64,000 bases of DNA from Verrucomicrobiota bacterium (GTDB taxonomy: Bacteria; Verrucomicrobiota; Verrucomicrobiia; Limisphaerales; J093): positions 1-64,000 of the forward strand of contig JAKLFY010000033.1 of assembly GCA_022710935.1 (NCBI GenBank). Direction: 5' to 3'. A program made the position numbers and the translations under genes. Shown here piece by piece: positions 1 to 64,000 of the stretch. The notes under the pieces are model-generated. The model was given only the letters and a program-made list of their open reading frames with translations. It was not told the DNA's origin and did not search any database. Within the stretch, counting starts at the first letter, position 1, and each line of letters opens with the position of its first letter.

Positions 1-2085
1 CGAACCTGGGGCGGTCACAGGCTCGATTACAGCTTCAACCTGCCGAAGTCAGCGCCGGCCAAACGCTGGATCGAGGACGATTGCCTGCCCATCCAGCAGA
101 CCGAATGGGAACACGAAGGCATCCGGTACTCCCAGACGGCTTTTGCCACCCGGTTGGATCCTGGGGAACTCGGTTTTCCGGACACCCAGGCCGACGACAC
201 CACGGTACTGATGGTCAAAATCGCTGGGCGCAACGTCGCCCAAGAGTACAAGCCGGCACACGCGGGACTGTCGCTGCGCGTCGACGGGCGGCGCGTGCCG
301 CTCGGTCTCAACGAGGGTGTGGTGCGAGCGAAACTCGGCGACGCCGAAGTCATCCGGGCCTTGATGGAAGGCCAGGGCCAGGCCAATCCCCCCGAAGTCA
401 ACGGTGAGATCAGATACTTCGGGAACATGCCGCCCGGCACGGACGGCTTCATTGTGGTCAAGATCCCGTTCATCACACTGGACAAGCCGGACGAGATCGA
501 GCGTTTGCGCAACCTTGAATTTGACCAGGAATTCGGGCGGGTGAAGAGGTTTTGGAAGAGCCGGGTCGCGGCCAGCACTCAGATCGAGACTCCGATCGCC
601 GAGTTGAACAACTTCTACCGCGCCCACGTGTCGCACCTTCTCATCAACTGCGGTCGCGAGCCGGGGTCGGATCGGCTGGCAGCGCGGGTCGGGGGGTTCT
701 CCTACGGTGTGTTCGGGAACGAGTCGTGCATGATGATCACCGACCTGGACCGCCGCGGGCTACATGGGGAAGCCGAGCGTTGTCTGGACACCTTCCTGCA
801 CTATCAGGGAACGGTGACACTGCCGGGCGACTACTCATCGCAGGACGGCATCTTCAACGGGGCGTTCGGCTGGGAACAGGGCGGCTACAACCAGCATCAC
901 GGCTGGATCCTGTGGGCGATGGCCGAGCATTACGGGCACACGGGCGACCGGGCGTGGCTCGCCCGGAACGCCGCCAAACTCGTCAAGGCCTGCCATTGGA
1001 TCGCGCGCGAGCGCGCCCGGACCAGAAACCTGGAGGGCCTGCGCCGGATCGAGCGCGGCCTTTTGCCGCCCGGCTCGCTCGAAGACATCGGTGACTGGCG
1101 CTGCTGGATGTCCAACAACGGCTTTAGCTGGTGGGGATTGAACACCGTCGCGCGCGCTCTGGCGGATATTGGTCATCCCGAGGCGGAGGCCCTACAGGCC
1201 GAGGCGGCGGGCTATCGACGGGACATTCTCGAGGCCTTCGGGGAGGCAATGGTGCGTTCGCCCCTGGTGCCGGTGCGCGATGGCACATGGATTCCCCAAA
1301 TCCCCTCCGAGGTTCATCGGCGCGGGCGCACGTTCGGCTGGATCACGGTCACGCTCGAAGGACCGATCTACTTTCTCCGGACCGGTCTGATGGCGCCCGA
1401 CGATCCGATGGCGGTGCCGATCATGCAAGACTTCGAGGACAATCTCTATCTGTCCGAGCGATACGGTTACTCGTGGGAGAGCCATGGCGCTCAGTGGTTC
1501 AGTCGGGGCGGCATCTCGATGCAGCCGAACCTGCTCTGCTCGCCTCACCCGTATTTGTTGCGGGACGAGATCAAACATTTCCTGCGCGCCTACTTCAATG
1601 CGTTTGCGTCCTGTTATTATCCGGACACGCAGATGATGTGCGAGCATCCGTTGCCCGATCTCGGCGATTGGCGGGGCGACCACTACAAGGCAAGCGATGA
1701 ATCCAACTCGACCTACTGGCTGCGACTGATGTTCATCGAAGACGACCGGGGCGACGGAGTTTTGCGGCTCGGGATGGCCCTGCCGCGCGCCTGGCTGGCC
1801 GACGGCCAAAAACCCGCCATCCAACGCGCCTCGACTCATTTCGGTCCGATGGCGCTGCGGTACGAATCGAGAGCCAACAACGGTTCGATCGCGGCGGTCG
1901 TCGAACCCCCGACACGCCGGGCCCCGGAACAGACCCTGATCCGGTTCCGTCATCCTGAGGCCAAGCCCATCCGACGCGTCGAGCTCGAGGGCCAGCCATG
2001 GGCAAAGTTCGATCCGGACAAAGAGTGGGTCGAGCTCCCGAAAGCGGAAGCGGGACGTCCGTTGACCGTCGTGGCCTTCTACTGA
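1..2085 (+). CDS. Alpha/alpha-toroid glycosidase-like protein, 5' partial
   Basis: The reading frame is open from base 1, so this is the C-terminal 694 residues of a longer protein; the TTG at 154 is not a convincing start. It holds a (alpha/alpha)-toroid region rich in aromatic residues, for example W-x-x-N-A-A-K-L-V-K-A-C-H-W and NNGFSWWGLN, as in six-hairpin glycosidase-like proteins. A beta-rich C-terminal region closes the chain (roughly the last 120 residues). A role in carbohydrate breakdown, probably outside the cytoplasm, is inference; I cannot assign a glycoside hydrolase family or catalytic acid. The next gene on the strand lies 159 bp downstream and is unrelated. Confidence 0.6.
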   Translation, partial: RTWGGHRLDYSFNLPKSAPAKRWIEDDCLPIQQTEWEHEGIRYSQTAFATRLDPGELGFPDTQADDTTVLMVKIAGRNVAQEYKPAHAGLSLRVDGRRVPLGLNEGVVRAKLGDAEVIRALMEGQGQANPPEVNGEIRYFGNMPPGTDGFIVVKIPFITLDKPDEIERLRNLEFDQEFGRVKRFWKSRVAASTQIETPIAELNNFYRAHVSHLLINCGREPGSDRLAARVGGFSYGVFGNESCMMITDLDRRGLHGEAERCLDTFLHYQGTVTLPGDYSSQDGIFNGAFGWEQGGYNQHHGWILWAMAEHYGHTGDRAWLARNAAKLVKACHWIARERARTRNLEGLRRIERGLLPPGSLEDIGDWRCWMSNNGFSWWGLNTVARALADIGHPEAEALQAEAAGYRRDILEAFGEAMVRSPLVPVRDGTWIPQIPSEVHRRGRTFGWITVTLEGPIYFLRTGLMAPDDPMAVPIMQDFEDNLYLSERYGYSWESHGAQWFSRGGISMQPNLLCSPHPYLLRDEIKHFLRAYFNAFASCYYPDTQMMCEHPLPDLGDWRGDHYKASDESNSTYWLRLMFIEDDRGDGVLRLGMALPRAWLADGQKPAIQRASTHFGPMALRYESRANNGSIAAVVEPPTRRAPEQTLIRFRHPEAKPIRRVELEGQPWAKFDPDKEWVELPKAEAGRPLTVVAFY

Positions 2086-2244
2086 GCTCACCAGCCGGTT
2101 CATGGAGAGAGAGAGTCCTCCAGCAGCCCGCGGGTGCCCGTCGGCTCGTTGAATGCAGGCGCCAACGCGCGGTTGGGCCAGCCGGGGGGAATTGCTGTCG
2201 CGGAAGGTATCCACTCGACACTGGGCATTTGGGGCCGATAAGAA

Positions 2245-3825
2245 ATGGGCGTGCAAGACCAAATCCAAAGCGTGCCGGTGAGAACACTGTCCCCCGGACT
2301 GCGGCGGTTCGTCTTCCTGACCGCTGCTGTGGGCGGGGCCGTGGTCCTGATCGTGGAGATACTGGGCGCGAAGATGCTGGCGCCGTATGTGGGGACATCG
2401 CACTTCGTGTGGACAGCGCAGATCGCGGTGACGCTTGTGGCGTTGGCGACAGGATATGCGGCAGGCGGTTGGCTGGCGGACCGCTCGCCGCGGCTCTATT
2501 GGGTATATTGGGCGCTTCTCATGGCGGCCGCCTGGCTGGGGGGCGCAGCGATTGTCTGCGAGCCGGTCGCGTTCTGGTGTTTGTCGTTCCGGCTGGCGGT
2601 CGGGTCGATGCTGGCAGCCGGGGTGCTCTTCTTCGTGCCGCTGGCTCTGCTGGCGACAATCGGTCCCTTCCTGGTTCGCGTGCTGACCGAGTCGGTGGCG
2701 AGCGTGGGCACGACGATGGGGCGGCTGACATCGGTCAGCACCTTGGGAAGTGTCGGCGGCGCGCTGCTGATCGGCTACGTCCTCCTTCCGTTGATGCCGA
2801 ACTCGGTCACGATGTTCACGGCGGCAGGGGTCCTCATAGCGTTGAGCCTTGTATATTTTGCGGTCTGGTGTCGGTCGCAGGCAGCGCCAGCGGTGGTGGG
2901 CGGGGCGGTGGCCGCCTTGCTTGGGTATCTCGGGACGACTCAGGCGCCGTTCGCCAGGGTACCAGGGACGCATGAAGTCCACCGCCGCAACTCAAATTAC
3001 GGGCTCATGCAGGTCTTGGATGATGCGGAGGGCACGCACCGTTACTACATGCACGACATGTTGAGGCAGAACGAATATCTGCTGCGCGAACGCCGCAGCG
3101 CGTCGTTCTACACTTACATGCTCCACAACCTGGCGCGGGCTTACTGTGGCCAAATCCGGGAAGTACTGTGCATCGGGCTGGGAATCGGGATGGTGCCGCG
3201 GCAGTTTGTGGAGGAGGGGGCACGAGTCGAAGTAGTCGAGATCAACCCGGCCGTTGTTTCAGTTGCACAGCAGTATTTCGATTTCCGACCCGATAGCGTG
3301 CACTTGTACCTGGGGGATGGCCGGTACTATCTGCGGGTGGGTACCAACCAATACGACGCGGTGGTGCTGGATGCCTTTTTGGGGGAGGCACCGCCGTCTC
3401 ACCTGATGACGCGCGAGGCATTTCAGGACGTCCAGCGGCGGCTGCGCCCCGAGGGCGTTTTGGTCATCAATACCTTCTGTCATTTCGAGAGCGGAAGAGA
3501 CTTCCTCGGGGCGTCGCTGGACCGGACTCTGAAGCAAGTGTTCCGCTCGGTGCGCATCCACGCTGCGGGCAGCGGCAACGTCTTCTTCGTGGCCTCCGAC
3601 CAGGCGGACTTGGTCCTCCGTCACCCGCCCGACCTCGCCGCGGTTCCGGCTGACGTCCGACCGACGATGGAACGTATGCTGGCCAGGGCCAGTACGGTGG
3701 TCCCGGAACACGGGCGCGTGCTGACGGACGATTACAACCCGGTGGATGCGCGTGACGCAGCCAATCAGATGGATCTGCGCTGGCAGTTGGGCCTGAACTA
3801 TCGGTGGCGGTTGAGAAGGGAATAA
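2245..3825 (+). CDS. Fused membrane/spermidine-synthase-like protein
   Basis: This 526-residue protein has two parts. Residues about 15-225 form seven or so hydrophobic segments. Residues about 240-500 form a SpeE-like Rossmann domain. The AdoMet-type glycine motif CIGLGIGMVP is near residue 308, followed by VEVVEINPAVV, LYLGDGRYYLR and the acidic YDAVVLDAF, in the order seen in spermidine synthases. The family is usually labelled fused MFS/spermidine synthase; whether members make polyamines is unproven. A split two-gene counterpart lies at 13601-15240 and an arginine decarboxylase (speA) at 20810, so a polyamine link is possible but not operonic. The ATG at 2245 follows a purine-rich stretch. 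Confidence 0.85.
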   Translation: MGVQDQIQSVPVRTLSPGLRRFVFLTAAVGGAVVLIVEILGAKMLAPYVGTSHFVWTAQIAVTLVALATGYAAGGWLADRSPRLYWVYWALLMAAAWLGGAAIVCEPVAFWCLSFRLAVGSMLAAGVLFFVPLALLATIGPFLVRVLTESVASVGTTMGRLTSVSTLGSVGGALLIGYVLLPLMPNSVTMFTAAGVLIALSLVYFAVWCRSQAAPAVVGGAVAALLGYLGTTQAPFARVPGTHEVHRRNSNYGLMQVLDDAEGTHRYYMHDMLRQNEYLLRERRSASFYTYMLHNLARAYCGQIREVLCIGLGIGMVPRQFVEEGARVEVVEINPAVVSVAQQYFDFRPDSVHLYLGDGRYYLRVGTNQYDAVVLDAFLGEAPPSHLMTREAFQDVQRRLRPEGVLVINTFCHFESGRDFLGASLDRTLKQVFRSVRIHAAGSGNVFFVASDQADLVLRHPPDLAAVPADVRPTMERMLARASTVVPEHGRVLTDDYNPVDARDAANQMDLRWQLGLNYRWRLRRE

Positions 3826-3924
3826 CTCCCCCAACCATGCTGGAGGACTCCCGAAGTCTGACGGCTCCGTGAGCCTCTCAAGGCTCCAATTCGTGAACCG
3901 CTCGATATTCGAGGCCGTTGGCCG

Positions 3925-4461
3925 TCAGTTCTTCCGCCGGGGGCCGCGGGCGCGCGTGATGTCTCGCATGAACTTCACGCTGGCGGTGGTGTTCTCGTCC
4001 GATCCATGGCATTCGATCGAAACGACGCCGTCCCATTTGGTCTCCCGCAGGTAGTCCATGCAGCGTTTGATGTTCTCGGCGTTGCCGCCGCCGCCGACCG
4101 GGACGATAGAACTGCCGATGCCGGTTTCCTCGCCGCGGGCCGCTGCCGCCAGTTCGGCGCTGACGTCCTTGATATGGCAATGGACGATGTAGGAACGGAG
4201 CGTTCGGCAGTACTCGATCGGGTCATGGCCGGCGATGAACGTGTTGCCGGTATCGAAGTTGCATCGCAGCCACTCCGAGTCGAAGTGGTGGAACAAGCGC
4301 TGCATGAAATCGAGGTCGTTGGTATATGGCCCGTGCGGCTCGACGTTGATGACCACTCTGGAGTCCTCCGCCCAGGAGAGGCACTGGCGATAGTTGTCAC
4401 AGGTGATCCGAAACACCTCCTTCCGGCTCAGCCCGGGCCGGTTGGGCGTAGGCTGGATCAC
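3925..4461 (-). pseudogene. Sugar phosphate isomerase/epimerase, C-terminal remnant
   Basis: The 178 readable residues match the second half of a xylose-isomerase-like TIM barrel: INVEPHG, the metal-site-type RCNFDTGN, IVHCHIKDV and VSIECHG. The family usually has about 270-300 residues and the first half is absent. An in-frame stop lies about 12 codons upstream of the GTG at 4461, so no N-terminus can be recovered. Its broken 5' end meets the broken 5' end of the metallophosphoesterase remnant on the other strand, which suggests that a deletion removed both starts. A short functional protein is unlikely. Confidence 0.75.
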
Positions 4462-5408
4462 GACGCGCCCATCCGACGGCGTGGTGGACTGGACTCAATC
4501 GGAAACCGGGGATCAGTGGCAGCAGGCGTGGTATTCGGAGGACGGGTTGCGTCAGGCAACCTCGACGGTGCAGCGCGCGATCATCGATGGATACGATCCT
4601 GCAAAGCCGATTCGTTTTCGGGCCCGGTCCCGCGCCATCACCACCTTCAAACCCTACAGCGTCGTGTTCGGCGCGCCGGTGCTCTCGCAGGATCGCCGCC
4701 TGCCTGCGCTGACCCGCCCCCGAGGGGGCGATATCCTTCCTGGTCTTCAACGATGTCCACAACCGCGTGCCCCTTTACCCCCTGCTCACGGGTCGAGCTG
4801 GCTCTTCCATTGACTTCGCGGTGTTCAACGGGGACGTGTTGAACGATCCGCAGACCGAGCGGGAGTTGACGGATCACCTGCTAGTACCGATGGCCTGGTT
4901 CGCCTCGCGCTCGATTCCTTGTTTCTTCCTGCGGGGCAACCACGAGACGCGCGGCGCGTTTGCGCGACGGCTCAAGGATTACGTACATCGAGGAACAGTT
5001 GGCCTGGCTGCGGCGTGAGATTGCCGGGGAGGCGTTCCAGCAGGCGACCTGGCGCTTGGTGGTGATGCACATCCCGCCGGACTGGCGCAAGGAGGAGTCT
5101 ATGCTGTGGCACGGCGAACGCCGCGTGCGTGAACGGTTTGCCCTCTCCTCGATGCAGGCAGAATCACCGCGGTGATCAGCGGGCATACTGACACGGTGGA
5201 CATCATCGAGCCCTGTCCTGACAAGAGTCGCGGCTTCCAATGGCCGGCGTTCATCGGCGGCGCCCCGTCCCTCCCCCAGGCGACGGTCTTCCGGGTGGAC
5301 GCCGACGCGACGGCGCTCAAGATCACGCGATTCGCCAGCGATGGCACCGTCGGCGCCCAGCGAAGCTGGAGGATGACGGAGGGCGCACCCCGGTTCATTC
5401 GACCGTGA
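4447..5408 (+). pseudogene. Calcineurin-like metallophosphoesterase, frameshifted remnant
   Basis: Pieces of one metallophosphoesterase are spread over at least three frame changes. The first piece is an N-terminal FN3-like part (VGWITTRPSDGVVDW ... YSVVFG, frame of 4394). FLVFNDVHNR then VFNGDVLND and FFLRGNHETRG follow in a second frame (from about 4731). RLVVMHIPPDW comes in a third frame (about 5050), then ISGHTDTVDII in another (from 5172). DxH, GDxxxD, GNHE, a single H and GH(T) are the family's metal-binding blocks in the correct order; the last is GHTD rather than GHTH. The signal peptide and start are missing. The 3' end runs 14 bp into the convergent pbpC gene. Confidence 0.8.
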
Positions 5409-7644
5409 TCCGCACGCAGTCGCTGGCCCCCCCGAGCGTGCTGCAAACGATCCGGTGCTGGCCCCGCTCGATCGGCCAGAACAGGGGTTGCCCGACACGC
5501 GATCTCCCGACCGGACGGTCGTCCACGAACCAGTGCAGCGGATCGCCCGCGCGGTCGGTGGCGGCGTCCAACGCGAGGCGCTGGGCGTCGACGTCGAGGT
5601 CCGGCACATGGCGGTAGGTGCAGCCGCGCGCGGGTGAGAGGATGCGCAACGAACCGGCGGACTCCGCCTCCGCCGGCGCCGCGCCGCGGTTCAGGAACGC
5701 CGCCACGGACGGAGGCCAGGCCGCTTCGGTTCCCTCGCGGTGCACCGGACAGAGCCCGTGCCGGGACACATGGGCGATGGCCCAGTCCTCGCCGCGAGAT
5801 TCACAATGCGGTCCTGGCGCGCAGCCGCTCTCGGCGCACACGGCGCGCGTCACGATGCCCGCCGGACGGGCAAACCACGGCGCGCGGTTGTCCGGATAGA
5901 GCCGCCGCAGCAGGTCCCAGGCGATCGGGGTGGCGATCTTGCGCCCGACCAGAAGCTCAGAGGCGGATCCGTCCGAGTTGCCCGCCCAGACGGCAATGAC
6001 GACTTCCGGATTCCAGGCAACCGTCCAGGCGTCGCGCAGGCCCGCGGAGGTCCCGGTCTTCCAGGCCATGCGCGGCAGGCGCACGTCGGCGGTGTGGCCC
6101 GTGGCGTCCATGGCGCGCTCCTCGCCGCCGAGCATCTCGCTGATCAGCCAGCAGGCCTCCGGCGAGAAGACCTGCCGCGTCGCCGGCGGGTTCGGGGACT
6201 CGACGAAGCGCACGGGAGCCCAACCGCCGCCCCGCGCCAGGCAGGCACAGGCGTTGGCGAGGTCGAGCAACCGCACCTCCGCATTGCCCAGCACCAGGCC
6301 GAGTCCATAGTGCGATGCCGGTTTGGAGATTGAGGACAACCCCAGGTCGCGGAGAATGGCGTGGAACCGCTCCTGCCCCACCCGCTGCTCGATGTCGATG
6401 GCCGGTAGATTCAGCGAGAGCACCAAGGCGTCGCGCACGCTCACCCGGCCCAGAAAATCGGGCGAGAAATTCCGCGGAGCGAAATCGCGGAAGCGGGCCG
6501 GCACATCCGCCAGGACCGTGGCGGGGGTAACGAGCCCGCGGTCGAGGGCGAGCGCATAGGCGAACGGCTTGAGCGTGGATCCCGCCGCGCGCCGCGCGAC
6601 CGCGCCGTTGACCTGTCCCGCGCGGGGCCGGGCGTAGTCGGGCGAACCCACCAGGGCGCGCACCGCGCCGGTTTCGACCTCGATCACGACCACGGCTCCG
6701 CAGTCCACCGGACCGCCCTGCAGGGAGCGTCGCAGACTGCCTTCGGCCAGGCGCTGCAGATCGGCATCCAGGGTGGTGCGGACGACGGATCCGGAAGCGG
6801 GGCGCGCGGGCACCCCGACCAGGTCGCAGAAGTGGGGCGCGCTGAACGGATAAACTCCGGGGCGCACACAGATCGGTTGGGCGAGAGCCTCCGCCCGTTC
6901 CCGTGCGGTGATCATCCCGCAGGCGTGCATGCGCTCGAGGACCCAGGCTCGGCGTTCCTTCGCCCGCTCCGGATGTCGGTCGGGCCGCAAACGCGATGGG
7001 GATTGCGGCAGACCGGCAAGCAGGGCCGCCTCGGCAAGACACAGTTCATCGGCTCCTTTGTGAAAGTAGCGGCGGGCCGCGGCCTCGATACCGACGATGT
7101 TGCCGCCGAAGGGCGCGCGGTCGAGATAATGCGCCAGGATCTCCCGCTTGCCCAGGTGGCGCTCCATCTGCAGTGCGCGGAAGGCCTCGATCACCTTGGT
7201 TCGGAGCGTCCGCCGGCGCGGCTCGATCATCCGAATGACCTGCGTCGAGATCGTCGAGGCCCCCGAGAGGCGGCGTCCAGAAAACAGGTTTTGGGCCGCC
7301 GCGCGCGCGATCGCGAGCCCATCGACGCCGGGATGCGACCAGAACCGCCGATCCTCCGCGGCGACGATGGCCTTGACGATCCAGTGTTCGGGGGCGGGTG
7401 CGTAGCCCGGGCGTCCGTCGAGTCCACCCACGGCCAGACGCACCCGCAACGGCTCGCCTCCGCGGTCCGTCAGCACCACCGAGGGGGTGTAGCGTGTCAG
7501 TGCGTCCGTCGGAAATGGCGTCCAGCGCACCGCCGCTTCAAAAGCGGCGGCACAGGCGGCTCCGGCCAGGACCGTCCGCCACGCCCACGCGCGTTTCCCG
7601 CGGGGGCCGCATCGACGACGTGGTGTTGTTCCCGCCTGGTTCAT
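5395..7644 (-). CDS. pbpC: Penicillin-binding protein 1C, bifunctional
   Basis: The product (749 residues) polymerises and crosslinks peptidoglycan in the periplasm, anchored by one N-terminal membrane segment (about 20-40). The glycosyltransferase domain carries EDRRFWSHPG (97-106) and a STISTQ block. The transpeptidase domain has the active-site STLK (356-359), SLN (410-412) and KTGT (529-532). The last 90 or so residues fit the PBP1C C-terminal domain. Of the possible starts I choose the ATG at 7644, because it overlaps the alpha-2-macroglobulin stop by 4 bp (ATGA). PBP1C next to a bacterial alpha-2-macroglobulin is a known conserved pairing. It is the third gene of a padR-headed operon. 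Confidence 0.95.
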   Translation of the reverse strand: MNQAGTTPRRRCGPRGKRAWAWRTVLAGAACAAAFEAAVRWTPFPTDALTRYTPSVVLTDRGGEPLRVRLAVGGLDGRPGYAPAPEHWIVKAIVAAEDRRFWSHPGVDGLAIARAAAQNLFSGRRLSGASTISTQVIRMIEPRRRTLRTKVIEAFRALQMERHLGKREILAHYLDRAPFGGNIVGIEAAARRYFHKGADELCLAEAALLAGLPQSPSRLRPDRHPERAKERRAWVLERMHACGMITARERAEALAQPICVRPGVYPFSAPHFCDLVGVPARPASGSVVRTTLDADLQRLAEGSLRRSLQGGPVDCGAVVVIEVETGAVRALVGSPDYARPRAGQVNGAVARRAAGSTLKPFAYALALDRGLVTPATVLADVPARFRDFAPRNFSPDFLGRVSVRDALVLSLNLPAIDIEQRVGQERFHAILRDLGLSSISKPASHYGLGLVLGNAEVRLLDLANACACLARGGGWAPVRFVESPNPPATRQVFSPEACWLISEMLGGEERAMDATGHTADVRLPRMAWKTGTSAGLRDAWTVAWNPEVVIAVWAGNSDGSASELLVGRKIATPIAWDLLRRLYPDNRAPWFARPAGIVTRAVCAESGCAPGPHCESRGEDWAIAHVSRHGLCPVHREGTEAAWPPSVAAFLNRGAAPAEAESAGSLRILSPARGCTYRHVPDLDVDAQRLALDAATDRAGDPLHWFVDDRPVGRSRVGQPLFWPIERGQHRIVCSTLGGASDCVRITVE

Positions 7645-10600
7645 GGAATCACGCGCACCTGACCGCCTGCGGCGACGCCCCGGATTTCCGGCTCGTACAT
7701 TCCCGAGACGGTGACAGGAGGCAGCGCATAGAGACCCGGTGTCACGGCGCGCACGGCGTAGTGGAAGCGGGCGGTGTCCCGGATCGGCCCGGTGAACACG
7801 AGCATCCGGTCGTCGCGGACGTCGCGGTGCGAGTCGCCCTCCTCCTTCTGGTTGATCCAGTCGCATTGCTGCGAGGTGGCCAGGTGCGCGTTTTCGATCT
7901 CCCACCCGGCAGGCAGGAGATCTTCGATGACCAGTTGGTCGAGCCTGCGCCCCTTCGTGTCCACTGTGAATCGCACGACGATCAGCTCTCCCTGGGGGAG
8001 CTCCGCCGGATCGATCGGTTCCCCTTCTGGATCGAGGAACTCCCGCCGGATTGAAACTCCCTGTTCCAACGCCCCTTCGGGCGTGGCCGAGACCCCCTCG
8101 TGGCGGATCAGCAAATAGAGCGTGCCCGGACCATCGTTCTTCACGGTCACGGCGCCGCCCCGGCCGGGGCCGAGCGACCAGGCGACGTCGTTTGTGCCCG
8201 AGAATGCGCGCACCGAACCGTCCGGCAGCGCCAGGGTTCCGGCGAACGGCTGTTCGGCGGCGGGGAGATGTCGCGCCAGCTTGCCAAAGGCCAACAGTGC
8301 GAGGGCGTTGTCCTGCGTGTTGCCCCAGTGTCCGTCTCGCTGGCAATCGCGCAAGTGCTGCGCCAGCCGCGTCACGGCCTCATGTTGCGGATTCACCTCG
8401 ATCCAGGCGGCAAGCAGCAGCGCGGCGTCGCGCACATCGCTGTCCAGCAGCCGGCCCGGCACGCGCGCCCGCGCCGCCGGCAGGCCCAACGATTCAATCA
8501 GCGGGAGGGCCCGACGCGGCTCTCCGGCGAGGATCATCGCGGCGGCAAGGTGAGCGCGGGCCGCCAAATTCAGGCGAGCGGACTGCTCGTTCAGGCGGGC
8601 ATTCCAGCCTGCATTCGCGCGTCCGGCGAGAGCGAGGATATGGCATTGGTAGGCGCGGTCCTGCATCGCGACAGTCCAGTCAGTTTCGGTTGCCGCGCTG
8701 GACACCGGCGAATCGAGGCAACCCCGCACCCAGGCCAACGCCAGGTCGAGGCGATCGGCAGGCACCCGGAAACCGGTCGCCTTCGCTTCGACCAGGAAAT
8801 GTGTGGCATACAGAGAAGCCTCCGGCGCCACACTGCGCGAGAACGGCCACGGCGCGAAGCCGCCGTCCTCCTGTTGCATTGAAAGCACGCGCGCAATCGC
8901 CCCGGGCACCCAGGCCGACACGTCGCCAATCGACCGGTCCGAAGGCAACAGGCGCGTCGCCCACCCGGCTGCGTACAGCAGCGGGAAGGCGCCCGACACC
9001 GTCTGTTCGAGACAACCGTACGGATAGTGCACCACGTGATCGAGCGCACGGCCCATCTGCAGAGACGGGAGTGCCGAGAGCACACCCGAGACCGACAGCG
9101 ACGCCTCGATCCAGTCTTCCGGCGCGGCCACGGTTGCGCTTTCACCGGCCGCCAGCACACGGTTCACGGCCTTGACGCGGCTGCCTGCAGGCGGACGCAC
9201 CGCCAGCTCGATTGTGTCCCGAAACGACTCATCGCCGGCGTCGACCTCGATCGTGCAGAGCGCCTTGCCCGGTCCTGGTCCCGCCGTCAGCGGCAGCGGC
9301 GCCTGGACCGAGCCGCCCGCGGGGATTTCGATCCTTTGCTCCGCCCGGTCGGTTCGCAACGGGCCGCCGCAGGTCGCGCGCAGCGTTGCGGTGAGAGGTT
9401 CCCCGCTCTCGTTGTGAAGCGAAACCGACGCCGCGCACGCATCGCCAATGGCCAAGAACCGTGGCAGTGCGGGATCCACGACCAGGTTGCGTTTGACCCG
9501 CACGGGGAGCGCGGTCGAACCGGTTTGGGCCTCATTGTAAGCCACGGCCATCAACCGCAGCTCCCCGCCAAACTCGGGCAGATCCAGTTGGAAGCGGGCC
9601 TGCCCATCGGCATCCAGTGGCAAAGCAGCCAGCCACATCGCCACCGGCTTGAACCGATTGGCCTGAATCGGGTTGAGCCGTCGCCGCAGGAGGCTTCCAG
9701 CGTCGCCGCCCGGCGCAGCCGCCTTTTCGACCTCGTCGCCAATCAGTGGCATCAGCTCGCTGTAAAGATCGAAGGCGTCCACGCCCAGCGCCCGCCGCGC
9801 GCCAAAGACCTTCGCGGGATCGGGCGTCTCGAACTCCGTCAACAGGCAGATGGCTTCGTCGACCGCCAACACCGTCACCGCGCCTCGCGCGGGCTTGCCG
9901 TCTTCAGCGCGCACGGTCACGGTGCCGTGGTACTGGGTCCGGGGGCGCGCCGTAGCCGGCCCGTCCAAGCGGAGATCGAGTCCGTGGCCTGGGCGATCCA
10001 CCGGCAGTGCAATCGCCCCCAGCGCACGATGCGCGCTCCAGACCGCCTCGGGGCGCGCGGGGCGAATGAGCGTCAACGTGCAATACAGATTGGGGGAATC
10101 GTCCGCGTCCACACGCACTTCGAGCTCGGCGGTGTTCTTGTCCAGCATCACACGGCGCGCTTCGCGCACGCGATCCGTCTCCACCGTCAGCAACGCCGAA
10201 CCGGCGAAAGGCGCGCGCACCTGCAGGCGCGCCACGTCCCCGGGGCGGTAACGTTCCTTGTCCCACGACAGTTCGACGCGGCCTGGCCGCTCGCGGCTCC
10301 ACGCGAGCCAGCGGGAATCCGTTGCACCGGCGGCGAACGAGAGGCTGCTCGAGGCGCCCGAGGCGGGATCGGACGCCGACAGCAAGTATTCCCCCGCGCT
10401 GTCGACCGCGAAGGCCCAGTCGCTCGGGGTGCCGCCTGCTCCCAGTGTGTCCTGGCGGATGACGACGGCCTGGCGTTCCGACTGCCACTCATAACGGCCC
10501 TGGCTGTTCTTCCGCAGCACCGAGTTCCACGTCACCCGCGACAGCGTGAGGACCAGCGGCTTGCCCGCTGCCATCGGCGTTCCGTCGGGCGCCACCTCGA

Positions 10601-13046
10601 CCACCGCCACCCGCTGCGTCTCGCCTGCGCGGACCGCGCCCTCCCAGGCCTGTTTGAGCCCGACGTAGAAGGGATAGACATCCAGCCGCGTCCCGCCGTA
10701 GGCCGACACAGCCCGTCCGTTCGGTTCCATCACGGTCGCCCCCAGCACCACGCGCAGGCTTGCCGGCGGGCGCCAGGCCCGCAGGCTTTCCACCTCGAAC
10801 CCGCATCGGCCCTGCGCGTCGAGCCAACCCGCTCCCAGCTTCTGGTGGACGGGCGCAAACTCCTTCTCGCTGTCGCCAAACCACCATCCGGGCCAGTCGG
10901 GCGAAGCGAAGGGCGCCGGGTTGATGGTGGCGGCTCCGGTCACCCGTAATCCGTGAGCCGCGCGTCCGAACAAGTAGGCGGCGCGGACGCCGAAGCTGAG
11001 CGTGTCACCCGCCTGGGCCGGTCCGTTGGGCGCTTCGACGTCGACTCGGATCCGTGGCGGCACGAAATCCTCGAGTGCCACCGAGGTTTCGCCCAGCACC
11101 GTGAATGTGCCCGGCATGGCCAGTTCCACGTGGTAACGGCCCGTCGGCAGGAACTCAGGCAGCCTGACCTCTGTCCGCGCGGATCCGTACTCATCGAGTC
11201 CGACCGGGACATCCTGGAAGACGCGCCCGTCGGGCCTCCGGACGCGCAACAGCGCGGGGAAAGGCTCCGGTGCACGGCTCCGCGAGTCACGGACCATGGC
11301 TTGGAGGAACATCGTCTCGCCCGGACGGTACACGCCTCGATCGCTGAATACGGCCGCTTCCACCTCGCCTGGCGCCAGGTAACGCGCTCCTGAAAGGCCC
11401 TCGCCCTGATCGACCTTCGTCCCGGCCAGATCGAGATAGGACAGGTCGCCGTCGAGCGCCGCCGTGATCACGAACGGTTCCGTCCCGTCGTCTGCCGGCC
11501 ACTCGAACCGCGCCAACCCGTGTGCGTCGGTCGTGCCGCGGGCCAGGGCCTGATTGTTCCGGGCCAAAACCTGGACCGCGGCCCCCGCCGCGGGCTCCGC
11601 CGTCCGCAGCGAATTCACCCACACCAGCACCCCGCCCCGGAACGTCCGCGCGGCGATGCCCAAATCCGTGACGACCAGAAGCCGGCCGTCACCATTGGCC
11701 TGCGGACCGCCGACCTCGATCCAGTAGACGCCGCGCGGTTCCGCGCCCGCCAGGGCGCGCAGGTCCACCGCCGCACGCACCGTCGCGCCGTGCGTCGAGG
11801 CCGGCAACGCGTTGGTCGCGGCCCGCCGGGGGCCAGCCAAGTCAGCCGTCAGGGAGCCCCAATAGGAATCCGACTCGCGACGGGCCAGTTCGACCAGATT
11901 GTTTTCGAACACCGGCATCAACGCCACGACCATCTCTTTCAGGTTGACGGCCCGAACCGGCACGCTCAGCGCGCCGCCCGGTGCCAGGTACCGCCCCGGT
12001 TCGTCCAGTCGCACCGCCGGTGAGGGCACGGGAAACTGCACCACCCGCCTGACCGTCTCCGGCAGGCTCGACCCGTTGGCCGCCGGCAGCCCCGACCGGA
12101 GAGTGACGGTGTAGATGCCGCCTGGGACGAAATCGCCTCGCAACAGGAAGCGTTTGCCCTGCCACGACTCGACCGCCTCGATCGTGTAGGCCGCCGCCGG
12201 CTCGATCAGGATGAATTCCTTTGCCTGGCTCGCCTCCGGAAACGCGGTGAACTTCAGGTCGAGCGACGGCGATTCGAACGAGGGGCATTCCGCAGCGACG
12301 CCCCGCAGCAGCATCTTCACCTCCATCGTCAGGACCCCGCGCTCCTCGCGGTCCAATGGTTTCGCGTCCGATGCCGAGGGCAAGCCCGGGGCGAGATGGT
12401 ATTCGAGTTTCTCCGCCAGCACCGGCTGCGTCTCGACCATCGCCGTGTTCGGCCCCATTGCCCCCGCCAGCCGATACTCGACATCGCCCTGTCCCTCGGC
12501 CGAAAGATGCAAATGGCGTGTCAACTGTTCCCGCTCGGGCGTCTCGTTGAACTCGAATACCAACGTCACCGCCCGATCTGGCGACACGTCCGCCTGCTCC
12601 ACCTTGAGGAGACGCAGAACCTTGTCCGCCGGCCTGGCGATTTCCTCGAGGCGAACCGGCTCCGGCCCCGGCGCCGGCTCACCCCGCGACGGCGACTGCG
12701 TGGTCCACTTCCACACCCCGTAGGCGTTCACCAACAGGAACGCCAGTCCGAGCGCAAACCAGCGTCCCGACCCACGGCACGAGGACGCCGGGGCGGCGGG
12801 GGCCGGCGCGCCGGCTGACGCCTCCTCCGCGAACGATTCCGGCGGATCCATCTCGGCCAGGATCCGCTCGATGGCATCGAGGCTCGCTTCGCCTTCCGCC
12901 TCCGCGCGCCGCATCGCTTCGGCGATATGGTCCCGCAGACCCGACAGGACCTCCCGGCGCGCCGCTGCCGGACGGTGCGCCAGATGCCTCTCAACGGCGG
13001 CGAGATACGCCTCGACGCTCCGTGCGGACGCCTCGTTCCACTTCAT
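7641..13046 (-). CDS. HAAS-domain / alpha-2-macroglobulin fusion
   Basis: This 1801-residue protein has an unusual front. Residues about 8-75 resemble the HAAS (DUF1700-type) helical domain that normally accompanies PadR regulators (YLAAVERHLAHRP ... ILAEMDPPESFAEEA). Then comes one membrane segment (about 93-113). The rest is a bacterial alpha-2-macroglobulin: macroglobulin-like beta domains, bait-like middle and a thioester region with intact CLEQ (1345-1348) in an alpha/alpha toroid. Family members are thought to trap foreign proteases in the periplasm and protect the wall with PBP1C. The start overlaps the padR stop by 4 bp and the stop overlaps pbpC by 4 bp. Standard family members begin with a signal peptide or lipobox, not HAAS. 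Confidence 0.92.
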   Translation of the reverse strand: MKWNEASARSVEAYLAAVERHLAHRPAAARREVLSGLRDHIAEAMRRAEAEGEASLDAIERILAEMDPPESFAEEASAGAPAPAAPASSCRGSGRWFALGLAFLLVNAYGVWKWTTQSPSRGEPAPGPEPVRLEEIARPADKVLRLLKVEQADVSPDRAVTLVFEFNETPEREQLTRHLHLSAEGQGDVEYRLAGAMGPNTAMVETQPVLAEKLEYHLAPGLPSASDAKPLDREERGVLTMEVKMLLRGVAAECPSFESPSLDLKFTAFPEASQAKEFILIEPAAAYTIEAVESWQGKRFLLRGDFVPGGIYTVTLRSGLPAANGSSLPETVRRVVQFPVPSPAVRLDEPGRYLAPGGALSVPVRAVNLKEMVVALMPVFENNLVELARRESDSYWGSLTADLAGPRRAATNALPASTHGATVRAAVDLRALAGAEPRGVYWIEVGGPQANGDGRLLVVTDLGIAARTFRGGVLVWVNSLRTAEPAAGAAVQVLARNNQALARGTTDAHGLARFEWPADDGTEPFVITAALDGDLSYLDLAGTKVDQGEGLSGARYLAPGEVEAAVFSDRGVYRPGETMFLQAMVRDSRSRAPEPFPALLRVRRPDGRVFQDVPVGLDEYGSARTEVRLPEFLPTGRYHVELAMPGTFTVLGETSVALEDFVPPRIRVDVEAPNGPAQAGDTLSFGVRAAYLFGRAAHGLRVTGAATINPAPFASPDWPGWWFGDSEKEFAPVHQKLGAGWLDAQGRCGFEVESLRAWRPPASLRVVLGATVMEPNGRAVSAYGGTRLDVYPFYVGLKQAWEGAVRAGETQRVAVVEVAPDGTPMAAGKPLVLTLSRVTWNSVLRKNSQGRYEWQSERQAVVIRQDTLGAGGTPSDWAFAVDSAGEYLLSASDPASGASSSLSFAAGATDSRWLAWSRERPGRVELSWDKERYRPGDVARLQVRAPFAGSALLTVETDRVREARRVMLDKNTAELEVRVDADDSPNLYCTLTLIRPARPEAVWSAHRALGAIALPVDRPGHGLDLRLDGPATARPRTQYHGTVTVRAEDGKPARGAVTVLAVDEAICLLTEFETPDPAKVFGARRALGVDAFDLYSELMPLIGDEVEKAAAPGGDAGSLLRRRLNPIQANRFKPVAMWLAALPLDADGQARFQLDLPEFGGELRLMAVAYNEAQTGSTALPVRVKRNLVVDPALPRFLAIGDACAASVSLHNESGEPLTATLRATCGGPLRTDRAEQRIEIPAGGSVQAPLPLTAGPGPGKALCTIEVDAGDESFRDTIELAVRPPAGSRVKAVNRVLAAGESATVAAPEDWIEASLSVSGVLSALPSLQMGRALDHVVHYPYGCLEQTVSGAFPLLYAAGWATRLLPSDRSIGDVSAWVPGAIARVLSMQQEDGGFAPWPFSRSVAPEASLYATHFLVEAKATGFRVPADRLDLALAWVRGCLDSPVSSAATETDWTVAMQDRAYQCHILALAGRANAGWNARLNEQSARLNLAARAHLAAAMILAGEPRRALPLIESLGLPAARARVPGRLLDSDVRDAALLLAAWIEVNPQHEAVTRLAQHLRDCQRDGHWGNTQDNALALLAFGKLARHLPAAEQPFAGTLALPDGSVRAFSGTNDVAWSLGPGRGGAVTVKNDGPGTLYLLIRHEGVSATPEGALEQGVSIRREFLDPEGEPIDPAELPQGELIVVRFTVDTKGRRLDQLVIEDLLPAGWEIENAHLATSQQCDWINQKEEGDSHRDVRDDRMLVFTGPIRDTARFHYAVRAVTPGLYALPPVTVSGMYEPEIRGVAAGGQVRVIP

Positions 13047-13390
13047 GATTCCGCTTCCTTCCCCTGGTCGGATTTCAATCGCTCCAATGCGTGTGTCAAC
13101 ATGGGCCAGTACGCGTTCATCTCCGCCAGGCGCACCTTGCCTCGCGGCGTCAGCGCGAAATAGCGGCGCGGCGGCCCGGCATCCGAACGCACGTCCCGCG
13201 ACTTGAGATATCCGTCGTCGCGCAGCCGACCCAGGATCGGATAGACCGTGCTCTCCGAGACCGAGAGATCCTCGATGCGTTTGAGCGCCTGGACGATTTC
13301 GTACCCGTAGTTCTCCCCCCGCCGCAGCACGAGCAGGAGGCAGTACTCGATCAGCCCCTTGCGCAACTGGGTGATCCAGCCCTCGATCAT
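13043..13390 (-). CDS. PadR-family transcriptional regulator
   Basis: The 115-residue winged-helix protein has the PadR pattern: GLIEYCLLLVLRRGENYGYEI, then SVSESTVYPILGRLRDDGYL and PPRRYFALTPRGK. It is the first gene of the three-gene operon, and its stop overlaps the ATG of the HAAS-alpha-2-macroglobulin gene (ATGA). PadR proteins are often repressors of their own operon and are commonly paired with HAAS membrane proteins. Here the HAAS partner is fused to the effector, so autoregulation of the cell-wall-defence operon is a reasonable inference. The inducing signal is unknown. Confidence 0.93.
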   Translation of the reverse strand: MIEGWITQLRKGLIEYCLLLVLRRGENYGYEIVQALKRIEDLSVSESTVYPILGRLRDDGYLKSRDVRSDAGPPRRYFALTPRGKVRLAEMNAYWPMLTHALERLKSDQGKEAES

Positions 13391-13435
13391 GAGCTACTCC
13401 GTATCACATATTACGCAATACATAATAGAGGCCGG
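13391..13435 (-). promoter_or_regulatory. AT-rich putative promoter/PadR operator
   Basis: Directly upstream of padR is a locally AT-rich block in otherwise GC-rich DNA. It contains the interrupted palindrome TATT-acgc-AATA (about 13415-13426) and further TA-rich steps. PadR proteins bind short AT-rich palindromes close to their own promoter, so this is the natural operator candidate. No convincing -35/-10 pair could be fixed by eye. Confidence 0.4.
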
Positions 13436-13600
13436 CCCGTCAATCCTCATCGAGCCCGCATGGGGTCCGCGTCCTGGACGTCTCCGGCTTCGCGGTCGTC
13501 ACAACTCGATGAAACATGCGGGCGGAGCCTTGCTCGAGGTGCGGTTCACAAGAGAACAGGCGGCTTCCCCTCTGGCTGTGAAGAAGGGTACGCTGGCCTG

Positions 13601-14278
13601 ATGAATGGTCTGACGGCGCGGTTGATGGTGTTCACGAGCGGGTTCATTGTCATGGTTCTCGAGATCGTGGGCGCTCGTTTCCTGGGCAGGGATTTCGGCG
13701 GTTCATTCTTTGTGTGGGTCAGCCAGATCGGGGTCATCCTGATCGCCCTGGCCGCGGGCTCGTACCTCGGCGGCGCGTGGGCGGACCGGGCGCAGCGGCT
13801 GCGTCCGATCGGCGTCTGCCTGCTGGTCGCGGGCCTTTTCACGGCGCTCCAGCCCGAGTTGGCTCCGCCCCTGATCGTGTCGATCGTCGCGCGACATCCC
13901 GCGGACGCCCCCATTCCGATGGTGTGGCAGAAGTTGGATCCGGTCCTGGGCAGCGCGGTGGTGTTTCTCCTGCCGGCGCTGGCCCTGGCCACCCTGCCGC
14001 CGTACCTGATCCGGTGGTCGACTGGCAGTCTGGGCCGGCTCGGACGCTCCAGCGCGGCGATTGTCGCGTCCAACACGCTGGGCGGAATTGCCGGCGTGTT
14101 CGTAACGGGTTATGTGTTGCTGGACGTGATGCGGATATCCAGCATCTTCCGGCTGATGGGCGCGTTGATCGCACTGCTCGCCCTTTGTTGTCTATGCGCG
14201 GATCGCCTTGGGCCAAGGGGGGGGCGGAACCTGGCCCCGTTGCCGGCTGCTGCCGGCGCTTCCACGGATTGCTCATGA
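13601..14278 (+). CDS. Membrane half of a split spermidine-synthase-like system
   Basis: The 225-residue protein consists of about six hydrophobic segments starting at MVFTSGFIVMVLEIVGARFL. It resembles the N-terminal membrane part of the fused protein at 2245, including the shared VLEIVGAR/VVLIVEILGAK, (F)VWxxQI and GGxWADR blocks. Its TGA overlaps the ATG of the enzyme-like partner (ATGA, 14275-14278), so the pair should be translationally coupled. The ATG at 13601 is chosen because hydrophobic coding similarity begins there; longer upstream frames run across the padR gene. Function is unknown; a transporter or a scaffold for the partner enzyme are both possible. Confidence 0.75.
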   Translation: MNGLTARLMVFTSGFIVMVLEIVGARFLGRDFGGSFFVWVSQIGVILIALAAGSYLGGAWADRAQRLRPIGVCLLVAGLFTALQPELAPPLIVSIVARHPADAPIPMVWQKLDPVLGSAVVFLLPALALATLPPYLIRWSTGSLGRLGRSSAAIVASNTLGGIAGVFVTGYVLLDVMRISSIFRLMGALIALLALCCLCADRLGPRGGRNLAPLPAAAGASTDCS

Positions 14279-15240
14279 CACTGCGAAAACAGGGCGTGTT
14301 GGCGGCTCTTGCTCTGGGGTTTCTCGCAGCCCGGGAAACCATCGCCGGCGGCGGAACGGTCGTGTTCGAAACCACGTCGGTCTACCACCATATTCGCGTG
14401 GTCGAGGCGGGGGAATACCGCTCCCTCCTGTTCGACAGCTCTGAGCAGTCGCGGATTGCGCTGGCCGACCCGGAGGCTGGCCGTTTCGAGTACATTGATT
14501 ATTTCTTCATGCCGTGGCTTTGGAACGTGGCGATGACCAACGTCCTGATGATCGGCCTGGGCGGCGGTAGCGCGCAGCAGGCTTACGCGCGTTATTGCCC
14601 CGGGGTAACGGTCGAGACGGTCGAGCTCGACCCCGCCGTGCTGAAGGTGGCGGAGGACTATTTCGGGTTCCGCCAATCGCCGCGGCAGCGCGTCGTCATT
14701 TCGGACGGCAGGATGTTTCTCCAGCGCAGCCGGCGGCAGTACGACGCGGTGCTCGTCGACGCCTATGTCGAGGGGCGTTATGGCGCCTCGATCCCATATC
14801 ACCTCGCCACGCAAGAGTTCTTCCGGCTTGTCAGCGACCGGCTCGCCACCAACGGCGTCGTGGCCTACAACTGCATCGGCGTGTTACAGAACGACAAGGC
14901 GGATTTGGTCGGGGCGCTCCATCGGACAATGAAATCCGTGTTCTCCCAGGTCTACCTCTTCCCCGCGCGCGAGAGTTGGAATGTGGTGCTGGTGGGGACG
15001 CGCGATGCCGAGGCCAAGAAGGCTCACGAGCTGTGGCCCAACGCCATGCCAGCCTGGCAATCGGGCCGATTGCGGCTCCCGACGTTCTTTCAGCGGCTGG
15101 GTGTCTTCCGCGTCGCGCCGCCCGCGAGCTCCCTCAACTCGCCTTTGCTGGCGGACGACTACGCGCCCGTGGACGGGCTGTTGGGTGGCATGCGGCCCTT
15201 GGCGCCTCAACTGCGCCGCCAGACGGCTGCTCCTCGCTGA
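14275..15240 (+). CDS. Spermidine-synthase-like enzyme of the split system
   Basis: The 321-residue product has a possible signal/anchor segment at its start (VLAALALGFLAAR). A SpeE-like domain follows: MIGLGGGSAQQAY for the cofactor glycine loop, VETVELDPAVL, VVISDGRMFL and YDAVLVDAY. The best evidence for function is this motif order plus pairing with the membrane protein upstream (4-bp overlap). Spermidine synthase itself is cytosolic and lacks such a leader, so an exported or membrane-attached aminopropyl- or methyl-transfer role is conceivable but unproven. Confidence 0.8.
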   Translation: MTLRKQGVLAALALGFLAARETIAGGGTVVFETTSVYHHIRVVEAGEYRSLLFDSSEQSRIALADPEAGRFEYIDYFFMPWLWNVAMTNVLMIGLGGGSAQQAYARYCPGVTVETVELDPAVLKVAEDYFGFRQSPRQRVVISDGRMFLQRSRRQYDAVLVDAYVEGRYGASIPYHLATQEFFRLVSDRLATNGVVAYNCIGVLQNDKADLVGALHRTMKSVFSQVYLFPARESWNVVLVGTRDAEAKKAHELWPNAMPAWQSGRLRLPTFFQRLGVFRVAPPASSLNSPLLADDYAPVDGLLGGMRPLAPQLRRQTAAPR

Positions 15241-15399
15241 CGGGCGGGAGGACGGGCGGACGGCGGGACACTCGAAGCACTTAGCAAACCCGCGCCTAAA
15301 AAGGAAACCCGGGGCATTCTGTCGGTCCTGAAGGCATTCTCCCATGGGACCGGTATCTTGCATGTCTCCATCTCCCGGACCTGGCGCGGTTTTGCTTTT

Positions 15400-15471
15400 C
15401 TAACCCGCATAGCAGTCCTCTTGCGAAATCTGACCACCCTGTGCACGGACGGGGTGTAATATGCGGGTTAG
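15400..15471. repeat. 72-bp element with perfect 12-bp inverted ends
   Basis: CTAACCCGCATA (15400-15411) is repeated perfectly in inverted orientation at 15460-15471. The right arm contains the TAA stop of the YqgE gene on the minus strand. The left flank (ggcgcggttttgc, about 15383-15395) recurs at 56376-56388 beside a different palindrome. This looks like a small non-autonomous mobile or structural element. Confidence 0.6.
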
Positions 15472-16028
15472 TTCCACGAGAGATCTTCGGGGGACTCCGC
15501 CAGGAGCCGATAGCGCCATCCTTTCTTTCGCAGGATATCTTGCCAGAGGCTTGCGGGTTCCGTGTGGAAAACCAAATCGAGTGTGGCTGGGTGAACCAGC
15601 CAGGCGTTGCGACGCATCTCATCCTCGAGCTGGCCCGGGCTCCAGCCGGCGTAGCCGGCGAAGAGCCTGAACTGTTGCGTGGATGAAAAGGAGTCGCCCA
15701 GCTCGACAAGCTCGTCCAGCGAGTGGCTCAATCCGAGATTGGGCAGGACGTTCGCATTCGGGAGGTAGGCATCGGTGTGCAGAAAGCTCATGGCGGTCCC
15801 CTGAACGGGGCCGCCGACAAACAGCGGAAGTTCCTTGATCCGATCGGGCAGGTCGGCGACAAGTGCGTCCCCCACCTTGTTGCCGCTGAGTTTGTTGAGG
15901 ACCAGACCGAAAGCCCCCTCGGCGTCGTGCTGGCAAATCAAGACGACCGTGCGATGAAACCACGACCCGTAGAGGTTGCCGCCGTCCAACAGCAATTGGC
16001 CTTTCAGGAACTTGGGTGCCTTTGGCAT
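15468..16028 (-). CDS. YqgE/AlgH family protein
   Basis: The 186-residue protein matches the YqgE/AlgH family (DUF179) in length and motifs: FLKGQLLLDGGNL, SWFHRTVVLICQHD, GAFGLVLNK, VGGPV and GYAGWSPGQLEDE. The biochemical role of the family is not settled; AlgH was first linked to alginate regulation in Pseudomonas. The ATG at 16028 gives the family's usual N-terminus; the frame stays open further upstream without family similarity. The stop codon lies inside a 12-bp inverted repeat. It is a single gene, divergent from the small lipoprotein gene at 16183. Confidence 0.93.
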   Translation of the reverse strand: MPKAPKFLKGQLLLDGGNLYGSWFHRTVVLICQHDAEGAFGLVLNKLSGNKVGDALVADLPDRIKELPLFVGGPVQGTAMSFLHTDAYLPNANVLPNLGLSHSLDELVELGDSFSSTQQFRLFAGYAGWSPGQLEDEMRRNAWLVHPATLDLVFHTEPASLWQDILRKKGWRYRLLAESPEDLSWN

Positions 16029-16182
16029 GGTCCGATCTTCAGTCGACCGCCTGCGGTTCCGCGGCGCTCCAGCCGAACGAGGCGGCTTGCCGATGCCCGC
16101 GGGCCGCCCGGCTGTCATTTGCGGCGCGACATGACTGTGCAACAAGCTTGTCAGTCTGACAACCTCGATTAGATTGACGCCC

Positions 16183-16344
16183 ATGAGTGCATCCGGACGA
16201 AGACTTGGATGGCTGGGATTGCTGCTGGCGTTGGCGACCTGGCTCGGCGCGGGGTGTGCCAGCGATTCGGGCAGCAAGGAGTTCATCCCAGGCAAAGGCT
16301 GGAGATCGACGGCGGTCGAACCCGGGCAGGCGCGGGGCGGTTGA
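16183..16344 (+). CDS. Very small lipoprotein (53 residues)
   Basis: A short frame begins at ATG 16183 and encodes a basic start (SGRRLGW), a leucine-rich hydrophobic core and a lipobox LGAGC with the lipidated Cys at residue 25. Only about 28 mature residues follow (ASDSGSKEFIPGKGWRS...). The signal peptidase II pattern is clear despite the size. The stop is 18 bp before the start of the ClC gene, so the two may be co-transcribed. No function can be assigned. It may act as a small outer- or inner-membrane factor associated with the channel, which is speculation. Confidence 0.65.
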   Translation: MSASGRRLGWLGLLLALATWLGAGCASDSGSKEFIPGKGWRSTAVEPGQARGG

Positions 16345-16362
16345 TCTGGGGAGCGTGACTTC

Positions 16363-18183
16363 ATGGCGTTTGGGCGCCTGACGTGGGAGCGACTCGCGGC
16401 GGCCGGCCAGGCCTATTTGGCGCGCCGGTGGCAGCGGTTGTTCGCCCTGCGACAGCGCCTGCGTCTCAGCGAAGATGCCATCAACATCGCGCTCGCCGTC
16501 GCGATCGGCCTGGTGGCTGGACTGACCAACTTCGTCTTCTTCGGCGCGACGGAGCTCATCAAATGGCTGACCCTGAACCGGCTGGGTGATCTGACGGAGA
16601 TCGCGGAGGGATTGGGGCCCTGGACGCGGCTGGCGGGGCCGGCGCTGGGCGGTCTGGTGGCGGGGCTGGCGCTGCATTGGGGCCTGCGCGTGGTGGGCAC
16701 TCAGGGGTCGACCAACTTGCTCGAGGTGGTGGTGGCCGGCGATGGCCGACTGCCCTTTCGCACAACCGCCATCAAATCGCTCTCGTCCCTGATCAGCATC
16801 GCCACCGGCGCTTCGATCGGACGCGAAGGATCGCTGGTCCAGCTTTCGGCGACCTTCGCGTCGCAGGGGGGACAGCGCCTGCGCTGGCCACCCTATCGCT
16901 TGCGGCTCATGGTGGCGTGCGGCGCCGCCGCGGGAATGGCGGCGGCCTACAACGCCCCGATTGCAGGCGCAGTCTTTGCCGCACAGATCGTCCTCGGCAA
17001 TTTCGCGATGAACCTGTTCGCGCCTCTGGTTTGCGCCTCGGTCTCGGCGGCGGTTGTCTCGCGCAGCTTTTTCGGTATCGAACCCTGGTACAGAGTGCCG
17101 GACTTCAACTTCACCAGCCTGACGCAACTGCCGTGGTTTGTGGTGCTCGGGGCGGCCTCGGGAACCCTCGGCGCCCTGTTTCTCAAAATGCTGAGGTGGG
17201 GGGAAACCCTGTTCGATCGGACCGGATGGCCGATCCATATCCGACTGGCCGTCGCCGGTCTGGTGGTCGGATCCCTGGCGATCCAGGTGCCGGAGGTGTG
17301 GGGCAACGGCTACGTCGTCACCTCGCGCATCCTCGGCGACGAGGGAATCTACAGTCCGCTCTTCGTGCTGGCTTTGCTCGGCGCCAAGCTCGCCGCGACC
17401 GCCTTGACCGTGGGCGCAGGGACGGTGGGCGGCGTGTTCACGCCCACTTTGTTTCTCGGCGCGGCGATGGGGAGCCTCTTTGGCCACGGGCTGCACGCCT
17501 TGGGTCTGGCGGACGCCCTGCCGGCTGGGGCGTTTGCGCTCGTCGGCATGGGCAGCGTGCTGGCCGCGACCACACGCTCGCCCCTGCTCACCATGATCAT
17601 CGTATTCGAGATCTCGCTGAATTACTCACTGATGCCGGCTTTGATGCTCGCGTGCGCGGTCGGCACGCTGGTGGGACGCGGCCTGCACCCGGCATCCATC
17701 TACACCGAACCGCTGCAGCGCAAAGGACTGTTTGTCGAGACCGAGAGCGCGCGGCTCGGCGCGGCCATTGATCGAACCGTCGGCGATCTCATGCTGGCCC
17801 CGGTCGCGCCGGTGCGCGAGACCGCACCGCTCCAGGAGATCGGCCAGCGTTTCCTCACGATCCCGAACAACTACCTGCCGGTTGTGGATGCCCGCCAGCG
17901 CCTGGTGGGAGTGGTGTCTCTGCACGATCTCAAGGGGCATCTGAACGCCGGAGACGAGCTCCGGGCCGTGATCGCGCTGGATATCATGCGCCCGCCTCCC
18001 CCATGCCTGACGCCCAATCAGAGGCTCCAGGACGCCCTCCCCGTCCTTCTTTCGAGCGAAATGCGCAATGTCCCCGTGGTGAACAACCTGTTCGAATTCC
18101 GGCTCACCGGCTCCCTCTCGCGCGGCGAAGCGCTCAGGCTTTTCACCGAGGCCATCGCCGCCCGGCAGGCGGAGCACGATTGA
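16363..18183 (+). CDS. ClC-family chloride channel/antiporter with CBS domains
   Basis: The 606-residue membrane protein has the ClC blocks GASIGREGS (gating Glu, residues about 146-154) and GGVFTPTLFLGAAMG (about 361-375) within some ten hydrophobic helices. Two CBS-like regions follow (about 475-600: LPVVDARQRLVGVVSLHDL and NVPVVNNL). ClC proteins move chloride alone or in exchange for protons; the CBS pair often senses adenine nucleotides. The first selectivity motif is not canonical (GTQGSTN where GSGIP is usual), so ion preference is uncertain. Start ATG 16363 sits just after the small lipoprotein gene. Confidence 0.92.
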   Translation: MAFGRLTWERLAAAGQAYLARRWQRLFALRQRLRLSEDAINIALAVAIGLVAGLTNFVFFGATELIKWLTLNRLGDLTEIAEGLGPWTRLAGPALGGLVAGLALHWGLRVVGTQGSTNLLEVVVAGDGRLPFRTTAIKSLSSLISIATGASIGREGSLVQLSATFASQGGQRLRWPPYRLRLMVACGAAAGMAAAYNAPIAGAVFAAQIVLGNFAMNLFAPLVCASVSAAVVSRSFFGIEPWYRVPDFNFTSLTQLPWFVVLGAASGTLGALFLKMLRWGETLFDRTGWPIHIRLAVAGLVVGSLAIQVPEVWGNGYVVTSRILGDEGIYSPLFVLALLGAKLAATALTVGAGTVGGVFTPTLFLGAAMGSLFGHGLHALGLADALPAGAFALVGMGSVLAATTRSPLLTMIIVFEISLNYSLMPALMLACAVGTLVGRGLHPASIYTEPLQRKGLFVETESARLGAAIDRTVGDLMLAPVAPVRETAPLQEIGQRFLTIPNNYLPVVDARQRLVGVVSLHDLKGHLNAGDELRAVIALDIMRPPPPCLTPNQRLQDALPVLLSSEMRNVPVVNNLFEFRLTGSLSRGEALRLFTEAIAARQAEHD

Positions 18184-18194
18184 CCGGCACGCCG

Positions 18195-18473
18195 TCAGTC
18201 CTGGGCACGAATTCGGTCTTTCTTGGTCTCGAGCTCGGCCTGGAGCTTCGCGCGCTCGGCCGCAAGGGTGCGCCGGGCCTGCTCGGCCGCTTCGATGTCC
18301 CCTTTGATTTCCGCGGTGCGGACGTCGTTTGTGAGCGCAATCTCACGCTCGGCGATCTTGGCCGCGTAGATCGAATCGAGCTCGGCAAGTTTCGTCTTCT
18401 GGGCACCCGAGAGCTTCTTGATCGGCGAGGCTCGATTGAGTCGCTCGATGGCCAGTTCGTAAGCTGACTTCAT
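18195..18473 (-). CDS. Small charged coiled-coil protein
   Basis: The 92-residue frame from ATG 18473 encodes a highly charged helical protein (KKLSGAQKTKLAELDSIYAAKIAEREIAL ... AAEQARRTLAAERAKLQAELETKK), with a coiled-coil look and no membrane segment. I do not recognise a named family. Convergent orientation to the ClC gene (12-bp gap) and tidy codon use support it as a real gene. Role unknown. Confidence 0.65.
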   Translation of the reverse strand: MKSAYELAIERLNRASPIKKLSGAQKTKLAELDSIYAAKIAEREIALTNDVRTAEIKGDIEAAEQARRTLAAERAKLQAELETKKDRIRAQD

Positions 18474-18558
18474 AAATCCTTTTGACAAAGGCCCGTATGA
18501 CACGATTCTGCCCGCTGCGCAAGGGCGCAACCGAACCCTTTGGACCTCGACTCAAATC

Positions 18559-19362
18559 ATGTCATTGCCCGTTCAGCTCATATCCACGGATTTCGATGGC
18601 ACAATCTTCGCCGAATTCGAGAACCCGCCGGTGCCCGAAACCCTGCAACGACTGCTCCAGGATCTCCAGGCCCAGGGAGCCCGCTGGGTCATCAACACCG
18701 GACGCGACCTGACCAGCCTGATGGAGGCAGTGGCGCGGTCCGGCCTGAGCGTCCGGCCGGACTACCTGGTGCTCGTGGAACGTGAGATCTACATCCATCA
18801 GGATCACCGCTATGTCGGTCTGACGGATTGGAACGACCGCTGCGCGCGCGACCACGCGGCCCTCTACGAGCGAATGCGCGCCGATGTTCCGCGCCTGACG
18901 GCCTGGATCAACGAGCACTTCAACGCCGAAGTATACGCCGACCCCTGGTCCCCTCTCTGCCTCCTGGCCCGGTCCAATCCGGACACCGACGCCATCGAGG
19001 CCTTCCTCCGCGAGTACTGCCGCACCGTGCCGAACCTGACGATCACGCGCAACGACGTCTACGCCCGGTTCAGTCACACAGCGTACTCGAAGGGAACCGC
19101 CCTGACCGAGATCGCACGCCGCCTGGGAATCGCATCGGCCAACATCTTCGCGGTCGGCGATCATCTCAACGACCTGACCATGCTGAAGAAGGAAATCGCC
19201 GGATACCTGGCCGCCCCGTCCAATGCCTTGCCCGAGGTCAAGGCCGCCGTCCAGCAGCAAGGCGGCCTCGTCAGCCATCTCCCCCACGGCCACGGCGTGG
19301 CGCGCGCCTTGAAAACCGTCCTGACTCGCTTTCTTGCTGACTCGACACGGCCCTCTCCCTAA
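18559..19362 (+). CDS. HAD-superfamily phosphatase (Cof-like)
   Basis: The 267-residue protein carries DFDGTIF near its start (HAD motif I with the nucleophile Asp and acid/base Asp), NTGRDL (motif II region), SKGTALTEIARRLGI (motif III lysine region) and GDHLNDLTMLK (motif IV). This pattern and the C2-type cap size fit Cof/sucrose-phosphatase-like HAD enzymes acting on sugar or nucleotide phosphates in the cytoplasm. The substrate cannot be read from sequence. The following oxidoreductase starts 18 bp downstream, so the two may form one transcript. Confidence 0.88.
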   Translation: MSLPVQLISTDFDGTIFAEFENPPVPETLQRLLQDLQAQGARWVINTGRDLTSLMEAVARSGLSVRPDYLVLVEREIYIHQDHRYVGLTDWNDRCARDHAALYERMRADVPRLTAWINEHFNAEVYADPWSPLCLLARSNPDTDAIEAFLREYCRTVPNLTITRNDVYARFSHTAYSKGTALTEIARRLGIASANIFAVGDHLNDLTMLKKEIAGYLAAPSNALPEVKAAVQQQGGLVSHLPHGHGVARALKTVLTRFLADSTRPSP

Positions 19363-19380
19363 AACTCGACGCCACCTCGT

Positions 19381-20745
19381 ATGAACCCTCGACGACGTCC
19401 CGTTTCACAAGGCCCGACCGGACTCACCCGGCGCTGTTTTCTCCGTCGCGCCATCGCCCACTCGGCAATCCTCGTTGTGCCGGCGCGCGTGCTCGGGCGC
19501 GGCGGCCAGACCGCGCCGAGCATGAGGCTGAATCTGGCGTGCATCGGGGCCGGCGGACGCGGTCAAGCGGATCTCGATGGCGTGAAGAGCGAGGCCATTG
19601 TGGCTCTATGTGACGTCGACGAAACACGCGCCGCCGGGGCGTTGAAGGCGTTCCCGAAGGCGAAGTTCTTCACGGATTATCGGCGGTTGTACGATCGCAT
19701 CGAGAGCGAGATCGACGGCGTCGTGGTGGCCACTCCCGATCACACGCACGCCGTCGCCGCCCTCGGGGCGATCCGCATGGGCAAGCACGTCTATTGCGAA
19801 AAACCGCTCGCCCACTCGCTCGCCGAGGTCCGCGCCCTCACCCGCGCGGCACGCGGCGCCAAAATCATCACCCAGGTCGGCAACCAGGGACATTCCTCCG
19901 ATTCCATCCGGCAGTTCGTCGAGATGGTGCGGGCGGGCGCCATCGGCACCGTGGGGGAAATCCACTTGTGGAACCAAAACTCCTACCGGCCGCGCGCTCA
20001 CCGGACCCGGCCCCCGGCAGGCGACGCGCCCCCCTCGACCTTGCACTGGGATCTCTGGCTCGGACCCGCGCCGCAACGCCCTTACCATTCGGTCTACCAC
20101 CCCGGTCGATGGCGCGGCTGGGTCGATTTCGGAACCGGCATTATTGGCGATTGGACCTGTCACCAGCTCGATCCGTCTTATTGGGCGCTGGATCTGGGCA
20201 GTCCTGTCTCGGTCCAGGCGCAATCCGAGGAGTACGACGATGCCACCGTGCGCGCCGAGACTTTTCCCGCCGTGTCGACAGTCACATACGCATTCCCCGC
20301 CCGCGGCGAGCGACCGCCGGTCACGGTGAAGTGGTTTACCGGACGGCTTGCGCCGCGTCCGCAGGAACTCGAAGCCCAGCGTCAAATGCCACAGATCGGC
20401 GCCCTGGTCTTTGGCGACCGCGGTACCATCATGCACGGGTCGCACGGCGCGGGCGGAGCCCAGATCATCCCCGCGGAGAGAGACCGGGCCTACCAACGCC
20501 CGCCACAGACCATCCCGCGCGTCCCAGGGCACTACGAGGATTGGATTCGCGCCTGCAAGGAGGGCCGGGCGGCCGGGTCCGGCTTCGAGTATGGGGGGCC
20601 GTTGACCGAGGTGGCGTTGTTGGGGGTCCTGGCCCAGCGGTTCAACGGACAGAAACTCGAGTGGGACGCGGACGCGTTGAAGATCACGAACCATCCCGAG
20701 GCCAACCTGTGGGTGAATCCGCCCAGCCGGCCCGGTTGGGCGTAA
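19381..20745 (+). CDS. Tat-exported Gfo/Idh/MocA-family oxidoreductase
   Basis: The 454-residue protein has a twin-arginine-type leader (LTRRCFLRRAIAHSAILVVPARVL). A Rossmann domain follows with ACIGAGGRGQADL as dinucleotide loop, then ATPDHTH and VYCEKPLAHS, where the EKP motif is typical of the family. The C-terminal half has the family's second domain, including the WTCHQLDP block. Members oxidise or epimerise sugars and inositols using bound NAD(P). Many exported members of this type occur in Planctomycetota and Verrucomicrobiota, often of unknown substrate. It starts 18 bp after the HAD gene. Confidence 0.92.
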   Translation: MNPRRRPVSQGPTGLTRRCFLRRAIAHSAILVVPARVLGRGGQTAPSMRLNLACIGAGGRGQADLDGVKSEAIVALCDVDETRAAGALKAFPKAKFFTDYRRLYDRIESEIDGVVVATPDHTHAVAALGAIRMGKHVYCEKPLAHSLAEVRALTRAARGAKIITQVGNQGHSSDSIRQFVEMVRAGAIGTVGEIHLWNQNSYRPRAHRTRPPAGDAPPSTLHWDLWLGPAPQRPYHSVYHPGRWRGWVDFGTGIIGDWTCHQLDPSYWALDLGSPVSVQAQSEEYDDATVRAETFPAVSTVTYAFPARGERPPVTVKWFTGRLAPRPQELEAQRQMPQIGALVFGDRGTIMHGSHGAGGAQIIPAERDRAYQRPPQTIPRVPGHYEDWIRACKEGRAAGSGFEYGGPLTEVALLGVLAQRFNGQKLEWDADALKITNHPEANLWVNPPSRPGWA

Positions 20746-20809
20746 GATTCTTGATGCGGCCTATTGAAAACCGCGGCGGTCTTCCTATAGTGCCGCCCAC
20801 GATTGAGAA

Positions 20810-22750
20810 ATGAGCAACCTTAGGGACGACCAGCGGCCTTGGGACATCGCTGCCGCGCGTGGTCTTTATCACATTGACCGTTGGGGGGCGAATTACTTCG
20901 ACATCAACGAGGCGGGCCACGTGATCGCCAAACCGCAACAGGATTCTGGCGCGGTGGTGGACCTGACCGATGTCATCGAGGAAGCGAAGGGGCGGGGATT
21001 GAAATTCCCGCTGCTGATTCGTTTCCAGGACATCCTCAGGCACCGGGTCGAGTCGGTGAACCAGGCCTTTCGCACGTCGATCAAGGAATTCGAGTACAAG
21101 GGATCCTACCGCGGCGTGTTTCCGATCAAGGTCAATCAACTGCGCGAGGTGGTCGAGGAAATCCTGGATGCGGGCCAGTGCTACCAGTTCGGGCTCGAGG
21201 TCGGCAGCAAGCCGGAGCTCTTCGCGGGGTTGGCGCTGCAAAGCCAGGTGGGCAGTCTGATCATCTGCAACGGTTACAAGGACTCCGCCTACATCCGGAT
21301 GGCCCTGATGGGTCTGAAGCTCGGCAAGACGGTCATCCTGGTCGTCGAGAAACTCGAAGAATTGACCCAGATTCTCAAGGTCTCCAGGCAGGTTGGCGTC
21401 GATCCGCTCATCGGCGTCCGCGCCCGGCTGGCGAGCAAGGGCGGGGGCAAATGGGCCGAGAGCGCCGGCGAGAACGCCAAGTTCGGGTTGAACACGACCG
21501 AGTTGCTGGCCGCCGCCGATCTGCTGCGCGCCGAGAATCTCGGTCATTGTTTCAAACTGCTGCACTTTCACATCGGATCGCAGGTGCCGGACATCCTGAC
21601 GATCAAGAAGGCCGTCCAGGAGGCTGCGCGTTACTACGCCAAGCTGGTCAAGATGGGATTCCCGCTGCAGTACTTCGACACCGGCGGCGGCCTGGGGATC
21701 GATTACGACGGGAGCCGCTCCGCCTTCGACAGTTCGACCAACTACACGCTGCAGGAATACACCAACGACGTGGTCTATTACCTCGCCAGCGTCTGCAACG
21801 CCGAGCAGGTGCCCCATCCGGACATCGTCAGCGAAAGCGGGCGGGCGATCGTCGCCCACCACAGCGTGTTGATCGTCGAGGTCCTTGGCGCCATCGCCAA
21901 ACAATGCGATCTGCCCAACCTGGTCTACGGCGACACCGAGCACACGATGGTGCGGGAGCTGATCGACATGAAGGAGAACCTCGACAGGCGCAACAAGCTC
22001 GAGGCCTTCCACGACGCCCTCGATCGCAAAGAGCACGCCCAGAACATGTTCACGCTCGGCCTGCTCGATCTTCCCGACCGCGCCAAGATCGAGAACCTGT
22101 ACTGGGAGATCGGCGAGAAGGTGGTGCAGAGCTTCCGCGGCCAGGCCCACGTGCCCGAGGAAATCCTCAGGCTCGAAGACAGTCTCTGCGACCAGTATCT
22201 CTGCAACTTCTCCGTGTTCCAGTCCTTGCTCGATCATTGGGCCTTGGGCCAGTTGTTCCCGATCATGCCGATCAGCCGGCTCGACGAACGCCCCACCCGC
22301 GAGGCCATCCTGGTGGACATCACCTGCGATTCCGACGGCCAGGTGGACAAGTTCATCGATCTGCGGGACGTCCGCCACACGCTGCCCCTCCACAAACTGG
22401 TCCGTGGCAACGGCCAGCCCGAGCCGTACTACCTCGGTTTCTTCCTGCTCGGCGCCTATCAGGACATCATGGGCGATCTCCACAACCTGTTCGGACGCGT
22501 CAACGAGGTCCATGTCTTCCTCGAACCGGACGAGCCGTGCGGCTATTACGTCGAGGAGATCATCGAAGGCGCCACCATCGGCCAATCCCTGGCCTCGGTG
22601 CAGTACGACGAAAACGAGCTCAAGCGACAAATGAAGGCCCAGGTGGATGAAGCGATTCGCACGGACCGCCTCAAGCCTTCGGAAGCCATGCGTCTGCTCG
22701 ACGAATACGAGCACGGCCTCAAGGAGTACACCTATCTGGCCAAGCATTGA
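20810..22750 (+). CDS. speA: Biosynthetic arginine decarboxylase
   Basis: The 646-residue enzyme is full length for SpeA. It has the PLP-lysine block GVFPIKVNQLREVV (lysine near residue 108), the LEVGSKPEL segment, HFHIGSQ, TGGGLGIDYDGS and the C-terminal-half LVYGDTEHTMVREL region. It converts arginine to agmatine plus CO2, the first step of the agmatine route to putrescine and spermidine, using PLP and Mg in the cytoplasm. No agmatinase or agmatine deiminase is adjacent. The spermidine-synthase-like genes at 2245 and 13601-15240 are the only other polyamine-like genes visible. Confidence 0.96.
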   Translation: MSNLRDDQRPWDIAAARGLYHIDRWGANYFDINEAGHVIAKPQQDSGAVVDLTDVIEEAKGRGLKFPLLIRFQDILRHRVESVNQAFRTSIKEFEYKGSYRGVFPIKVNQLREVVEEILDAGQCYQFGLEVGSKPELFAGLALQSQVGSLIICNGYKDSAYIRMALMGLKLGKTVILVVEKLEELTQILKVSRQVGVDPLIGVRARLASKGGGKWAESAGENAKFGLNTTELLAAADLLRAENLGHCFKLLHFHIGSQVPDILTIKKAVQEAARYYAKLVKMGFPLQYFDTGGGLGIDYDGSRSAFDSSTNYTLQEYTNDVVYYLASVCNAEQVPHPDIVSESGRAIVAHHSVLIVEVLGAIAKQCDLPNLVYGDTEHTMVRELIDMKENLDRRNKLEAFHDALDRKEHAQNMFTLGLLDLPDRAKIENLYWEIGEKVVQSFRGQAHVPEEILRLEDSLCDQYLCNFSVFQSLLDHWALGQLFPIMPISRLDERPTREAILVDITCDSDGQVDKFIDLRDVRHTLPLHKLVRGNGQPEPYYLGFFLLGAYQDIMGDLHNLFGRVNEVHVFLEPDEPCGYYVEEIIEGATIGQSLASVQYDENELKRQMKAQVDEAIRTDRLKPSEAMRLLDEYEHGLKEYTYLAKH

Positions 22751-22756
22751 CAGCGC

Positions 22757-23470
22757 GTGCTCCTGCCCCAGGTCAATGCCCCGCCCCGCCCGGTCGAATC
22801 CGCATCGGCCACCGATCTGATGGTGGCGCTCAGCCGCCTGGTGCGCGGCTTGTCAGCCCTGTTCTGGGGGTTGCCACTCGCGTTGGTCGTCTCGGTGCAG
22901 ACGGCCCGCACCAGTCTCCTCGCCGGTCTGGGCCTGCTCCCCCCCCTGCTCGCCAACGGCCTTCTCTGCTACGCCCTCCACCAGATGCGCCACTTCCAGC
23001 GCTCCGAACGGGTGTGGCACCACGCCCGCGAGCGCGCCCTCGTGTTCGCCTCGATCAACGTCGGTCTCTCGCCGTTCCTGTATTGGTGGCGGGTCATGCC
23101 GGATGTGATCCACTTTCAATTCGCCGTCCTGGTCCTTGCCCTGTCCGGTCTGATGCTCCTCTTCACCGTCAATCAAATGCTCCAGCGCCTGACGGCCATG
23201 CTGCCCGACGAGACGCTGCGAATCGAAGCCAGGCTTTTCACCACGCTCAATCTCTATCTCATGCTCGCGACGGCTCTGCTGGGCGCGGGCTGGGTCGGCC
23301 TGGCCCAAATGGGACAGCCGCCTCTGGCGCTTTTGCTGATGCTCGACATCGCCACCCGGGTGGGCGTGTTGCTGATGTTGTTGCTTGTCCTGCTCCCGCT
23401 CGCGCTGACCATGGCCCTGATCTGGAGGATCAAGGAGACCATCCTCGCCAGCGTCTTCACCTCGCGCTAG
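22757..23470 (+). CDS. Multi-pass membrane protein of unknown function
   Basis: The frame begins with GTG 22757, six bases after speA ends, and encodes 237 residues with about six hydrophobic stretches (LFWGLPLALVVSV, LLAGLGLLPPLLANGLL, FAVLVLALSGLMLLF, YLMLATALLGAGWVGL, and ALLLMLDIATRVGVLLMLLLVLLP). The loop after the second segment is rich in His, Arg and aromatic residues. I do not recognise the family. Close spacing suggests co-transcription with speA; a polyamine-transport role would be a guess. Confidence 0.7.
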   Translation: MLLPQVNAPPRPVESASATDLMVALSRLVRGLSALFWGLPLALVVSVQTARTSLLAGLGLLPPLLANGLLCYALHQMRHFQRSERVWHHARERALVFASINVGLSPFLYWWRVMPDVIHFQFAVLVLALSGLMLLFTVNQMLQRLTAMLPDETLRIEARLFTTLNLYLMLATALLGAGWVGLAQMGQPPLALLLMLDIATRVGVLLMLLLVLLPLALTMALIWRIKETILASVFTSR

Positions 23471-23498
23471 CCTGCATTTCCCACCACTTCTTGCCACC

Positions 23499-23556
23499 GC
23501 GAAGCCGGAGTTCACAAGAGAAGTCAGCATGCAGGCCAGGAAAGCAACACCACGCA
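23499..23556. repeat. Dispersed 58-bp repeat, copy A
   Basis: This block closely matches 56232-56289, with most positions identical, including gcgaagccggagt and cacaagagaagtc followed by gcatgcagg. The copy contains the ATG used as the start of the SNF2 helicase gene. The other copy sits at the 5' edge of the DUF218 gene. Confidence 0.75.
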
Positions 23557-26500
23557 CGGGTTGTGTCGAACTGACATCCGATCTGCTCGCGCGGGTGGCG
23601 GGCTGGCGCGTGATGCAGGAGGCCCGCGCACTCCTGGCCGGCGGCAATGTCCACGAGTCGAGTTGGGCGCCGCCACGCCTCGAGGGTCTGGTCCGCGAGG
23701 GTGCGACCAAATACCGGACCGGCCTGGTGCTGCGGAGCGCGATTGACGTCGACACCCTCTGCTCCTGTCGCCGCGCCCGCATCGAAGGCGCGATCTGCGC
23801 CCATGCCGTTGCCGCGGGACTCCATTGGCTGGCCACCCGGCAACCCGCCGCTCACCCGATCCCCCCCTCTCCTCCCGCGCGCGGGGCCACGACAACAACC
23901 GTCCGAAAGGATGCCGCGTCTGGCCATCCGGGTTCGCGCGCCCCGGAGTTGCAGCCCCGGCGCGCCCTGCGGCGCGCAGCCCCCGGCGAAGCGGCCGAGG
24001 AGATCGAGATCCGGATCATCTTTCCGCCCAACCTCGAACAGGCGATGGCGAAAGGGAAAGTGATGCTGGTGTTCGAGGCGGTTCGCTCAGGGCGCTGCGT
24101 CCCGCTGAATATGCTGCCGCTCGATGTGCCGTTCCTGCTCAGTCCCGCCGATGCGTCCGTACTCGACACCATCGAGATCCTGACGGCGGACGGGGTGCCG
24201 GCGATGCTGCTCCTTGGCGGATCCGACCTGGGACAGTTGCTGCCCAAGCTGGCTGGACATTCCGGCCTGTCCCTGGGGCGCGGACGCCCGCTCGAAATCT
24301 CGCTCGATGCGATTTCGTGGCCGGTGCGTGCGGCACTCGAAGCCTCGGGCCAGATCATGCTGCGGCTCGATGGATCGGTCCCCGCTGTGTTGACGACAGG
24401 CGAAGTCGACTGGTGCCTGCGCGGCAACCGGCTGCAACCGCTCCGTTTGCCCACAGCGGCACGGGGTTTGGCGCGCGGAGCGGTCCGCCTCGAACGCGCG
24501 CGCGTGCCTGCCTTCCTCAGCCAGGACTGGCCTGGCCTTGTCGCAGACGGTCACGCGCAGGCCAGTTTCGATCTGTCGGACTTTGTTCTCGAAACGGAGC
24601 CACCGCGCTTCCGACTGCGCCTCGAAGGCAGTCTCGCCCGGATTGAAGCCCGACTGACATGCGACTATGCCGGACACGCCGTGGCGCCAGTCCATGGTGT
24701 CGTCGAGCCGCTCTGCTTCCCCGATGCCGCGTGCCCGACGCGCTATACCCTGCGCGATCCCGGGGCCGAACAAGCGGCGCTCGAACGCCTCGCCCAGTGC
24801 GGTTTCACCGGGCCGGATCGAAACAACCGTTTTCTCCTGGACGGCGAGACGGCTGTTCTGAACTTTTTCGCGCGCGTGTTTCCCCGACTGCAACGGGAGT
24901 GGGATGTCGAGTTGGAGCCGCGGCTCGATGGGGCGGCGAAGACCAGGCTCGAACGGATCGAGCCGGAATTGGTCGTCACGCCTTCCGGCGAACAGTGGTT
25001 CGATCTGACGGTCGCATTTGCGTCGGCTGGCGGCGAGCGATTCTCCGCCGCGGACATTCAGCGGCTCGTGTTGGCCGGCCAAAGCCATGTCCGCCTTCGC
25101 AGCGGACGGCTGGCGTTGATCGACACGGGCGCTGTCGAGGAACTGCAACAGGTGTTGCTCGATTGCGAGCCGCAGCAGACCGCCCAAGGCTACCGGCTGG
25201 CAAACGCGCAGGCGGATTTCGTCGAGTCCACATTGAGGAAGCACGCAGGATGGCGACTCGATGCGCCCCGCGCATGGCTCGACCGCACGGCTCGGCCGGT
25301 CGACGCGGCCGCGCGCGAATGTCCTCCTTTGGGGAGCTTGGACGCCGTGCTTCGTCCTTATCAAAAGCAGGGCGTGGCGTGGCTGTGGTTCCTGCGCAGG
25401 CACGGTTTTGGCGGGATTCTGGCCGATGAGATGGGTCTGGGGAAGACGCTTCAGACGCTGGCTGTTGTCACGGCCGCCCAGACCCAAATCGAGCCGGGAT
25501 CACGCCCCTTGCCCAACCTTGTAGTCTGCCCGACGAGCCTTGTTTTCAACTGGGTCGCCGAGGCGGCCAGGTTCGTTCCCGCCTTGCGGGTTCTCCCGTT
25601 GCAGGGGCCGGAGCGCCAGACGCGCTTCGCGGAGATTCCGCGCCACGATCTGATCGTCACCAGCTACGCGCTGATCCGGCGCGATCTCGAGCACTATCGC
25701 GCGATCGAGTTTGACACGGTTGTGCTTGACGAGGCGCAGCACATCAAGAACCGCGAGACGCAGAACGCCCAGGCGGTGAAAGCCATCCGCGCCCGGCACC
25801 GGCTGGTGCTCACCGGCACGCCGCTCGAAAACTCGGTGCTCGATCTGTGGTCCATCTTCGATTTCCTGATGCCGGGCTATCTGGGCAAGGCGCGGGACTT
25901 CCGCGAGCGCTATGAAATCCCCATCACGCGCGATCGCGATCGCGCCGTGCAGGACCGTCTCTCGCGCCGGGTCCGCGCGTTTCTCCTGCGCCGTGTGAAG
26001 CGCGATGTGACGCCGGATCTCCCGGAGAAGATCGAACAGGTGGCCCTCTGCGACCTGACGTCCGACCAGGCGGCGGTCTATCGCCAGGTGCTCGAAACCG
26101 GGCGACGCGAGGTTCTCGAAACAGTCGGCTCCCAAGGACTGGCTCGAAGCCGGATGGTCATCCTCACCACGTTGTTGCGGCTCCGCCAGGTATGCTGCGA
26201 CCTGCGGCTTCTCGACCTGCCGATGGTCGAAGGCGCCGCCCCCTCGGGAAAACTCGAAATGTTCGAGGAGTTGATCGAGGAAGTGATTGACGGCGGGCAC
26301 CGCGCGCTGGTGTTCAGCCAGTTCACTTCGATGCTCGCCCTCATCCGGGATCGGCTGACGGTTCGAGGGATCGAGTTCTGTTACCTGGATGGCGCAACAC
26401 CGGATCGGGGCGGAGTCGTCCGCCGTTTCCAGGACCACGCCGACATCCCGGTCTTCCTGATCAGCCTCAAGGCCGGCGGGACCGGCCTGAACCTGACCGG

Positions 26501-26750
26501 CGCGGATACTGTGATTCATTTCGATCCCTGGTGGAACCCGGCGGTGGAAGCGCAGGCGACCGATCGCGCCCATCGGCTGGGCCAGAAACGCGTGGTGACG
26601 AGCTATCGCCTGATCGCGCGAGGAACGGTCGAGGAAAAGATCCTGAGTCTGCAAAGCCGCAAGCGCGAGGTCATCGACGCCCTGCTGGACGGGGAGGACC
26701 GGTCGGGCGGCGACCTGAGCTGGGAAGAGATTCAGGATCTCCTTGCCTGA
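23529..26750 (+). CDS. SWIM zinc-finger SNF2-family helicase
   Basis: The 1073-residue protein begins with a SWIM zinc finger (CSC ... CAH, residues about 77-92). A long middle region follows, then a Swi2/Snf2 ATPase: ADEMGLGKT (about 632-640), LDEAQHIK (DEAQ box, about 733), LTGTPLENS and the C-terminal TDRAHRLGQ. It ends with the usual VEEKIL block. Such proteins move along duplex DNA and may remodel nucleoprotein or remove stalled polymerase, as RapA does; the exact role of the SWIM-SNF2 class is not established. The start codon lies inside a dispersed repeat, so the first 8-10 residues are repeat-derived. Confidence 0.92.
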   Translation: MQARKATPRTGCVELTSDLLARVAGWRVMQEARALLAGGNVHESSWAPPRLEGLVREGATKYRTGLVLRSAIDVDTLCSCRRARIEGAICAHAVAAGLHWLATRQPAAHPIPPSPPARGATTTTVRKDAASGHPGSRAPELQPRRALRRAAPGEAAEEIEIRIIFPPNLEQAMAKGKVMLVFEAVRSGRCVPLNMLPLDVPFLLSPADASVLDTIEILTADGVPAMLLLGGSDLGQLLPKLAGHSGLSLGRGRPLEISLDAISWPVRAALEASGQIMLRLDGSVPAVLTTGEVDWCLRGNRLQPLRLPTAARGLARGAVRLERARVPAFLSQDWPGLVADGHAQASFDLSDFVLETEPPRFRLRLEGSLARIEARLTCDYAGHAVAPVHGVVEPLCFPDAACPTRYTLRDPGAEQAALERLAQCGFTGPDRNNRFLLDGETAVLNFFARVFPRLQREWDVELEPRLDGAAKTRLERIEPELVVTPSGEQWFDLTVAFASAGGERFSAADIQRLVLAGQSHVRLRSGRLALIDTGAVEELQQVLLDCEPQQTAQGYRLANAQADFVESTLRKHAGWRLDAPRAWLDRTARPVDAAARECPPLGSLDAVLRPYQKQGVAWLWFLRRHGFGGILADEMGLGKTLQTLAVVTAAQTQIEPGSRPLPNLVVCPTSLVFNWVAEAARFVPALRVLPLQGPERQTRFAEIPRHDLIVTSYALIRRDLEHYRAIEFDTVVLDEAQHIKNRETQNAQAVKAIRARHRLVLTGTPLENSVLDLWSIFDFLMPGYLGKARDFRERYEIPITRDRDRAVQDRLSRRVRAFLLRRVKRDVTPDLPEKIEQVALCDLTSDQAAVYRQVLETGRREVLETVGSQGLARSRMVILTTLLRLRQVCCDLRLLDLPMVEGAAPSGKLEMFEELIEEVIDGGHRALVFSQFTSMLALIRDRLTVRGIEFCYLDGATPDRGGVVRRFQDHADIPVFLISLKAGGTGLNLTGADTVIHFDPWWNPAVEAQATDRAHRLGQKRVVTSYRLIARGTVEEKILSLQSRKREVIDALLDGEDRSGGDLSWEEIQDLLA

Positions 26751-26767
26751 CCGTGAACCGTCCAGAC

Positions 26768-26800
26768 AAAAAAAAGAGCCCGCAGGTGGACCTGCGGGCT
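26768..26800 (-). terminator. Rho-independent terminator after the prsT-like gene
   Basis: An 11-bp perfect stem (AGCCCGCAGGT / ACCTGCGGGCT) with a two-base loop lies at 26777-26800. On the minus strand it is followed by an eight-base T run (26768-26775), a textbook terminator 37 bp past the TPR gene's stop. The hairpin may also stop plus-strand transcripts from the helicase gene, although no T run follows in that direction. Confidence 0.88.
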
Positions 26801-26836
26801 GTGTGGGGGGTTGTCTGGGGTTGGGTGCGAGCGGCT

Positions 26837-29800
26837 CTATTGGGAAGAGGGAGCGGCCAAGGCCTTCTTGGCCTCAGCCAACAACGGCTCCTTCAACCCG
26901 GCCGCAATCGCCTTCCGAAGTTGTTCCTTGCCCTGATCGGTCTGCTTGATTTGGCATTGGGCCATGCCGAGGTAGAACAGGGCCTCGCTGTCGTCGGGCT
27001 GCCTCCGGACATAGGACTCGAGCAGCGTGGTGGTGTAACGGTAGTCCTTGCGCGCGTAGCTCAGCAACGCCAGGGCTCGAGCCACGCCGCCATCGTCCGG
27101 AAAGGCCTCGCGCGTTCTCGATAGCAGATCGTAGGCCCGCTGCCCCTGGGCGGGATCGCCCGCCAACACCAGGCCCAGCTCACGACTGGCCGGCGCAAAC
27201 CTCGGGAACACCCGAAGCACCCGCTCGTAAAGCGTGGCCGCCGACTTGCCGTCAGCCCGCGCGCGAAACAGAGCCGCTTGGGCCATCAACGCAGGCACAT
27301 GATCCGGATCAGCCTTTAGAACCTCCCGGATCCGCGGTTCTGCTTCGGCCAGTCCCCGCGGATCGAGCGCAAGGGCCGTCATCGAAACGAAAGCGCGCGC
27401 GGCATCGGCCGCCTGGAAGTCGGGCTGGATTTCGAGGGCGCGGCGCATGGCTTGGTGTGCGTCGGCCACCCGTCCCATGGCGTAGGCCGCCCACGCGTAG
27501 TCGTATTGCAGATCGGCCTGCTGCGGACTTCGTTGAGCGGCGGATTGCAGCAGGCCGTAGGCCTGGACGTGATCGCCGCGCCGAGCCAGGAGGCGTCCAA
27601 GCAAACCCGCGGCCTGCGGGTCGTTCGGGGCGAGTTCGTGCGCCTTGCGGGCGATCTCGAGTGCCTTGGCCTGGTCGTTCAACGGCCCGGCGTTCAGTTC
27701 GGCCAGGCGCAGACTCGCCTGCGCGGCCTTCGGGTTTTGACGAAGGATCTCCTCGTATTCAGCCGCGGCTTTCGGAAACTGGCCCTCCTGCTCGTAAACG
27801 GCGGCGAGGCGGGAGCGGGCGGTGAGATCCCTGGGCTGGTCTTTGACACGCGCTTCGAGCGTCGCCCTGTCCTCCGTGCCGCCGGCCGCGGATCCGGACG
27901 TAAGCAGCGCGAGCTGACGCTGGGCCTCGGCTTTGCTCGGGAAAGACTGCGGCGCGGCCACGGCCCGTTCGAGGGCAGCCCGGGCGGCGTCCGGCTGGCC
28001 GAGCATGTAGCTGACCATTCCCAAGTGGTATTGAATCTCTGCGTTGCCGGGGACTCTCTGGGCGGCCTCGCGCAGCAACGGCAAGGCCTGCTGATCTTCG
28101 CCGCGCTTGTGCAAAACCCAGGCCAACGTATCCATGACCGAGGGATCTTCCGGGACCAATTGGCGCGCCTTTTGGGCCAATTCATGCGCGCGCTCGAGTT
28201 GCGGCAGCCGTTCGGTGTACAGGTATGCCAGGTTGTTGAGCGCGGGAACGAACTGCGGATTGATCTCGAGGATCCGCTCGTACTTGGCGCGCGCCTGTTC
28301 GGGCTGATCCATCCGCTCGTAAAGCGTCCCGAGAATCGCCATCGACTGAACGTCGTTTGTCTTCTTCGAGATCAATTCCTCGAGCTGCCGGGCTGCCCCG
28401 GCCAGGTTGGTGTTGGCGATGTGGATGTCGGCCAGCAATTGGTACGCCAGCGAGAATTGCGGGTTGAGGCCGATCGACTCCTCGAGCGATGCCTGCGCCT
28501 GGGGCCAAAGGCGCTGGGCCGCAAGCGCCCGGCCTTCAAGGTACTTCAGAGCCGCCGAGTTCGTCCGGGCCAGCTCGGTCTGCACCGTCTTGAGCGCGGC
28601 CGGCGCATTGGTGGCCGCAATCTCGAGATCGACGAGCTGGTAGAGGGCCATCAGGCTGCCCGGTGAAAGCTCGAGCTCGCGCCGGAACGCGTTTCGAGCG
28701 TCCGCCATCCGCCCCTGCTCGCGCAGCAGCATCCCCAGCATCAGGGGAAATGCCGGCCTGTCCGGATGGTCGCGAATCAGTCCCTGGCAGGTGGCCACCG
28801 CCTCGTCGAGCCGCCCCGCCCCGCGCTGGGCGTCGATCAGGAGAATCCGCGCCTCGAGGACGTTGGTGATGCTGAGCAATCGCTGCAGGGATTCGACAGC
28901 AACGGCCGGAGTGCGGCCTTCGACATGCAGTCGGGCGCGCAAGAGACGGGCTTCGATGGCCACCGTGTCGAGCCTGTTCGAGCTGGCGATGATGGCCTGG
29001 TCGAGCGCGGCGCCCGCCTTGACGCTGTCGCCGCCAGACAGGTGGGCACGCGCCACCTGCAACTTGATGAACGGGTTGGGCCGCACGCTCTGGTCGAATT
29101 GCTCCCATTCGAGCGCCGCTTTCTCCGGCTGGCCCTTGGCTCGGTGCAATTCAGTGCGCAACTGGCGGGCCTCGATATTCAGCGGGTCCTTCGACACGAT
29201 GCGTCCGGTCAGCGCGAGGGCTTCATCGAGCCTCTTGTCCTGCATCTCGAGACGCGCCAGCAGGAGCGCGGCCGGAAGGTAATCAGGCGCCTGGCTCAAG
29301 ACATCCTCGAGCAGGGCCCGCGCTTCGTCCGGTTTGCCGGACACCATCTTGCTCTGGGCATAGGCCGTGTGCACAGGCGAGCGCGGCGGCGCGAGTTTGA
29401 CAGCCTTTCCGAACGCTTCGTCGGCCGCAGCCAGGTTGGTCCGCAGGAGATGGATCTGCCCCATCTGCACATGCGCCTGCGCCTGGTTCGGATCCAACTG
29501 CAGCGCGCGCTGCACGAACTGTTCAGCCGTATCGAGCTGCCGCTGCCGGGTCAGGAGCGCCGCACGAGCCAGAAGAACCGCCGCGGAGTTGGGATGCTTG
29601 GCGTCGAGTTGCTCCAGGTAGACCGTCGTGTTTGTCAGTTCCTGGGATGGGGTGCCGGGCCCGGCCAGCAATCGCAAGGCATCGCTGTTGGTTGGCGACT
29701 GCGCCAGCAGATCGAGCAGTTCATTGCGTCCTCGAACGGTGTCCCCCGTCGCCAGCCGAAACTCGGCAAGCCGGCAACGCAGAGCGGGATCGTCCGATTC

Positions 29801-30079
29801 GAGATGCGGATCGGCGGCCTGCATGGCCTGCATGGCCTGGACCGGCGAGCCTTGCTCGAAGAAGATGCGCGCGACGCGCAGCAGCGCCGTGCGGTTGGTC
29901 GGATCCAACCGCAACACGTTGCGGTACTCGATGATCGCCTTCTCGTATTGCTCCGATGCGAAGTACTTCTCCGCCCGGCCGAAGTGCCGGTCGCGTTTTG
30001 CTTCGCGGGAGCATCCGGCCGCCCCCAGGAGGGCGGCGATCATCAGCACGGACAGGAGACTTCGATTTGCGTTATTCAT
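26837..30079 (-). CDS. prsT: PrsT-like TPR lipoprotein (XrtA/PEP-CTERM system)
   Basis: The 1080-residue protein starts with a lipoprotein signal (LLSVLMIAALLGAAGC, lipidated Cys at residue 23). The rest is almost entirely tetratricopeptide repeats (A-x-x-x-Y-x-x-x-L-x-x-x-P patterns such as KAIIEYRNVLRLDPTN and AAAEYEEILRQNPK). This size and layout match the TPR lipoprotein PrsT that accompanies PEP-CTERM/exosortase loci. TPR lipoproteins are thought to scaffold export or assembly of polysaccharide or PEP-CTERM proteins in the periplasm. It ends at a strong terminator and is separated from the prsR gene by 500 bp of repeats, so it probably has its own promoter. Confidence 0.85.
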   Translation of the reverse strand: MNNANRSLLSVLMIAALLGAAGCSREAKRDRHFGRAEKYFASEQYEKAIIEYRNVLRLDPTNRTALLRVARIFFEQGSPVQAMQAMQAADPHLESDDPALRCRLAEFRLATGDTVRGRNELLDLLAQSPTNSDALRLLAGPGTPSQELTNTTVYLEQLDAKHPNSAAVLLARAALLTRQRQLDTAEQFVQRALQLDPNQAQAHVQMGQIHLLRTNLAAADEAFGKAVKLAPPRSPVHTAYAQSKMVSGKPDEARALLEDVLSQAPDYLPAALLLARLEMQDKRLDEALALTGRIVSKDPLNIEARQLRTELHRAKGQPEKAALEWEQFDQSVRPNPFIKLQVARAHLSGGDSVKAGAALDQAIIASSNRLDTVAIEARLLRARLHVEGRTPAVAVESLQRLLSITNVLEARILLIDAQRGAGRLDEAVATCQGLIRDHPDRPAFPLMLGMLLREQGRMADARNAFRRELELSPGSLMALYQLVDLEIAATNAPAALKTVQTELARTNSAALKYLEGRALAAQRLWPQAQASLEESIGLNPQFSLAYQLLADIHIANTNLAGAARQLEELISKKTNDVQSMAILGTLYERMDQPEQARAKYERILEINPQFVPALNNLAYLYTERLPQLERAHELAQKARQLVPEDPSVMDTLAWVLHKRGEDQQALPLLREAAQRVPGNAEIQYHLGMVSYMLGQPDAARAALERAVAAPQSFPSKAEAQRQLALLTSGSAAGGTEDRATLEARVKDQPRDLTARSRLAAVYEQEGQFPKAAAEYEEILRQNPKAAQASLRLAELNAGPLNDQAKALEIARKAHELAPNDPQAAGLLGRLLARRGDHVQAYGLLQSAAQRSPQQADLQYDYAWAAYAMGRVADAHQAMRRALEIQPDFQAADAARAFVSMTALALDPRGLAEAEPRIREVLKADPDHVPALMAQAALFRARADGKSAATLYERVLRVFPRFAPASRELGLVLAGDPAQGQRAYDLLSRTREAFPDDGGVARALALLSYARKDYRYTTTLLESYVRRQPDDSEALFYLGMAQCQIKQTDQGKEQLRKAIAAGLKEPLLAEAKKALAAPSSQ

Positions 30080-30580
30080 TCAGGGTGCCCGTGTTTGAGG
30101 GGCATGTTGCTCTCAGGGTTGAACGTTGCGCGTTGAGTGTTGCGCGTTGAGCGTTGACATTCAATAGTCTAATGCTCACGTGGACAACGAACCGCTTTGG
30201 TTTGTAGCCGTCCCGCATCGCGGGATGAGTCGGCGCTGATACCCGCCTTTGACGGTGCGAGATGGCGCGGACTGACGTCCGCGGCTACGAAAGGGACGGT
30301 TCACGGGCGGCAATGACATTCGACATGACATTCGACGGATCAATGCTGACGTGCACCATGGACCGGTTTGTAGCCGTCCGGCATCGCGGGATGAGTCGGC
30401 GCTTGGGGTTTCGACATGATTCGGATCGATAAGCATCAAGAATGTACAAACTCCAAAGCGGCGGTGAACCGCCGCACTCCAGACGCTTCGGGTCTTCGAG
30501 CGCGTCCGGCGGAGTGAAGCCTTTGGACTGCGTGCGCTTCAGCGCCGCCTTGGATTTCGGGTCGGGGCAGAGCGAAGTTT
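30080..30580. repeat. Repeat-filled gap between prsT and prsR
   Basis: No gene is apparent. Three kinds of repeat are visible: a tandem of gttgcgcgttgag-like units (about 30118-30158); two copies of a palindrome-bearing unit tttgtagccgtcc...gatgagtcggcgct (about 30200-30238 and 30367-30405) with the hairpin cccgcatcgcggg or its variant; and a gcggcggtgaaccgccgc hairpin (about 30457-30475). The promoter of prsT should lie here but I could not fix it. Confidence 0.7.
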
Positions 30581-31966
30581 CTACTCCGCAGGCATTGCTT
30601 TACCGTCCCGATCCGGGCGTGCGATCGCGAGCTTCTCGATCAGCTCATAGAGCGTCGGACGGCTAATATCGAGTTCGGTCGCGACGGCGGTCATCTTGCC
30701 GCCATTGCGCCGGAGAGCCGCCTGGATCACCTCGCGTTCCGCGGTCTCCCGCGCCTGCTGAAGGGTGCGCGCGGTCTGGCTGGCCGAGACCGCAGGCGTC
30801 AACTCGAGATCTTCCGGCGTCACGCGGGGGCCGTCGGCCATGATCACGGCCCGTTTGATGCGATTCTCGAGCTCGCGCACGTTGCCAGGCCAGGAATAGC
30901 CCTGCATCGCCGCCAGGGCCTGCGGGCTGAAACCAGCCGAATCCCGCCCAAACTCGACCGCGAACTTGTTCAGAAAGACCCGTCCCATCAACAACAGATC
31001 CCCTCCCCGATCCCGCAATGGCGGCAGATGCAACACCACGACAGCAAGACGATAGAAGAGATCCTCCCGAAACTTGCTCTCGCGAATTGCCCGCTGCAAA
31101 TCGGTGTTCGTGGCGGCGATCACACGCGCATCGACCTCGATCGGCACCCGGCCGCCCACCCGCTCGATCCTGTGTTCCTGAAGATAACGCAACAGCTTCA
31201 CCTGGATCGCCAAGGGCAACTCGCCGATCTCATCCAGAAACAGCGTGCCCCCGATGGCGGATTCGATCCGGCCCTTGCGCTGGGTGTGAGCGCCGGTGAA
31301 GGCGCCCTTCTCATGCCCAAACAACTCGCTCTCGAGAAGGGTCTCCGGGATGGCGCTGCAGTTGATCGGAACGAACGGACCGCCCTTGCGCTGGCTGCGG
31401 CGATGGATCGCCAGCGCGGCCTTCTCCTTGCCCGTGCCGCTCTCGCCGAGAATGAGCACCGGGGCATCGGTCGCCGCGACTTTGCGGACGGTGTTGAACA
31501 GTTGCTGCATCGACGGGCTCGCGCCCAGCATGTCCTCGAATCCGTCCTCATCGAGCCGGTGATGCAGGTCCCGGTATTCGCGCTCGATCCGGGCAAGGTG
31601 AAAGGCGCGACGCAGGATGACCTTCAATTCGTCGAGATCGACCGGTTTCGACAGAAAATCGTAGGCGCCGGCCCCGACCGCCCTGAGGGCATTCTGCTTT
31701 TCACCTTGGCCGGTTACGATGATCACCTTGGTCAGTTTCTCGATCGCGAGCAACTCGGCAAGGATCCCCAGGCCCTCCTCCGGCGAGTCCGGGTTGGGCG
31801 GCAGCCCCAAATCCAGCAGCACAACCATCGGACGGCACGCTCGGAATTGTTCCAGCGCGCTCGCACGATCCCCCGCCAGCAGAAGCTCATAGGCCCCACC
31901 CAGGGCCCATTTGAGCTGGGAGCGGATTTCGTCGTCGTCGTCAACAATCAGGAGCCGAGATTGCAT
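30581..31966 (-). CDS. prsR: PrsR-like sigma-54 response regulator
   Basis: The 461-residue protein has a receiver domain (residues 5-120, phosphoacceptor Asp52 in LLDLGLPP), a sigma-54 AAA+ domain with GESGTGKE (174-181), an intact GAFTGA (221-226) and LFLDEIGE (242-249), and a Fis-type HTH (GGKMTAVATELDISRPTLYELIEKL). This matches the PEP-CTERM-box response regulator class that works with the PrsK kinase. It should activate RpoN-dependent promoters when phosphorylated. It is the last gene of the minus-strand xrt-prsK-prsR2-export-prsR1 group and starts 16 bp after the export gene's stop. Confidence 0.92.
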   Translation of the reverse strand: MQSRLLIVDDDDEIRSQLKWALGGAYELLLAGDRASALEQFRACRPMVVLLDLGLPPNPDSPEEGLGILAELLAIEKLTKVIIVTGQGEKQNALRAVGAGAYDFLSKPVDLDELKVILRRAFHLARIEREYRDLHHRLDEDGFEDMLGASPSMQQLFNTVRKVAATDAPVLILGESGTGKEKAALAIHRRSQRKGGPFVPINCSAIPETLLESELFGHEKGAFTGAHTQRKGRIESAIGGTLFLDEIGELPLAIQVKLLRYLQEHRIERVGGRVPIEVDARVIAATNTDLQRAIRESKFREDLFYRLAVVVLHLPPLRDRGGDLLLMGRVFLNKFAVEFGRDSAGFSPQALAAMQGYSWPGNVRELENRIKRAVIMADGPRVTPEDLELTPAVSASQTARTLQQARETAEREVIQAALRRNGGKMTAVATELDISRPTLYELIEKLAIARPDRDGKAMPAE

Positions 31967-31982
31967 ATCCTGAGATTCAAGG

Positions 31983-32720
31983 CTAGAACATCGAAAACCG
32001 TTCAGGCACGTACACGATGTCCGACGGACGAAGGTGAAAGGGCAGCGCGGGCCCGCCCGCCATCACCGGTTTCAGATCGATGATGAAGGTCTTCATCCGC
32101 TCCCCGTCGCGACGCATCACCCGCACGGCCTTCAGGTTGGCGCGTGTGTAATCGAAGCCTCCCGACTCCATGATGGCTTCGAGCAGGGTGATCGGGCGGT
32201 CCGATGTCACTTTGCCCGGTCGCAACACCATGCCGGTGACAAAGACCGAGAAGGCCGTGGACTCGAGACTGACGGTGACGTCGGGAGCAAGCAACTGGTT
32301 CCCGTACACGGCCAGGATCTCCTTCTCGAGCGCGCTCGGTGTCAGACCGGCCGCCTTGAGATCCCCGACCAAGGCCAGGTTGATGTTGCCGTCGCGCCGG
32401 ATTTGCTGCGTCGTGTTCAAGTTCGGGCTTCCCGGGAACGTGACCTTCACGACATCCCCCTCGCGCAGCACAATCGCCCGGTCCGGCTCGGCGTCCGCCG
32501 GACTGATGAAGGTGGGGCGGTGCGATTGACAGCCCGAGGGCAAGAGAATCAGCGCCAGAGTCAGGACCGCCCACGCAAGCGATGCGCTTCCAGCCCGCAC
32601 AGCAGGAAACCCGCGAGTTTCGCCTTGCAGCAATCTGCCAAGGCCATGAATGATGCCGTGACCCGGTTGCCGCCAACTTCCAGATTCAAGAATCCCGACG
32701 TCCGTTGTTGTCTGTTTCAT
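31983..32720 (-). CDS. Polysaccharide export lipoprotein (Wza-type)
   Basis: The 245-residue protein has a hydrophobic segment ending in a lipobox-like LPSGC (Cys near residue 65), preceded by an unusually long, non-hydrophobic leader of about 45 residues, so the true start may be further in. The mature part has the poly_export domain (GDVVKVTFPGSPNLN, IRRDGNINLALVGDLKAAGLT) and an SLBB-like region (VFVTGMVLRPGKV, LLEAIMESGG). Such lipoproteins form or line the outer-membrane channel for exopolysaccharide. It lies between the two response-regulator genes with gaps of only 3 and 16 bp, indicating one operon. Confidence 0.9.
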   Translation of the reverse strand: MKQTTTDVGILESGSWRQPGHGIIHGLGRLLQGETRGFPAVRAGSASLAWAVLTLALILLPSGCQSHRPTFISPADAEPDRAIVLREGDVVKVTFPGSPNLNTTQQIRRDGNINLALVGDLKAAGLTPSALEKEILAVYGNQLLAPDVTVSLESTAFSVFVTGMVLRPGKVTSDRPITLLEAIMESGGFDYTRANLKAVRVMRRDGERMKTFIIDLKPVMAGGPALPFHLRPSDIVYVPERFSMF

Positions 32721-32723
32721 TGT

Positions 32724-34112
32724 CTATTCCTCGCTTGTTTCCTCCGAATGATCCCAGATAAGACTCCGACGTTCGATCCCCAGTTTCTCCATCAACGAGT
32801 AGAACGTGGGCCTGCTGATCCCCAACTCCATCGACGCCGCCGTGATCTTGCCATGGTGCTTCCGCAGCGCCCCGATGATCACAGCCCTCTCGGCGCTTTG
32901 ACGGGCCTCGCGCAAACCGGCGGCCGCAGGCTGCACGGTCGATGGCGTCAGCCCAAGATCGTCCGCCCTCAGGATGTCGGTGTCCGACATGATCGCCGCG
33001 CGTCGCACGCAGTTCTCAAGTTCGCGCAGATTGCCCGGCCACGCATGCCGCTCGAGCGCGCGCAGCGCCTCGCTGTCGAATTGCAGATTCGGCCGGTCAA
33101 ACTGCGCCGCAAAGCGCTTCAAGAACCCCTCGGCCAACTGCCGGATGTCCTCCTTGCGGTCGCGCAGAGCGGGGACCCGGATCACCAGCACCGCCAACCG
33201 ATAGTACAGGCCCTCGAGGAAGCTGCCCTTGGCGATTGCGGCGGTCAAATCCTTGCTCGATGCAGCAATGAGCCGCGGCGCGATCTCACCGGATGGCCGC
33301 TCTTTTCCCCCATCCGCCACCCGCTCCTCGAGCAGCCGCATGAGCCGAACCTGCGACCTCAGCGGCAAGTCGCCCACGTCCTGAAGAAACAGCGAGCCGC
33401 CGGACGCCGACTCGAGCCGGCCTTCCGCGGAGGCCCCGTCGCTCTGGGCATCGTCCTCGCGCCCGAACAGTTCGCTCTCCAGAAGGCTTTCGGACGCCAT
33501 GTCGCAGTTGAGTTTCACGAACGGTCCGGCCCGAAGCGCGCTCTGCCGGTGAATCGCCAGGGCCACGACGTCCTTCCCCGTGCCGCTCTCGCCCAGGATC
33601 AATACCGGCGCCTCCGTCGTGGCCACCTTCCGGATGTTCACAAGGAGTTCTTCCATCCGCGGGCTTCGACTTTGAAGAAGCTCGAACGGCTCAGCCTCGG
33701 GATGCTGCCGGATCTCCTCGTATTCGCGTTCGAGGGCCACCACGTGGCGGCAGTGGCTCAGAAGCAGCTTCAGGCTGTCGATTTGCACCGGTTTGAGCAG
33801 GAAATCGCAGGCCCCTTCACCGACCGCCCGAGCCGCTGTCTCCTTGCCGCTCAGACCGCTGATGACAATCACCTTCGTATGCCGGTCCAGATTTCGCATG
33901 TCCGCCAGGGCAGCCATCCCTTCGCGTGGATCGTTCGGCAACGGCGGCAGACCGAGGTCGAGCAACGCCAGATCCGGACGCCGCGCCCGAAATGTCTCGA
34001 TAGCACTCGAGCGGTCCTTGGCCAGCAAGACTTCGTATTCGTCGGCCAGCGCCCATTTCAACTGGTCGAGGACAGCCTCGTCGTCGTCGATGATTAATAC
34101 GGTAGGTTTCAT
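32724..34112 (-). CDS. Degenerate PrsR-like response regulator without GAFTGA
   Basis: The 462-residue protein parallels the neighbouring PrsR: receiver domain with Asp52, AAA+ Walker A GESGTGKD (174-181), and a Fis-type HTH at the end (GKITAASMELGISRPTFYSLMEKL). But the sigma-54-contacting loop is lost: residues 220-231 read DDAQSDGASAEG where its paralogue has GAFTGA. Walker B is LFLQDVGD (241-248) instead of LFLDEIGE. It should therefore not remodel sigma-54 holoenzyme. It may act as a DNA-binding competitor or sigma-70-type regulator. The ATG at 34112 gives a normal receiver start; the kinase gene's stop is 13 bp upstream. Confidence 0.9.
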   Translation of the reverse strand: MKPTVLIIDDDEAVLDQLKWALADEYEVLLAKDRSSAIETFRARRPDLALLDLGLPPLPNDPREGMAALADMRNLDRHTKVIVISGLSGKETAARAVGEGACDFLLKPVQIDSLKLLLSHCRHVVALEREYEEIRQHPEAEPFELLQSRSPRMEELLVNIRKVATTEAPVLILGESGTGKDVVALAIHRQSALRAGPFVKLNCDMASESLLESELFGREDDAQSDGASAEGRLESASGGSLFLQDVGDLPLRSQVRLMRLLEERVADGGKERPSGEIAPRLIAASSKDLTAAIAKGSFLEGLYYRLAVLVIRVPALRDRKEDIRQLAEGFLKRFAAQFDRPNLQFDSEALRALERHAWPGNLRELENCVRRAAIMSDTDILRADDLGLTPSTVQPAAAGLREARQSAERAVIIGALRKHHGKITAASMELGISRPTFYSLMEKLGIERRSLIWDHSEETSEE

Positions 34113-34125
34113 TGGATAAAAGTGT

Positions 34126-36231
34126 TTAAGTATGCAGCGGCAACAGCACACGAAACGTCGTGCCGCGACCAGGCTCGCTCTCGACCTCGACTCTCCCGCC
34201 ATGCGCTTCAACGATCATCTTGCTCTGGAACATCCCAATCCCCAGACCCTTCTTCTTGGTCGTTTGAAAGGGGCGAAAGAGCCGCCGGCTCAGGAACTCC
34301 GCGCTCATCCCGCAGCCCGTGTCCGCCACGGAGACAACCGCATGCCCGCCCTGGACCATCGTCGCCACACGAATGGTCCCAGACCCCGTAATCGCTTCCC
34401 GGGCATTGAGCAGCAGGTTGGTCAGGACCTTGGGTAACTGCTCGAGATCGACCGGCAATCGGGGAACCGACTGCAAGTCCTGAATCACCTGGATCGAATC
34501 CGCACCGTCAATCTGCCCCAACACAGTCGTGACCAACTGGTTCAGATCCGCCAAAACGGGCTTCACCTCGAGCCCGCGGCGGATCAGGGCAAGCCGCTGA
34601 ACCAGGCCATTGAGTCGATCCACCGAAGCCCCAATCCCGCGCAGAGCATCCGCCCTGAACTCCGGGTCGCCGAAATGCACCGGCAGGTTCCGCAACATCA
34701 ACGAGAGCGTCGACGCCGTGTTTTTCAGGTCGTGGACGAAGAAGGCCGACATCGACTGAAACGCTTCGAGTTCCCTGGCCTCGATCAGTTTCCGCGATAA
34801 CTGCAGATTCAGCAGGCTCGCAGCCACCTGATCCCCGATGCACTTCAGCAAATCGTAATCCTCATGCGAAAACTGGACGCCGCTGACCCGATCGGCCAGC
34901 GTGATGAACCCAAGCACCTCTCCCGCGGCCACCAACGGGACGCAGACCCGATTCCCGCCTTTCTTGAAATAGTCCGGATTGCACCGCTTCAGGGTCTCAA
35001 CCCAGCCGCCCTCGGAACGGTTGAGATCCAGCGGCGTCGGCGCCGCGCGCACGGCCGCGATCACCGCCGCGCTGTCGTCTCCCAAATCGAGCAGTTCGTT
35101 TGCCGCTTGCTCGGTCAAAGCCGTCGACGCGCCGAAGCGCAATTGCTGCCGATGCGGGTCCACCAGCCAAACCGTGACCGAGAGCGTGTTGAAGGTCTCG
35201 GCAATCAGCGTCGCCACGGCCCGACACAAATCCGCCTGGTCGAGCCGCGACGTCGTCCGTTCGGTAAACGCAGCCCATACACGCCGATAATCATAGACAG
35301 GGCGCCGCAAGTGCCGGCTGATGAATTGCTGCGTCCGGTGCCGAACGCGGTCGGACATCAACACGACCGCCAACCCCACCAGGGCCAGCAGCAACAGCAA
35401 CGCCTTGAGCGCAAAGGCCTGGTCGCCCCCAAACCGCGCGACGACTTCGGCCAGCACACCGACGCTGAGCAGGTAGACCCCAGCCAACAGAACCGTCAAT
35501 GAACCGTACAGAAAGGCATGGGACGGATAGACGTCGACCTCGCTCAAACCGGTCCTCAGGAAGGAGAACGCCAGCAGCAGCGTTCCCAGCAGCAGACTCG
35601 TGCCCAACACGCCGACAATCGGGAGTTGAATTCCCGAGAACAACACCGCCTGGCTGCTGACGTACATCCGGCCTCCGAGAATCACCGCGAGGCCGAGCAT
35701 GACGAATTTGACGCGCCATCGCATCATTCCCACCGTGCTGCGGAATGTCTTCTCGAGGTTGATCAGGACCAGCAACAACCCCAACAGATGGATCACTTCG
35801 AGCGCCTTGCCCGCCCAGCCTAGCGGAATGAACTGGACCGGCCCCCACACCGGCTCGATCGACTCCCCGATCAAATCCGAATGAAACCCCGCGGCCAGCG
35901 AGACCGGGATCAGCACCGCGCCAACCAGCACCCATCGCCATCGGTCGAGGAATTCGCGATAATTGCCCCGGGAATAGCATAGACTGTACGCGAGCCACAC
36001 ACTCGGCAGCACCGCCGTCAGCCACATTCTCCGGCCCTGCCATAGAAACGCCGACTCCGCAGATTCGCTGCCCGCAAGGACCCCGGCCAATGCCGTGTCC
36101 GCCGCCGCCAGCAACAAGCCGATCGCAAAGCTCCAGTGAGTCGCAATGCGGTGTTTGAACACCAGCCACGTCAGTGCCAGACCGCCGGCACACGCCGCAG
36201 CCGCAAATGCCGCTAGTGCATTCAAACTCAT
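34126..36231 (-). CDS. prsK: PrsK-like membrane histidine kinase
   Basis: The 701-residue sensor has about eight N-terminal membrane helices (to about residue 295), a GAF domain (about 320-470), a histidine box FFVHDLKN (near residue 499) and an ATPase domain with NLLLNAREA, DTGCGMSAEFL and KKKGLGIGMFQSK. This layout is that of the XrtA/PEP-CTERM system kinase PrsK, expected to phosphorylate the PrsR regulators encoded just downstream. Its input is unknown. ATG 36231 is chosen because it overlaps the exosortase stop by 4 bp (ATGA, 36228-36231). Confidence 0.93.
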   Translation of the reverse strand: MSLNALAAFAAAACAGGLALTWLVFKHRIATHWSFAIGLLLAAADTALAGVLAGSESAESAFLWQGRRMWLTAVLPSVWLAYSLCYSRGNYREFLDRWRWVLVGAVLIPVSLAAGFHSDLIGESIEPVWGPVQFIPLGWAGKALEVIHLLGLLLVLINLEKTFRSTVGMMRWRVKFVMLGLAVILGGRMYVSSQAVLFSGIQLPIVGVLGTSLLLGTLLLAFSFLRTGLSEVDVYPSHAFLYGSLTVLLAGVYLLSVGVLAEVVARFGGDQAFALKALLLLLALVGLAVVLMSDRVRHRTQQFISRHLRRPVYDYRRVWAAFTERTTSRLDQADLCRAVATLIAETFNTLSVTVWLVDPHRQQLRFGASTALTEQAANELLDLGDDSAAVIAAVRAAPTPLDLNRSEGGWVETLKRCNPDYFKKGGNRVCVPLVAAGEVLGFITLADRVSGVQFSHEDYDLLKCIGDQVAASLLNLQLSRKLIEARELEAFQSMSAFFVHDLKNTASTLSLMLRNLPVHFGDPEFRADALRGIGASVDRLNGLVQRLALIRRGLEVKPVLADLNQLVTTVLGQIDGADSIQVIQDLQSVPRLPVDLEQLPKVLTNLLLNAREAITGSGTIRVATMVQGGHAVVSVADTGCGMSAEFLSRRLFRPFQTTKKKGLGIGMFQSKMIVEAHGGRVEVESEPGRGTTFRVLLPLHT

Positions 36232-37244
36232 GCGGGACAAGTCGGCGGCGAGGCTGCGGCGCGCATCGACTGTGGCGGTTCACCGCTCCTCGAACACGGC
36301 GGCCGCTGCTGCCCAACCGGAGGCGGTGCTTGAGGGCCTTCGGCCTTCCTCGGCCGCTCGGTCTTGCGCAGCCACAGCAGCAGCAAAAAGAACGGGATCA
36401 GCGAGAGCATGAAGAACACCGGCCCGCCCCGGCGATGGATCGGCGAATCAATCATCTCGGGCGACACATGCACACACAGCATCGAGATGGTCAGAATCCG
36501 GAACCCGTTCCTCACGATGCCGAGCGGTATCACTGCGAGCGCCAACACCCAGCGCCTCCAACCCGTCCGCAAAAGCACATGTCCGCCGAGCACGGCCGTA
36601 ATCAACAGAACATAGCTCGACCGGATGCCGCTGCACTCCTGCGCCACCTGGAGCGTGATCCCGGGCAGGTCGAACACCTTGCCGTCCCGCACAAAGGGAG
36701 TCCCCGACACCGCAAGGAGCACCGCCGCGGCCTCCGCCGAGGCATACTGCAGACCGATCTCGACCGCATCGATCATGGCCGTCGGCCACGGAATCATGAA
36801 GGCGAGGAAGGCGATCGGGAAACACAGAGCGCGGACAATGCCCGTCCCGAGGCAACCCAGCGCACACGCCAACATCAGACCCAGATAGGCCGTGGTCATG
36901 AGGCTGAGGTAGTCGACTGTCGGCAGCGGACCGCGTGCTCGCAAGCCGGTCCAGTACCACACCAGCAGTGCCAGACCGATTGCGCCCGGCAGCGCTGCCC
37001 AAACCGATCGCGCCGACTGCGGCAGCGACACCGACCCGAGCCGTTTCCAAATCAGATAGCCGCTGATCAGCGGAATGAGAAGGACATGGGAAAACAGATC
37101 GCTTCGCAGGGCGAACCGGCCCAAATCCCAGAGCGGCCACGCGAACGCGAGCGTGACCAGCGCCCCGCAGACGGCGAACCCGCGCCAACCGCTGCGTTGT
37201 AGGCCGGGTCCCTCGACCCAGCGCTGCGCTGTGCCCGATGTCAT
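36228..37244 (-). CDS. Exosortase
   Basis: The 338-residue membrane protein has about eight hydrophobic segments and the exosortase catalytic set: Cys in AQECSGIRSS (near residue 204), Arg in VRNGFRI (near 250) and His in SPIHRRGG (near 270). Exosortases cut C-terminal PEP-CTERM-type sorting signals and are tied to exopolysaccharide loci. No fused EpsI domain is present. The two ends are odd: residues about 9-18 are encoded by a REP palindrome (37195-37222), and the last 50 or so residues are a Pro/Arg-rich tail overlapping another repeat type. ATG 37244 is preferred over GTG 37256. No PEP-CTERM substrate is encoded in this window. Confidence 0.9.
   Translation of the reverse strand: MTSGTAQRWVEGPGLQRSGWRGFAVCGALVTLAFAWPLWDLGRFALRSDLFSHVLLIPLISGYLIWKRLGSVSLPQSARSVWAALPGAIGLALLVWYWTGLRARGPLPTVDYLSLMTTAYLGLMLACALGCLGTGIVRALCFPIAFLAFMIPWPTAMIDAVEIGLQYASAEAAAVLLAVSGTPFVRDGKVFDLPGITLQVAQECSGIRSSYVLLITAVLGGHVLLRTGWRRWVLALAVIPLGIVRNGFRILTISMLCVHVSPEMIDSPIHRRGGPVFFMLSLIPFFLLLLWLRKTERPRKAEGPQAPPPVGQQRPPCSRSGEPPQSMRAAASPPTCPA
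37195..37222. repeat. REP palindrome inside the exosortase 5' coding region
   Basis: The block tgtaggccgggtccctcgacccagcg has the CCGGGTC/GACCC stem form of the REP family that fills the adjacent 500 bp. It lies within the first 20 codons of the exosortase gene. Confidence 0.7.
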
Positions 37245-37256
37245 GATTCGCGCCAC

Positions 37257-37740
37257 TGCCGCCCTGTAGGCCGGGTCCCCCGACCCGGCGCCGGCGTCTG
37301 TGATGTACCCAAGGTCATGATTTCGATGTCACCCTTCGCGCCGCGTGAGGCCACGCGGCCTACAGCATCGTTGCCGGCCGCGTTGTAGGCCGGGTCCACC
37401 GACCCGGCGCCGGCGTCTGTGATGTACCCAAGATCATGATTTCGATGTCATGATTCGCGCCGCGTGAGGCCACGCGGCCTACAGCATCGTTGTCTGCCGC
37501 CTTGTAGGCCGGCTGCCCTCAGCCGGCGTCAGTTGTAGGCCGGCTGCCCTCAGCCGGCGTCAGTTGTAGGCCGGCTGCCCTCAGCCGGCGTCAGTTGTAG
37601 GCCGGCTGCCCTCAGCCGGCGTCAGTTGTAGGCCGGCTGCCCTCAGCCGGCGTCAGTCACCGAAGACGTTCTTCGCGCCGCGTGAGGCCACGCGGCCTAC
37701 AGCATCGTTGCCGGCCGCGTTGTAGGCCGGGTCGTCTCAG
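37257..37740. repeat. REP/REPIN cluster with five exact 31-bp tandem copies
   Basis: This gap downstream of the RAYT gene contains no other gene. It holds alternating tgtaggcc... elements in both orientations, with stems CCGGGTC/GACCCGG and CCGCGTG/CACGCGG. From 37502 to 37656 there are five head-to-tail 31-bp copies of the CCGGCTG/CAGCCGG type. Another pair ends at 37740, where the RAYT gene's stop codon (37737-37739) lies inside the element. Confidence 0.9.
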
Positions 37741-38420
37741 TCTTCCTGCTCTTCCACGAGCATTCCGGTATCCAACAATGGAGGTGTTCCACGCTCGACG
37801 CGCGGACCATTGGGATCGTCGTGGAGAACCTCCCCGCCGTACGGCCATTGTTCTGGCCGCTCAACGTAACCATAACGAACTGGGTTGAGGCACAGATACA
37901 CCCACTTGCGCTGCTCGCTTTCGCAACTGCGGAACTTGTGATCGTGAAAGCCCGCTTGCCATCGCCAAGCCCGTTTCGTGCGAGTCAATTGGTGTTGTGA
38001 CTTGATCTCAGGCCCAAGCACGCCGCGGGCCGCATCATTCGCCTGCTTTCTGGTCGATGCCCGCGGGAGAACAGACGTTGAGTGTTGCAGGGGTTCAAGG
38101 CCGGCCGTCACGGCTTTCAGCGCTTTCACCCATTGCCCAAGGCGCACCGCTTCGCGACCCTGTTGGGCGATCAGGTGAATGTGATCCGGCATGATAATGA
38201 ACCGCCGCGCAAACCAGCCGTATCGGCTTGGACTGCCGAGCAAGAATCCACTCAACCGCTCGAACGTCAGTTCATTGGCAAGCACATGGACCCGACCATC
38301 GACGCACAGGGTTAACAGATACGAAATGTTGCCGCCAGGATCGGGCCAGACCCGGTGAAGCCGCCGCAATCGCCGCGGTGCTGGTTCGGGTTCGTTGGGT
38401 TGATCTCTTCTGATTCGCAT
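37737..38420 (-). CDS. REP-associated tyrosine transposase (RAYT)
   Basis: The 227-residue protein has the Y1-HUH transposase pattern of RAYTs: the metal-binding IIMPDHIHLIAQ (HIH) and a C-terminal block WQAGFHDHKFRSCES then YLCLNPVRYGYV with the candidate nucleophile tyrosine. RAYTs nick and rejoin single-stranded REP hairpins and are thought to spread them. It sits directly between two dense REP arrays, which are its likely substrates. The ATG at 38420 is chosen over upstream starts because the preceding codons lie in REP sequence and a GAGGAGG-like site precedes it. The stop is inside a REP element. Confidence 0.9.
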   Translation of the reverse strand: MRIRRDQPNEPEPAPRRLRRLHRVWPDPGGNISYLLTLCVDGRVHVLANELTFERLSGFLLGSPSRYGWFARRFIIMPDHIHLIAQQGREAVRLGQWVKALKAVTAGLEPLQHSTSVLPRASTRKQANDAARGVLGPEIKSQHQLTRTKRAWRWQAGFHDHKFRSCESEQRKWVYLCLNPVRYGYVERPEQWPYGGEVLHDDPNGPRVERGTPPLLDTGMLVEEQED

Positions 38421-38506
38421 CGCCACATCCAGCCTCCTCTGCTCCGCGCAGATCCATTGCCCTCCGGTCTGCGCAAGCATTCGAGCATACCACCGAAATG
38501 CGTCGA

Positions 38507-39295
38507 TGTCACCCTTCGCGCCGCGTGAGGGCACGCGGCCTACAACATCGATGTCTGCCGCTCTGTAGGCCGGCTGCCCTCAGCCGGCGTCAGTCACCGA
38601 AGGCGTTCTTCGCGCCGCGTGAGGCCACGCGGCCTACAACATCGTTGTCGCCCGCCTTGTAGGCCGGCTGCCCTCAGCCGGCGTCAGTCACCGAAGACGT
38701 TCTTCGCGCCGCGTGAGGGCACGCGGCCTACAACATCGATGTCTGCCGCTCTGTAGGCCGGCTGCCCTCAGCCGGCGTCAGTCACCGAAGGCGTTCTTCG
38801 CGCCGCGTGAGGGCACGCGGCCTACAGCATCGTTGTCAGCCACCTTGTAGGCCGGCTGCCCTCAGCCGGCGTCAGTCACCGAAGACGTTCTTCGCGCCGC
38901 GTGAGGCCACGCGGCCTACAACATCGATGTCTGCCGCTCTGTAGGCCGGCTGCCCTCAGCCGGCGCCTGTCACCGAAGACGTTCTTCGCGCCGCGTGAGG
39001 CCACGCGGCCTACAGCATCGTTGTCAGCCACCTTGTAGGCCGGCTGCCCTCAGCCGGCGCCTGTCACCGAAGGCGTTCTTCGCGCCGCGTGAGGCCACGC
39101 GGCCTACAGCATCGTTGTCAGCCACCTTGTAGGCCGGCTGCCCTCAGCCGGCGCCTGTCACCGAAGACGTTCTTCGCGCCGCGTGAGGCCACGCGGCCTA
39201 CAACATCGATGTCTGCCGCTCTGTAGGCCGGCTGCCCTCAGCCGGCGTCAGTCACCGAAGGCGTTCTTCGCGCCGCGTGAGGCCACGCGGCCTAC
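38507..39295. repeat. REPIN array: nine elements at an exact 94-bp period
   Basis: The string cgcgccgcgt begins at 38517, 38611, 38705, 38799, 38893, 38987, 39081, 39175 and 39269, each exactly 94 bp apart. Every full unit carries two different hairpins in opposite orientation: GCCGCGTG-aggc-CACGCGGC and GCCGGCTG-ccct-CAGCCGGC. Linkers vary slightly (for example tgccgctc versus agccacct; gtcag versus gcctg). It begins just upstream of the RAYT gene. It ends in the stop codon of the outer-membrane protein gene (39292-39294). No gene is present. Confidence 0.95.
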
Positions 39296-40695
39296 AGCGC
39301 ATACGACAACATCAAACCCACCTGGTTGCCCCCCGACGTGTAGCCCGCGTTGTCGGACGAGTTGTCTGTGTACCGATAGAACGCCGACACCTGAATGCGT
39401 TTGCGCAGCACCGTGCTCAGACTGACCTCGACATACGCCCGATCGTCCTCGCGTTCGACCGTGTCGGTCGCGAGCGTGCTGCTGTAGCTGGTGAAGCTGT
39501 ATCCGCCGCTCACCCCGAGCGACAAATGTCGCAACAGGCGCTGCCGCACAGACGCGCCCACACTGCTTGTCTCGGTAAACTGATCGCTGAAATAGGAGGT
39601 GCCGATGTCGTGCGAACCGAACAACGACACCGTCGTGTCCTCGGCGAGCTGATAGTCGATCGCCCCTTGAACGGTGGGCGAGAGTTTCGAGGACGCGTCG
39701 GTGTCGAGGAACTGCCGGATCTCGACGCCGCCTTCGAGCGTGTAGGAGAGCTTCCGCGCCACCTCGCCCCGCACCCGCCCCAGGACCCGCTGGCTGGTCA
39801 TGTCGGTGCCCGGATCCAGTTGGTCATAGGCAAAGCCCGCGCCGACGGCCACCGCAAGCCGCGGTTGCCACTGGTAATTGATCCAATCCGTGGTCGACCA
39901 GGTGCAACTGTCCGTGTAGGCCGTCGTGAACCGAAGCACCTGAGCCGCGCTCAACTCGAGCGTGGTCCGGTCGCTGAAGGCGTAATCGGCCCCCACCCGG
40001 GCGTTGTGGGTGTCCTGCTCCGTCTGGGCCGCCGTCTCGATCAACGGCGAACTGGTCGAGCCGTAGGCGTAGCCGGCGGTGAAACGCCAGCGATTCCACG
40101 TCGCCCACCCGCTCAAATTCACATGATGATCCACGGTGTCCTCATACGCCTCGTTCGAGTAGAACTTCAGGCTCGCCGTGTAGTCCAAGGTCCAATGCGG
40201 ACCCAGTTGGAACGTCAGGCCCGGCGACACGGTCTGTTGCAGCGTGTTCTCCTCTTGGTCCGGTCCGGACAAGATCCCCGTGCCGTAGAGCAGATTGTAG
40301 GAGACGTGCGGATGAAAGCTCACATTGCCCCATTGGAGCAGTTCGCGCCGGGGCGCAGCCGCCGCGGCTGGGGCCGGAGCCAGCACACCCATCCGGGGCG
40401 ACTCGATCTGACCGGCCGCAGGCAGGGCTTCCGTGCCCAGATTGGGCGTCGGGGGGAGCGGCGGAAGGCGTTGGGACCCTGCGCTTGTGTAGGGCTGGGA
40501 GACATACGGCGATGGCAGAGGCACGGGTGTCAGGGCACTGTCCTGAGGCAACGCCTCCGCTGGCGGTTGGGTGGTGACCGCCTGTTGTGCGGACGCAGGC
40601 AGACTGGCGGCCAGACACGGCAAGAACGCTCGCCAGCACAAGTCGGCGAGTCGTCGTTGTCGACGCGCTGTCCGCCCTTGGCGTTGTCTATTCAT
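39292..40695 (-). CDS. Outer-membrane beta-barrel protein of the EPS/exosortase locus
   Basis: The 467-residue protein has a signal-peptide-like start (LADLCWRAFLPCLAASLPASAQQ), a Pro/Ala-rich linker to about residue 110, then amphipathic beta strands with many aromatic girdle residues to the end (for example WTLDYTASLKFYSNEAYEDTV, WRFTAGYAYGSTSS, GLMLSYAL). This fits the outer-membrane beta-barrel proteins found in exosortase-linked EPS loci, possibly secretion or surface-attachment pores. The stop codon TAG is supplied by the last REP element of the adjoining array, so the original 3' end may have been altered. Confidence 0.8.
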   Translation of the reverse strand: MNRQRQGRTARRQRRLADLCWRAFLPCLAASLPASAQQAVTTQPPAEALPQDSALTPVPLPSPYVSQPYTSAGSQRLPPLPPTPNLGTEALPAAGQIESPRMGVLAPAPAAAAAPRRELLQWGNVSFHPHVSYNLLYGTGILSGPDQEENTLQQTVSPGLTFQLGPHWTLDYTASLKFYSNEAYEDTVDHHVNLSGWATWNRWRFTAGYAYGSTSSPLIETAAQTEQDTHNARVGADYAFSDRTTLELSAAQVLRFTTAYTDSCTWSTTDWINYQWQPRLAVAVGAGFAYDQLDPGTDMTSQRVLGRVRGEVARKLSYTLEGGVEIRQFLDTDASSKLSPTVQGAIDYQLAEDTTVSLFGSHDIGTSYFSDQFTETSSVGASVRQRLLRHLSLGVSGGYSFTSYSSTLATDTVEREDDRAYVEVSLSTVLRKRIQVSAFYRYTDNSSDNAGYTSGGNQVGLMLSYAL

Positions 40696-40726
40696 CGTCT
40701 GGTCTCCCCCCTTTGGATCCCGCCGA

Positions 40727-41866
40727 TCATCCCCAGTGCCGATAGCAGAAGTCCCCCAGCCACCAATAGACCCGGTCCGGCGCGTGCGCGCAAAAGTACC
40801 GGGCCAACTGGTGAAGGTTCCGGCGCTGCGCGAAAGTCACGCGGGGCCGCCGTCGTCTGGGCAAGAACAGTACCGGCAGATCTTCCTCGACTGTTCCCCA
40901 GCGGCGCTTGTAGTCGAGCAACCCCACGTTATCCAAAGCTGTTCGCCCGAAACTGAACACCACACATCCGAGCTGCAGAGCTTCCTGGATGGCGCTCCAG
41001 TACAGGAACTGACTTGCCCCCGTTGCCCGGCCCTCCTCGCTATCCCCCGCATATTCGAGTGTAAACGTGTTGCGAAACCGCAAGAACAAAACAGCGCTCA
41101 CCGATCTGCCCTCGTGGCACGCGCAGCGGACTCCGCAGTGGGTCGGCCCCAGAACATCGCGCAGGGACTCGAACAGGCGAAAAGGGATCGGCGGCAGTGA
41201 ATGCCGGCGCCGTGTCTCGGTTGCCAACGCATGGAAGTTGGCCAGGACCGTATCGGCCGGTTCGGACACAACGGTGATTCCATTTCGCTCCGCCTTGCCC
41301 AGCCACTGGCGAACACAAGTGCGGGAACAAGATTTCTTGATCTCGTCCAGAGGGCGGTCCAGGCGAAGGTAATGATGCTTGTAGAGGCTGCCGGGGCAGA
41401 AATCGGGTGATCGAGGCTTACCTGACGTCTGCCAGGGCCGGATCTCGAAGGCCTGGGCTCGCTCCCGGCTCATCATCGCCCACACGGCGGGCAGGAACCG
41501 GCCCCAGTCTTCCTCACTCGACAGCAGAGGATCGCAGAAGGATGCAAAAGGGACCGAGACGAGCCGGTTACCAAGCAGCCAACTGCGCACGGTATAGATG
41601 GGCATCCCTGCCAGAATCTGGGTCGAAATCGGATCCCACAAGACCAGATAGTCGGCATGCATATGGGCAAACGAACGCTCGATCGCCCGCTGCCAAAGGG
41701 AGAGATGATAGATAGACCCATTTGGATGACGTGCGACGAACGCGTCCCATATATCGGCGTCGGCTGAGTCGAGCCACGCGAGCTTCCCCTCGACTCGGAC
41801 GGGGCGTGCGTCTGCCGAGACTGATGCCCCGTGCCGCGGGGGATTCGCAGTCAAAACCTCGTGCAT
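40727..41866 (-). CDS. FemAB-like GNAT protein, XrtA/PEP-CTERM associated
   Basis: The 379-residue protein has the two-lobed FemAB/GNAT look: N-terminal WDAFVARHPNGSIYHLSLWQRAIE, and later C-terminal-lobe blocks VSAVLFLRFRNTFTLEYAGD and ATGASQFLYWSAIQEALQLGC, then YKRRWG. FemAB-related proteins usually transfer aminoacyl groups; a class is known from exosortase/EPS loci, where substrate and role remain undefined. Its neighbours are a barrel protein and a Cys-motif protein, all on the same strand. The start ATG 41866 is the first in frame. Confidence 0.85.
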   Translation of the reverse strand: MHEVLTANPPRHGASVSADARPVRVEGKLAWLDSADADIWDAFVARHPNGSIYHLSLWQRAIERSFAHMHADYLVLWDPISTQILAGMPIYTVRSWLLGNRLVSVPFASFCDPLLSSEEDWGRFLPAVWAMMSRERAQAFEIRPWQTSGKPRSPDFCPGSLYKHHYLRLDRPLDEIKKSCSRTCVRQWLGKAERNGITVVSEPADTVLANFHALATETRRRHSLPPIPFRLFESLRDVLGPTHCGVRCACHEGRSVSAVLFLRFRNTFTLEYAGDSEEGRATGASQFLYWSAIQEALQLGCVVFSFGRTALDNVGLLDYKRRWGTVEEDLPVLFLPRRRRPRVTFAQRRNLHQLARYFCAHAPDRVYWWLGDFCYRHWG

Positions 41867-41932
41867 AGGATCACAGGGAGTATCGCCCAGCGTTTGGGCG
41901 CACTACGGTTCCCTCCCGTTGACCTCTCGCCC

Positions 41933-42916
41933 TTACAAGCTCACACCGCCAATCCGTTTGAGCCATATCTCGCGCCATAGATGGTGGGCGTCGCGCGGGC
42001 ATCCGCCCCATCGACCGTAGCCGTCACACGTGACGCCTTCGAGGATCACAGTATGCTTGATCTCACGCATTTCGCCGGTGGTCTCGAGGATGATCCGGCC
42101 CACCCGCTTGCGGACCCGGTACCGCTCTCCGCAGAAGGGGAGCATATGCACCGGAAATTGCAGCCCGCGGTTGCGGCCATGTCGATCCAGTGTAAGGGCG
42201 ATCTCGTCGGCGCGTTTCACCTCGACCCAGTCCCCTCGATCGAGATCGAGAGTCACTGTGGGCGTCGGTCTGGCTGCGCCCCGCAGTTTCACGCTCGACA
42301 CCCCGCAGAACACCGCTTTCAACCGAAGGCTGAACGCAGCCCACACAAAGCGGCGCATCTCCGCCGGAGACCATGTCCGGGTGCGCAGGTCCCGATAATA
42401 CTGCCGAAGATCCGCCTTCGAGAGAGGCTGTGTCGCCCCGAGGAGTTCCGTGGACTGACAGATGTACCGCCCATTGGCTTGTTTGACCGGATAGCCATAG
42501 GCAGGTGCGGACGGCCTCGGAGAGGCGTCCGGCTCGGGATCCGGGTCGTGGCTACAACGTTCAAGCCAGGACTCGTGCCAGAACAGCGCGCACTCCTTCT
42601 CGCACCCGTCGTGGGCCGAGCCGTCGCACCGGAGCGCGTCGAGAAGAACCACATTCCGCATCCGCCGCACACGATCGCCTTCAACACACGTCTTCTCGAT
42701 GCGGCGCCACACGTGAAACCGGCGCCCACAGAACGGGAGCATCTCAGGCATGAACGGGAGCCCATCGTGGCAACCCCTTTCATCCAACGTTGCCTGGACC
42801 TCCTGCCAGCGCTTGACCGCCACCATCTCGTCAGGCAGCAAACCCAACCCGCGTCTTGCCGATCGAGCATCCACTGAAACTGAGCTGCTTCTTCGAACCT
42901 CTTTGATGCGGCACAC
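41933..42916 (-). CDS. Tandem-duplicated Cys-motif protein of unknown function
   Basis: The 327-residue protein contains two related domains (about 29-118 and 230-324). Shared landmarks are a V-x-V-K-R-x-x-E-(V/I) start, LD-x-x-G-(C/R)-x-x-G-L-x-F, EMLPFCG/HMLPFCG, a VWRRIEKT/VRKRVGRI stretch, a CDG motif, and a final Cys-rich turn before (F/L)W-x-E-x-W-L-(E/K)-R. Conserved Cys residues in each copy suggest a metal site or disulfides. I know similar single-domain hypothetical proteins from EPS-type clusters but no activity. The linker holds GYPVKQANGRYICQSTELL and a helical YYRDLRTRTWSPAEMRRFV region. The start is GTG 42916 and is uncertain. Confidence 0.65.
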   Translation of the reverse strand: MCRIKEVRRSSSVSVDARSARRGLGLLPDEMVAVKRWQEVQATLDERGCHDGLPFMPEMLPFCGRRFHVWRRIEKTCVEGDRVRRMRNVVLLDALRCDGSAHDGCEKECALFWHESWLERCSHDPDPEPDASPRPSAPAYGYPVKQANGRYICQSTELLGATQPLSKADLRQYYRDLRTRTWSPAEMRRFVWAAFSLRLKAVFCGVSSVKLRGAARPTPTVTLDLDRGDWVEVKRADEIALTLDRHGRNRGLQFPVHMLPFCGERYRVRKRVGRIILETTGEMREIKHTVILEGVTCDGYGRWGGCPRDAHHLWREIWLKRIGGVSL

Positions 42917-42939
42917 CTAGCCCGGCGCTACAACATCTT

Positions 42940-43080
42940 TGTCGACCGCGTTGTAGGCCGGGTTCCCCGACCCGGCGCCTGCACCGATGTCTGTCCTTCC
43001 GCCGCGTGGGGGCACGCGGCCTACATGATCGTTGTCTGCCGCGCTGTAGACCTGGTCCTCCGACCCGGCCCTGTGCTGTT
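42940..43080. repeat. Three REP elements between the duplicated-Cys gene and the radical SAM gene
   Basis: tgtaggccgggttccccgacccggcg, a CCGCGTG-gggg-CACGCGG element in opposite orientation, and a degenerate tgtagacctggtcctccgacccgg lie in succession. They are diverged members of the family seen at 37-39 kb. Confidence 0.85.
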
Positions 43081-43101
43081 CCCGGTGCGGCATCGGTGGG
43101 T

Positions 43102-44655
43102 TCACCGCCCAACCACTCTCGACAACCTCGATCCCACCGCTTGACGCAGATTGTAGACCGAGGTCGGGTCGCCAAGCGCCCTTTGCACGAGCCGGGCAAC
43201 GAGCTTCCGTAACTGAAGAAAGCGAATCTTGCTCCAGATCAGCATCTTCATCGGCAGCCGATGGCGTTCGCCGAAGGTCAGCACGGACGGACGCAACAAC
43301 CAGGGCAGGAGACAGCGCGGCACAAACCCAAGCCGATACCCGGTCACCTTGCCCTCCATGAGCGACAGAAGCCCGTTGAGATAGAGATTCTTGAGCTTCC
43401 AGGGATGAGACTTGTACTTGAGGCCGCTGCGGTAATCCAGTTCGTAGCCGCTGTGCGTCTTGCCGTCAATGAGGCCGTCCTGGACCGCCCGATCGTAGAG
43501 AGCCGTCCCCGGAAAGAAGACCAGATTGTACACCTGCAGGTAGAACGGATGCGGAAGGTGCTTGAGGAAGTCCACCGTCTCAAGAAGATCCTCAGGCTCC
43601 TCGTACGGATTGGCGACAATCATGAAATAGCAGAGGACAACCTGCCGGTGCCGCTGGATGATCTCGGCGGTGCGCCGCACGATGCGGTTTGGCATGTTCC
43701 GCTCATACACCTCCGTCTTCGTGCGATCACTGCCGCTCTCGAGACCGAGGCGGATCCGCCACAGCCCCGCCTTGACCAGCAATTCTGTCTTTCTCTCGTT
43801 CAAGACGAGCGGCGAACTCATGCACTCAAAGGGCAAACCCACCTCGCGTGGATAAGTCTCCGCAAACTCTTCGAGTTCCGCCACCGGCCGCGCGCAGAAA
43901 TCCTCGTCGATCAAATAGACGTACTTGGCGTTCGGAAAGAGGGGCAGGAGCTCGCGAATGCTCCGGACATATCGCGAGATCGTCATCCGGCGCACGTAGG
44001 GGCCCTTGTTCTCGTAGACCGCTTTGAGCTTCTTGTTGCTGCAATAGGTGCAGTGAAACGCGCAGCCCCGCGACCCGTTGAACATGATCGGTTCGCGCAC
44101 ATCAAAGACCTCGCGCGGCCGGCGCAAGCCGCGCTCGCTCAGGTGAAACTCATTCTCGTGCGCGAAGTCGAAAAGCGGCAACTCGTCCAGGTCACGAATC
44201 AGACCACGGGGCGGATTCACAACCAGGTTGGCGTCCTGGACGTACACTGCGTTGTCCAAATCACGCCAATCCCGCTCATGCGTCAACCGCTCGAGCAACT
44301 CGACCATAAACCCCTCGCCCTCCCCCCGGCAGACAACATTCGCCGAACGCGCGGCGTCGGACGGGTCCAACGTGGCGTGCACGCCTCCCCACACAACGAA
44401 GGGCTTCCGGGGACCCAAAGCCTCCATAACCTGACGCGCTTTCTCGGAACCCCGCGCCAGGCAACTCAGCCCCACCACCCTCGATCCATCGACGATCTCG
44501 CACACTCGATCGAGCATCTTCCGGTCGAACCGATGGGCCTCGATCGAGCAGAGAAGCTTCGTCGTGGTGTGCCCCGCCCGACGCAACTGTGCCGACACGC
44601 TCCGCAGGCCCAGGGCCCATGGATCGCTCTCGGTGTAGATCAGTGTGACGTGCAT
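43102..44655 (-). CDS. B12-binding radical SAM protein
   Basis: The 517-residue protein has an N-terminal cobalamin-binding-like domain (about 1-140, with VVGLSCLARGSEKA and VVWGGVHATLDP) and a radical SAM core with the cluster motif CAFHCTYC (residues about 200-207), followed by IDEDFCARP and GLESGSDRTK. Such enzymes use adenosylcobalamin-type chemistry to methylate or rearrange unactivated carbons, often in lipids or glycans. The true substrate cannot be read here. In the exosortase/acyl locus it could modify the polymer's acyl or sugar unit. It lies between the asnB-like gene and the duplicated Cys-motif gene. Confidence 0.88.
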   Translation of the reverse strand: MHVTLIYTESDPWALGLRSVSAQLRRAGHTTTKLLCSIEAHRFDRKMLDRVCEIVDGSRVVGLSCLARGSEKARQVMEALGPRKPFVVWGGVHATLDPSDAARSANVVCRGEGEGFMVELLERLTHERDWRDLDNAVYVQDANLVVNPPRGLIRDLDELPLFDFAHENEFHLSERGLRRPREVFDVREPIMFNGSRGCAFHCTYCSNKKLKAVYENKGPYVRRMTISRYVRSIRELLPLFPNAKYVYLIDEDFCARPVAELEEFAETYPREVGLPFECMSSPLVLNERKTELLVKAGLWRIRLGLESGSDRTKTEVYERNMPNRIVRRTAEIIQRHRQVVLCYFMIVANPYEEPEDLLETVDFLKHLPHPFYLQVYNLVFFPGTALYDRAVQDGLIDGKTHSGYELDYRSGLKYKSHPWKLKNLYLNGLLSLMEGKVTGYRLGFVPRCLLPWLLRPSVLTFGERHRLPMKMLIWSKIRFLQLRKLVARLVQRALGDPTSVYNLRQAVGSRLSRVVGR

Positions 44656-44785
44656 CTCTCGAGTGCGCGTGCTTCAGCACCGCTTTGCACCTCGCGTCTC
44701 ATGGAAAGCGGCCTTGGCCGCGCAGCCATGCACAAACCACATGAACCGGCCACCTTGATCGGGTGACCATCAACCCATCAACCCA

Positions 44786-46798
44786 TCACCCATCAACCTG
44801 TTCACGCAAGCATCGCCGATCGACCACCTTGACTTCGTCCTCGGCTGCGAGCGGCGTTCGAGCTCGCGGGCTCTCGAGGAACAGGCGATTCGTCAATTGC
44901 GTCGAGAGAATTCCCGCCAACGCCATATCATCGGTCTCGCCCAGGGCTTTACCGTCGTCCAACTTCGCCACCAAATGGGTGACGGCCGACGGATTGAAGA
45001 AGCCGGTCCGCTTCAGAGCAGTCTCGCCCAACAGCTCACGAACGTAGTCCGGGGTGCGTGCATTGTAGAAACTGCGGTGAATCGGCGCGCGGTAGGGGCG
45101 TTTGGAGCGCCGGACAATCTCGGGCGGCAGCCAGCTTTCGGCCACGCGTCTCAGGAGGTATTTCTCCGTCAACGCTCGGAGTTTCAATCTCGCCGGCAGC
45201 CGATTGCAGAACTCGACCACGCGATAGTCCAGGAACGGAAATCGCCCTTCAACCGAATGGGCCATTGCCGGTCGATCGCCCTGAGACGACAAGAGGTATT
45301 GGGACAGGAAGATGCTGATCTCGCAGTATTGAGCGCGGGCGAGCGGATTCCACCGCGGCATCCCGGATGGGAAGGTGGGCTGGCTGTCGGCTCCACCCCG
45401 ATCGAGCGCCACCTTGTTCTTGACATCACGGGAGAAGAACCGGCAGGTCCGGCGGTTATTCTGCCAGCGCACCGCGTGCGAGTAGTCCGGGCGAGCGAGG
45501 TCGGTCAGGCCGATGCCGAAGAACGCCTTGAGCATGCTGACGCTCGACGCCCCCAGGCGGCTGATGTCCGGATAGAGCCGCTTGAGGAGCAGCGGACGCC
45601 ACGTCGAATCGGGCTGCTGGGCCCAAAACCGGCGCACCTTCGCTTCCTTGAAAATGTCGTACCCGGCCAGGAACTCGTCGGCTCCTTCGCCCGTGAGCAC
45701 GACTTTGTAACCTCGGTCGCGGACGAGTTTCGACAGCAAAAACATCGGCGCCGGCGAGGTGCGCATGATCGGCGTCTCGGTGTGCCAGATGACGTCCGGA
45801 AAAACGCCTCCGATGTCCTCATGCGTGGCCAAAACAACCTGGTGCTCGGTGCCAAGGAACCTCGCCATCCGGCGCTGATGCTCGCTTTCGTCGAACTGCG
45901 CATCGGTAAAGGCAATCGAGAACGTGTCGAGGCGGCTGACCCCGAGAGTCCGGATGATGGCGGCGATGGCGGATGAGTCGAGGCCGCCGCTTAGATAGGC
46001 CCCAACCGGCACGTCGGCCCGCAGTCGAATACGGGTCGCATCGACCAACAAGGCGCGGAGTTCCTCGACGTAGCTCTCGATCGGTCGGCCACCCCGCTGC
46101 TCCGCTCGCTCGCCTTCCTCAGGAAACCCGATTGTCCAATACGGAGTCACTCGCAGCCGACCACCCTTGGCCACCATGTAATGCCCCGGTGGAAGCTCGA
46201 CGATGCCCCGGAAACAGGTGCGCGGCGAGAGCGTCGACCAGTAGGTGAAGATCTGATCGAGCGCAACAGGGTCGAGTTCGGCTCGAACCTCGGGATGGGC
46301 GAGGATGGCCTTGATTTCGGATCCGAACACCAGCGCCCCTTCGAGTTGGGTGTAGAAGAGCGGGCGCACACCGAGCCTGTCCCGGGCCAGGAACAACGAG
46401 CGGTCCTTCTCGTCCCAAATCGCGATCGCAAACTGGCCGTTCAACCGATTCAGACAGTCGGGTCCATACTCCTCGTAGAGGTGCAAGATGACCTCGGTGT
46501 CGCTGGCTGTCGTGAACCGGTGCCCGCGCGTCCGCAAGTCCGCGCGCAGCTCGATGTAGTTGAACACCTCGCCGTTGTAGACGATCCAGAGGGTCTGGTC
46601 CTCGTTGCCGATCGGCTGCTGGCCGGTGTTTAGATCGAGAATGCTGAGGCGGGCGTGGCCGAGTGCCACATGTGTGCCCAGGTAGATCCCGAACTGATCC
46701 GGGCCCCGATGTCGGATCGTGCCGAGCATCCGCCGCATCAATTCGTCAGTCGGTGCCGCGGTGCCGTGTCGATTCAGTACACCTGCAATTCCACACAT
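44786..46798 (-). CDS. asnB: Asparagine-synthase-type amidotransferase (exosortase associated)
   Basis: The 670-residue enzyme begins MCGIAGVLNRHG, giving the N-terminal Cys nucleophile of class II glutaminases. It has the RLSILDLNTGQQPI and YNGEVFNYIEL blocks, and the synthetase P-loop LSGGLDSSA (about 266-274). It is longer than housekeeping AsnB. Amidotransferases of this family are recurrent in exosortase/EPS loci, where they are thought to amidate a precursor rather than make asparagine. The C-terminal codons run into a short tandem GATGGGTT-type repeat after the stop. Neighbouring acyl ligase, ACP and NadE-like genes make an acyl or polymer amidation role attractive. Confidence 0.92.
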   Translation of the reverse strand: MCGIAGVLNRHGTAAPTDELMRRMLGTIRHRGPDQFGIYLGTHVALGHARLSILDLNTGQQPIGNEDQTLWIVYNGEVFNYIELRADLRTRGHRFTTASDTEVILHLYEEYGPDCLNRLNGQFAIAIWDEKDRSLFLARDRLGVRPLFYTQLEGALVFGSEIKAILAHPEVRAELDPVALDQIFTYWSTLSPRTCFRGIVELPPGHYMVAKGGRLRVTPYWTIGFPEEGERAEQRGGRPIESYVEELRALLVDATRIRLRADVPVGAYLSGGLDSSAIAAIIRTLGVSRLDTFSIAFTDAQFDESEHQRRMARFLGTEHQVVLATHEDIGGVFPDVIWHTETPIMRTSPAPMFLLSKLVRDRGYKVVLTGEGADEFLAGYDIFKEAKVRRFWAQQPDSTWRPLLLKRLYPDISRLGASSVSMLKAFFGIGLTDLARPDYSHAVRWQNNRRTCRFFSRDVKNKVALDRGGADSQPTFPSGMPRWNPLARAQYCEISIFLSQYLLSSQGDRPAMAHSVEGRFPFLDYRVVEFCNRLPARLKLRALTEKYLLRRVAESWLPPEIVRRSKRPYRAPIHRSFYNARTPDYVRELLGETALKRTGFFNPSAVTHLVAKLDDGKALGETDDMALAGILSTQLTNRLFLESPRARTPLAAEDEVKVVDRRCLREQVDG

Positions 46799-47108
46799 CT
46801 TGATGAACTGCTTCGCCAGGGCGCTTCCGCACCGCTCTGGCGTGGGGCGTCAGCGAATACCGTCATCGGAAAGCGGCGGCAGACCGTGCGCTCCACCAAG
46901 GGTGTCGGGCGGCGAGCGACAGGGGCGTGGACGGCCCCGTCCACAGCCGGTGCCGACAACCAGTTCGTTTGCCGAAAAGGACAGGTCACCGGGATCGGTC
47001 GGGGACGAGGCCGTCCCCACTCCAAAGACTTCGCCACCCCGGACGCGCTCTCTTCGCGTCGATTCGCGTCCATTCGCGGTTCAAGACCTGAACAGTCAGG
47101 TCTGCCGA
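46799..47108. repeat. Intergenic gap with palindromic repeats
   Basis: No gene is seen in these 310 bp. It contains GTGGACGG-cc-CCGTCCAC (about 46927-46944) and GGGGACG-aggc-CGTCCCC (about 47003-47020, followed by actccaaag). The second is a repeat class that also occurs inside the acyl ligase gene at 48440-48465. Confidence 0.7.
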
Positions 47109-48929
47109 TCACGCCAGGCGGGTCTTCATGATCTTACCCGACTCGGTCTTCGGGAGGTCTTTCCTGAACTCGACGTACTTGGGCATCATGTAATCCTCGA
47201 GTCGGGCGCGGCAGTGGGTGAGAACCTGCTTCGGCGTCAACGCCCCATTGCGGACCACCACAAACGCCTTGATGGCCTGCCCGAGCAACGGGTCCGGCAC
47301 ACCCACCACCGCCGCCTCGACAACGTCCTCGAGTTCATACAGCACATTCTCGATTTCCTTGGGCGCCACTTTCTCACCGCGGCTCTTGATGATGTCGTCG
47401 CTCCGGCCGACAAAGTAGAAGAACCCATCCTCGTCGGTGCGGAAAAGATCGCCGGTATAGCAGAGCCGCTCGCCGGAGATCGGCCCAGGGCGGAAACGCC
47501 TGGCAGTAGCCGCCGGATCATCCCAGTAACCGCGCATCACGTGGCGCCCGCGAACGACAAGTTCCCCGATTTGCCCCGGACCCACTCGCTTCCCAGACGG
47601 GTCTTCGATCCAGGCTTCGGTGCCTGGAATAGGTATGCCGACGGAGCCGGGCCGGCGATCGAGTTCCTCGGGCGGCAGATAGAGCGTCCGCTTGGTCTCC
47701 GTGACGCCGTACATCGAGAAGAGGGTCGCGGCGGGAAACCGCCGTCGGATCTCGATGATATGATTGACCGGAAGGGCTGCCGCCGTGTTCGTCAGGTAAC
47801 GCAGACTCGAAAGGTCGAAGCCGGACAGATCCATCTTGAGCAGCATTGCATAAAGCGTCGGCACACCGGGCAGACCCGTGACGCGCTCCCGCTCGATGGT
47901 CTTGAGAATCGACGCCGGGTAGGCGAACGACTTCTCGAGCACCAGCGTCCCGCCGAAGCGGAAGGTCATCAGGAGTTGGTACAGTCCATAGTCAAAGGAG
48001 AGCGGCAACACGTTAATGATGATATCGCTCTCCCTGTTCTCGAGGTACTCGATGATCGATCCCGAAGCGAACACCACATTGCTGTGGTCGCTCATCACGC
48101 CCTTCGCTTCCCCCGTCGTGCCGGATGTGTAGACCAAGCACGCCAGATCCAGATCGATGTTTTGTCGGAGGGGCTGGGTGCCCGGTGATCGAGCCAGCGC
48201 CTCGCTGAAAGTGAAATCCTGGAGAGCAACCTGTTCCTTCGTGAACTGCTCAGTCACCATCAACCCTTCCCCCTCACCCGGCCTCGCCACTCTCTCCCAT
48301 CGGATGGGAGAGGGACTGGGTGAGGGGCCTGGTTCATGGGGAGTGTTGACACTTAACGGGTGAATGCGCAGCGGGACCGTGAACCGGTTCGGAGCGGCGA
48401 CGGCCTCGTCGCCGCAAACCCCGTTGAAAACACCCTTCGGCGGGGGACGAGCCGTCCCCCCTCCAAGGCTCGGCTCATGGGAACCACTGTGTTCGCAGAC
48501 ATCGTCTGCGGACCTGACCATTGGCTTGCCGCACCGGATCAACCCGCGCAAAGTCGTGAGCTGAGCGGGACAATCGACCATCAACTCCTCCAACTCGATT
48601 CGGTCTTCCGCGACCAGGACGGTCGCCCGGCTGTGTTGGAGAATGTAGCGCAGCTTGTCACGCTTGGTGGACGGATTCACCACCGCGAACACACCGCCGG
48701 CTTTGAGCGTGCCGAAGATGGCGACCACCGCCTCGACGCCGTTCCCGAGGTTCACCGCCACGCGATCGCCCCGACGAACACCCAACGCGATCAAGGTCCA
48801 GGCAAAGCGATTCGCCATCGCGTCGAGATCCGCGTAGCTGAATCGCCCCCCCGCGCACACGAGCGCTGTCTTGTCAGGCAGCCGCGCCGCGCTCTGCTCG
48901 AGGAAGTCCTGAACCAACGGAGGTGTCAC
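47109..48929 (-). CDS. AMP-forming acyl-CoA/ACP ligase (exosortase associated), with in-frame repeat insert
   Basis: The 606-residue adenylate-forming enzyme has an ANL N-terminal half (QDFLEQSAARLPDKTALVC, IFGTLKAGGVFAVVNP), the P-loop YTSGTTGEAKGV (267-278), SMYGVTETKRTLY, GDLFRTDEDGFFYFVGRSDD and the C-terminal catalytic ESGKIMKTRL. It matches the exosortase-A-associated acyl ligase class and should activate a carboxylic acid for ACP or CoA. Residues about 136-226 look foreign: they are translated palindromic repeats (SLGGGTARPPPKGVF, GDEAVAA, then a Pro/Ser stretch) between the N-lobe and the P-loop. The frame survives without a stop, but activity is doubtful. The start is GTG 48929. Confidence 0.88.
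   Translation of the reverse strand: MTPPLVQDFLEQSAARLPDKTALVCAGGRFSYADLDAMANRFAWTLIALGVRRGDRVAVNLGNGVEAVVAIFGTLKAGGVFAVVNPSTKRDKLRYILQHSRATVLVAEDRIELEELMVDCPAQLTTLRGLIRCGKPMVRSADDVCEHSGSHEPSLGGGTARPPPKGVFNGVCGDEAVAAPNRFTVPLRIHPLSVNTPHEPGPSPSPSPIRWERVARPGEGEGLMVTEQFTKEQVALQDFTFSEALARSPGTQPLRQNIDLDLACLVYTSGTTGEAKGVMSDHSNVVFASGSIIEYLENRESDIIINVLPLSFDYGLYQLLMTFRFGGTLVLEKSFAYPASILKTIERERVTGLPGVPTLYAMLLKMDLSGFDLSSLRYLTNTAAALPVNHIIEIRRRFPAATLFSMYGVTETKRTLYLPPEELDRRPGSVGIPIPGTEAWIEDPSGKRVGPGQIGELVVRGRHVMRGYWDDPAATARRFRPGPISGERLCYTGDLFRTDEDGFFYFVGRSDDIIKSRGEKVAPKEIENVLYELEDVVEAAVVGVPDPLLGQAIKAFVVVRNGALTPKQVLTHCRARLEDYMMPKYVEFRKDLPKTESGKIMKTRLA
48250..48500. repeat. Three palindromic repeats inserted in frame in the acyl ligase gene
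   Basis: From left to right there is a long hairpin with ccctcaccc/gggtgaggg and ctctcccat/atgggagag arms (48269-48327), a GCGGCGACGG-cctcg-TCGCCGC hairpin (about 48394-48415) and GGGGGACG-ag-CCGTCCCCC (about 48443-48461). All lie between codons 136 and 226 of the ligase. Each looks like a separate repeat class, so several insertions or a nested event are implied. Confidence 0.8.
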
Positions 48930-48954
48930 GCCGTGTTAGCCCGTGTAGTCCGCC

Positions 48955-49130
48955 GCGCTGTAGGCCGGCTGCCCCCAGCCGGCGTCAGTCATCGAAAACA
49001 ACCTCTGCGCAGCGTGGTGCACGCGGCCTACAACACATTTGTCTGCCACGCTGTAGGCCGGCTGCCCTCAGCCGGCGTCAGTCATCGAAAACAACCTTTG
49101 CGCAGCGTGGTGCACGCGGCCTACAAGGTC
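48955..49130. repeat. Two REPIN units in tandem at 93 bp
   Basis: taggccggct starts at 48961 and again at 49054. Each copy pairs a CCGGCTG/CAGCCGG stem with an inverted gcgcagcgtggtgcacgcggcc element, a variant of the CCGCGTG stem. The outer linkers (atcgaaaacaacct) differ from the 38-39 kb array (accgaagacgttct). No gene is seen in the 48930-49184 gap. Confidence 0.88.
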
Positions 49131-49184
49131 CATTTGCGGTTCACTTGAGCGGCTGCCCTTTCAGAGGAGAATTGCCCAGACAGA

Positions 49185-49457
49185 TCAACCATCAACCATC
49201 ACCCATCCTTTCTCCTCGAGCTTACGTTCGACGTATGCCACGACTGCGTTGATCGAATCCAGGTTGTCCGGCGTCAACTCCTCGTCGCGGACTCGAATGC
49301 CGTAAGTCTTCTCGATGTGGGACACCAGCTCGAGCACACCCGTCGAGTCGATGATCCCCTGCGCCAGAAAAGAGGCGTCATCGGTCATGTCGCCATTCTC
49401 ACCGAACAGAAAGTTCTGCACGACAAACTCGCGGATCTGGCTTCTAGGATCGCTCAT
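49185..49457 (-). CDS. Acyl carrier protein (second ACP of the locus)
   Basis: The 90-residue protein has the ACP four-helix pattern and the phosphopantetheine site GIIDSTG (Ser38), followed by VLELVSHIEKTYGIRV and LDSINAVVAYVE. It is the expected carrier for an acyl group activated by the downstream ligase (47109) or built by the KAS/KR/DH genes upstream. The ATG overlaps the NadE-like gene's stop by 4 bp (ATGA, 49454-49457), indicating coupled translation. Confidence 0.9.
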   Translation of the reverse strand: MSDPRSQIREFVVQNFLFGENGDMTDDASFLAQGIIDSTGVLELVSHIEKTYGIRVRDEELTPDNLDSINAVVAYVERKLEEKGWVMVDG

Positions 49458-50425
49458 AGTGTATGCAGGAGAAGCGGCGCCATGTGCAGATAACGTGTGC
49501 CCGAGCGTTTGCGATCGATATCCGCCCAGACGGCCTGGACCTGCTCGGGCGTCAGGCGCGCCGCTTCGGCCACGACTCGAGCTTCGAGCCCCTCGTTCTT
49601 GCCGTAGAGGCACAAATCCATCTGCTCGAAGGGCAGGCCGAAGAAGAACTCGTCCTGGCCCTGGGACATCGAGTACGTGTCGGAAGTCGGAGGCCGCTTG
49701 CGTATCTCTTCCGGGACATCCAGGTATTCGGCAAGCTGATAGACCTGGGTCTTGTACAGATGCGCAATCGGCTTGAGATCGGCCGCGCCGTCCCCGTTCT
49801 TCACAAAGAAACCTTGGTCGTACTCGAGTCGATTCGGCGTGCCCGCCACCGCGTAGTTGAGACGGTCGGCGTGGTAGTACTCGAACATCTTGCGTGTGCG
49901 CTGCTTGAAATTGGTGGCCGCAACGATCTCGAGGTAGACCTCCACCGGCAGGCGTTGCCTCACCTCGAGACCGTTCGGCGCACGGGCAATGACGGAAAAG
50001 ACCGGGTACGGACGCCCCGCGGCCACACCGGACGTGACCAGCTTGGACGACCAGCCGCTCCCAAACTCGGGAATCACCTGGTGCACAGCGGCCTCGTATC
50101 GACGATAGAAACCGAGCGCCTCGAGAACTCCGGTGATATCTTCTTCGACGACACGGACCCCCAAGCGCTCTGCGACCAGGCGACTCAGATCGAGGGTTTC
50201 GGGACTGGAATGTCGCTCCGGCATCAGCAGTACCAGCACCCGCTCCTTGCCAAGGGCCTGAGTCGCCAGCGTCGCCGTCACAGCGCTGTCCACGCCCCCA
50301 GACACTCCCACCACCACCCCCCGACGACGCAGTGTGGTCGCCAAAACGCGGCGCAACCAGTGTGCAATACGGCTGCACTCATTCCCAGGGTCAAGATCGA
50401 GACTGTGATTACCAGGGGCTTTCAC
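49454..50425 (-). CDS. NAD synthetase-like ATP-pyrophosphatase
   Basis: From GTG 50425 the product is 323 residues, like ammonia-dependent NAD synthase: VVVGVSGGVDSAVTATLA holds the PP-loop (about residues 38-55), with GTPNRLEYDQGFFVKNGDGAADLKPI and YKTQVYQLAEYL further on. It has no glutaminase domain. Family members adenylate a carboxylate and amidate it with ammonia. Position 4 bp into an ACP gene, and near an asparagine-synthase-type gene, argues that its substrate may be a locus-specific acid rather than NaAD. A longer frame to GTG 50476 exists, but residues before 50425 do not look conserved. Confidence 0.85.
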   Translation of the reverse strand: MKAPGNHSLDLDPGNECSRIAHWLRRVLATTLRRRGVVVGVSGGVDSAVTATLATQALGKERVLVLLMPERHSSPETLDLSRLVAERLGVRVVEEDITGVLEALGFYRRYEAAVHQVIPEFGSGWSSKLVTSGVAAGRPYPVFSVIARAPNGLEVRQRLPVEVYLEIVAATNFKQRTRKMFEYYHADRLNYAVAGTPNRLEYDQGFFVKNGDGAADLKPIAHLYKTQVYQLAEYLDVPEEIRKRPPTSDTYSMSQGQDEFFFGLPFEQMDLCLYGKNEGLEARVVAEAARLTPEQVQAVWADIDRKRSGTRYLHMAPLLLHTL

Positions 50426-50477
50426 GGTGCCACTGCCCGGCGTGTTCAATCCCACCGAGAAAAAGGCAAGAACCACC

Positions 50478-51569
50478 TCACAGCGCTCGGCCTGAGGTCG
50501 GCTTCACCCGGCAGAATCGGATGCCATAGCGACGCAGATGTTGCACGACTTCTTCACCGAGAGGATGGACCAGGTCGGCACGTTCCTTGGTCGCGAGATC
50601 CAGCCATACGACGCCGCGGCGGCTCAGAGCCGTCCGAGAGGCGTCAGGAATGGCTGACAGACTCACCAGCACATCGGCGGCGGGAATGGCGTCCGTCTCG
50701 CCCCCTGCCAGGGTGGAATTCAAGCGGAGTCTCCATGTTGCGGCGCGGCGGAAAGGTCCCCACCCGCGGAAGCCGTTTACCGTCCACGTCGAGTCGGAGC
50801 GTCGCGAGGGGAATCCGTGCTGCTCGAGAATGCCCATGCACTCGACGATCATCTCCTCGACCCAACGGATCCTATCGTCGTCGCTGACCGGGCGTGGGAA
50901 CTCGGGTTCGCGGCTCACCACGCGTGCCGGGAAACCGACCGCCAGACAGCGCGGAGGGATCTGACCCCGAACGAGGGAATTCGCCCCGACGACCGCCCCA
51001 TCGCCGATCCGGGTCCCGGGAAGCACGAAAACGCGCCAGGCAAGCGAGACGCTCCGACCGATCTCGATCGGCTGGAAGTCGACCGGGTATCCCTCCAGCT
51101 TGCTCAGCCACGACGTGTGCCCGAACAACAGACAGTCCCCGCCGATCCCAGTGTCGTCCCCGATGATCACAGACCGGGCCGGGTTGATGAACGTCATCTG
51201 CATGATTTGGCAGTTGCGGCCCACAACCAACTTCGAGTCCGGAAACTGCAACCCTCCGACGAACACCTGCTCGTTGATCCGTGTATCGTCGCCAATCTCG
51301 ATATGAGGCGTGTCCAGCATGGTGACTGCGCCAATGTGGACGCGGTCGCCCATGCGGATGGTGTCTGCACGGACGAAACTAAGGAAACCGAGTCGCGAAT
51401 GCGCCCCAATCGTCACGTCGCGTCCGAGCACGACCGAGCCGAACCCGAACGAGACATGCCGGCCCACGCGATAGCCCCAGAAACGGTACAAGAGCCGCTT
51501 TAGACATGAAGGAAGCCAGCCGTGACATAACATTTGCCGGATGGGCAACCTGGGTTTTGCAGTGAGCAT
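50478..51569 (-). CDS. Left-handed beta-helix acyltransferase
   Basis: The 363-residue protein shows imperfect hexapeptide repeats characteristic of LbH acyltransferases (IGAHSRLGFLSFV, GDRVHIGAVTML, IGDDTRINEQVFV, RIGDGAVVGANSLVRGQIPP) in its first 220 or so residues. A C-terminal extension follows without a clear family. LbH enzymes commonly move acetyl or acyl groups from CoA or ACP onto sugars. Upstream of the NadE-like/ACP pair and downstream of the FabL-like gene, it could transfer the acyl group made in this locus. A shorter start at 51533 is possible. Confidence 0.82.
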   Translation of the reverse strand: MLTAKPRLPIRQMLCHGWLPSCLKRLLYRFWGYRVGRHVSFGFGSVVLGRDVTIGAHSRLGFLSFVRADTIRMGDRVHIGAVTMLDTPHIEIGDDTRINEQVFVGGLQFPDSKLVVGRNCQIMQMTFINPARSVIIGDDTGIGGDCLLFGHTSWLSKLEGYPVDFQPIEIGRSVSLAWRVFVLPGTRIGDGAVVGANSLVRGQIPPRCLAVGFPARVVSREPEFPRPVSDDDRIRWVEEMIVECMGILEQHGFPSRRSDSTWTVNGFRGWGPFRRAATWRLRLNSTLAGGETDAIPAADVLVSLSAIPDASRTALSRRGVVWLDLATKERADLVHPLGEEVVQHLRRYGIRFCRVKPTSGRAL

Positions 51570-51588
51570 TGGCGTGATACACCATGGC

Positions 51589-51722
51589 AGCGCCGCGTGA
51601 GGGCACGCGGCCTACAGCATTGTTGCCTGCGCCGTTCTAGGCCGGCTGCCCTCAGCCGGCATCGGTCAGATTGAGTTGACATCCTTCGCGCCGCGTGAGG
51701 CCACGCGGCCTACAACATTGTT
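51589..51722. repeat. Three REP elements
   Basis: gccgcgtgagggcacgcggcctaca, ctaggccggctgccctcagccgg and a second CCGCGTG/CACGCGG element sit in the gap between the acyltransferase start and the SDR stop. They belong to the REP family of this locus. Confidence 0.85.
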
Positions 51723-51760
51723 GCCTGCCCACACGGACAACCGAAGAGTCGCCATTGATC

Positions 51761-52558
51761 CTACCCACTTACAAGCCGCGCGCCGCCATCTACCACCAGC
51801 GTGTGCCCGACAATGCCCCCCGCCGCCGCGGAACAAAGGAATTGCGCCGCCAAAGCCACTTCCTCCGCGGTCGTTAATCGCCCACGCGGATTCCGGCGCA
51901 CCGCCGCCTCGAGACGGGATGCCGCATCGGGCAAAACCTCCCAGGCATCGGTGCGGACTGTGCCTGGGCGAAGGACGTTGACGCGGATTCCTCGAGGGGC
52001 CATCTCGACGGCGAGGTGCCGGACCATGGATTCGAGTGCTCCCTTAGTGGCGCCGACCAACGTGTACTGGGGCACCGCACTCACTGCCCCCTCGGACGAC
52101 ACAGCCACCACGCTCGAATCGCCCTCGAACCGCGCAAGGAGTCGTCCAACAAGATCAAAGAAAGCACGGATATTCAAACCGAAGGTCCAGTCGTAATGCC
52201 GCAGCGTCAGTTCCCCGAACGGGCGGTGCACCCCCGTGGCTGCTGCGAAGACCAGGATCGAAAGCGGGTTCCACCGATCCGCCACCGCCTCGCAGAGCGT
52301 TTCGATCCCCTTCACGCTGGTGACGTCCGCCCTGACCACCTCGAGATCCAGATTCGCTTCGCTGGCCTCGCGCGCCAGAGCCGTGGCTGCGGCCTCGTCT
52401 CGGACGTAGTTCGCCGCCACGCGCGCCCCCCCGCACGCCAGACGCCAGGCAATCGCCCGCCCGATGCCCCGGGTGCCTCCCACGACAAGGGCCCGCTTGC
52501 CCTCGACCGAGAACAAGTCTGCTGTCTCAAGCCCGCGGTTCAGCATCTCGATAGTCAC
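51761..52558 (-). CDS. SDR enzyme with Y-x6-K motif (FabL-like)
   Basis: The 265-residue short-chain dehydrogenase has GGTRGIG (27-33) for cofactor binding and YTLVGATK (Tyr165-Lys172). The Tyr and Lys are six residues apart, as in FabI/FabL enoyl-ACP reductases, rather than the YxxxK of ordinary reductases. The stretch after it (ALESMVRHLAVEMAPRGIRVNVLRPG) resembles Bacillus FabL. It may reduce the enoyl-ACP produced by the dehydratase gene upstream. The start is GTG 52558 (ATG alternative 52546); the dehydratase gene's 3' end overlaps it by 32 bp. Confidence 0.85.
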   Translation of the reverse strand: MTIEMLNRGLETADLFSVEGKRALVVGGTRGIGRAIAWRLACGGARVAANYVRDEAAATALAREASEANLDLEVVRADVTSVKGIETLCEAVADRWNPLSILVFAAATGVHRPFGELTLRHYDWTFGLNIRAFFDLVGRLLARFEGDSSVVAVSSEGAVSAVPQYTLVGATKGALESMVRHLAVEMAPRGIRVNVLRPGTVRTDAWEVLPDAASRLEAAVRRNPRGRLTTAEEVALAAQFLCSAAAGGIVGHTLVVDGGARLVSG

Positions 52559-53045
52559 ATCTCAGCTTGCCGCCCCCAATCGAGGCGTTTGCCTCGCACG
52601 TTGCCGGCTGTCCTTCGAGATAGGCCTGCAAGACCGGGTCCCGATACCCTATAACAAACTGCTCGGCTGGCACGAACGCAAACATCAACTCAGCCGAACA
52701 GACCGTGCGCTCGGCCACCTCGATGTGGCAGCGCGCAGTGGCATAATCCGGCTGACTCACAACGATTGTCGCGAAGATCCGAGCCGTCTCGCCCGGCCGC
52801 ACCCATTGCCGAAAGCTTGCCGACCTGATCTGCGCCAGCATGGCGTAGCCGCGGGGCTGCGACTCCGCGTCCAAACACTTCCCCCCTGCCTGGGCCATCA
52901 TCTCGATCAGCAGCACGCCCGGGACCACCGCAAAGCCTGGGAAATGATCTCTGAAAAGCTCCTCCTCGGGCGAGAGAGTCTTCTCTGCCACGATGGTCTT
53001 GCCGGCAACCAGCTCATGGATGCGGTCGACGAGAATGAACCTCAC
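52527..53045 (-). CDS. FabZ-like 3-hydroxyacyl-ACP dehydratase
   Basis: The 172-residue hot-dog protein carries the FabZ active-site block FRDHFPGFAVVPGVLLIEMMAQ in pieces: His34 and Glu48 match the catalytic pair. It is longer than usual FabZ by a C-terminal 25-residue tail that partly overlaps the next gene. The start is GTG 53045. It should dehydrate 3-hydroxyacyl-ACP. An ACP gene lies 9 bp upstream and a FabL-like reductase overlaps downstream, completing a reductive elongation cycle. Confidence 0.88.
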   Translation of the reverse strand: MRFILVDRIHELVAGKTIVAEKTLSPEEELFRDHFPGFAVVPGVLLIEMMAQAGGKCLDAESQPRGYAMLAQIRSASFRQWVRPGETARIFATIVVSQPDYATARCHIEVAERTVCSAELMFAFVPAEQFVIGYRDPVLQAYLEGQPATCEANASIGGGKLRCDYRDAEPRA

Positions 53046-53054
53046 GGCGGTGCC

Positions 53055-53291
53055 TCAGGCGAGTTTGCCGTTCGACTGGAGGACTTCGAGAATGTCGCCC
53101 ACGGTCTTCATGCCGGTAAGTTGGTCGGTGGTCATCACGATGCCGAAATGCTCGTGCAAGGCCGCCATCAGCGTGAGAACGCCCAGAGAGTCCCAGGTAG
53201 CGACCTCACTGCGCGGCGTACTCGAACTCAGCCGTCCGGGTTCTTGCTCGAAGACCTCCGCAATCCACCGCAATGCCTGTTCCTGATCCAT
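53055..53291 (-). CDS. Acyl carrier protein (first ACP of the locus)
   Basis: The 78-residue ACP has the phosphopantetheine site WDSLGVLTLM (Ser35) within a typical helical frame. It lies between FabG-like and FabZ-like genes (24 and 9 bp gaps), so it is the obvious carrier for the elongation cycle encoded here. It differs clearly from the other ACP of the locus (49185). Confidence 0.9.
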   Translation of the reverse strand: MDQEQALRWIAEVFEQEPGRLSSSTPRSEVATWDSLGVLTLMAALHEHFGIVMTTDQLTGMKTVGDILEVLQSNGKLA

Positions 53292-53315
53292 AGGATCGAT
53301 GGGCTTCCAACGACC

Positions 53316-54083
53316 TCAGCGCGCCATGTAACCGCCGTCAACCACAAGATCGGCACCCGTCATCCAGCGGTTCTGCGGCGCCAACAGGAAGACGGCGCAG
53401 CGGGCGACATCCTCGGGCGCGCCCACGCCCAGCGGATAGGCGGCCTCCAGTTCCTTCACCTGCTCGTCCGAGAGCAGTCTGAGCGCCCCGTCGCTCAGAG
53501 GCGTATGCACCAGACCCGGGGAAAGCGTGTTCACCCGGATCCGGCGCCGGGCGAGCTCGACCGCCAACACGCGGGCAGCCGCTATCATAGCGCCTTTGGT
53601 CGCACTGTAGGCCAACTGTCCCGGCATGCCCACCCAGGCATAAATCGATGTCACAAAGAGCAGCGCGCCGCCCGCCGGCTCGATGACGTCCTGACGGGAA
53701 ACCGCCCTCGCCATTTCGAGGCCGGCCGTCACATTGACGTCGATCATCCGCGCGAAACGCGCTGCCTCGAACGACGCGAGCGGGCGGGTCTCGACCACGC
53801 CGGCGCAGTAACACAATCCGTACAACCGCCCGACCTCTCGGCTCACCTCGCGCATCCTCGATCCGATCACCCCAACCGAGCTCAGGTCTTGCACCACCAC
53901 CCGCGCGCGTCCAACTGGCAGGAGCGCCTGCGTTTCTTCGAGCTTTTCTTGGTTTCTGCCCACCAATATCACCCGAGCGCCGCACCGTCCCAGTTCCAGG
54001 GCAATCGCCCGTCCGAGCCCGGAGGACGCGCCCGGGACCACCACCCAGCGGGCCTCGAAATCGATGAAAGGGGCATCGCTCAT
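53316..54083 (-). CDS. FabG-like 3-oxoacyl-ACP reductase (SDR)
   Basis: From ATG 54083 the SDR has 255 residues, with PGASSGLGRAIA for cofactor binding, Ser146 and the active-site YSATK (Tyr159, Lys163), then the PG motif LSPGLVHTPLS. FabG-type enzymes reduce 3-oxoacyl-ACP with NADPH. ATG 54083 is preferred over TTG 54092. It is the second gene of the acyl module, between the KAS III-like gene and the ACP gene. Confidence 0.9.
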   Translation of the reverse strand: MSDAPFIDFEARWVVVPGASSGLGRAIALELGRCGARVILVGRNQEKLEETQALLPVGRARVVVQDLSSVGVIGSRMREVSREVGRLYGLCYCAGVVETRPLASFEAARFARMIDVNVTAGLEMARAVSRQDVIEPAGGALLFVTSIYAWVGMPGQLAYSATKGAMIAAARVLAVELARRRIRVNTLSPGLVHTPLSDGALRLLSDEQVKELEAAYPLGVGAPEDVARCAVFLLAPQNRWMTGADLVVDGGYMAR

Positions 54084-54093
54084 ATGTGGCAAC

Positions 54094-55137
54094 TCACTCG
54101 GTCGATTCCCTCACCACCACATGATCCAGAAGCGCATCCGCCGAGAGCGACACCAACGCCGTCCCCCACGAGAGCCCGACACCGTACCCGACGATCAAGA
54201 GACGCAGGGCCCGGTCCAACGGCCGCTCCAGCCCACCCTGGGCGAGGGTGAGCGGCACCGACGGACCTCCCGCACTGCCGAATCGCTGAATCGTGATCGG
54301 CAGCTTGGCTTCCGGAATGTGCAGGACCTTGGCCAGATGCCGCATGATGAACAGATTCGACTGGTGAAAGATGAAGTAATCCACGGTTTCGGGCGTATTC
54401 CCGGACTGTCGCAGGGTCTCCTCGACAACGCTGGGCACCCGCTTGAGGGTGAAATTGAAAATCTTCGCGCCGTCCATCGCCACGCAGTGAAATCGGGGAT
54501 CGTCCGGCTCCCGGTTCCGAAAGCCGCCGCCTTCGAGGATCAGGTCCCGCCATCCCGACCCGTCGCTATGCAAGTTGAACCACCACTGCGCCCCGTCCGA
54601 TCCTGGCCACGCCTCGATTGCGGTCGCCGATCCGGCATCGCCAAAGAGCAGCGCCACCGCGCGATCGGACTTCGCGGCAAAACGGCTCGGGGTCTCCCCG
54701 TGCAGCAACAGGACACGGCTCAGCCCACCGCCCGTGAGCATCATGGCAGCCAGCCAGAGCCCGTACGGATAGCCTGAGCACCCCAAGCCGACATCGAACG
54801 CCGCACAGGTGTCGGCGAGTCCCAACCGGTGCTGCGCCAGGCAGGCCGTCGAGGGAAGCAAGTAGTCCGGCGTCTGGGTAACAAAAATCAGGGCCTCGAC
54901 GCTGGCCGGATCCCAATCGAGTCGATCCAGGACACGCCAGGCTGCAGCCACGCACAAGTCACTGCTGCACGTCCGCTCCGATGCCAGATGCCGCGTGCGG
55001 ACCCCGGCCATCTTCACCACCTTGTCCACTTCTTCGGGCGTGAATTCGGTCGTCTCCGCGCGATTGTCGAACAGGCGTTCCGGCACGCTCGAACAGACGG
55101 CGCGGATGCGACAGGCGGGAAGCGAGCTGAAAGCCAT
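54094..55137 (-). CDS. KAS III-like beta-ketoacyl synthase
   Basis: The 347-residue thiolase-fold enzyme resembles FabH: GCSGYPYG holds the catalytic Cys120, FHQSNLFIMRHLAK holds His258. The third catalytic position is changed: FGSAGGPS replaces the usual GNTSxAS, putting Ser288 where Asn is expected. It could start chain synthesis by condensing an acyl primer with malonyl-ACP, or, given the lost Asn, act as an acyltransferase or ester-forming homologue. It is the first gene of the acyl module and is preceded by a repeat-filled gap with no other gene. Confidence 0.88.
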   Translation of the reverse strand: MAFSSLPACRIRAVCSSVPERLFDNRAETTEFTPEEVDKVVKMAGVRTRHLASERTCSSDLCVAAAWRVLDRLDWDPASVEALIFVTQTPDYLLPSTACLAQHRLGLADTCAAFDVGLGCSGYPYGLWLAAMMLTGGGLSRVLLLHGETPSRFAAKSDRAVALLFGDAGSATAIEAWPGSDGAQWWFNLHSDGSGWRDLILEGGGFRNREPDDPRFHCVAMDGAKIFNFTLKRVPSVVEETLRQSGNTPETVDYFIFHQSNLFIMRHLAKVLHIPEAKLPITIQRFGSAGGPSVPLTLAQGGLERPLDRALRLLIVGYGVGLSWGTALVSLSADALLDHVVVRESTE

Positions 55138-55561
55138 AGGAAACCAAGCGGGTCAGACTTTCGGTTCACGAACGCCGGCTGAGGGCAGCCGGCCTACAGA
55201 GAAAGCCGACGATGCTGTAGGCCGCGTGCCCCCACGCGGCGCGGAGAATGTTCTCGGTCACGGACGCCATGGATAGAAGCAGCCAACCTACAACGTGGCA
55301 GACCACGATCGGTTAACTCACACTCCAGTCCGACTTTCCCACCAACGGATGGGTATATCGGAAATCCGGGCTGTGGCAAAGCCGCGCCGGGACAGGGGGG
55401 AATCAGGGTCTGGTCGTGGAGGGAAGCGCAGTTGCGAACGAACACTCCGTTGCCTTCGTCCCTCCCTCTATCCCGGCCCGGCTTTGATTGGCCAGCGCGC
55501 ATGAGTGCACCTTTCGATGACATCGGCTCCGCATTCTTCAGATGTTGGTGAGAAATGCGCG
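55138..55561. repeat. Repeat-filled gap upstream of the KAS III gene
   Basis: No gene is seen. Two REP elements in opposite orientation (about 55172-55197 CCGGCTG-agggc-type and 55211-55242 tgtaggccgcgtgcccccacgcggcgcg) are followed by the left copy of a 28-bp inverted repeat (55361-55388), whose other copy is at 56376-56403. The promoter of the acyl module should lie in this stretch. Confidence 0.75.
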
Positions 55562-56230
55562 CTAGAAGAACACCCTCGCATACACATAAGCAATCGCCTC
55601 GCTAAGAACATCCCGCACACCGGCACTGCTGGCCCACCAGCGAGCCGGATCGTAGCTCGGATCCTCGATCGCGATCGCACCGATGCTGACGCCCGGACCA
55701 AAGGCCTTTTCGTAAAGCAGACGCGACCGGCGGCTATGGGTTGCGAGAGTGGCGACGTCCAGAGACGCGATCGGCAGCCCGTTCTGATCCAGCCACTCGC
55801 GCACCGCCAATGCGCAGTGATAGGTCCGGTCTTTCCGTACCACGGGACAAAAGAGAAGATGCACCGATTCCTTGGGCACCCCGAACTCGACAAGGTCCGC
55901 TGCCACGTAATCGGACGTGTATTGTCCGGACGACCATTTATCACCGCCCTTGTAGAGATCGCGGACCACCACGACGCATTTGTAGCTGCCTTGCTTGTAA
56001 GCCGTCGCCGCCTCGTCGATTCGGCGTCCGCCGATCCAGCCCTCGACCACCAGCACCTCGCCTCGGCCGCCGTTGTTGACTGTCAAGAAGGGGTAGCCGC
56101 CGAAGAGAAAACCGAGGAAGGCGCCGGCCAACGCGATCGAGACGACGAATCTGCCCCGCCAAGACAACCTCCACGCCTCGCGTCGGACAACGAGACCGCC
56201 TAGCGCGCATTGCTCACCACTCTTGCTCAA
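55562..56230 (-). CDS. YdcF/ElyC-like (DUF218) membrane protein
   Basis: The product has an N-terminal membrane segment (FVVSIALAGAFLGFLFGGYPFL) and then the DUF218 pattern: VLVVEGWIGGRRIDEAATAY, CVVVVRDLYKGG, a YVAADLVEFGVP helix and HSRRSRLLYEKAFGPGVSI. YdcF/ElyC proteins are implicated in envelope and polymer processes, with function unsettled. The start is doubtful: TTG 56230 lies at the edge of dispersed repeat copy B, and a longer frame to ATG 56314 runs through the repeat. Repeat insertion may have replaced the original start. Both flanks carry one copy of a 28-bp inverted repeat. Confidence 0.7.
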   Translation of the reverse strand: MSKSGEQCALGGLVVRREAWRLSWRGRFVVSIALAGAFLGFLFGGYPFLTVNNGGRGEVLVVEGWIGGRRIDEAATAYKQGSYKCVVVVRDLYKGGDKWSSGQYTSDYVAADLVEFGVPKESVHLLFCPVVRKDRTYHCALAVREWLDQNGLPIASLDVATLATHSRRSRLLYEKAFGPGVSIGAIAIEDPSYDPARWWASSAGVRDVLSEAIAYVYARVFF

Positions 56231-56782
56231 TGCGAAGCCGGAGTGCACAAGAGAAGTCGGCATGCAGGCTGGGGAAGCAAGACCGCGCCCGAGTCGAGGG
56301 ATGGAACCGGGCAACAGAGTGTCGCCGCACTCGCGAGATTTCGGAAGCGCTCCGAACCTCGTATTTCCCCGTGCGGGCGCGGTTTTGCCACAGCCCGGAT
56401 TTCGTTGTCATCTTCCCGGTCGTGAGAAATCCGGGCCAGCCCCCGCTCGAACGCGGCTGCCCGTTGTGCCCTCTCTTGGGGCGGGCATCTGCGCTCTTCG
56501 TGCTACGCTTCGGGCAGTCGTTCCAATTCAGGACTCATGCAGACACTCGCGAAGAATCTCCTGTTGCCGTTGGGCGGACACCTTTCCGTGCCACATCGCC
56601 CGACTATCGCATAGATCCTGCAGGGCCTCAGGCACTGGAAGTGCAGTTTCCATTGGCCCACTGCACCACCGGAGCGATTTGGGGCAACAGAGAACGGAGA
56701 GAGAACTGCGGGACTATGGACCGTCCGCCTTCGTCTTCGAGCTACGGCGCGGCGAGCCGGAGGGCAAGCCGCCCACGGACGA
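56231..56782. repeat. Repeat-rich gap after the DUF218 5' end
   Basis: No convincing gene is seen. It holds dispersed repeat copy B (56232-56289), the right 28-bp inverted repeat (56376-56403) with a further hairpin cccggatttc/gaaatccggg (to about 56439), and the first copy of a 64-bp block (about 56450-56513) resembling 58407-58467. Confidence 0.7.
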
Positions 56783-56998
56783 TCACAGTTCCTCCAGAAA
56801 CTTCGGCACGGACAGTCCGGCCTGTGCGATTAGACCCTTCAGTGTCCCAGGCTTGAGAGACTTGTGCTGAGGCACAACCACGCTGACACTCGCTTTCCGC
56901 AGAATCTGGTGCGAGCCGGTCTGGCGCACCAGAACAAATCCGTGCCGCTGCAACGCGCGCACCGCCTCCGCTCCTGTGACGTCGCGGGGCAGCTTCAC
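56783..56998 (-). CDS. hicA: HicA-type mRNA interferase toxin
   Basis: The 71-residue protein has the HicA fold pattern: VTGAEAVRALQRHGFVLVRQTGSHQIL with the catalytic His of GSHQIL, then VVVPQHKSLKPGTLKGLIAQAGLS. HicA toxins degrade mRNA independently of ribosomes. The GTG start (56998) overlaps the stop of the HicB-like gene by 4 bp (GTGA). This gene order, antitoxin first, differs from the classic hicAB order but is common in this short-HicB class. Confidence 0.9.
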   Translation of the reverse strand: MKLPRDVTGAEAVRALQRHGFVLVRQTGSHQILRKASVSVVVPQHKSLKPGTLKGLIAQAGLSVPKFLEEL

Positions 56999-57216
56999 GT
57001 CAGCGCGAGGACCGGGTCCTGGGCAAAGTGCAGGCGCACGCGTTGCGGTTGTTTGGCTGACTCGAAATAGCCTTTGACGGCATCGGTCACCATGGCGTGC
57101 AGTTCCGCCAATGTCTCACCCTGGGTGGTGATCCCCCCCCCTCTCGGATCATCCCAGCGTGCCACGAACCCGCCAGTCTCCGGACAGGCCTCGACGAGAA
57201 AGGTGACTTCGCTCAT
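56995..57216 (-). CDS. hicB: HicB-like antitoxin (short form)
   Basis: The 73-residue protein matches the HicB-like antitoxin family: FLVEACPETGGFVARWDD, then the GITTQGETLAELHAMVTDAVKGYF block of the RNase H-like fold. It lacks a C-terminal DNA-binding extension, so autoregulation may need another factor. It precedes and overlaps hicA. Upstream is a tract of ccatctccgat/ccatctccc and gacgcaccggctacc simple repeats (57280-57420). Confidence 0.85.
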   Translation of the reverse strand: MSEVTFLVEACPETGGFVARWDDPRGGGITTQGETLAELHAMVTDAVKGYFESAKQPQRVRLHFAQDPVLALT

Positions 57217-57279
57217 GACAAAACAGTGACCACACCCCCGGCAAAAGGCAAGAAGGCAATCACGACGTTCAGCCCCCCA

Positions 57280-57425
57280 TTTTCCATCCGCCTACTGACG
57301 CACCGGCCACCGACGTACCGACCACCGGCGCACCGACGCACCGGCTACCGACGCACCGTCCCACCGCCCCCCATCTCCGATCTCCCATCTCCCATCTCCC
57401 ATCTCCGCCCATTTCCCCAACTCGA
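57280..57425. repeat. Simple tandem tracts (gacgcaccgg and catctccc)
   Basis: About 65 bp of imperfect 10-15-bp units (caccggccaccgacg, caccggctaccgacg) are followed by five or so copies of an 8-bp ccatctcc-type unit. It lies between the HicB gene and rmlC. No gene is seen. Confidence 0.8.
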
Positions 57426-57454
57426 TCGGTTTTGCCACTGCGCACATGGACAGC

Positions 57455-58003
57455 TCACTGAAAAAGCCGGTCCGGCGGTATCTGGCTCAGGCGCGGCGCG
57501 TGAGCGTCCTTTGCCGACAGCACCGGATTGGCAATCGGCCAGGCGATCGCCAACTCGGGGTCGTCCCAGCGGACCGCGCATTCGTTTGCCGGCGCGTATG
57601 CTGCGGTGCACTTGTAATGGAACAGCGCCGTCTCGCTCACCACCTGAAATCCGTGGGCGAATCCTGGGGGGAGATAGAACTGACGTTTGTTCCCCGCCGA
57701 AAGCAGCACCCCTTGCCAGCGGCCGAACGTGGGTGAGCTGCGCCGGAGATCCACCGCCACATCGAACACCTCGCCTTCGAGTGCCATCACAAGTTTGCCT
57801 TGAGACGACGGATTCTGGAAATGCAATCCCCGAAGAATGCCGCGTCGCGATCGGGAGAGGTTGTCCTGCACGAAGTCGATGTCCAGGCCGGCCTCGGCAT
57901 AGCGCCTGCGGTTCCAGGTCTCGAGAAAGAACCCGCGTTCGTCTCCGAACACGTCCGGCTCGATCAGGAGCAGACCGTCAAGCTGGCCAGGAACGACTTT
58001 CAT
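57455..58003 (-). CDS. rmlC: dTDP-4-dehydrorhamnose 3,5-epimerase
   Basis: The 182-residue cupin enzyme matches RmlC: FGDERGFFLETW, QDNLSRSRRGILRGLHFQ with catalytic His61, GEVFDVAVDLR with Asp83, and FAHGFQVVSETALFHYKC with Tyr130. It epimerises dTDP-4-keto-6-deoxyglucose for dTDP-L-rhamnose, a sugar common in exopolysaccharide. The rmlA, rmlB and rmlD genes are not nearby in this window. ATG 58003 gives the standard family length; the upstream frame is repeat sequence (caccacgaagacatgaagaag ... cttcttcgtggacttcgtg). Confidence 0.94.
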   Translation of the reverse strand: MKVVPGQLDGLLLIEPDVFGDERGFFLETWNRRRYAEAGLDIDFVQDNLSRSRRGILRGLHFQNPSSQGKLVMALEGEVFDVAVDLRRSSPTFGRWQGVLLSAGNKRQFYLPPGFAHGFQVVSETALFHYKCTAAYAPANECAVRWDDPELAIAWPIANPVLSAKDAHAPRLSQIPPDRLFQ

Positions 58004-58084
58004 GGTCACCACTGAGTCAGGCTTCGAGTCCGGTTCGTGCTCGAGTACCAAGGTATGTTCCACGAGCCGGGGGGAGAATTCACC

Positions 58085-58160
58085 ACGAAGACATGAAGAA
58101 GGGCAATCTCGGCCTCTTCTTCGTGGACTTCGTGCACTTCGTGGTGAAGAAAACGGTTCA
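58085..58160. repeat. Imperfect palindrome of CACGAAG-type units
   Basis: caccacgaagacatgaagaag is answered by cttcttcgtggacttcgtgcacttcgtggtgaag. Together they make an extended inverted repeat upstream of rmlC. Confidence 0.7.
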
Positions 58161-58300
58161 TGTTCGCTGGCCAGCTCGGCAAGGAACAGAACCAGGCAAG
58201 TCCGATAGGTTGATGGATGATCGTTGAGGGTTGATGGTTCTGGCAACCGCGAACCGCGAAAAACCGGCTACCGCAATCGGGAAAGGCGATCACGTTCCGC

Positions 58301-58540
58301 TCAAAGGCGCTTGCGCCGGAACTCGGCGTAACGCTGGGCCAAAGCGCTCAAGAATTCATCCCGGCTGACTCCCGGCTTGCGGGCCATCGCCTCGGATAAC
58401 CACCGCTCGAATGTGGTTGCCCGGTGGGCTTTCTCCTGGGGCGGGCATGTGCGCTTTTCGTGGTACGACACACCGAAACCAGCGTGTCGAGAGGGATACT
58501 GGAGGTCATTGCCGAGAAAGGCGGCTGACCACTTCATCAA
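58301..58540 (-). CDS. Small hypothetical protein, doubtful
   Basis: The 79-residue frame ends with a plausible helical part (FERWLSEAMARKPGVSRDEFLSALAQRYAEFRRKRL), but its first half overlaps a dispersed repeat shared with 56450-56513. It may be the remnant of a larger helical or antitoxin-like protein, or not coding at all. No family recognised. Confidence 0.35.
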   Translation of the reverse strand: MMKWSAAFLGNDLQYPSRHAGFGVSYHEKRTCPPQEKAHRATTFERWLSEAMARKPGVSRDEFLSALAQRYAEFRRKRL

Positions 58541-58650
58541 GGTTTGATAGTTCTATGCACGCCAGCCATTTACGCATCCACGATTCTGTTCCTTTCACAG
58601 AAGGCAACGAAGGGAACCAAGGGAGTTGCAGCCTCTTCTTCGTGCACTTA

Positions 58651-59079
58651 TCACCGACGGAAAGTCATTGGTTTCTGTCCCCCCCTTTTCGCGTATTTCG
58701 CGTATTTCGCGGTTGTCCCACCGACCTCGAAAAAAGCCCGCACATCACGATTCGCAGCCTTTGCGTTTCTTCGCGGCCTTCTGTTGAAAACACGACGCGG
58801 CTCGCCCAAACGAGATTCTCGACAGAAGCCCGAAAAGGACCGCAAGGTCGGAACAACGCCTCCCGGCCCTTGCTGTATTCCCAAACCGCGAACCCATTCA
58901 CCCACCCCCATACTCATACCGGTCCTCTGATCTCTGATCTCTGACCTCCGACCTCTGTCCTCCGCCCTCTGACGTTCTGTCTTCTGTCTCCTGTCCTCTG
59001 ACTTGTTGAAAGCATCGCGCACGACGCGGCAGTCGTCGCGCATTTCTTCGAGCAGCGTTTGGAGCGCTATATCGTCCAT
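58651..59079 (-). pseudogene. Truncated partner gene of the nucleotidyltransferase, read into repeat
   Basis: A frame starting at ATG 59079 (MDDIALQTLLEEMRDDCRVV) overlaps the 3' end of the nucleotidyltransferase gene by 13 bp, as partner genes of such MNT pairs do. After about 28 codons it runs into heptanucleotide repeat and then the large dispersed repeat (58665-59005), which gives a repeat-derived tail. The natural reading is a HEPN-type or other partner gene cut by the repeat. The start is too short to fix the family. Confidence 0.5.
58665..59005. repeat. Large dispersed repeat, copy 1, with heptanucleotide tract
   Basis: This begins at gtcattggtttctgtcccc and runs through cgtatttcgcggttgtcccaccgacctcg, the cccgcacatcacgattcgcag block and ttgctgtattcccaaaccgcg. 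It ends with cattcacccacccccatact and a run of ctctgatctctgacctcc units (about 58924-59005). It is closely matched by 61301-61632 and, without the end tract, by 59469-59662. Confidence 0.9.
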
Positions 59080-59405
59080 TCCTCCCCCTCGAGTCGGATC
59101 TTCTGGCGGAACCGGCATTGATCCAACCGCACCACATCCACGGGCCTGGCCAATCGTTCCATGAGATGCGCCGTCAGTTCGAGCGGGTCAACCGGTGGCG
59201 GCGAACCGGGCAGTGCGAGGTCGACGTCCGAGCGATCGTTGAAGACGCCGGGCCGGGTCAGGGAACCGAACACGATGACTTTGTTTCCGGGCATCAACTG
59301 GGCCAGCGCCGCGCGGAGCCGGGCCCGCGTGTCCAGATAGACCTCGAACCGCCGGCGGCGGCGGGCCAAATCGCGTCTCTGGAGCAAAGTCATGTCGGTG
59401 ACCAT
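59067..59405 (-). CDS. Minimal nucleotidyltransferase (MNT family)
   Basis: From ATG 59405 the 112-residue protein has the nucleotidyltransferase motif VFGSLTRPGVFNDRSDVDLAL (in two parts: GS near residue 47 and DVDLAL near 61-66). Later strands read VDVVRLDQCRFRQKIRLEGEE. MNT proteins usually pair with HEPN toxins and silence them by AMPylation. The expected downstream partner starts at 59079 but appears truncated by a repeat. The frame upstream of 59405 is repeat-derived. Confidence 0.82.
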   Translation of the reverse strand: MVTDMTLLQRRDLARRRRRFEVYLDTRARLRAALAQLMPGNKVIVFGSLTRPGVFNDRSDVDLALPGSPPPVDPLELTAHLMERLARPVDVVRLDQCRFRQKIRLEGEEWTI

Positions 59406-59468
59406 GCGCCTTCGCCCGCCTCTCGACAACAAGGAATCTGCCCCGCTGAAACCACCCACCCCCATCCT

Positions 59469-59662
59469 TGCGTATTTCGCGGTTGCCCCACCGACCTCGA
59501 AAAAAGCCCGCACATCACGATTCGCAGCCTCTGCGTTTCTGCGCATTCTGTTGAAAACACGCCGCGGATCACCCGGGCGAGATCCTCAACAGAAGCTCGC
59601 AAAGGACCGCAAAGTCGGACCAGCTCCTCCAGGCCTTTGCTGTATTCCCAAACCGCGAACCA
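59469..59662. repeat. Large dispersed repeat, copy 2
   Basis: This shares cgtatttcgcggttgccccaccgacctcg, the cccgcacatcacgattcgcagcctct block, ctgttgaaaacacgccgcgg and ttgctgtattcccaaaccgcgaacc with copies 1 and 3. It lacks the heptanucleotide tail. It lies between the nucleotidyltransferase and PIN genes; no gene is seen in 59406-59717. Confidence 0.9.
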
Positions 59663-59717
59663 GACGAACCACGCGAACAGTGCGTTGCAGATTCAGGTTG
59701 AGGCATTGGACGCATCT

Positions 59718-60149
59718 TCAAACCGCAGTCGAAGGCTTTGGCACTGTAGGGATGACTTCCCGGCCGTGTCGCCGATACACCTTGAAATCCTCCCAATCCA
59801 GCGTGAGCAACAGCGGATTCCTGCGCTCTTCGCTCATGACGACCAGGCAGGCATCGGCCAGGTCCATTGGCTGGTCCGCGTACTTTTCCAGCAAACGCCG
59901 CACGCGCACCAGGTTGGTCGAGAGGTCGAAATCCAGCGTGAGGCTTCCCCGCTCGACCAAGGCGAGTACCTTGTCCTGGTCCAGCCCCTTGTACGCCAGT
60001 CGGGCACAGGCTTCGGCAAGCACCGCTTCGCACGTCACGAAACTCTCCTGCCGCTGGAATTGTGTCTTGGCCCACGGATGCAACACCTTCTCCGCCCGGT
60101 CCAGGTAAGCCACAATCGGCCCGGCATCAATCAGCGTTTCGCTTGGCAT
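59718..60149 (-). CDS. vapC: VapC-like PIN-domain toxin
   Basis: The 143-residue PIN protein has the acidic active-site residues in TLIDAGPIVAYLD (Asp8), the helix CEAVLAEAC with a conserved Glu and DLADACLVV with Asp96. Such toxins are Mg-dependent RNases. Its start overlaps the antitoxin-like gene's 3' end by 23 bp (60127-60149). The C-terminal LDWEDFKVYRRHGREVIPT is a usual VapC ending. Confidence 0.9.
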   Translation of the reverse strand: MPSETLIDAGPIVAYLDRAEKVLHPWAKTQFQRQESFVTCEAVLAEACARLAYKGLDQDKVLALVERGSLTLDFDLSTNLVRVRRLLEKYADQPMDLADACLVVMSEERRNPLLLTLDWEDFKVYRRHGREVIPTVPKPSTAV

Positions 60150-60354
60150 ACTGTTTCAGGTAGACCCGGCCCCGTGCCATCCCCCCGGCATTCAAGCACC
60201 CGCACAAGTCGGCCGACTTGTCGTAGGCCGATTGCCCATCGGTCTCTTGCTCTGCCAGCCGGCGGGCCGCGGCCCGGAGATAAACCGTGTACCCTGAAAT
60301 GCGCCGCAACCGCCCCGCAACGTCATCGGGAACTTTCACGCTCACTGTTTTCAT
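60127..60354 (-). CDS. Ribbon-helix-helix antitoxin (VapB-type)
   Basis: The 75-residue protein starts MKTVSVKVPDDVAGRLRRI, a ribbon-helix-helix DNA-binding beginning. A short, polar C-terminal part follows that should bind the PIN toxin encoded next (overlap of 23 bp). Members repress their own operon and neutralise the toxin. Confidence 0.82.
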   Translation of the reverse strand: MKTVSVKVPDDVAGRLRRISGYTVYLRAAARRLAEQETDGQSAYDKSADLCGCLNAGGMARGRVYLKQYAKRNAD

Positions 60355-60459
60355 GGGCAGCAGCGTAATACGCTTCTGTCAAAGGCACAAGTGCCGCGCC
60401 GCGGCGCGAAGGCCGCGGAGAAGTTGGCGGCCTGAGGGTTGCCCGCGAACCACACCAGC

Positions 60460-60560
60460 CACCCCAAGAGTAACCATTCACCCACCCCCATTCTCATCCG
60501 CTGTTCTCTGACCCTCCGTCCTCTGTCCTCCGACGCTCTGACTTCTGCCCTCTGCCCTTG
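60460..60560. repeat. Partial copy of the large repeat tail with heptanucleotide tract
   Basis: cattcacccacccccat and a run of ctgttctctgaccctccgtcctctg-type units repeat the 3' end of copies 1 and 3, without their first 200 bp. It lies between the divergent VapB-type and Phd-type genes. Confidence 0.75.
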
Positions 60561-60593
60561 ACCCGTCCCTCCAGAACAAGCATATTGCCGGCC

Positions 60594-60893
60594 ATGAAGA
60601 CGCTCACCGTCTCGATCAGGGAGGCGCGGACTGACCTCTGCACGTTGATCAAACAGGTCCAGGCCGGCGCTCGAATTACCCTGACCAGTCATGGACGCCC
60701 CGCTGCTCTTCTCGTCCCGGTGGAACCTGCTTCCGCTCCGTGGCGAGTTCAGCACCCCGACGACCCCAAGCGATACGGCGACCTGCAATCGCCGGTGATC
60801 GACCCCCGCCCCACCGAGACCGAACTCCGCGCCTGCTATGATGATCCGGAGGAGATTCGCCTGCTCAACCGCTTCGGCAACGAAAGCATGTGA
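60594..60893 (+). CDS. Phd/YefM-type antitoxin
   Basis: From ATG 60594 the 99-residue protein shows the Phd/YefM N-terminal fold: VSIREARTDLCTLIKQVQAGARITLTSHGRPAALLVPVE. A C-terminal neutralising tail with repeated acidic residues follows (YDDPEEIRLLNRFGNESM). The stop codon overlaps the ATG of the toxin gene (TGATG at 60891-60895). It should bind DNA to repress the operon and block the toxin. Confidence 0.88.
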   Translation: MKTLTVSIREARTDLCTLIKQVQAGARITLTSHGRPAALLVPVEPASAPWRVQHPDDPKRYGDLQSPVIDPRPTETELRACYDDPEEIRLLNRFGNESM

Positions 60894-61228
60894 TGGCCCC
60901 CTGGGAGGTTTGGACTTACGATTTCGAAGATGAACAGACCCACCCGATCGTCATCTTCAGCAACACCGTACGCGTCCAGAACGCGCATCTGGAACGTGTC
61001 AACGTACTGCTCTGCACGACAATGCGGGGTCAGAAGCACTGGAATCCCAAACCTCACGAGGTCATTCTGGACACGGCAGATGGACTGGACTGGCCAACAC
61101 GCTGTCGCTGCGACGCCCTGTACTATGTCCCCAAGACCAAATTGAGGGAGCGTCGGGGCATCGTCTCGATCGAGCGACGCCGGGCCATCAGCCAAACGCT
61201 GCTGAGGTTCTTTCCGTTCACTGTTTGA
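60893..61228 (+). CDS. PemK/MazF-like toxin
   Basis: From ATG 60893 the 111-residue protein matches the PemK/MazF-related class: WEVWTYDFEDEQTHPIVIFSN, NVLLCTTMRG, EVILDTADGLDWPTRCRCDALYYVPK and RRGIVSIERRRAISQTLLRFF. It is probably an RNase. It overlaps the Phd-type antitoxin by one base. The GTG at 60890 is an alternative start. Confidence 0.85.
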   Translation: MAPWEVWTYDFEDEQTHPIVIFSNTVRVQNAHLERVNVLLCTTMRGQKHWNPKPHEVILDTADGLDWPTRCRCDALYYVPKTKLRERRGIVSIERRRAISQTLLRFFPFTV

Positions 61229-61300
61229 ACGGTTGTCGCGATGGCCGCCCGCCCCCCGCCCCCCGCGCCCCAGGCAACCACGAACCACGCGAACCGCAGG

Positions 61301-61632
61301 TCATTGTTTTCTGCCCCTCCCCTTTTCGCGTATTTCGCGTATTTCGCGGTTGTCCCACCGACCTCGAAAAGAGCCCGCACATCACGATTCGCAGCCTTTG
61401 CGTTTCTTCGCGGCCTTCTGTTGAAAACACGACGCGGGTCTCCCAAGCGAGATCGTCAACAGAAGCTCGCAGAGGACCGCAAAGTCGGACCAGCTCCTCC
61501 CGGCCCTTGCTGTATTCCCAAACCGCGAACCCATTCACCCACCCCCATACTCATACCGGTCCTCTGATCTCTGACTTCTGACCTCCGACCTCCGACCTCT
61601 GTCCTCTGCCCTCTGCCCTCTGCCCTCTGACA
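61301..61632. repeat. Large dispersed repeat, copy 3, with heptanucleotide tract
   Basis: This is the closest relative of copy 1: gtcattgttttctgcccc, the tandem gcgtatttcgcgtatttcgcgg, and the ctcctcccggcccttgctgtattcc block. It ends in a long run of ctctgatctctgacttctgacctcc units reading into ctctgccctctgccctctg at 61600-61632. The final units are translated as the tail of the next gene. Confidence 0.92.
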
Positions 61633-62936
61633 TAGCACGCCAACCCCAGCAACATCCACGCCTGGGACCAGCGCATGTAATTGATCCGATTCGTCCACCA
61701 CCGCCATTTCTGATAGTAAAACCACCCCTGCGGCGCCCGCATATTCCCGAGTGCCCATTCGCAGACCTTCGAGGCCACGGCCAGGCTGCGGTCGTCGTAC
61801 GCCGCCAACCCCGTCAGCGTCACCAGCGCCTGGGCAATCGAATGCGCGTCAATCGGATAGGTCGAGTTGTGGAAGTACTTCGCTCGCCCATCCGACTCGA
61901 AGAAATGATCCAGATAGAACCTGTACCCGCTCCGGATCGCCGGCTCGCACTCGGTCATGCCGAGGCATTCGCGCACTCTCTCGAGGGCCATCAGATTGAA
62001 TCCGGTGTGGAAACTGTCGATCCAGCGCTGCTTCGCCCCTTCACCGTACGGCCAGGAACCGTCCGGACGCTGTCGCTTCAGCGCATAACGCGTCGCCGCC
62101 ACCGCCGCGGACCGGAACTCTTCGGACGGCTGGTAGGTATGGAGCCGCGCCAACAACGCCGCGCCGAGCAGACTCGCATTGTGGACCTCGCTCGGGACCA
62201 GCGGTGTGTAACTGAAACACAACGTGTCGCCGTCGCGCGTGGTGTGAAGTCCCTCGAGCAGGAAGGCGCCAGCAGTTTGCGCCGCATCGAGCCAGCCCGG
62301 ATCGCCAAAGGCGTCATATGCATCCAGCAGCGCATTCGCCGCGAATGTGGTGCAGACAATGTTCGGGGTGCCACGCGGAACAAGATACGTCCGCGTCTGC
62401 CAATCGAAGTTGTACCCCCAACACGACCGCGGCTGATTCACCGAACGCAACTCGATCAGGCGCGCGGCCAACGCCCGCACATCCTGCTCCCCTGCTAAAC
62501 CGACACCATGCAGCCGCACCATCGCCGCCAGGAATACCGCAATCCCTTTCGGATTCTGCTCCCGCGGCACGCCCAGTAAACCGCGCAGATTGACCGGACA
62601 GCGCTTGAGGAACTGCGTCGCGGCAAGACGCGGCAGTGGCCAACGCAACAGCCCCAAGGACCGCAGCAGGCGGCTGTTCAACGCGTCGTATGGGTCGTGA
62701 CCGGACCAAGCGTGACTGCGGCAATAGGCCAGCTGAACCCCAGCAGCGAGCCTAGAACCACCAAGGTCGCGAGCAAAACACCCCACGACATCGCGACGCC
62801 GATCAGTCATCACGGCTACGTGTGGACTGCTTGCTGGACAGTGCAACTCCTCGCCTCGCACATGCTTCCAGTTGAGTACATTACGCCACTCGTCAGGAGG
62901 ACAGACCTGAGAGCGATACGAACCACCGATGAGCAT
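61551..62936 (-). CDS. Alpha/alpha-toroid protein of EPS loci, with repeat-encoded tail
   Basis: The 461-residue protein has toroid motifs of a prenyltransferase/squalene-cyclase-like type: GHDPYDALNSRLL, a PVNLRGLLGVPREQNPKG helix pair, SWPYGEGAKQRWIDSFHTGFNL, YPIDAHSIAQALVTLTG and RWWTNRINYMRWSQAWML. Related proteins are found in polysaccharide loci without a proven role; the label aminolevulinate dehydratase sometimes attached to them is not supported. The last 23 or so residues (RGQRAEGRGQRSEVGGQKSEIRG in two halves) are translated heptanucleotide repeat from copy 3, so the original C-terminus ended near LGLACYV. The N-terminus is uncertain. Confidence 0.78.
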   Translation of the reverse strand: MLIGGSYRSQVCPPDEWRNVLNWKHVRGEELHCPASSPHVAVMTDRRRDVVGCFARDLGGSRLAAGVQLAYCRSHAWSGHDPYDALNSRLLRSLGLLRWPLPRLAATQFLKRCPVNLRGLLGVPREQNPKGIAVFLAAMVRLHGVGLAGEQDVRALAARLIELRSVNQPRSCWGYNFDWQTRTYLVPRGTPNIVCTTFAANALLDAYDAFGDPGWLDAAQTAGAFLLEGLHTTRDGDTLCFSYTPLVPSEVHNASLLGAALLARLHTYQPSEEFRSAAVAATRYALKRQRPDGSWPYGEGAKQRWIDSFHTGFNLMALERVRECLGMTECEPAIRSGYRFYLDHFFESDGRAKYFHNSTYPIDAHSIAQALVTLTGLAAYDDRSLAVASKVCEWALGNMRAPQGWFYYQKWRWWTNRINYMRWSQAWMLLGLACYVRGQRAEGRGQRSEVGGQKSEIRGPV

Positions 62937-63124
62937 TCGGATCTCTGCACCTTCGCACTTCTCGACGTTACCCCCTCAGTACCCTCTGCCACTGCGGATC
63001 CTCGCCAACCCCACGAACAAATACTCTCGCTGGCTCGACTCCCATTAACGATAACCGCCCTCCACGGACGCGAAGGATCCACAGTGTCTCTCGATCCACT
63101 TGACAGCCACATTCAGTTTCAGGA

Positions 63125-63982
63125 CTACATTGAAAGCGCCTTCACCCCAGAACATGCTGCCGTAAACGGCGCCAGCCTCCACTTCGAGCCCAACATAAAG
63201 TCAAACGACTCTGGCAACCATGGGCCCGCCCCTCCACTCGGATAACACGTCATCTCTCCAAAATACACACGACCACGCACGCTGAACAAATCCACGCGGA
63301 TGAAATCGATACCATTCGCTAAGGTTTCTGCCACATCAATCATCTCGCCGATGTTCTCCGGCAGATCGACCGAGCCTGAGTACCGCCTCAGCCCCTTCTC
63401 GTGTACTTGACACGCACGACAGTCTCTATCAAAGAACAACACGCTGTGGTCACGAAATCGATCAAAGTCGACCTTAAAGACCTCTACCTTCCCGTCAAAC
63501 ACAAAGAACTTGTAATCCAGTGGCGCATTCTGGCCGTCGCCGATAAAAGACTCCACCATAACGACAGGCTGAATGTTTCGATAGGCCCACGCTGCTCCCA
63601 CAACATAGTCATGACAAAAGTTCTCACCCAGCCACCGCTCCAATTGGCGACGTGCGCGCGAACGGTCCAGCTGTGCTATATCGTTGACAATAATAGTATA
63701 CCCGCATCCGTGATTTGTCTTCAACACACACTGGCGCGGTAGCACGTCAAACGGTATGTCGTCCGGCTTTGCACCGCTCCACAAGAGCGGGATAAGAATA
63801 TCGCTTCCACATTTACCAGCTACCCACGTGCGCACCCGCAATTTGTCGGACATTGTAGTCCATCTTGGATCACGATCAAATAGCATTCGCGCATTGACTT
63901 TTTCTTCGAAGCTGCGAGGTCTCCGAAGCCACGGCCAATACCCGTGAACGTACCAAAAATAGACACTAACTAGCCACGTCAT
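63125..63982 (-). CDS. TupA-like ATP-grasp protein, possibly 5' partial
   Basis: The 285 readable residues match TupA-like ATP-grasp proteins: FEEKVNARMLFDRDPRWTTMSDKLRVRTWV, CVLKTNHGCGYTIIV, DYVVGAAWAYRNIQPVVMVESFIG, DYKFFVFDGKVEVFKVDFDRF and FIRVDLFSVRGRVYFGEMTCYPSGG. The frame stays open for the remaining 18 bases to the window edge, so more N-terminal residues may lie outside. These proteins occur in capsule and teichuronopeptide loci and probably form an amide bond between a sugar acid and an amino compound. Base composition is visibly less GC-rich than the rest of the window, which suggests later acquisition. Confidence 0.85.
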   Translation of the reverse strand: MTWLVSVYFWYVHGYWPWLRRPRSFEEKVNARMLFDRDPRWTTMSDKLRVRTWVAGKCGSDILIPLLWSGAKPDDIPFDVLPRQCVLKTNHGCGYTIIVNDIAQLDRSRARRQLERWLGENFCHDYVVGAAWAYRNIQPVVMVESFIGDGQNAPLDYKFFVFDGKVEVFKVDFDRFRDHSVLFFDRDCRACQVHEKGLRRYSGSVDLPENIGEMIDVAETLANGIDFIRVDLFSVRGRVYFGEMTCYPSGGAGPWLPESFDFMLGSKWRLAPFTAACSGVKALSM

Positions 63983-64000
63983 CGCAGCGTCTGCCGCGCC

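Follow-up and report, generated by a model that had tools for sequence, protein, structure and literature searches.

The window, the whole stretch of 64,000 nucleotides that was analyzed, comes from a Verrucomicrobiota bacterium and carries an exosortase locus on its minus strand. The genes run in the order exosortase – PrsK – D – Wza-like – PrsR – PrsT, where D is the response regulator studied here. The exosortase (36228–37256) is closest to XrtC, of the VPDSG-CTERM type, with 266.4 bits on TIGR04151 (cut-off 300); it scores above the cut-off of TIGR02602 and matches PF09721. The following genes encode the PrsK histidine kinase (34126–36240; 407.5 bits on TIGR02916, cut-off 300), D (32724–34112), a Wza-like polysaccharide export lipoprotein (Poly_export) of 245 aa (31983–32720; PF02563 and SLBB), an intact PrsR (30581–31966; 606.6 bits on TIGR02915, with GAFTGA and DEIGE intact) and PrsT, a TPR lipoprotein (26837–30079; 393.1 bits on TIGR02917, cut-off 312.2). 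Between the exosortase gene and PrsR, neighboring genes either overlap or are separated by 3 to 16 bases, and a single transcript that includes D is therefore likely. A preliminary description of this DNA had placed D next to PrsR; the two do lie in one gene run, with the Wza-like gene between them.

The D gene is read from ATG to stop in an intact frame of 462 aa, and its product is 49% identical to the intact PrsR. Pfam finds Response_reg (PF00072), Sigma54_activat (PF00158), an AAA lid and HTH_8 (PF02954) – the REC – Sigma54_activat – Fis-type HTH architecture of the group I (NtrC type) enhancer-binding proteins. On the NCBIfam model of the PrsR equivalog, TIGR02915, D scores 436.9 bits, below the curated cut-off of 502.6 and thus outside PrsR by score. 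Like PrsR it shares an exosortase locus with PrsK, and it lacks GAFTGA, the sigma-54 interaction motif of PrsR. The full NtrC-type set of Walker A, Walker B, sensor I and both arginine fingers is incomplete in D, and its NtrC architecture with loss of GAFTGA is that of the GAFTGA-less sigma-70 regulators.

Upstream of the exosortase gene, between 37260–39290, short GC-rich palindromes of the GTAGGCCGGCTGCCCTCAGCCGGCGTCAGT and GCCGCGTGAGGCCACGCGGCCTACA types form an array around an IS200-like Y1 transposase-like gene (37737–38534, minus strand; PF01797 at 20.3 bits, below its cut-off). Together the palindromes and this gene resemble a REP/RAYT element. The array separates an outer-membrane-protein gene from the exosortase gene; the same gap in the sister genome G001 is only about 21 bases. 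Further along the minus strand, a 327-aa protein with no Pfam match (41933–42916) apparently consists of two copies of a Cys-containing unit of about 100 residues, and the region 43102–51569 encodes an asparagine synthase, an AMP-binding ligase, a phosphopantetheine carrier, a radical SAM/B12 protein and a hexapeptide transferase, a gene set found in many exosortase-polysaccharide loci.

Residues lost and retained in D

D was aligned to 70 comparable PrsR proteins, some sites being readable in 68 or 69 of them. The L1 loop, which carries GAFTGA, is replaced in D (DDAQSDGASAE; 33423–33455); it is mostly substituted and is one residue shorter, with REDDAQSDGASAEG at the position of HEKGAFTGAHTQRKG in the sigma-54 loop of PrsR. 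This loop is intact in essentially all 70 proteins, and GAFTGA is absent from every other reading frame of the D stretch. Walker B reads QDVGD in place of DEIGE (33369–33383), a change of Asp244 to Gln at a position that is Asp in 70 of 70. The second sigma-54 loop, L2, has changed from RVGG to GGKE (33300–33311), though its R, G and G are found in all 70 PrsR; in sensor I, Thr-Asn has become Ser-Ser (33255–33260; all 70 have N or H at the Asn286 position); and R299, an arginine finger, is replaced by Leu (33216–33218; R299 and R305 are both Arg in 70 of 70). K180, D244 and R305 are invariant across the set. The replaced GAFTGA loop and QDVGD had been reported in the preliminary description and are confirmed, as is its statement that Asp52, Walker A and the HTH are kept; the losses in L2, sensor I and R299 had been missed.

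The retained positions are found in all three domains. Walker A is GESGTGKD with Lys180 present (33570–33593), and Asn202 and the sensor II Arg363 are kept as well. In the receiver, the phospho-acceptor Asp52 (33957–33959; Asp in 68 of 68 readable PrsR), Lys107 and the acid pair D9-D10 (34083–34088) are present in the window, the pair being A-G in the D of a second genus. Arg15 of alpha-1, found in 66 of 68 PrsR, is Leu in the D of both genera; the alpha-1 helix of receivers usually faces the kinase. In the HTH, S433, R434, T436 and Y438 are retained, giving the helix core S-R-x-T-F-Y. The recognition helix SRPTFYSLMEKL (32781–32816) carries Ser439, a position that is Glu or Asp in all 69 readable PrsR and Ser or Asn in the D orthologs of both genera.

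In PspF and NtrC, contact with sigma-54 is made by L1 and L2, and ATP hydrolysis involves the Walker B Asp, sensor I and the arginine fingers. Given the losses in L1, L2, Walker B, sensor I and an arginine finger, D should neither engage sigma-54 nor hydrolyze ATP well. Chance is excluded as the origin of these motif losses, since K180, D244, R305 and the loop are conserved across PrsR and the ortholog in the second genus has the same losses. An AlphaFold model of D has a mean pLDDT of 80 and a pTM of 0.52, with five segments below pLDDT 50 that include residues 220–227 (L1) and 266–275 (L2). Its best fold matches are NtrC1, NtrC4 and NtrX, with FleQ and VpsR lower.

Orthologs, gene order and selection

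Orthologs of D were found in two other genomes. Verrucomicrobia bacterium ADurb.Bin006 (G001), the sister genome, has a copy 95% identical to D with the same losses (L011:9001–10386). The other, in a second genus of the same family (G009), is 43% identical (L050:3322–4725) and is also sigma-54-dead: it is without L1 and L2, its Walker B reads SEIDE and so lacks the Asp, and the sensor I Asn and an arginine finger, in this case R305 and not R299, are also lost. Its receiver has also lost the acid pair, VDD having become VAG (VAGD). The spacer between prsK and D (34112–34126) is about 13–16 bases in the window and about 257 in G001 (L011:8744–9000), though the genes on either side of it are 93–95% identical between the two.

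The order is prsK – D – wza-like – prsR in all three genomes. Nearly every other locus has prsR directly behind prsK, and within the family the order in G002 and G013 is prsK – prsR – wza; this puts D in the ancestral prsR slot directly behind prsK, with the intact copy behind wza. A search of 320 genomes of the order gave 66 with a match at E ≤ 1e-110, a cut-off below which more decayed copies could be missed, and among the loci read only these three genomes had a dead copy. All 70 comparable PrsR proteins examined were intact. Of 388 genomes sampled across the phylum, 15 gave a match, and only intact copies were present in the 14 loci that were checked. The prsK–prsR gaps of six other loci contained no D-like relative, and the matches in a plasmid search were all below 60% identity.

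The dead copies form one clade in the tree (99/99), where long branches meet; the D branches are 1.27 and 2.16 changes per site. The careful tree does not place D as sister to the PrsR copies of the same genomes, but the forced grouping was not rejected (p-AU 0.93), and the D branches are long. Recent tandem duplication within the species was rejected as the origin of D, with D and PrsR only 49% identical and D common to a second genus.

Between the genome of the window and the sister genome, dN/dS was 0.13–0.15 for D and 0.13–0.16 for PrsR. The receiver and HTH of D had 3 nonsynonymous and 20 synonymous substitutions (2 and 12 in the receiver alone) versus 21 and 32 in the AAA+ domain plus lid (Fisher p 0.03, from few substitutions), making the receiver and HTH the most conserved parts of D between these genomes; PrsR had no such contrast between domains (p 0.40). 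The HTH of D is 57% identical to that of its own PrsR, compared to 59–63% between PrsR proteins of different genera. D is very probably a real and selected paralog of PrsR that is sigma-54-dead. The interpretation in the preliminary description is supported in part: D is a paralog unable to drive sigma-54, it lies in a run with PrsK and an intact PrsR and is kept by selection, and the search for orthologs that had been proposed turned up the same losses in both genera.

Possible roles of D

The presumed role of PrsR is to drive the surface proteins that depend on exosortase. In Proteobacteria it has been linked to sigma-54 sites before PEP-CTERM genes (PMC1569441), and a PEP-CTERM gene of Aquincola requires RpoN (PMC9850573). 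The genome of the window has rpoN, and a sigma-54-like sequence, TGGCAT-N5-STGCT, is found just upstream, near the start codon, of all four VPDSG-CTERM genes that score over the family cut-off (G000, C195:2162, C195:3501, C27:8155 and C27:10267; L150, L151). Genome-wide there are 8 such sites in 7.5 Mb, 4 of them at VPDSG-CTERM genes, and 4 of a control pattern. With rpoN and putative sites at 4 of 4 VPDSG-CTERM genes, there is a predicted sigma-54 regulon for D to brake. A PrsR enhancer motif was not derivable from the four promoters; TTACA-like words are present, not at the distance reported in Proteobacteria.

D has been preserved by evolution and so is unlikely to be a dead gene; it probably works as a brake or as a rewired regulator. 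The best explanation, a tentative one that stops a little short of being probable, is that an operon-internal duplicate of prsR has turned into a sigma-54-silent DNA-binding regulator, most likely braking PrsR at its own sites. The gene prsR would have been duplicated inside the exosortase operon. As the sequences show, the copy directly behind prsK has lost both sigma-54-contacting loops and the ATP-hydrolysis residues, and the other copy, located after the wza-like gene, has retained the original PrsR job. D would still fold as REC-AAA+-HTH, and is expected to bind nucleotide and, as a dimer or a larger oligomer, DNA. Expressed on one transcript with prsK and prsR, as the spacing suggests, it would occupy PrsR enhancer sites or join PrsR oligomers at VPDSG-CTERM sigma-54 promoters without opening them. 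A brake is the simplest reading since D would be a co-expressed, DNA-binding twin of PrsR that is unable to open sigma-54 promoters.

The losses shared by two genera, the D clade, the conserved gene order, the dN/dS, the constraint on receiver and HTH and the HTH identity tentatively favor the brake. Counting against it are residue 439, the receiver chemistry, which is unlike between the two genera, and the fact that the GAFTGA-less NtrC of R. capsulatus, HupR and VpsR regulate sigma-70 promoters and are not antagonists (PMC10274813, PMC3162934). Since residue 439 of both dead copies is unlike that of every readable PrsR, the DNA sites of D may differ from those of PrsR. The antagonist at the same DNA sites that had been proposed is plausible from the shared S-R-x-T-F-Y core, but the comparison of recognition helices, which differ at 439 from 69 of 69 PrsR, does not allow identical specificity to be assumed.

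The main rival to the brake is that D is a regulator of the sigma-70 type, like VpsR or the NtrC of Rhodobacter, with promoters of its own, activating or repressing promoters of the housekeeping polymerase, for example those of polysaccharide or exosortase operons. This is possible, if on the doubtful side. GAFTGA-less NtrC-type proteins of tested function do work at sigma-70 promoters (PMC10274813; PMC3162934), VpsR likewise controls exopolysaccharide, and the D model matches VpsR structures among others. The changed residue 439 of both orthologs speaks for such a regulator, although it is compatible with either reading, and the retention of Walker A and sensor II is as expected if ATP binding, not hydrolysis, matters. 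However, D is found inside the prsK-prsR gene run in 3 of 3 genomes, and its HTH core is PrsR-like. To our knowledge, the GAFTGA-less regulators described so far are single, none being twinned with an intact paralog beside it.

As a function common to both genera, competition for the phosphate of PrsK, which the preliminary description had suggested, is disfavored: the Mg-binding acid pair is gone in the second genus (VDD to VAG), and Arg15 is gone in both. The genus of the window retains Asp52, the acid pair and Lys107, its receiver is tightly constrained, and D directly follows prsK, but the second genus has kept the gene in the same place with A-G for the acid pair, and a pure sink would have no need of a conserved HTH; a phosphate sink is improbable. 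That D is a pseudogene in decay, or stems from an error of sequencing, is more improbable still. Catalytic residues are gone, and the two genera have lost different arginine fingers, as might be expected from decay, yet open frames of 462–467 aa persist in three independent genomes over very long branches, with a dN/dS of about 0.14 and with the HTH and receiver the parts best conserved between the sister genomes. Sequencing error was rejected: three genomes agree, and no frame restores the motif.

If D is a brake, this conserved dead twin would be built into an all-or-none sigma-54 switch. D and PrsR may then form a pair, the dead twin tuning the active sigma-54 activator at shared enhancers, either by competing for sites or through mixed oligomers – dominant-negative by duplication – though this is put forward with some reserve; a search of the accessible literature found no described dominant-negative enhancer-binding paralog. 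The locus would show how a sigma-54 activator can become an antagonist, or a regulator of the sigma-70 type, with its intact sister still next door, and the prediction for D is a sharp one: activation lost, DNA binding kept.

Comparison with known regulators

D resembles PrsR (TIGR02915) in its architecture, its place in the PrsK gene run, an identity of 46–54% and its HTH core, and differs in falling below the family cut-off and in the loss of L1, L2, the Walker B Asp, the sensor I Asn and one arginine finger. Activators without GAFTGA were already known before D, and R. capsulatus NtrC, HupR, VpsR and Caulobacter NtrC regulate at sigma-70 promoters (PMC10274813, PMC3162934). VpsR of Vibrio cholerae is likewise a REC-AAA+-HTH protein without GAFTGA; it is linked to exopolysaccharide and acts at sigma-70 promoters. 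Its identity to D is 28–30% over the aligned part, it has no known twin in the form of an intact paralog, and its loop carries a deletion (PMC3162934), whereas that of D is mostly substituted. The NtrC proteins of Rhodobacter capsulatus, which needs ATP binding, and of Caulobacter are also NtrC-type response regulators without GAFTGA, but each is the sole NtrC and has its loop deleted, while D has an intact, sigma-54-competent copy in the same gene run. FleQ and FleT of Cereibacter sphaeroides (PMC11999139) are two related enhancer-binding proteins that cooperate, one of them with a missing part; in FleT the missing part is the HTH, while D keeps its HTH and is without the sigma-54 part.

Follow-up and report, generated by a model that had tools for sequence, protein, structure and literature searches.

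The window, as we call the whole 64-kb stretch of DNA analysed here, carries on its minus strand (37737-38420) a gene for a RAYT, or TnpAREP-type HUH tyrosine transposase, enclosed by arrays of REP hairpins. The protein has 227 aa if translation starts at the ATG at 38420, and 229 aa if it starts at the GTG at 38426. The frame can also open at GTG 38534, within a REP; since AGGAGG lies 6 nt ahead of GTG 38426, the start is probably 38426 or 38420 rather than 38534. The protein matches NF047646 (NCBIfam "REP-associated tyrosine transposase"; 1.2e-19, 70.6 bits), below the curated cut-off of 80, and, weakly, PF01797 (Pfam Y1_Tnp; 4.5e-4), also below the curated cut-off. A profile built from the window protein and 28 relatives (29 sequences) matched PDB 4er8, the solved structure of E. 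coli TnpArep, with an E of 5.3e-22, and IS200-type transposases more weakly. In the alignment of these 29 sequences, residues D79, H80, H82, T37, Y175, N179, P180 and R182 are invariant, the HUH motif (D79-H80-I81-H82) and the catalytic tyrosine (Y175) are present, and the reading frame keeps its catalytic residues intact with 0 internal stops. A conserved N-terminal Thr and the motif NP(L/V)(R/K)xG after the tyrosine are described as RAYT features in part of PMC2817692, and the window protein has both (T37 and N179-P-V-R-Y-G). The gene is therefore a RAYT, as the first-pass annotation had read it, borne out by the HUH and tyrosine motifs together with the profile match to 4er8; cleavage and mobilisation of REPs are its predicted functions. 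With its own protein as query, one match at E <= 0.001 was found in the genome, so the gene is single-copy.

Three other identities were considered and rejected. An IS200/IS605 insertion sequence does not fit, because the whole unit with its transposase is present in one genomic copy and not in multiple copies. In a TIRYT/TIRtron, the gene is flanked by long inverted repeats unrelated to REPs (PMC3733652, in part); here the flanking repeats, typed from the 25 longest of 173 inverted pairs, are of the REP type, and the TIR-like motif described below is absent near the gene. TnpAY1 subclass 2.4, with an intragenic REP between HuH and Y, was dismissed as well: the extra stretch of the RAYT at about aa 107-150 aligned to the repeats no better than shuffles did (score 18 versus 18.7 ± 2.5), which gives no sign of a REP origin for it. 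Elsewhere, at G387:C83:1059-1556, a RAYT reading frame has a REP between its HUH-side and tyrosine-side matches in an open frame (210 aa), like subclass 2.4.

Each REP consists of GTAG, an 8-nt arm, a loop of 4 nt (rarely 3) and the complementary arm. When hairpins were scored as GTAG followed by an 8-nt stem with at least 7 of 8 pairs, the window held 40, compared with 0-2 in each of 20 base-composition-preserving shuffles, and 28 of the 40 fall within 37199-39295. Their stems belong to the classes A (GCCGGCTG), B (GCCGGGTC), C (GCCGCGTG), D (GCCGGGTG) and E (GCCCGGTG), which have a GCC base in common and diverge above it. The gene is thus flanked on both sides by dense hairpin repeats, and the estimate of about 1.3 kb given in the first-pass annotation was accurate: the two blocks measure 502 nt (37199-37700) and 776 nt (38520-39295), or 1.28 kb. 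The block downstream of the RAYT has 11 REPs of classes B, C and A, including five direct A copies at 31-nt spacing. The upstream block has 17 REPs that alternate as C(-)/A(+) and form a tandem 94-nt unit with 8 full units; this copy number depends on an assembly that is broken into 259 contigs and on units that are identical. Unit 1 has the same sequence as unit 3, a single base separates unit 6 from unit 7, and two spacer variants are intermixed. Judging from these sequences, the arrays seem to have grown locally, in tandem, at a REP pair that was already there. Inverted REPs stand directly on both sides of the gene, a C(-) REP upstream (38520-38543) and a half-REP (+) at 37722 downstream, followed by intact REPs. 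In single-strand DNA folding, three stretches beat their shuffles (z -4.45 to -5.85), two of which lie in the upstream array. A CRISPR was dismissed, as the units are hairpin pairs and not spacer-separated repeats.

Outside the two blocks, the GTAG-hairpin scan found a B-like(+)/C(-) pair at 42953-43024, two A(+)/C(-) pairs at 48960-49124, two C REPs on the minus strand at 51592-51713, and an A(-)/C(+) pair at 55174-55240. GTAG-tagged REPs, inverted pairs and many copies, the features of a BIME or REPIN family, are all present.

The first-pass annotation placed the stop codon of the RAYT gene inside a REP. In the window, the stop (TCA, 37737-37739) misses by 3 nt a surviving half-REP of 12 nt (37722-37733, plus strand), whose stem does not fold (z +1.04) and which is recognised by its sequence and by an offset equal to that of the intact REPs of the relatives L103 and L106. 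In those two, an intact REP covers the stop, spanning -6 to +17; in the window, the CTAC of the half-REP ends at +17 as it does in them, and the other arm is lost. In L140, from the genome G001, the RAYT frame extends across an intact REP to a stop 7 nt past it. A REP or half-REP at the 3’ end is therefore a feature that the window gene shares with its three nearest relatives, and the claim of a stop within a REP is true of L103 and L106 but not of the window gene itself. REPs directly after a rayt stop and BIMEs capturing the rayt 3’ end appear in passages of PMC2817692, and stop codons supplied by REPs are a known precedent (PMC3733652, in part).

The window’s genome (7.52 Mb, 259 contigs, 95.7% complete) matches GTAGGCCGNNTNNNNNNANNCGGC exactly at 350 sites, 179 on one strand and 171 on the other, against 0 for the reversed control; class E escapes this pattern, so 350 is a minimum. 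The dispersed family anticipated by the first-pass annotation is therefore real. NF047646 has 10 matches in this genome, and only one of them, the window gene, has REP arrays in its 1.5-kb flanks. Of the 17 class A copies, 16 are on the window contig (37.5-55.2 kb) and the last is on C239; dispersed REPs belong mainly to C, together with B, D or E. In G001, 10 perfect A copies occur among 100 listed REPs (of 110), spread over nine contigs, which implies that class A is not new, only local in the window’s genome. In 775 kb of this genome, a sample partly picked for containing REPs, 80 REPs form 35 clusters, the largest with 8 REPs. Several contigs start in or near a REP cluster, so the arrays probably break the assembly.

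REP type and RAYT phylogeny co-vary. Over 25 RAYT loci of the phylum, selected for having REPs in their flanks, RAYT distance correlates with REP dissimilarity (Mantel r 0.575, p 1e-4, 10,000 permutations). Within the family, a protein search found a strong RAYT ortholog in 2 of 14 genomes, the window’s and G001, and these two have 350 and 110 REP pattern matches, the remaining twelve 0-18 (exact p 0.011). Over the 387 genomes of the phylum, a match to the window protein occurs in 7 of 11 genomes with at least 5 REPs versus 109 of 376 others (Fisher p 0.02). NF047646 gave some match in 11 of the 11 genomes searched with it, which are ten of the eleven REP-rich genomes (the window’s own left aside) and G100, with 3 REPs. 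The genomes G108, G156, G272 and G357, with 22, 5, 12 and 28 REPs respectively, have no match to the window protein. REPs in genomes without any RAYT, named in the first-pass annotation as contrary evidence, do occur weakly: G009, whose genome is 75% complete, has 4 REPs and no NF047646 match, and G012 has 13 REPs and no ortholog. They do not overturn the reading, because REPs are reported to outlast RAYT loss in E. coli strains (sections of PMC3733652 and PMC8049555). RAYT identity, REP/RAYT association, genome-wide spread and co-variation of types all hold, and the first interpretation of the locus is mostly supported. As a side observation, the family genome G013 has 73 NF047646 matches, many partial, which points to an enlarged family of Y1 transposases in that genome.

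A strict REPIN consists of two like REPs that form one long hairpin, and in the REPINs of Pseudomonas fluorescens SBW25 the two REPs are alike, whereas those paired in the window differ. Equal stems were found in 0 of 26 pairs in the window and in 0 of 39 sampled inverted neighbours of the genome. The description of the arrays as REPINs consequently stands for the inverted GTAG pairs but not for symmetry, since each pair joins two different stem classes. Stem classes differ in all 26 opposite-facing neighbour pairs of the window, in 38 of 38 opposite-facing neighbours among the first 100 of the 350 listed REPs of the genome, and in 39 of 39 inverted neighbours in the 775 kb, a set that overlaps with the 38. 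Elsewhere in the phylum, the stems are non-identical in 54 of 55 such pairs from 24 further RAYT loci, with a single-base difference in some. In an orientation test with loci and not REPs as the unit, as tandem copies are not independent, opposite-facing REPs were 1.75 of 12 nt more different after GTAG than same-facing ones; 0 of 2000 label shuffles reached this value, and the direction was the same in 15 of 18 testable loci (of 26). RAYT loci of other phyla gave -0.24 (1289 of 2000 shuffles), a weak control, since the test could be applied to only 12 of 50 loci and several of these 12 are chance hairpins.

In folding with DNA parameters, artificial equal pairs collapsed into one long hairpin, with a local-hairpin probability of 0.0, compared with 0.99 for the natural A/C pair tested. 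Artificial unequal pairs gave 0.17 (C/B), 0.0 (C/D), 0.45 (C/E) and 0.0 (B/D). Natural pairs mostly fold as two hairpins: the mean local-hairpin probability of outward pairs is 0.81 for A/C (n=12, range 0.11-0.99) and 0.52 for B/C (n=14), and several pairs at other RAYT loci are near 0. This suggests that unequal stems help separate hairpins to fold, without guaranteeing it, and hairpin separation may be their role. Di Nocera and colleagues noted a preference for heterodimers without obvious explanation and proposed protection from SbcCD (PMC3733652, in part). A more far-reaching proposal, which we offer tentatively and hold to be rather doubtful, is that in this phylum selection keeps paired REPs unequal as independent RAYT-cleavable hairpins, re-invented with new stem sequences in each RAYT lineage, and that the RAYT unit of the window moved into an existing pair.

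On the window’s minus strand, the RAYT and its arrays lie between a gene for a TIGR03016-like, PEP-CTERM-system-associated outer-membrane protein (39292-40695; 4.1e-8, below the cut-off) and an exosortase gene whose best profile match is VPDSG-CTERM exosortase XrtC (36228-37256); a PrsK-type histidine kinase follows in the same gene string (34126-36240; TIGR02916, 1.1e-121). The XrtC-type exosortase, together with genome sizes, suggests that the phylum is Verrucomicrobiota. The RAYT and arrays split this same-strand PEP-CTERM-type string (34126-41866), and they may attenuate its transcription. In G012, a genome of the same genus, the three genes are present in the same order, 92% (outer-membrane protein), 89% (exosortase) and 93% (prsK) identical. 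In G012, the junction of the outer-membrane-protein and exosortase genes has no RAYT; a single intact C REP and a degenerate B REP stand there, separated by a 29-nt spacer. The outermost C REP of the window (39272-39295, minus strand) is common to both genomes; the outermost B REP (37199-37222, plus strand), at the 5’ end of the annotated exosortase frame, is the one that is degenerate in G012. The outer-membrane-protein gene takes its TAG stop from the GTAG of a REP in both genomes (39292-39295 in the window, L213:7656-7659 in G012), and GGCGCGAA is present at both ends of the window’s RAYT/array segment. No REP was found between the same two genes in G001 and G003, and the RAYT of G001 lies elsewhere, with no match to the window’s neighbours in 18 kb; the gene therefore probably reached this locus after the genera split. 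The order of events proposed here is a gain in the window’s lineage and not a loss in G012.

Seventeen REP sites of the window’s genome were compared with G012, of which 13 could be paired and four could not. At 5 of the 13 (L002, L011, L012, L020 and L030), both flanks align and G012 is without the REP segment, and L018 is probably likewise; 4 (L003, L004, L014 and L022) align on one side of the REPs, or only in patches on the other; and at 3 (L024, L025 and L029) the alignment runs through a REP region common to both genomes. At L002, L004 and L030, outer inverted repeats enclose an E(-)/C(+) REP pair, and the L030 insertion has a 10-nt overlap with the empty G012 site that resembles a target duplication. 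These sites, like other clusters, contain an element of about 140 nt with outer inverted repeats of about 20 nt (GCATCTGGTTGTTGTCGG-like) around the E/C pair. A search for this TIR-like motif (18 nt, up to 4 mismatches) returned 49 occurrences in the 775 kb, some without REPs, and 12 of the 35 REP clusters lie near one. Because about a third of the sampled clusters are near such motifs, the RAYT may not be the only mover of dispersed REPs. These motifs, and the locality of class A, weaken the view that the window RAYT is cognate to every dispersed REP.

We consider it highly probable that the locus is a REPtron, a RAYT (TnpAREP) gene within its own BIME-type arrays, with the following history and mechanism. 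The outer-membrane-protein and exosortase genes would have had an inverted C/B REP pair between them in the ancestor of the genus, and in the window’s lineage the RAYT gene with flanking REPs would have come to lie within that pair. The repeats would then have multiplied in place as tandem 94-nt A/C units through slippage or recombination, possibly with RAYT action. The RAYT would recognise GTAG-tagged hairpins in single-stranded DNA and cut and rejoin strands beside them, whereby inverted REP pairs would occasionally be copied to other sites; unequal neighbouring stems would let each REP form its own hairpin and not one long joint hairpin. This proposal builds on observed gene identity, array structure, genome-wide copies, RAYT/REP co-variation, unequal stems and a gene-less congener locus. 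What weakens it is that RAYT-proximal class A is local (16 of 17 copies on the contig), the REPs at dispersed sites being mainly C, with B, D or E. That the arrays are inert tandem repeats, with a RAYT that is domesticated or dead and had no part in their growth, seems improbable to us: the pattern of identical units 1 and 3 and nearly identical units 6 and 7 is slippage-like, and published models include local REPIN multiplication by host replication (PMC8049555, in part), but the catalytic residues are intact without an internal stop and RAYT and REP co-vary across the phylum.

The G012 locus could also be a deletion product, a scar and not the older state, left when recombination between the flanking REPs removed the RAYT and arrays from G012. 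Recombination between the outer REPs would leave a reduced locus such as that of G012, and the G012/window junction falls in GGCGCGAA, common to both sides. We hold this loss to be possible but on the unlikely side, since the 13 REPs that G012 has genome-wide, together with the five dispersed sites where both flanks align and the REP segment is absent, indicate that its REP population was probably never large. Equally possible, and again not what we favour, is that the dispersed REPs spread mainly by a different transposase moving the element of about 140 nt with its E/C pair, the RAYT shaping only the local array. The TIR-like motif near 12 of 35 clusters could indeed mean another transposase as mover; the outer repeats at L002, L004 and L030, with the overlap at L030, and the confinement of class A to the RAYT’s neighbourhood point the same way. 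However, 23 of the 35 clusters have no TIR-like motif nearby, the motif occurs apart from REPs too, REP numbers in the family track the RAYT ortholog, and other Y1-type loci have a flanking TIR-like motif in only 2 of 9 cases, on one side only.

The REPtron reading was set against known systems as described in parts of PMC2817692, PMC3733652, PMC6006769, PMC3686654, PMC3116915, PMC8266576 and PMC8049555, where REPtrons, BIMEs, y/z REPs, REP multiplication close to the gene, turnover of classes at orthologous RAYTs, heterodimers and REP stop codons are already published. The E. coli REPtron (TnpAREP with y, z1 and z2 REPs; PMC8266576, PMC6006769) likewise has an HUH-Y1 protein, GTAG-tagged hairpins and two-type inverted REP pairs in tandem arrays by the gene; the window differs in its perfect 8-bp palindromic stems with 4-nt loops, its longer array, and its classes A-E with a common GCC base and differences above it. 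In Marinomonas and Thauera, REPs also gather round the RAYT, which the authors read as recent arrival and local multiplication (PMC8266576, PMC2817692), whereas in the window’s genome only class A is local and the other classes are dispersed in hundreds. SBW25 has a tandem REP-pair cluster beside each RAYT, the largest over 700 bp with four REPINs (PMC3116915). The "unusual local scale" asserted by the first-pass annotation is thus upheld in size, as 1.28 kb exceeds that cluster, but the arrangement is of the same kind. Closest are the GTAG heterodimers of Di Nocera and colleagues (2013), with REP dimers of different stems and REP-derived stops; here heterotypy is near-absolute, orientation-specific and seen with many RAYTs of one phylum. 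The same work notes that Opitutus terrae (Verrucomicrobia) is rich in GTAG repeats (PMC3733652). Among the papers listed on REPIN/RAYT empty sites, asymmetric REPINs and REPs in Verrucomicrobia, Opitutus or Akkermansia, nothing is closer than PMC3733652.

The locus sets a dense, probable REPtron from beyond the well-studied gamma-proteobacteria against a locus of the same genus that lacks the gene. With such a natural before/after pair one can ask if RAYT units are mobile and if REP growth is driven by RAYTs. Part of PMC8266576 reports no evidence of tnpAREP mobility, and the comparison of the window and G012 sites bears on this. The near-absolute rule of unequal stems is directly testable by cleavage of equal versus unequal pairs.

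Two further repeat families were seen at the dispersed sites. G012 carries about 20 copies of a repeat of about 90 nt, not of the studied REP type, which matches the right flank of L011 (query 1220-1310), and a second family, of about 55 nt, matches the left flank of L020.
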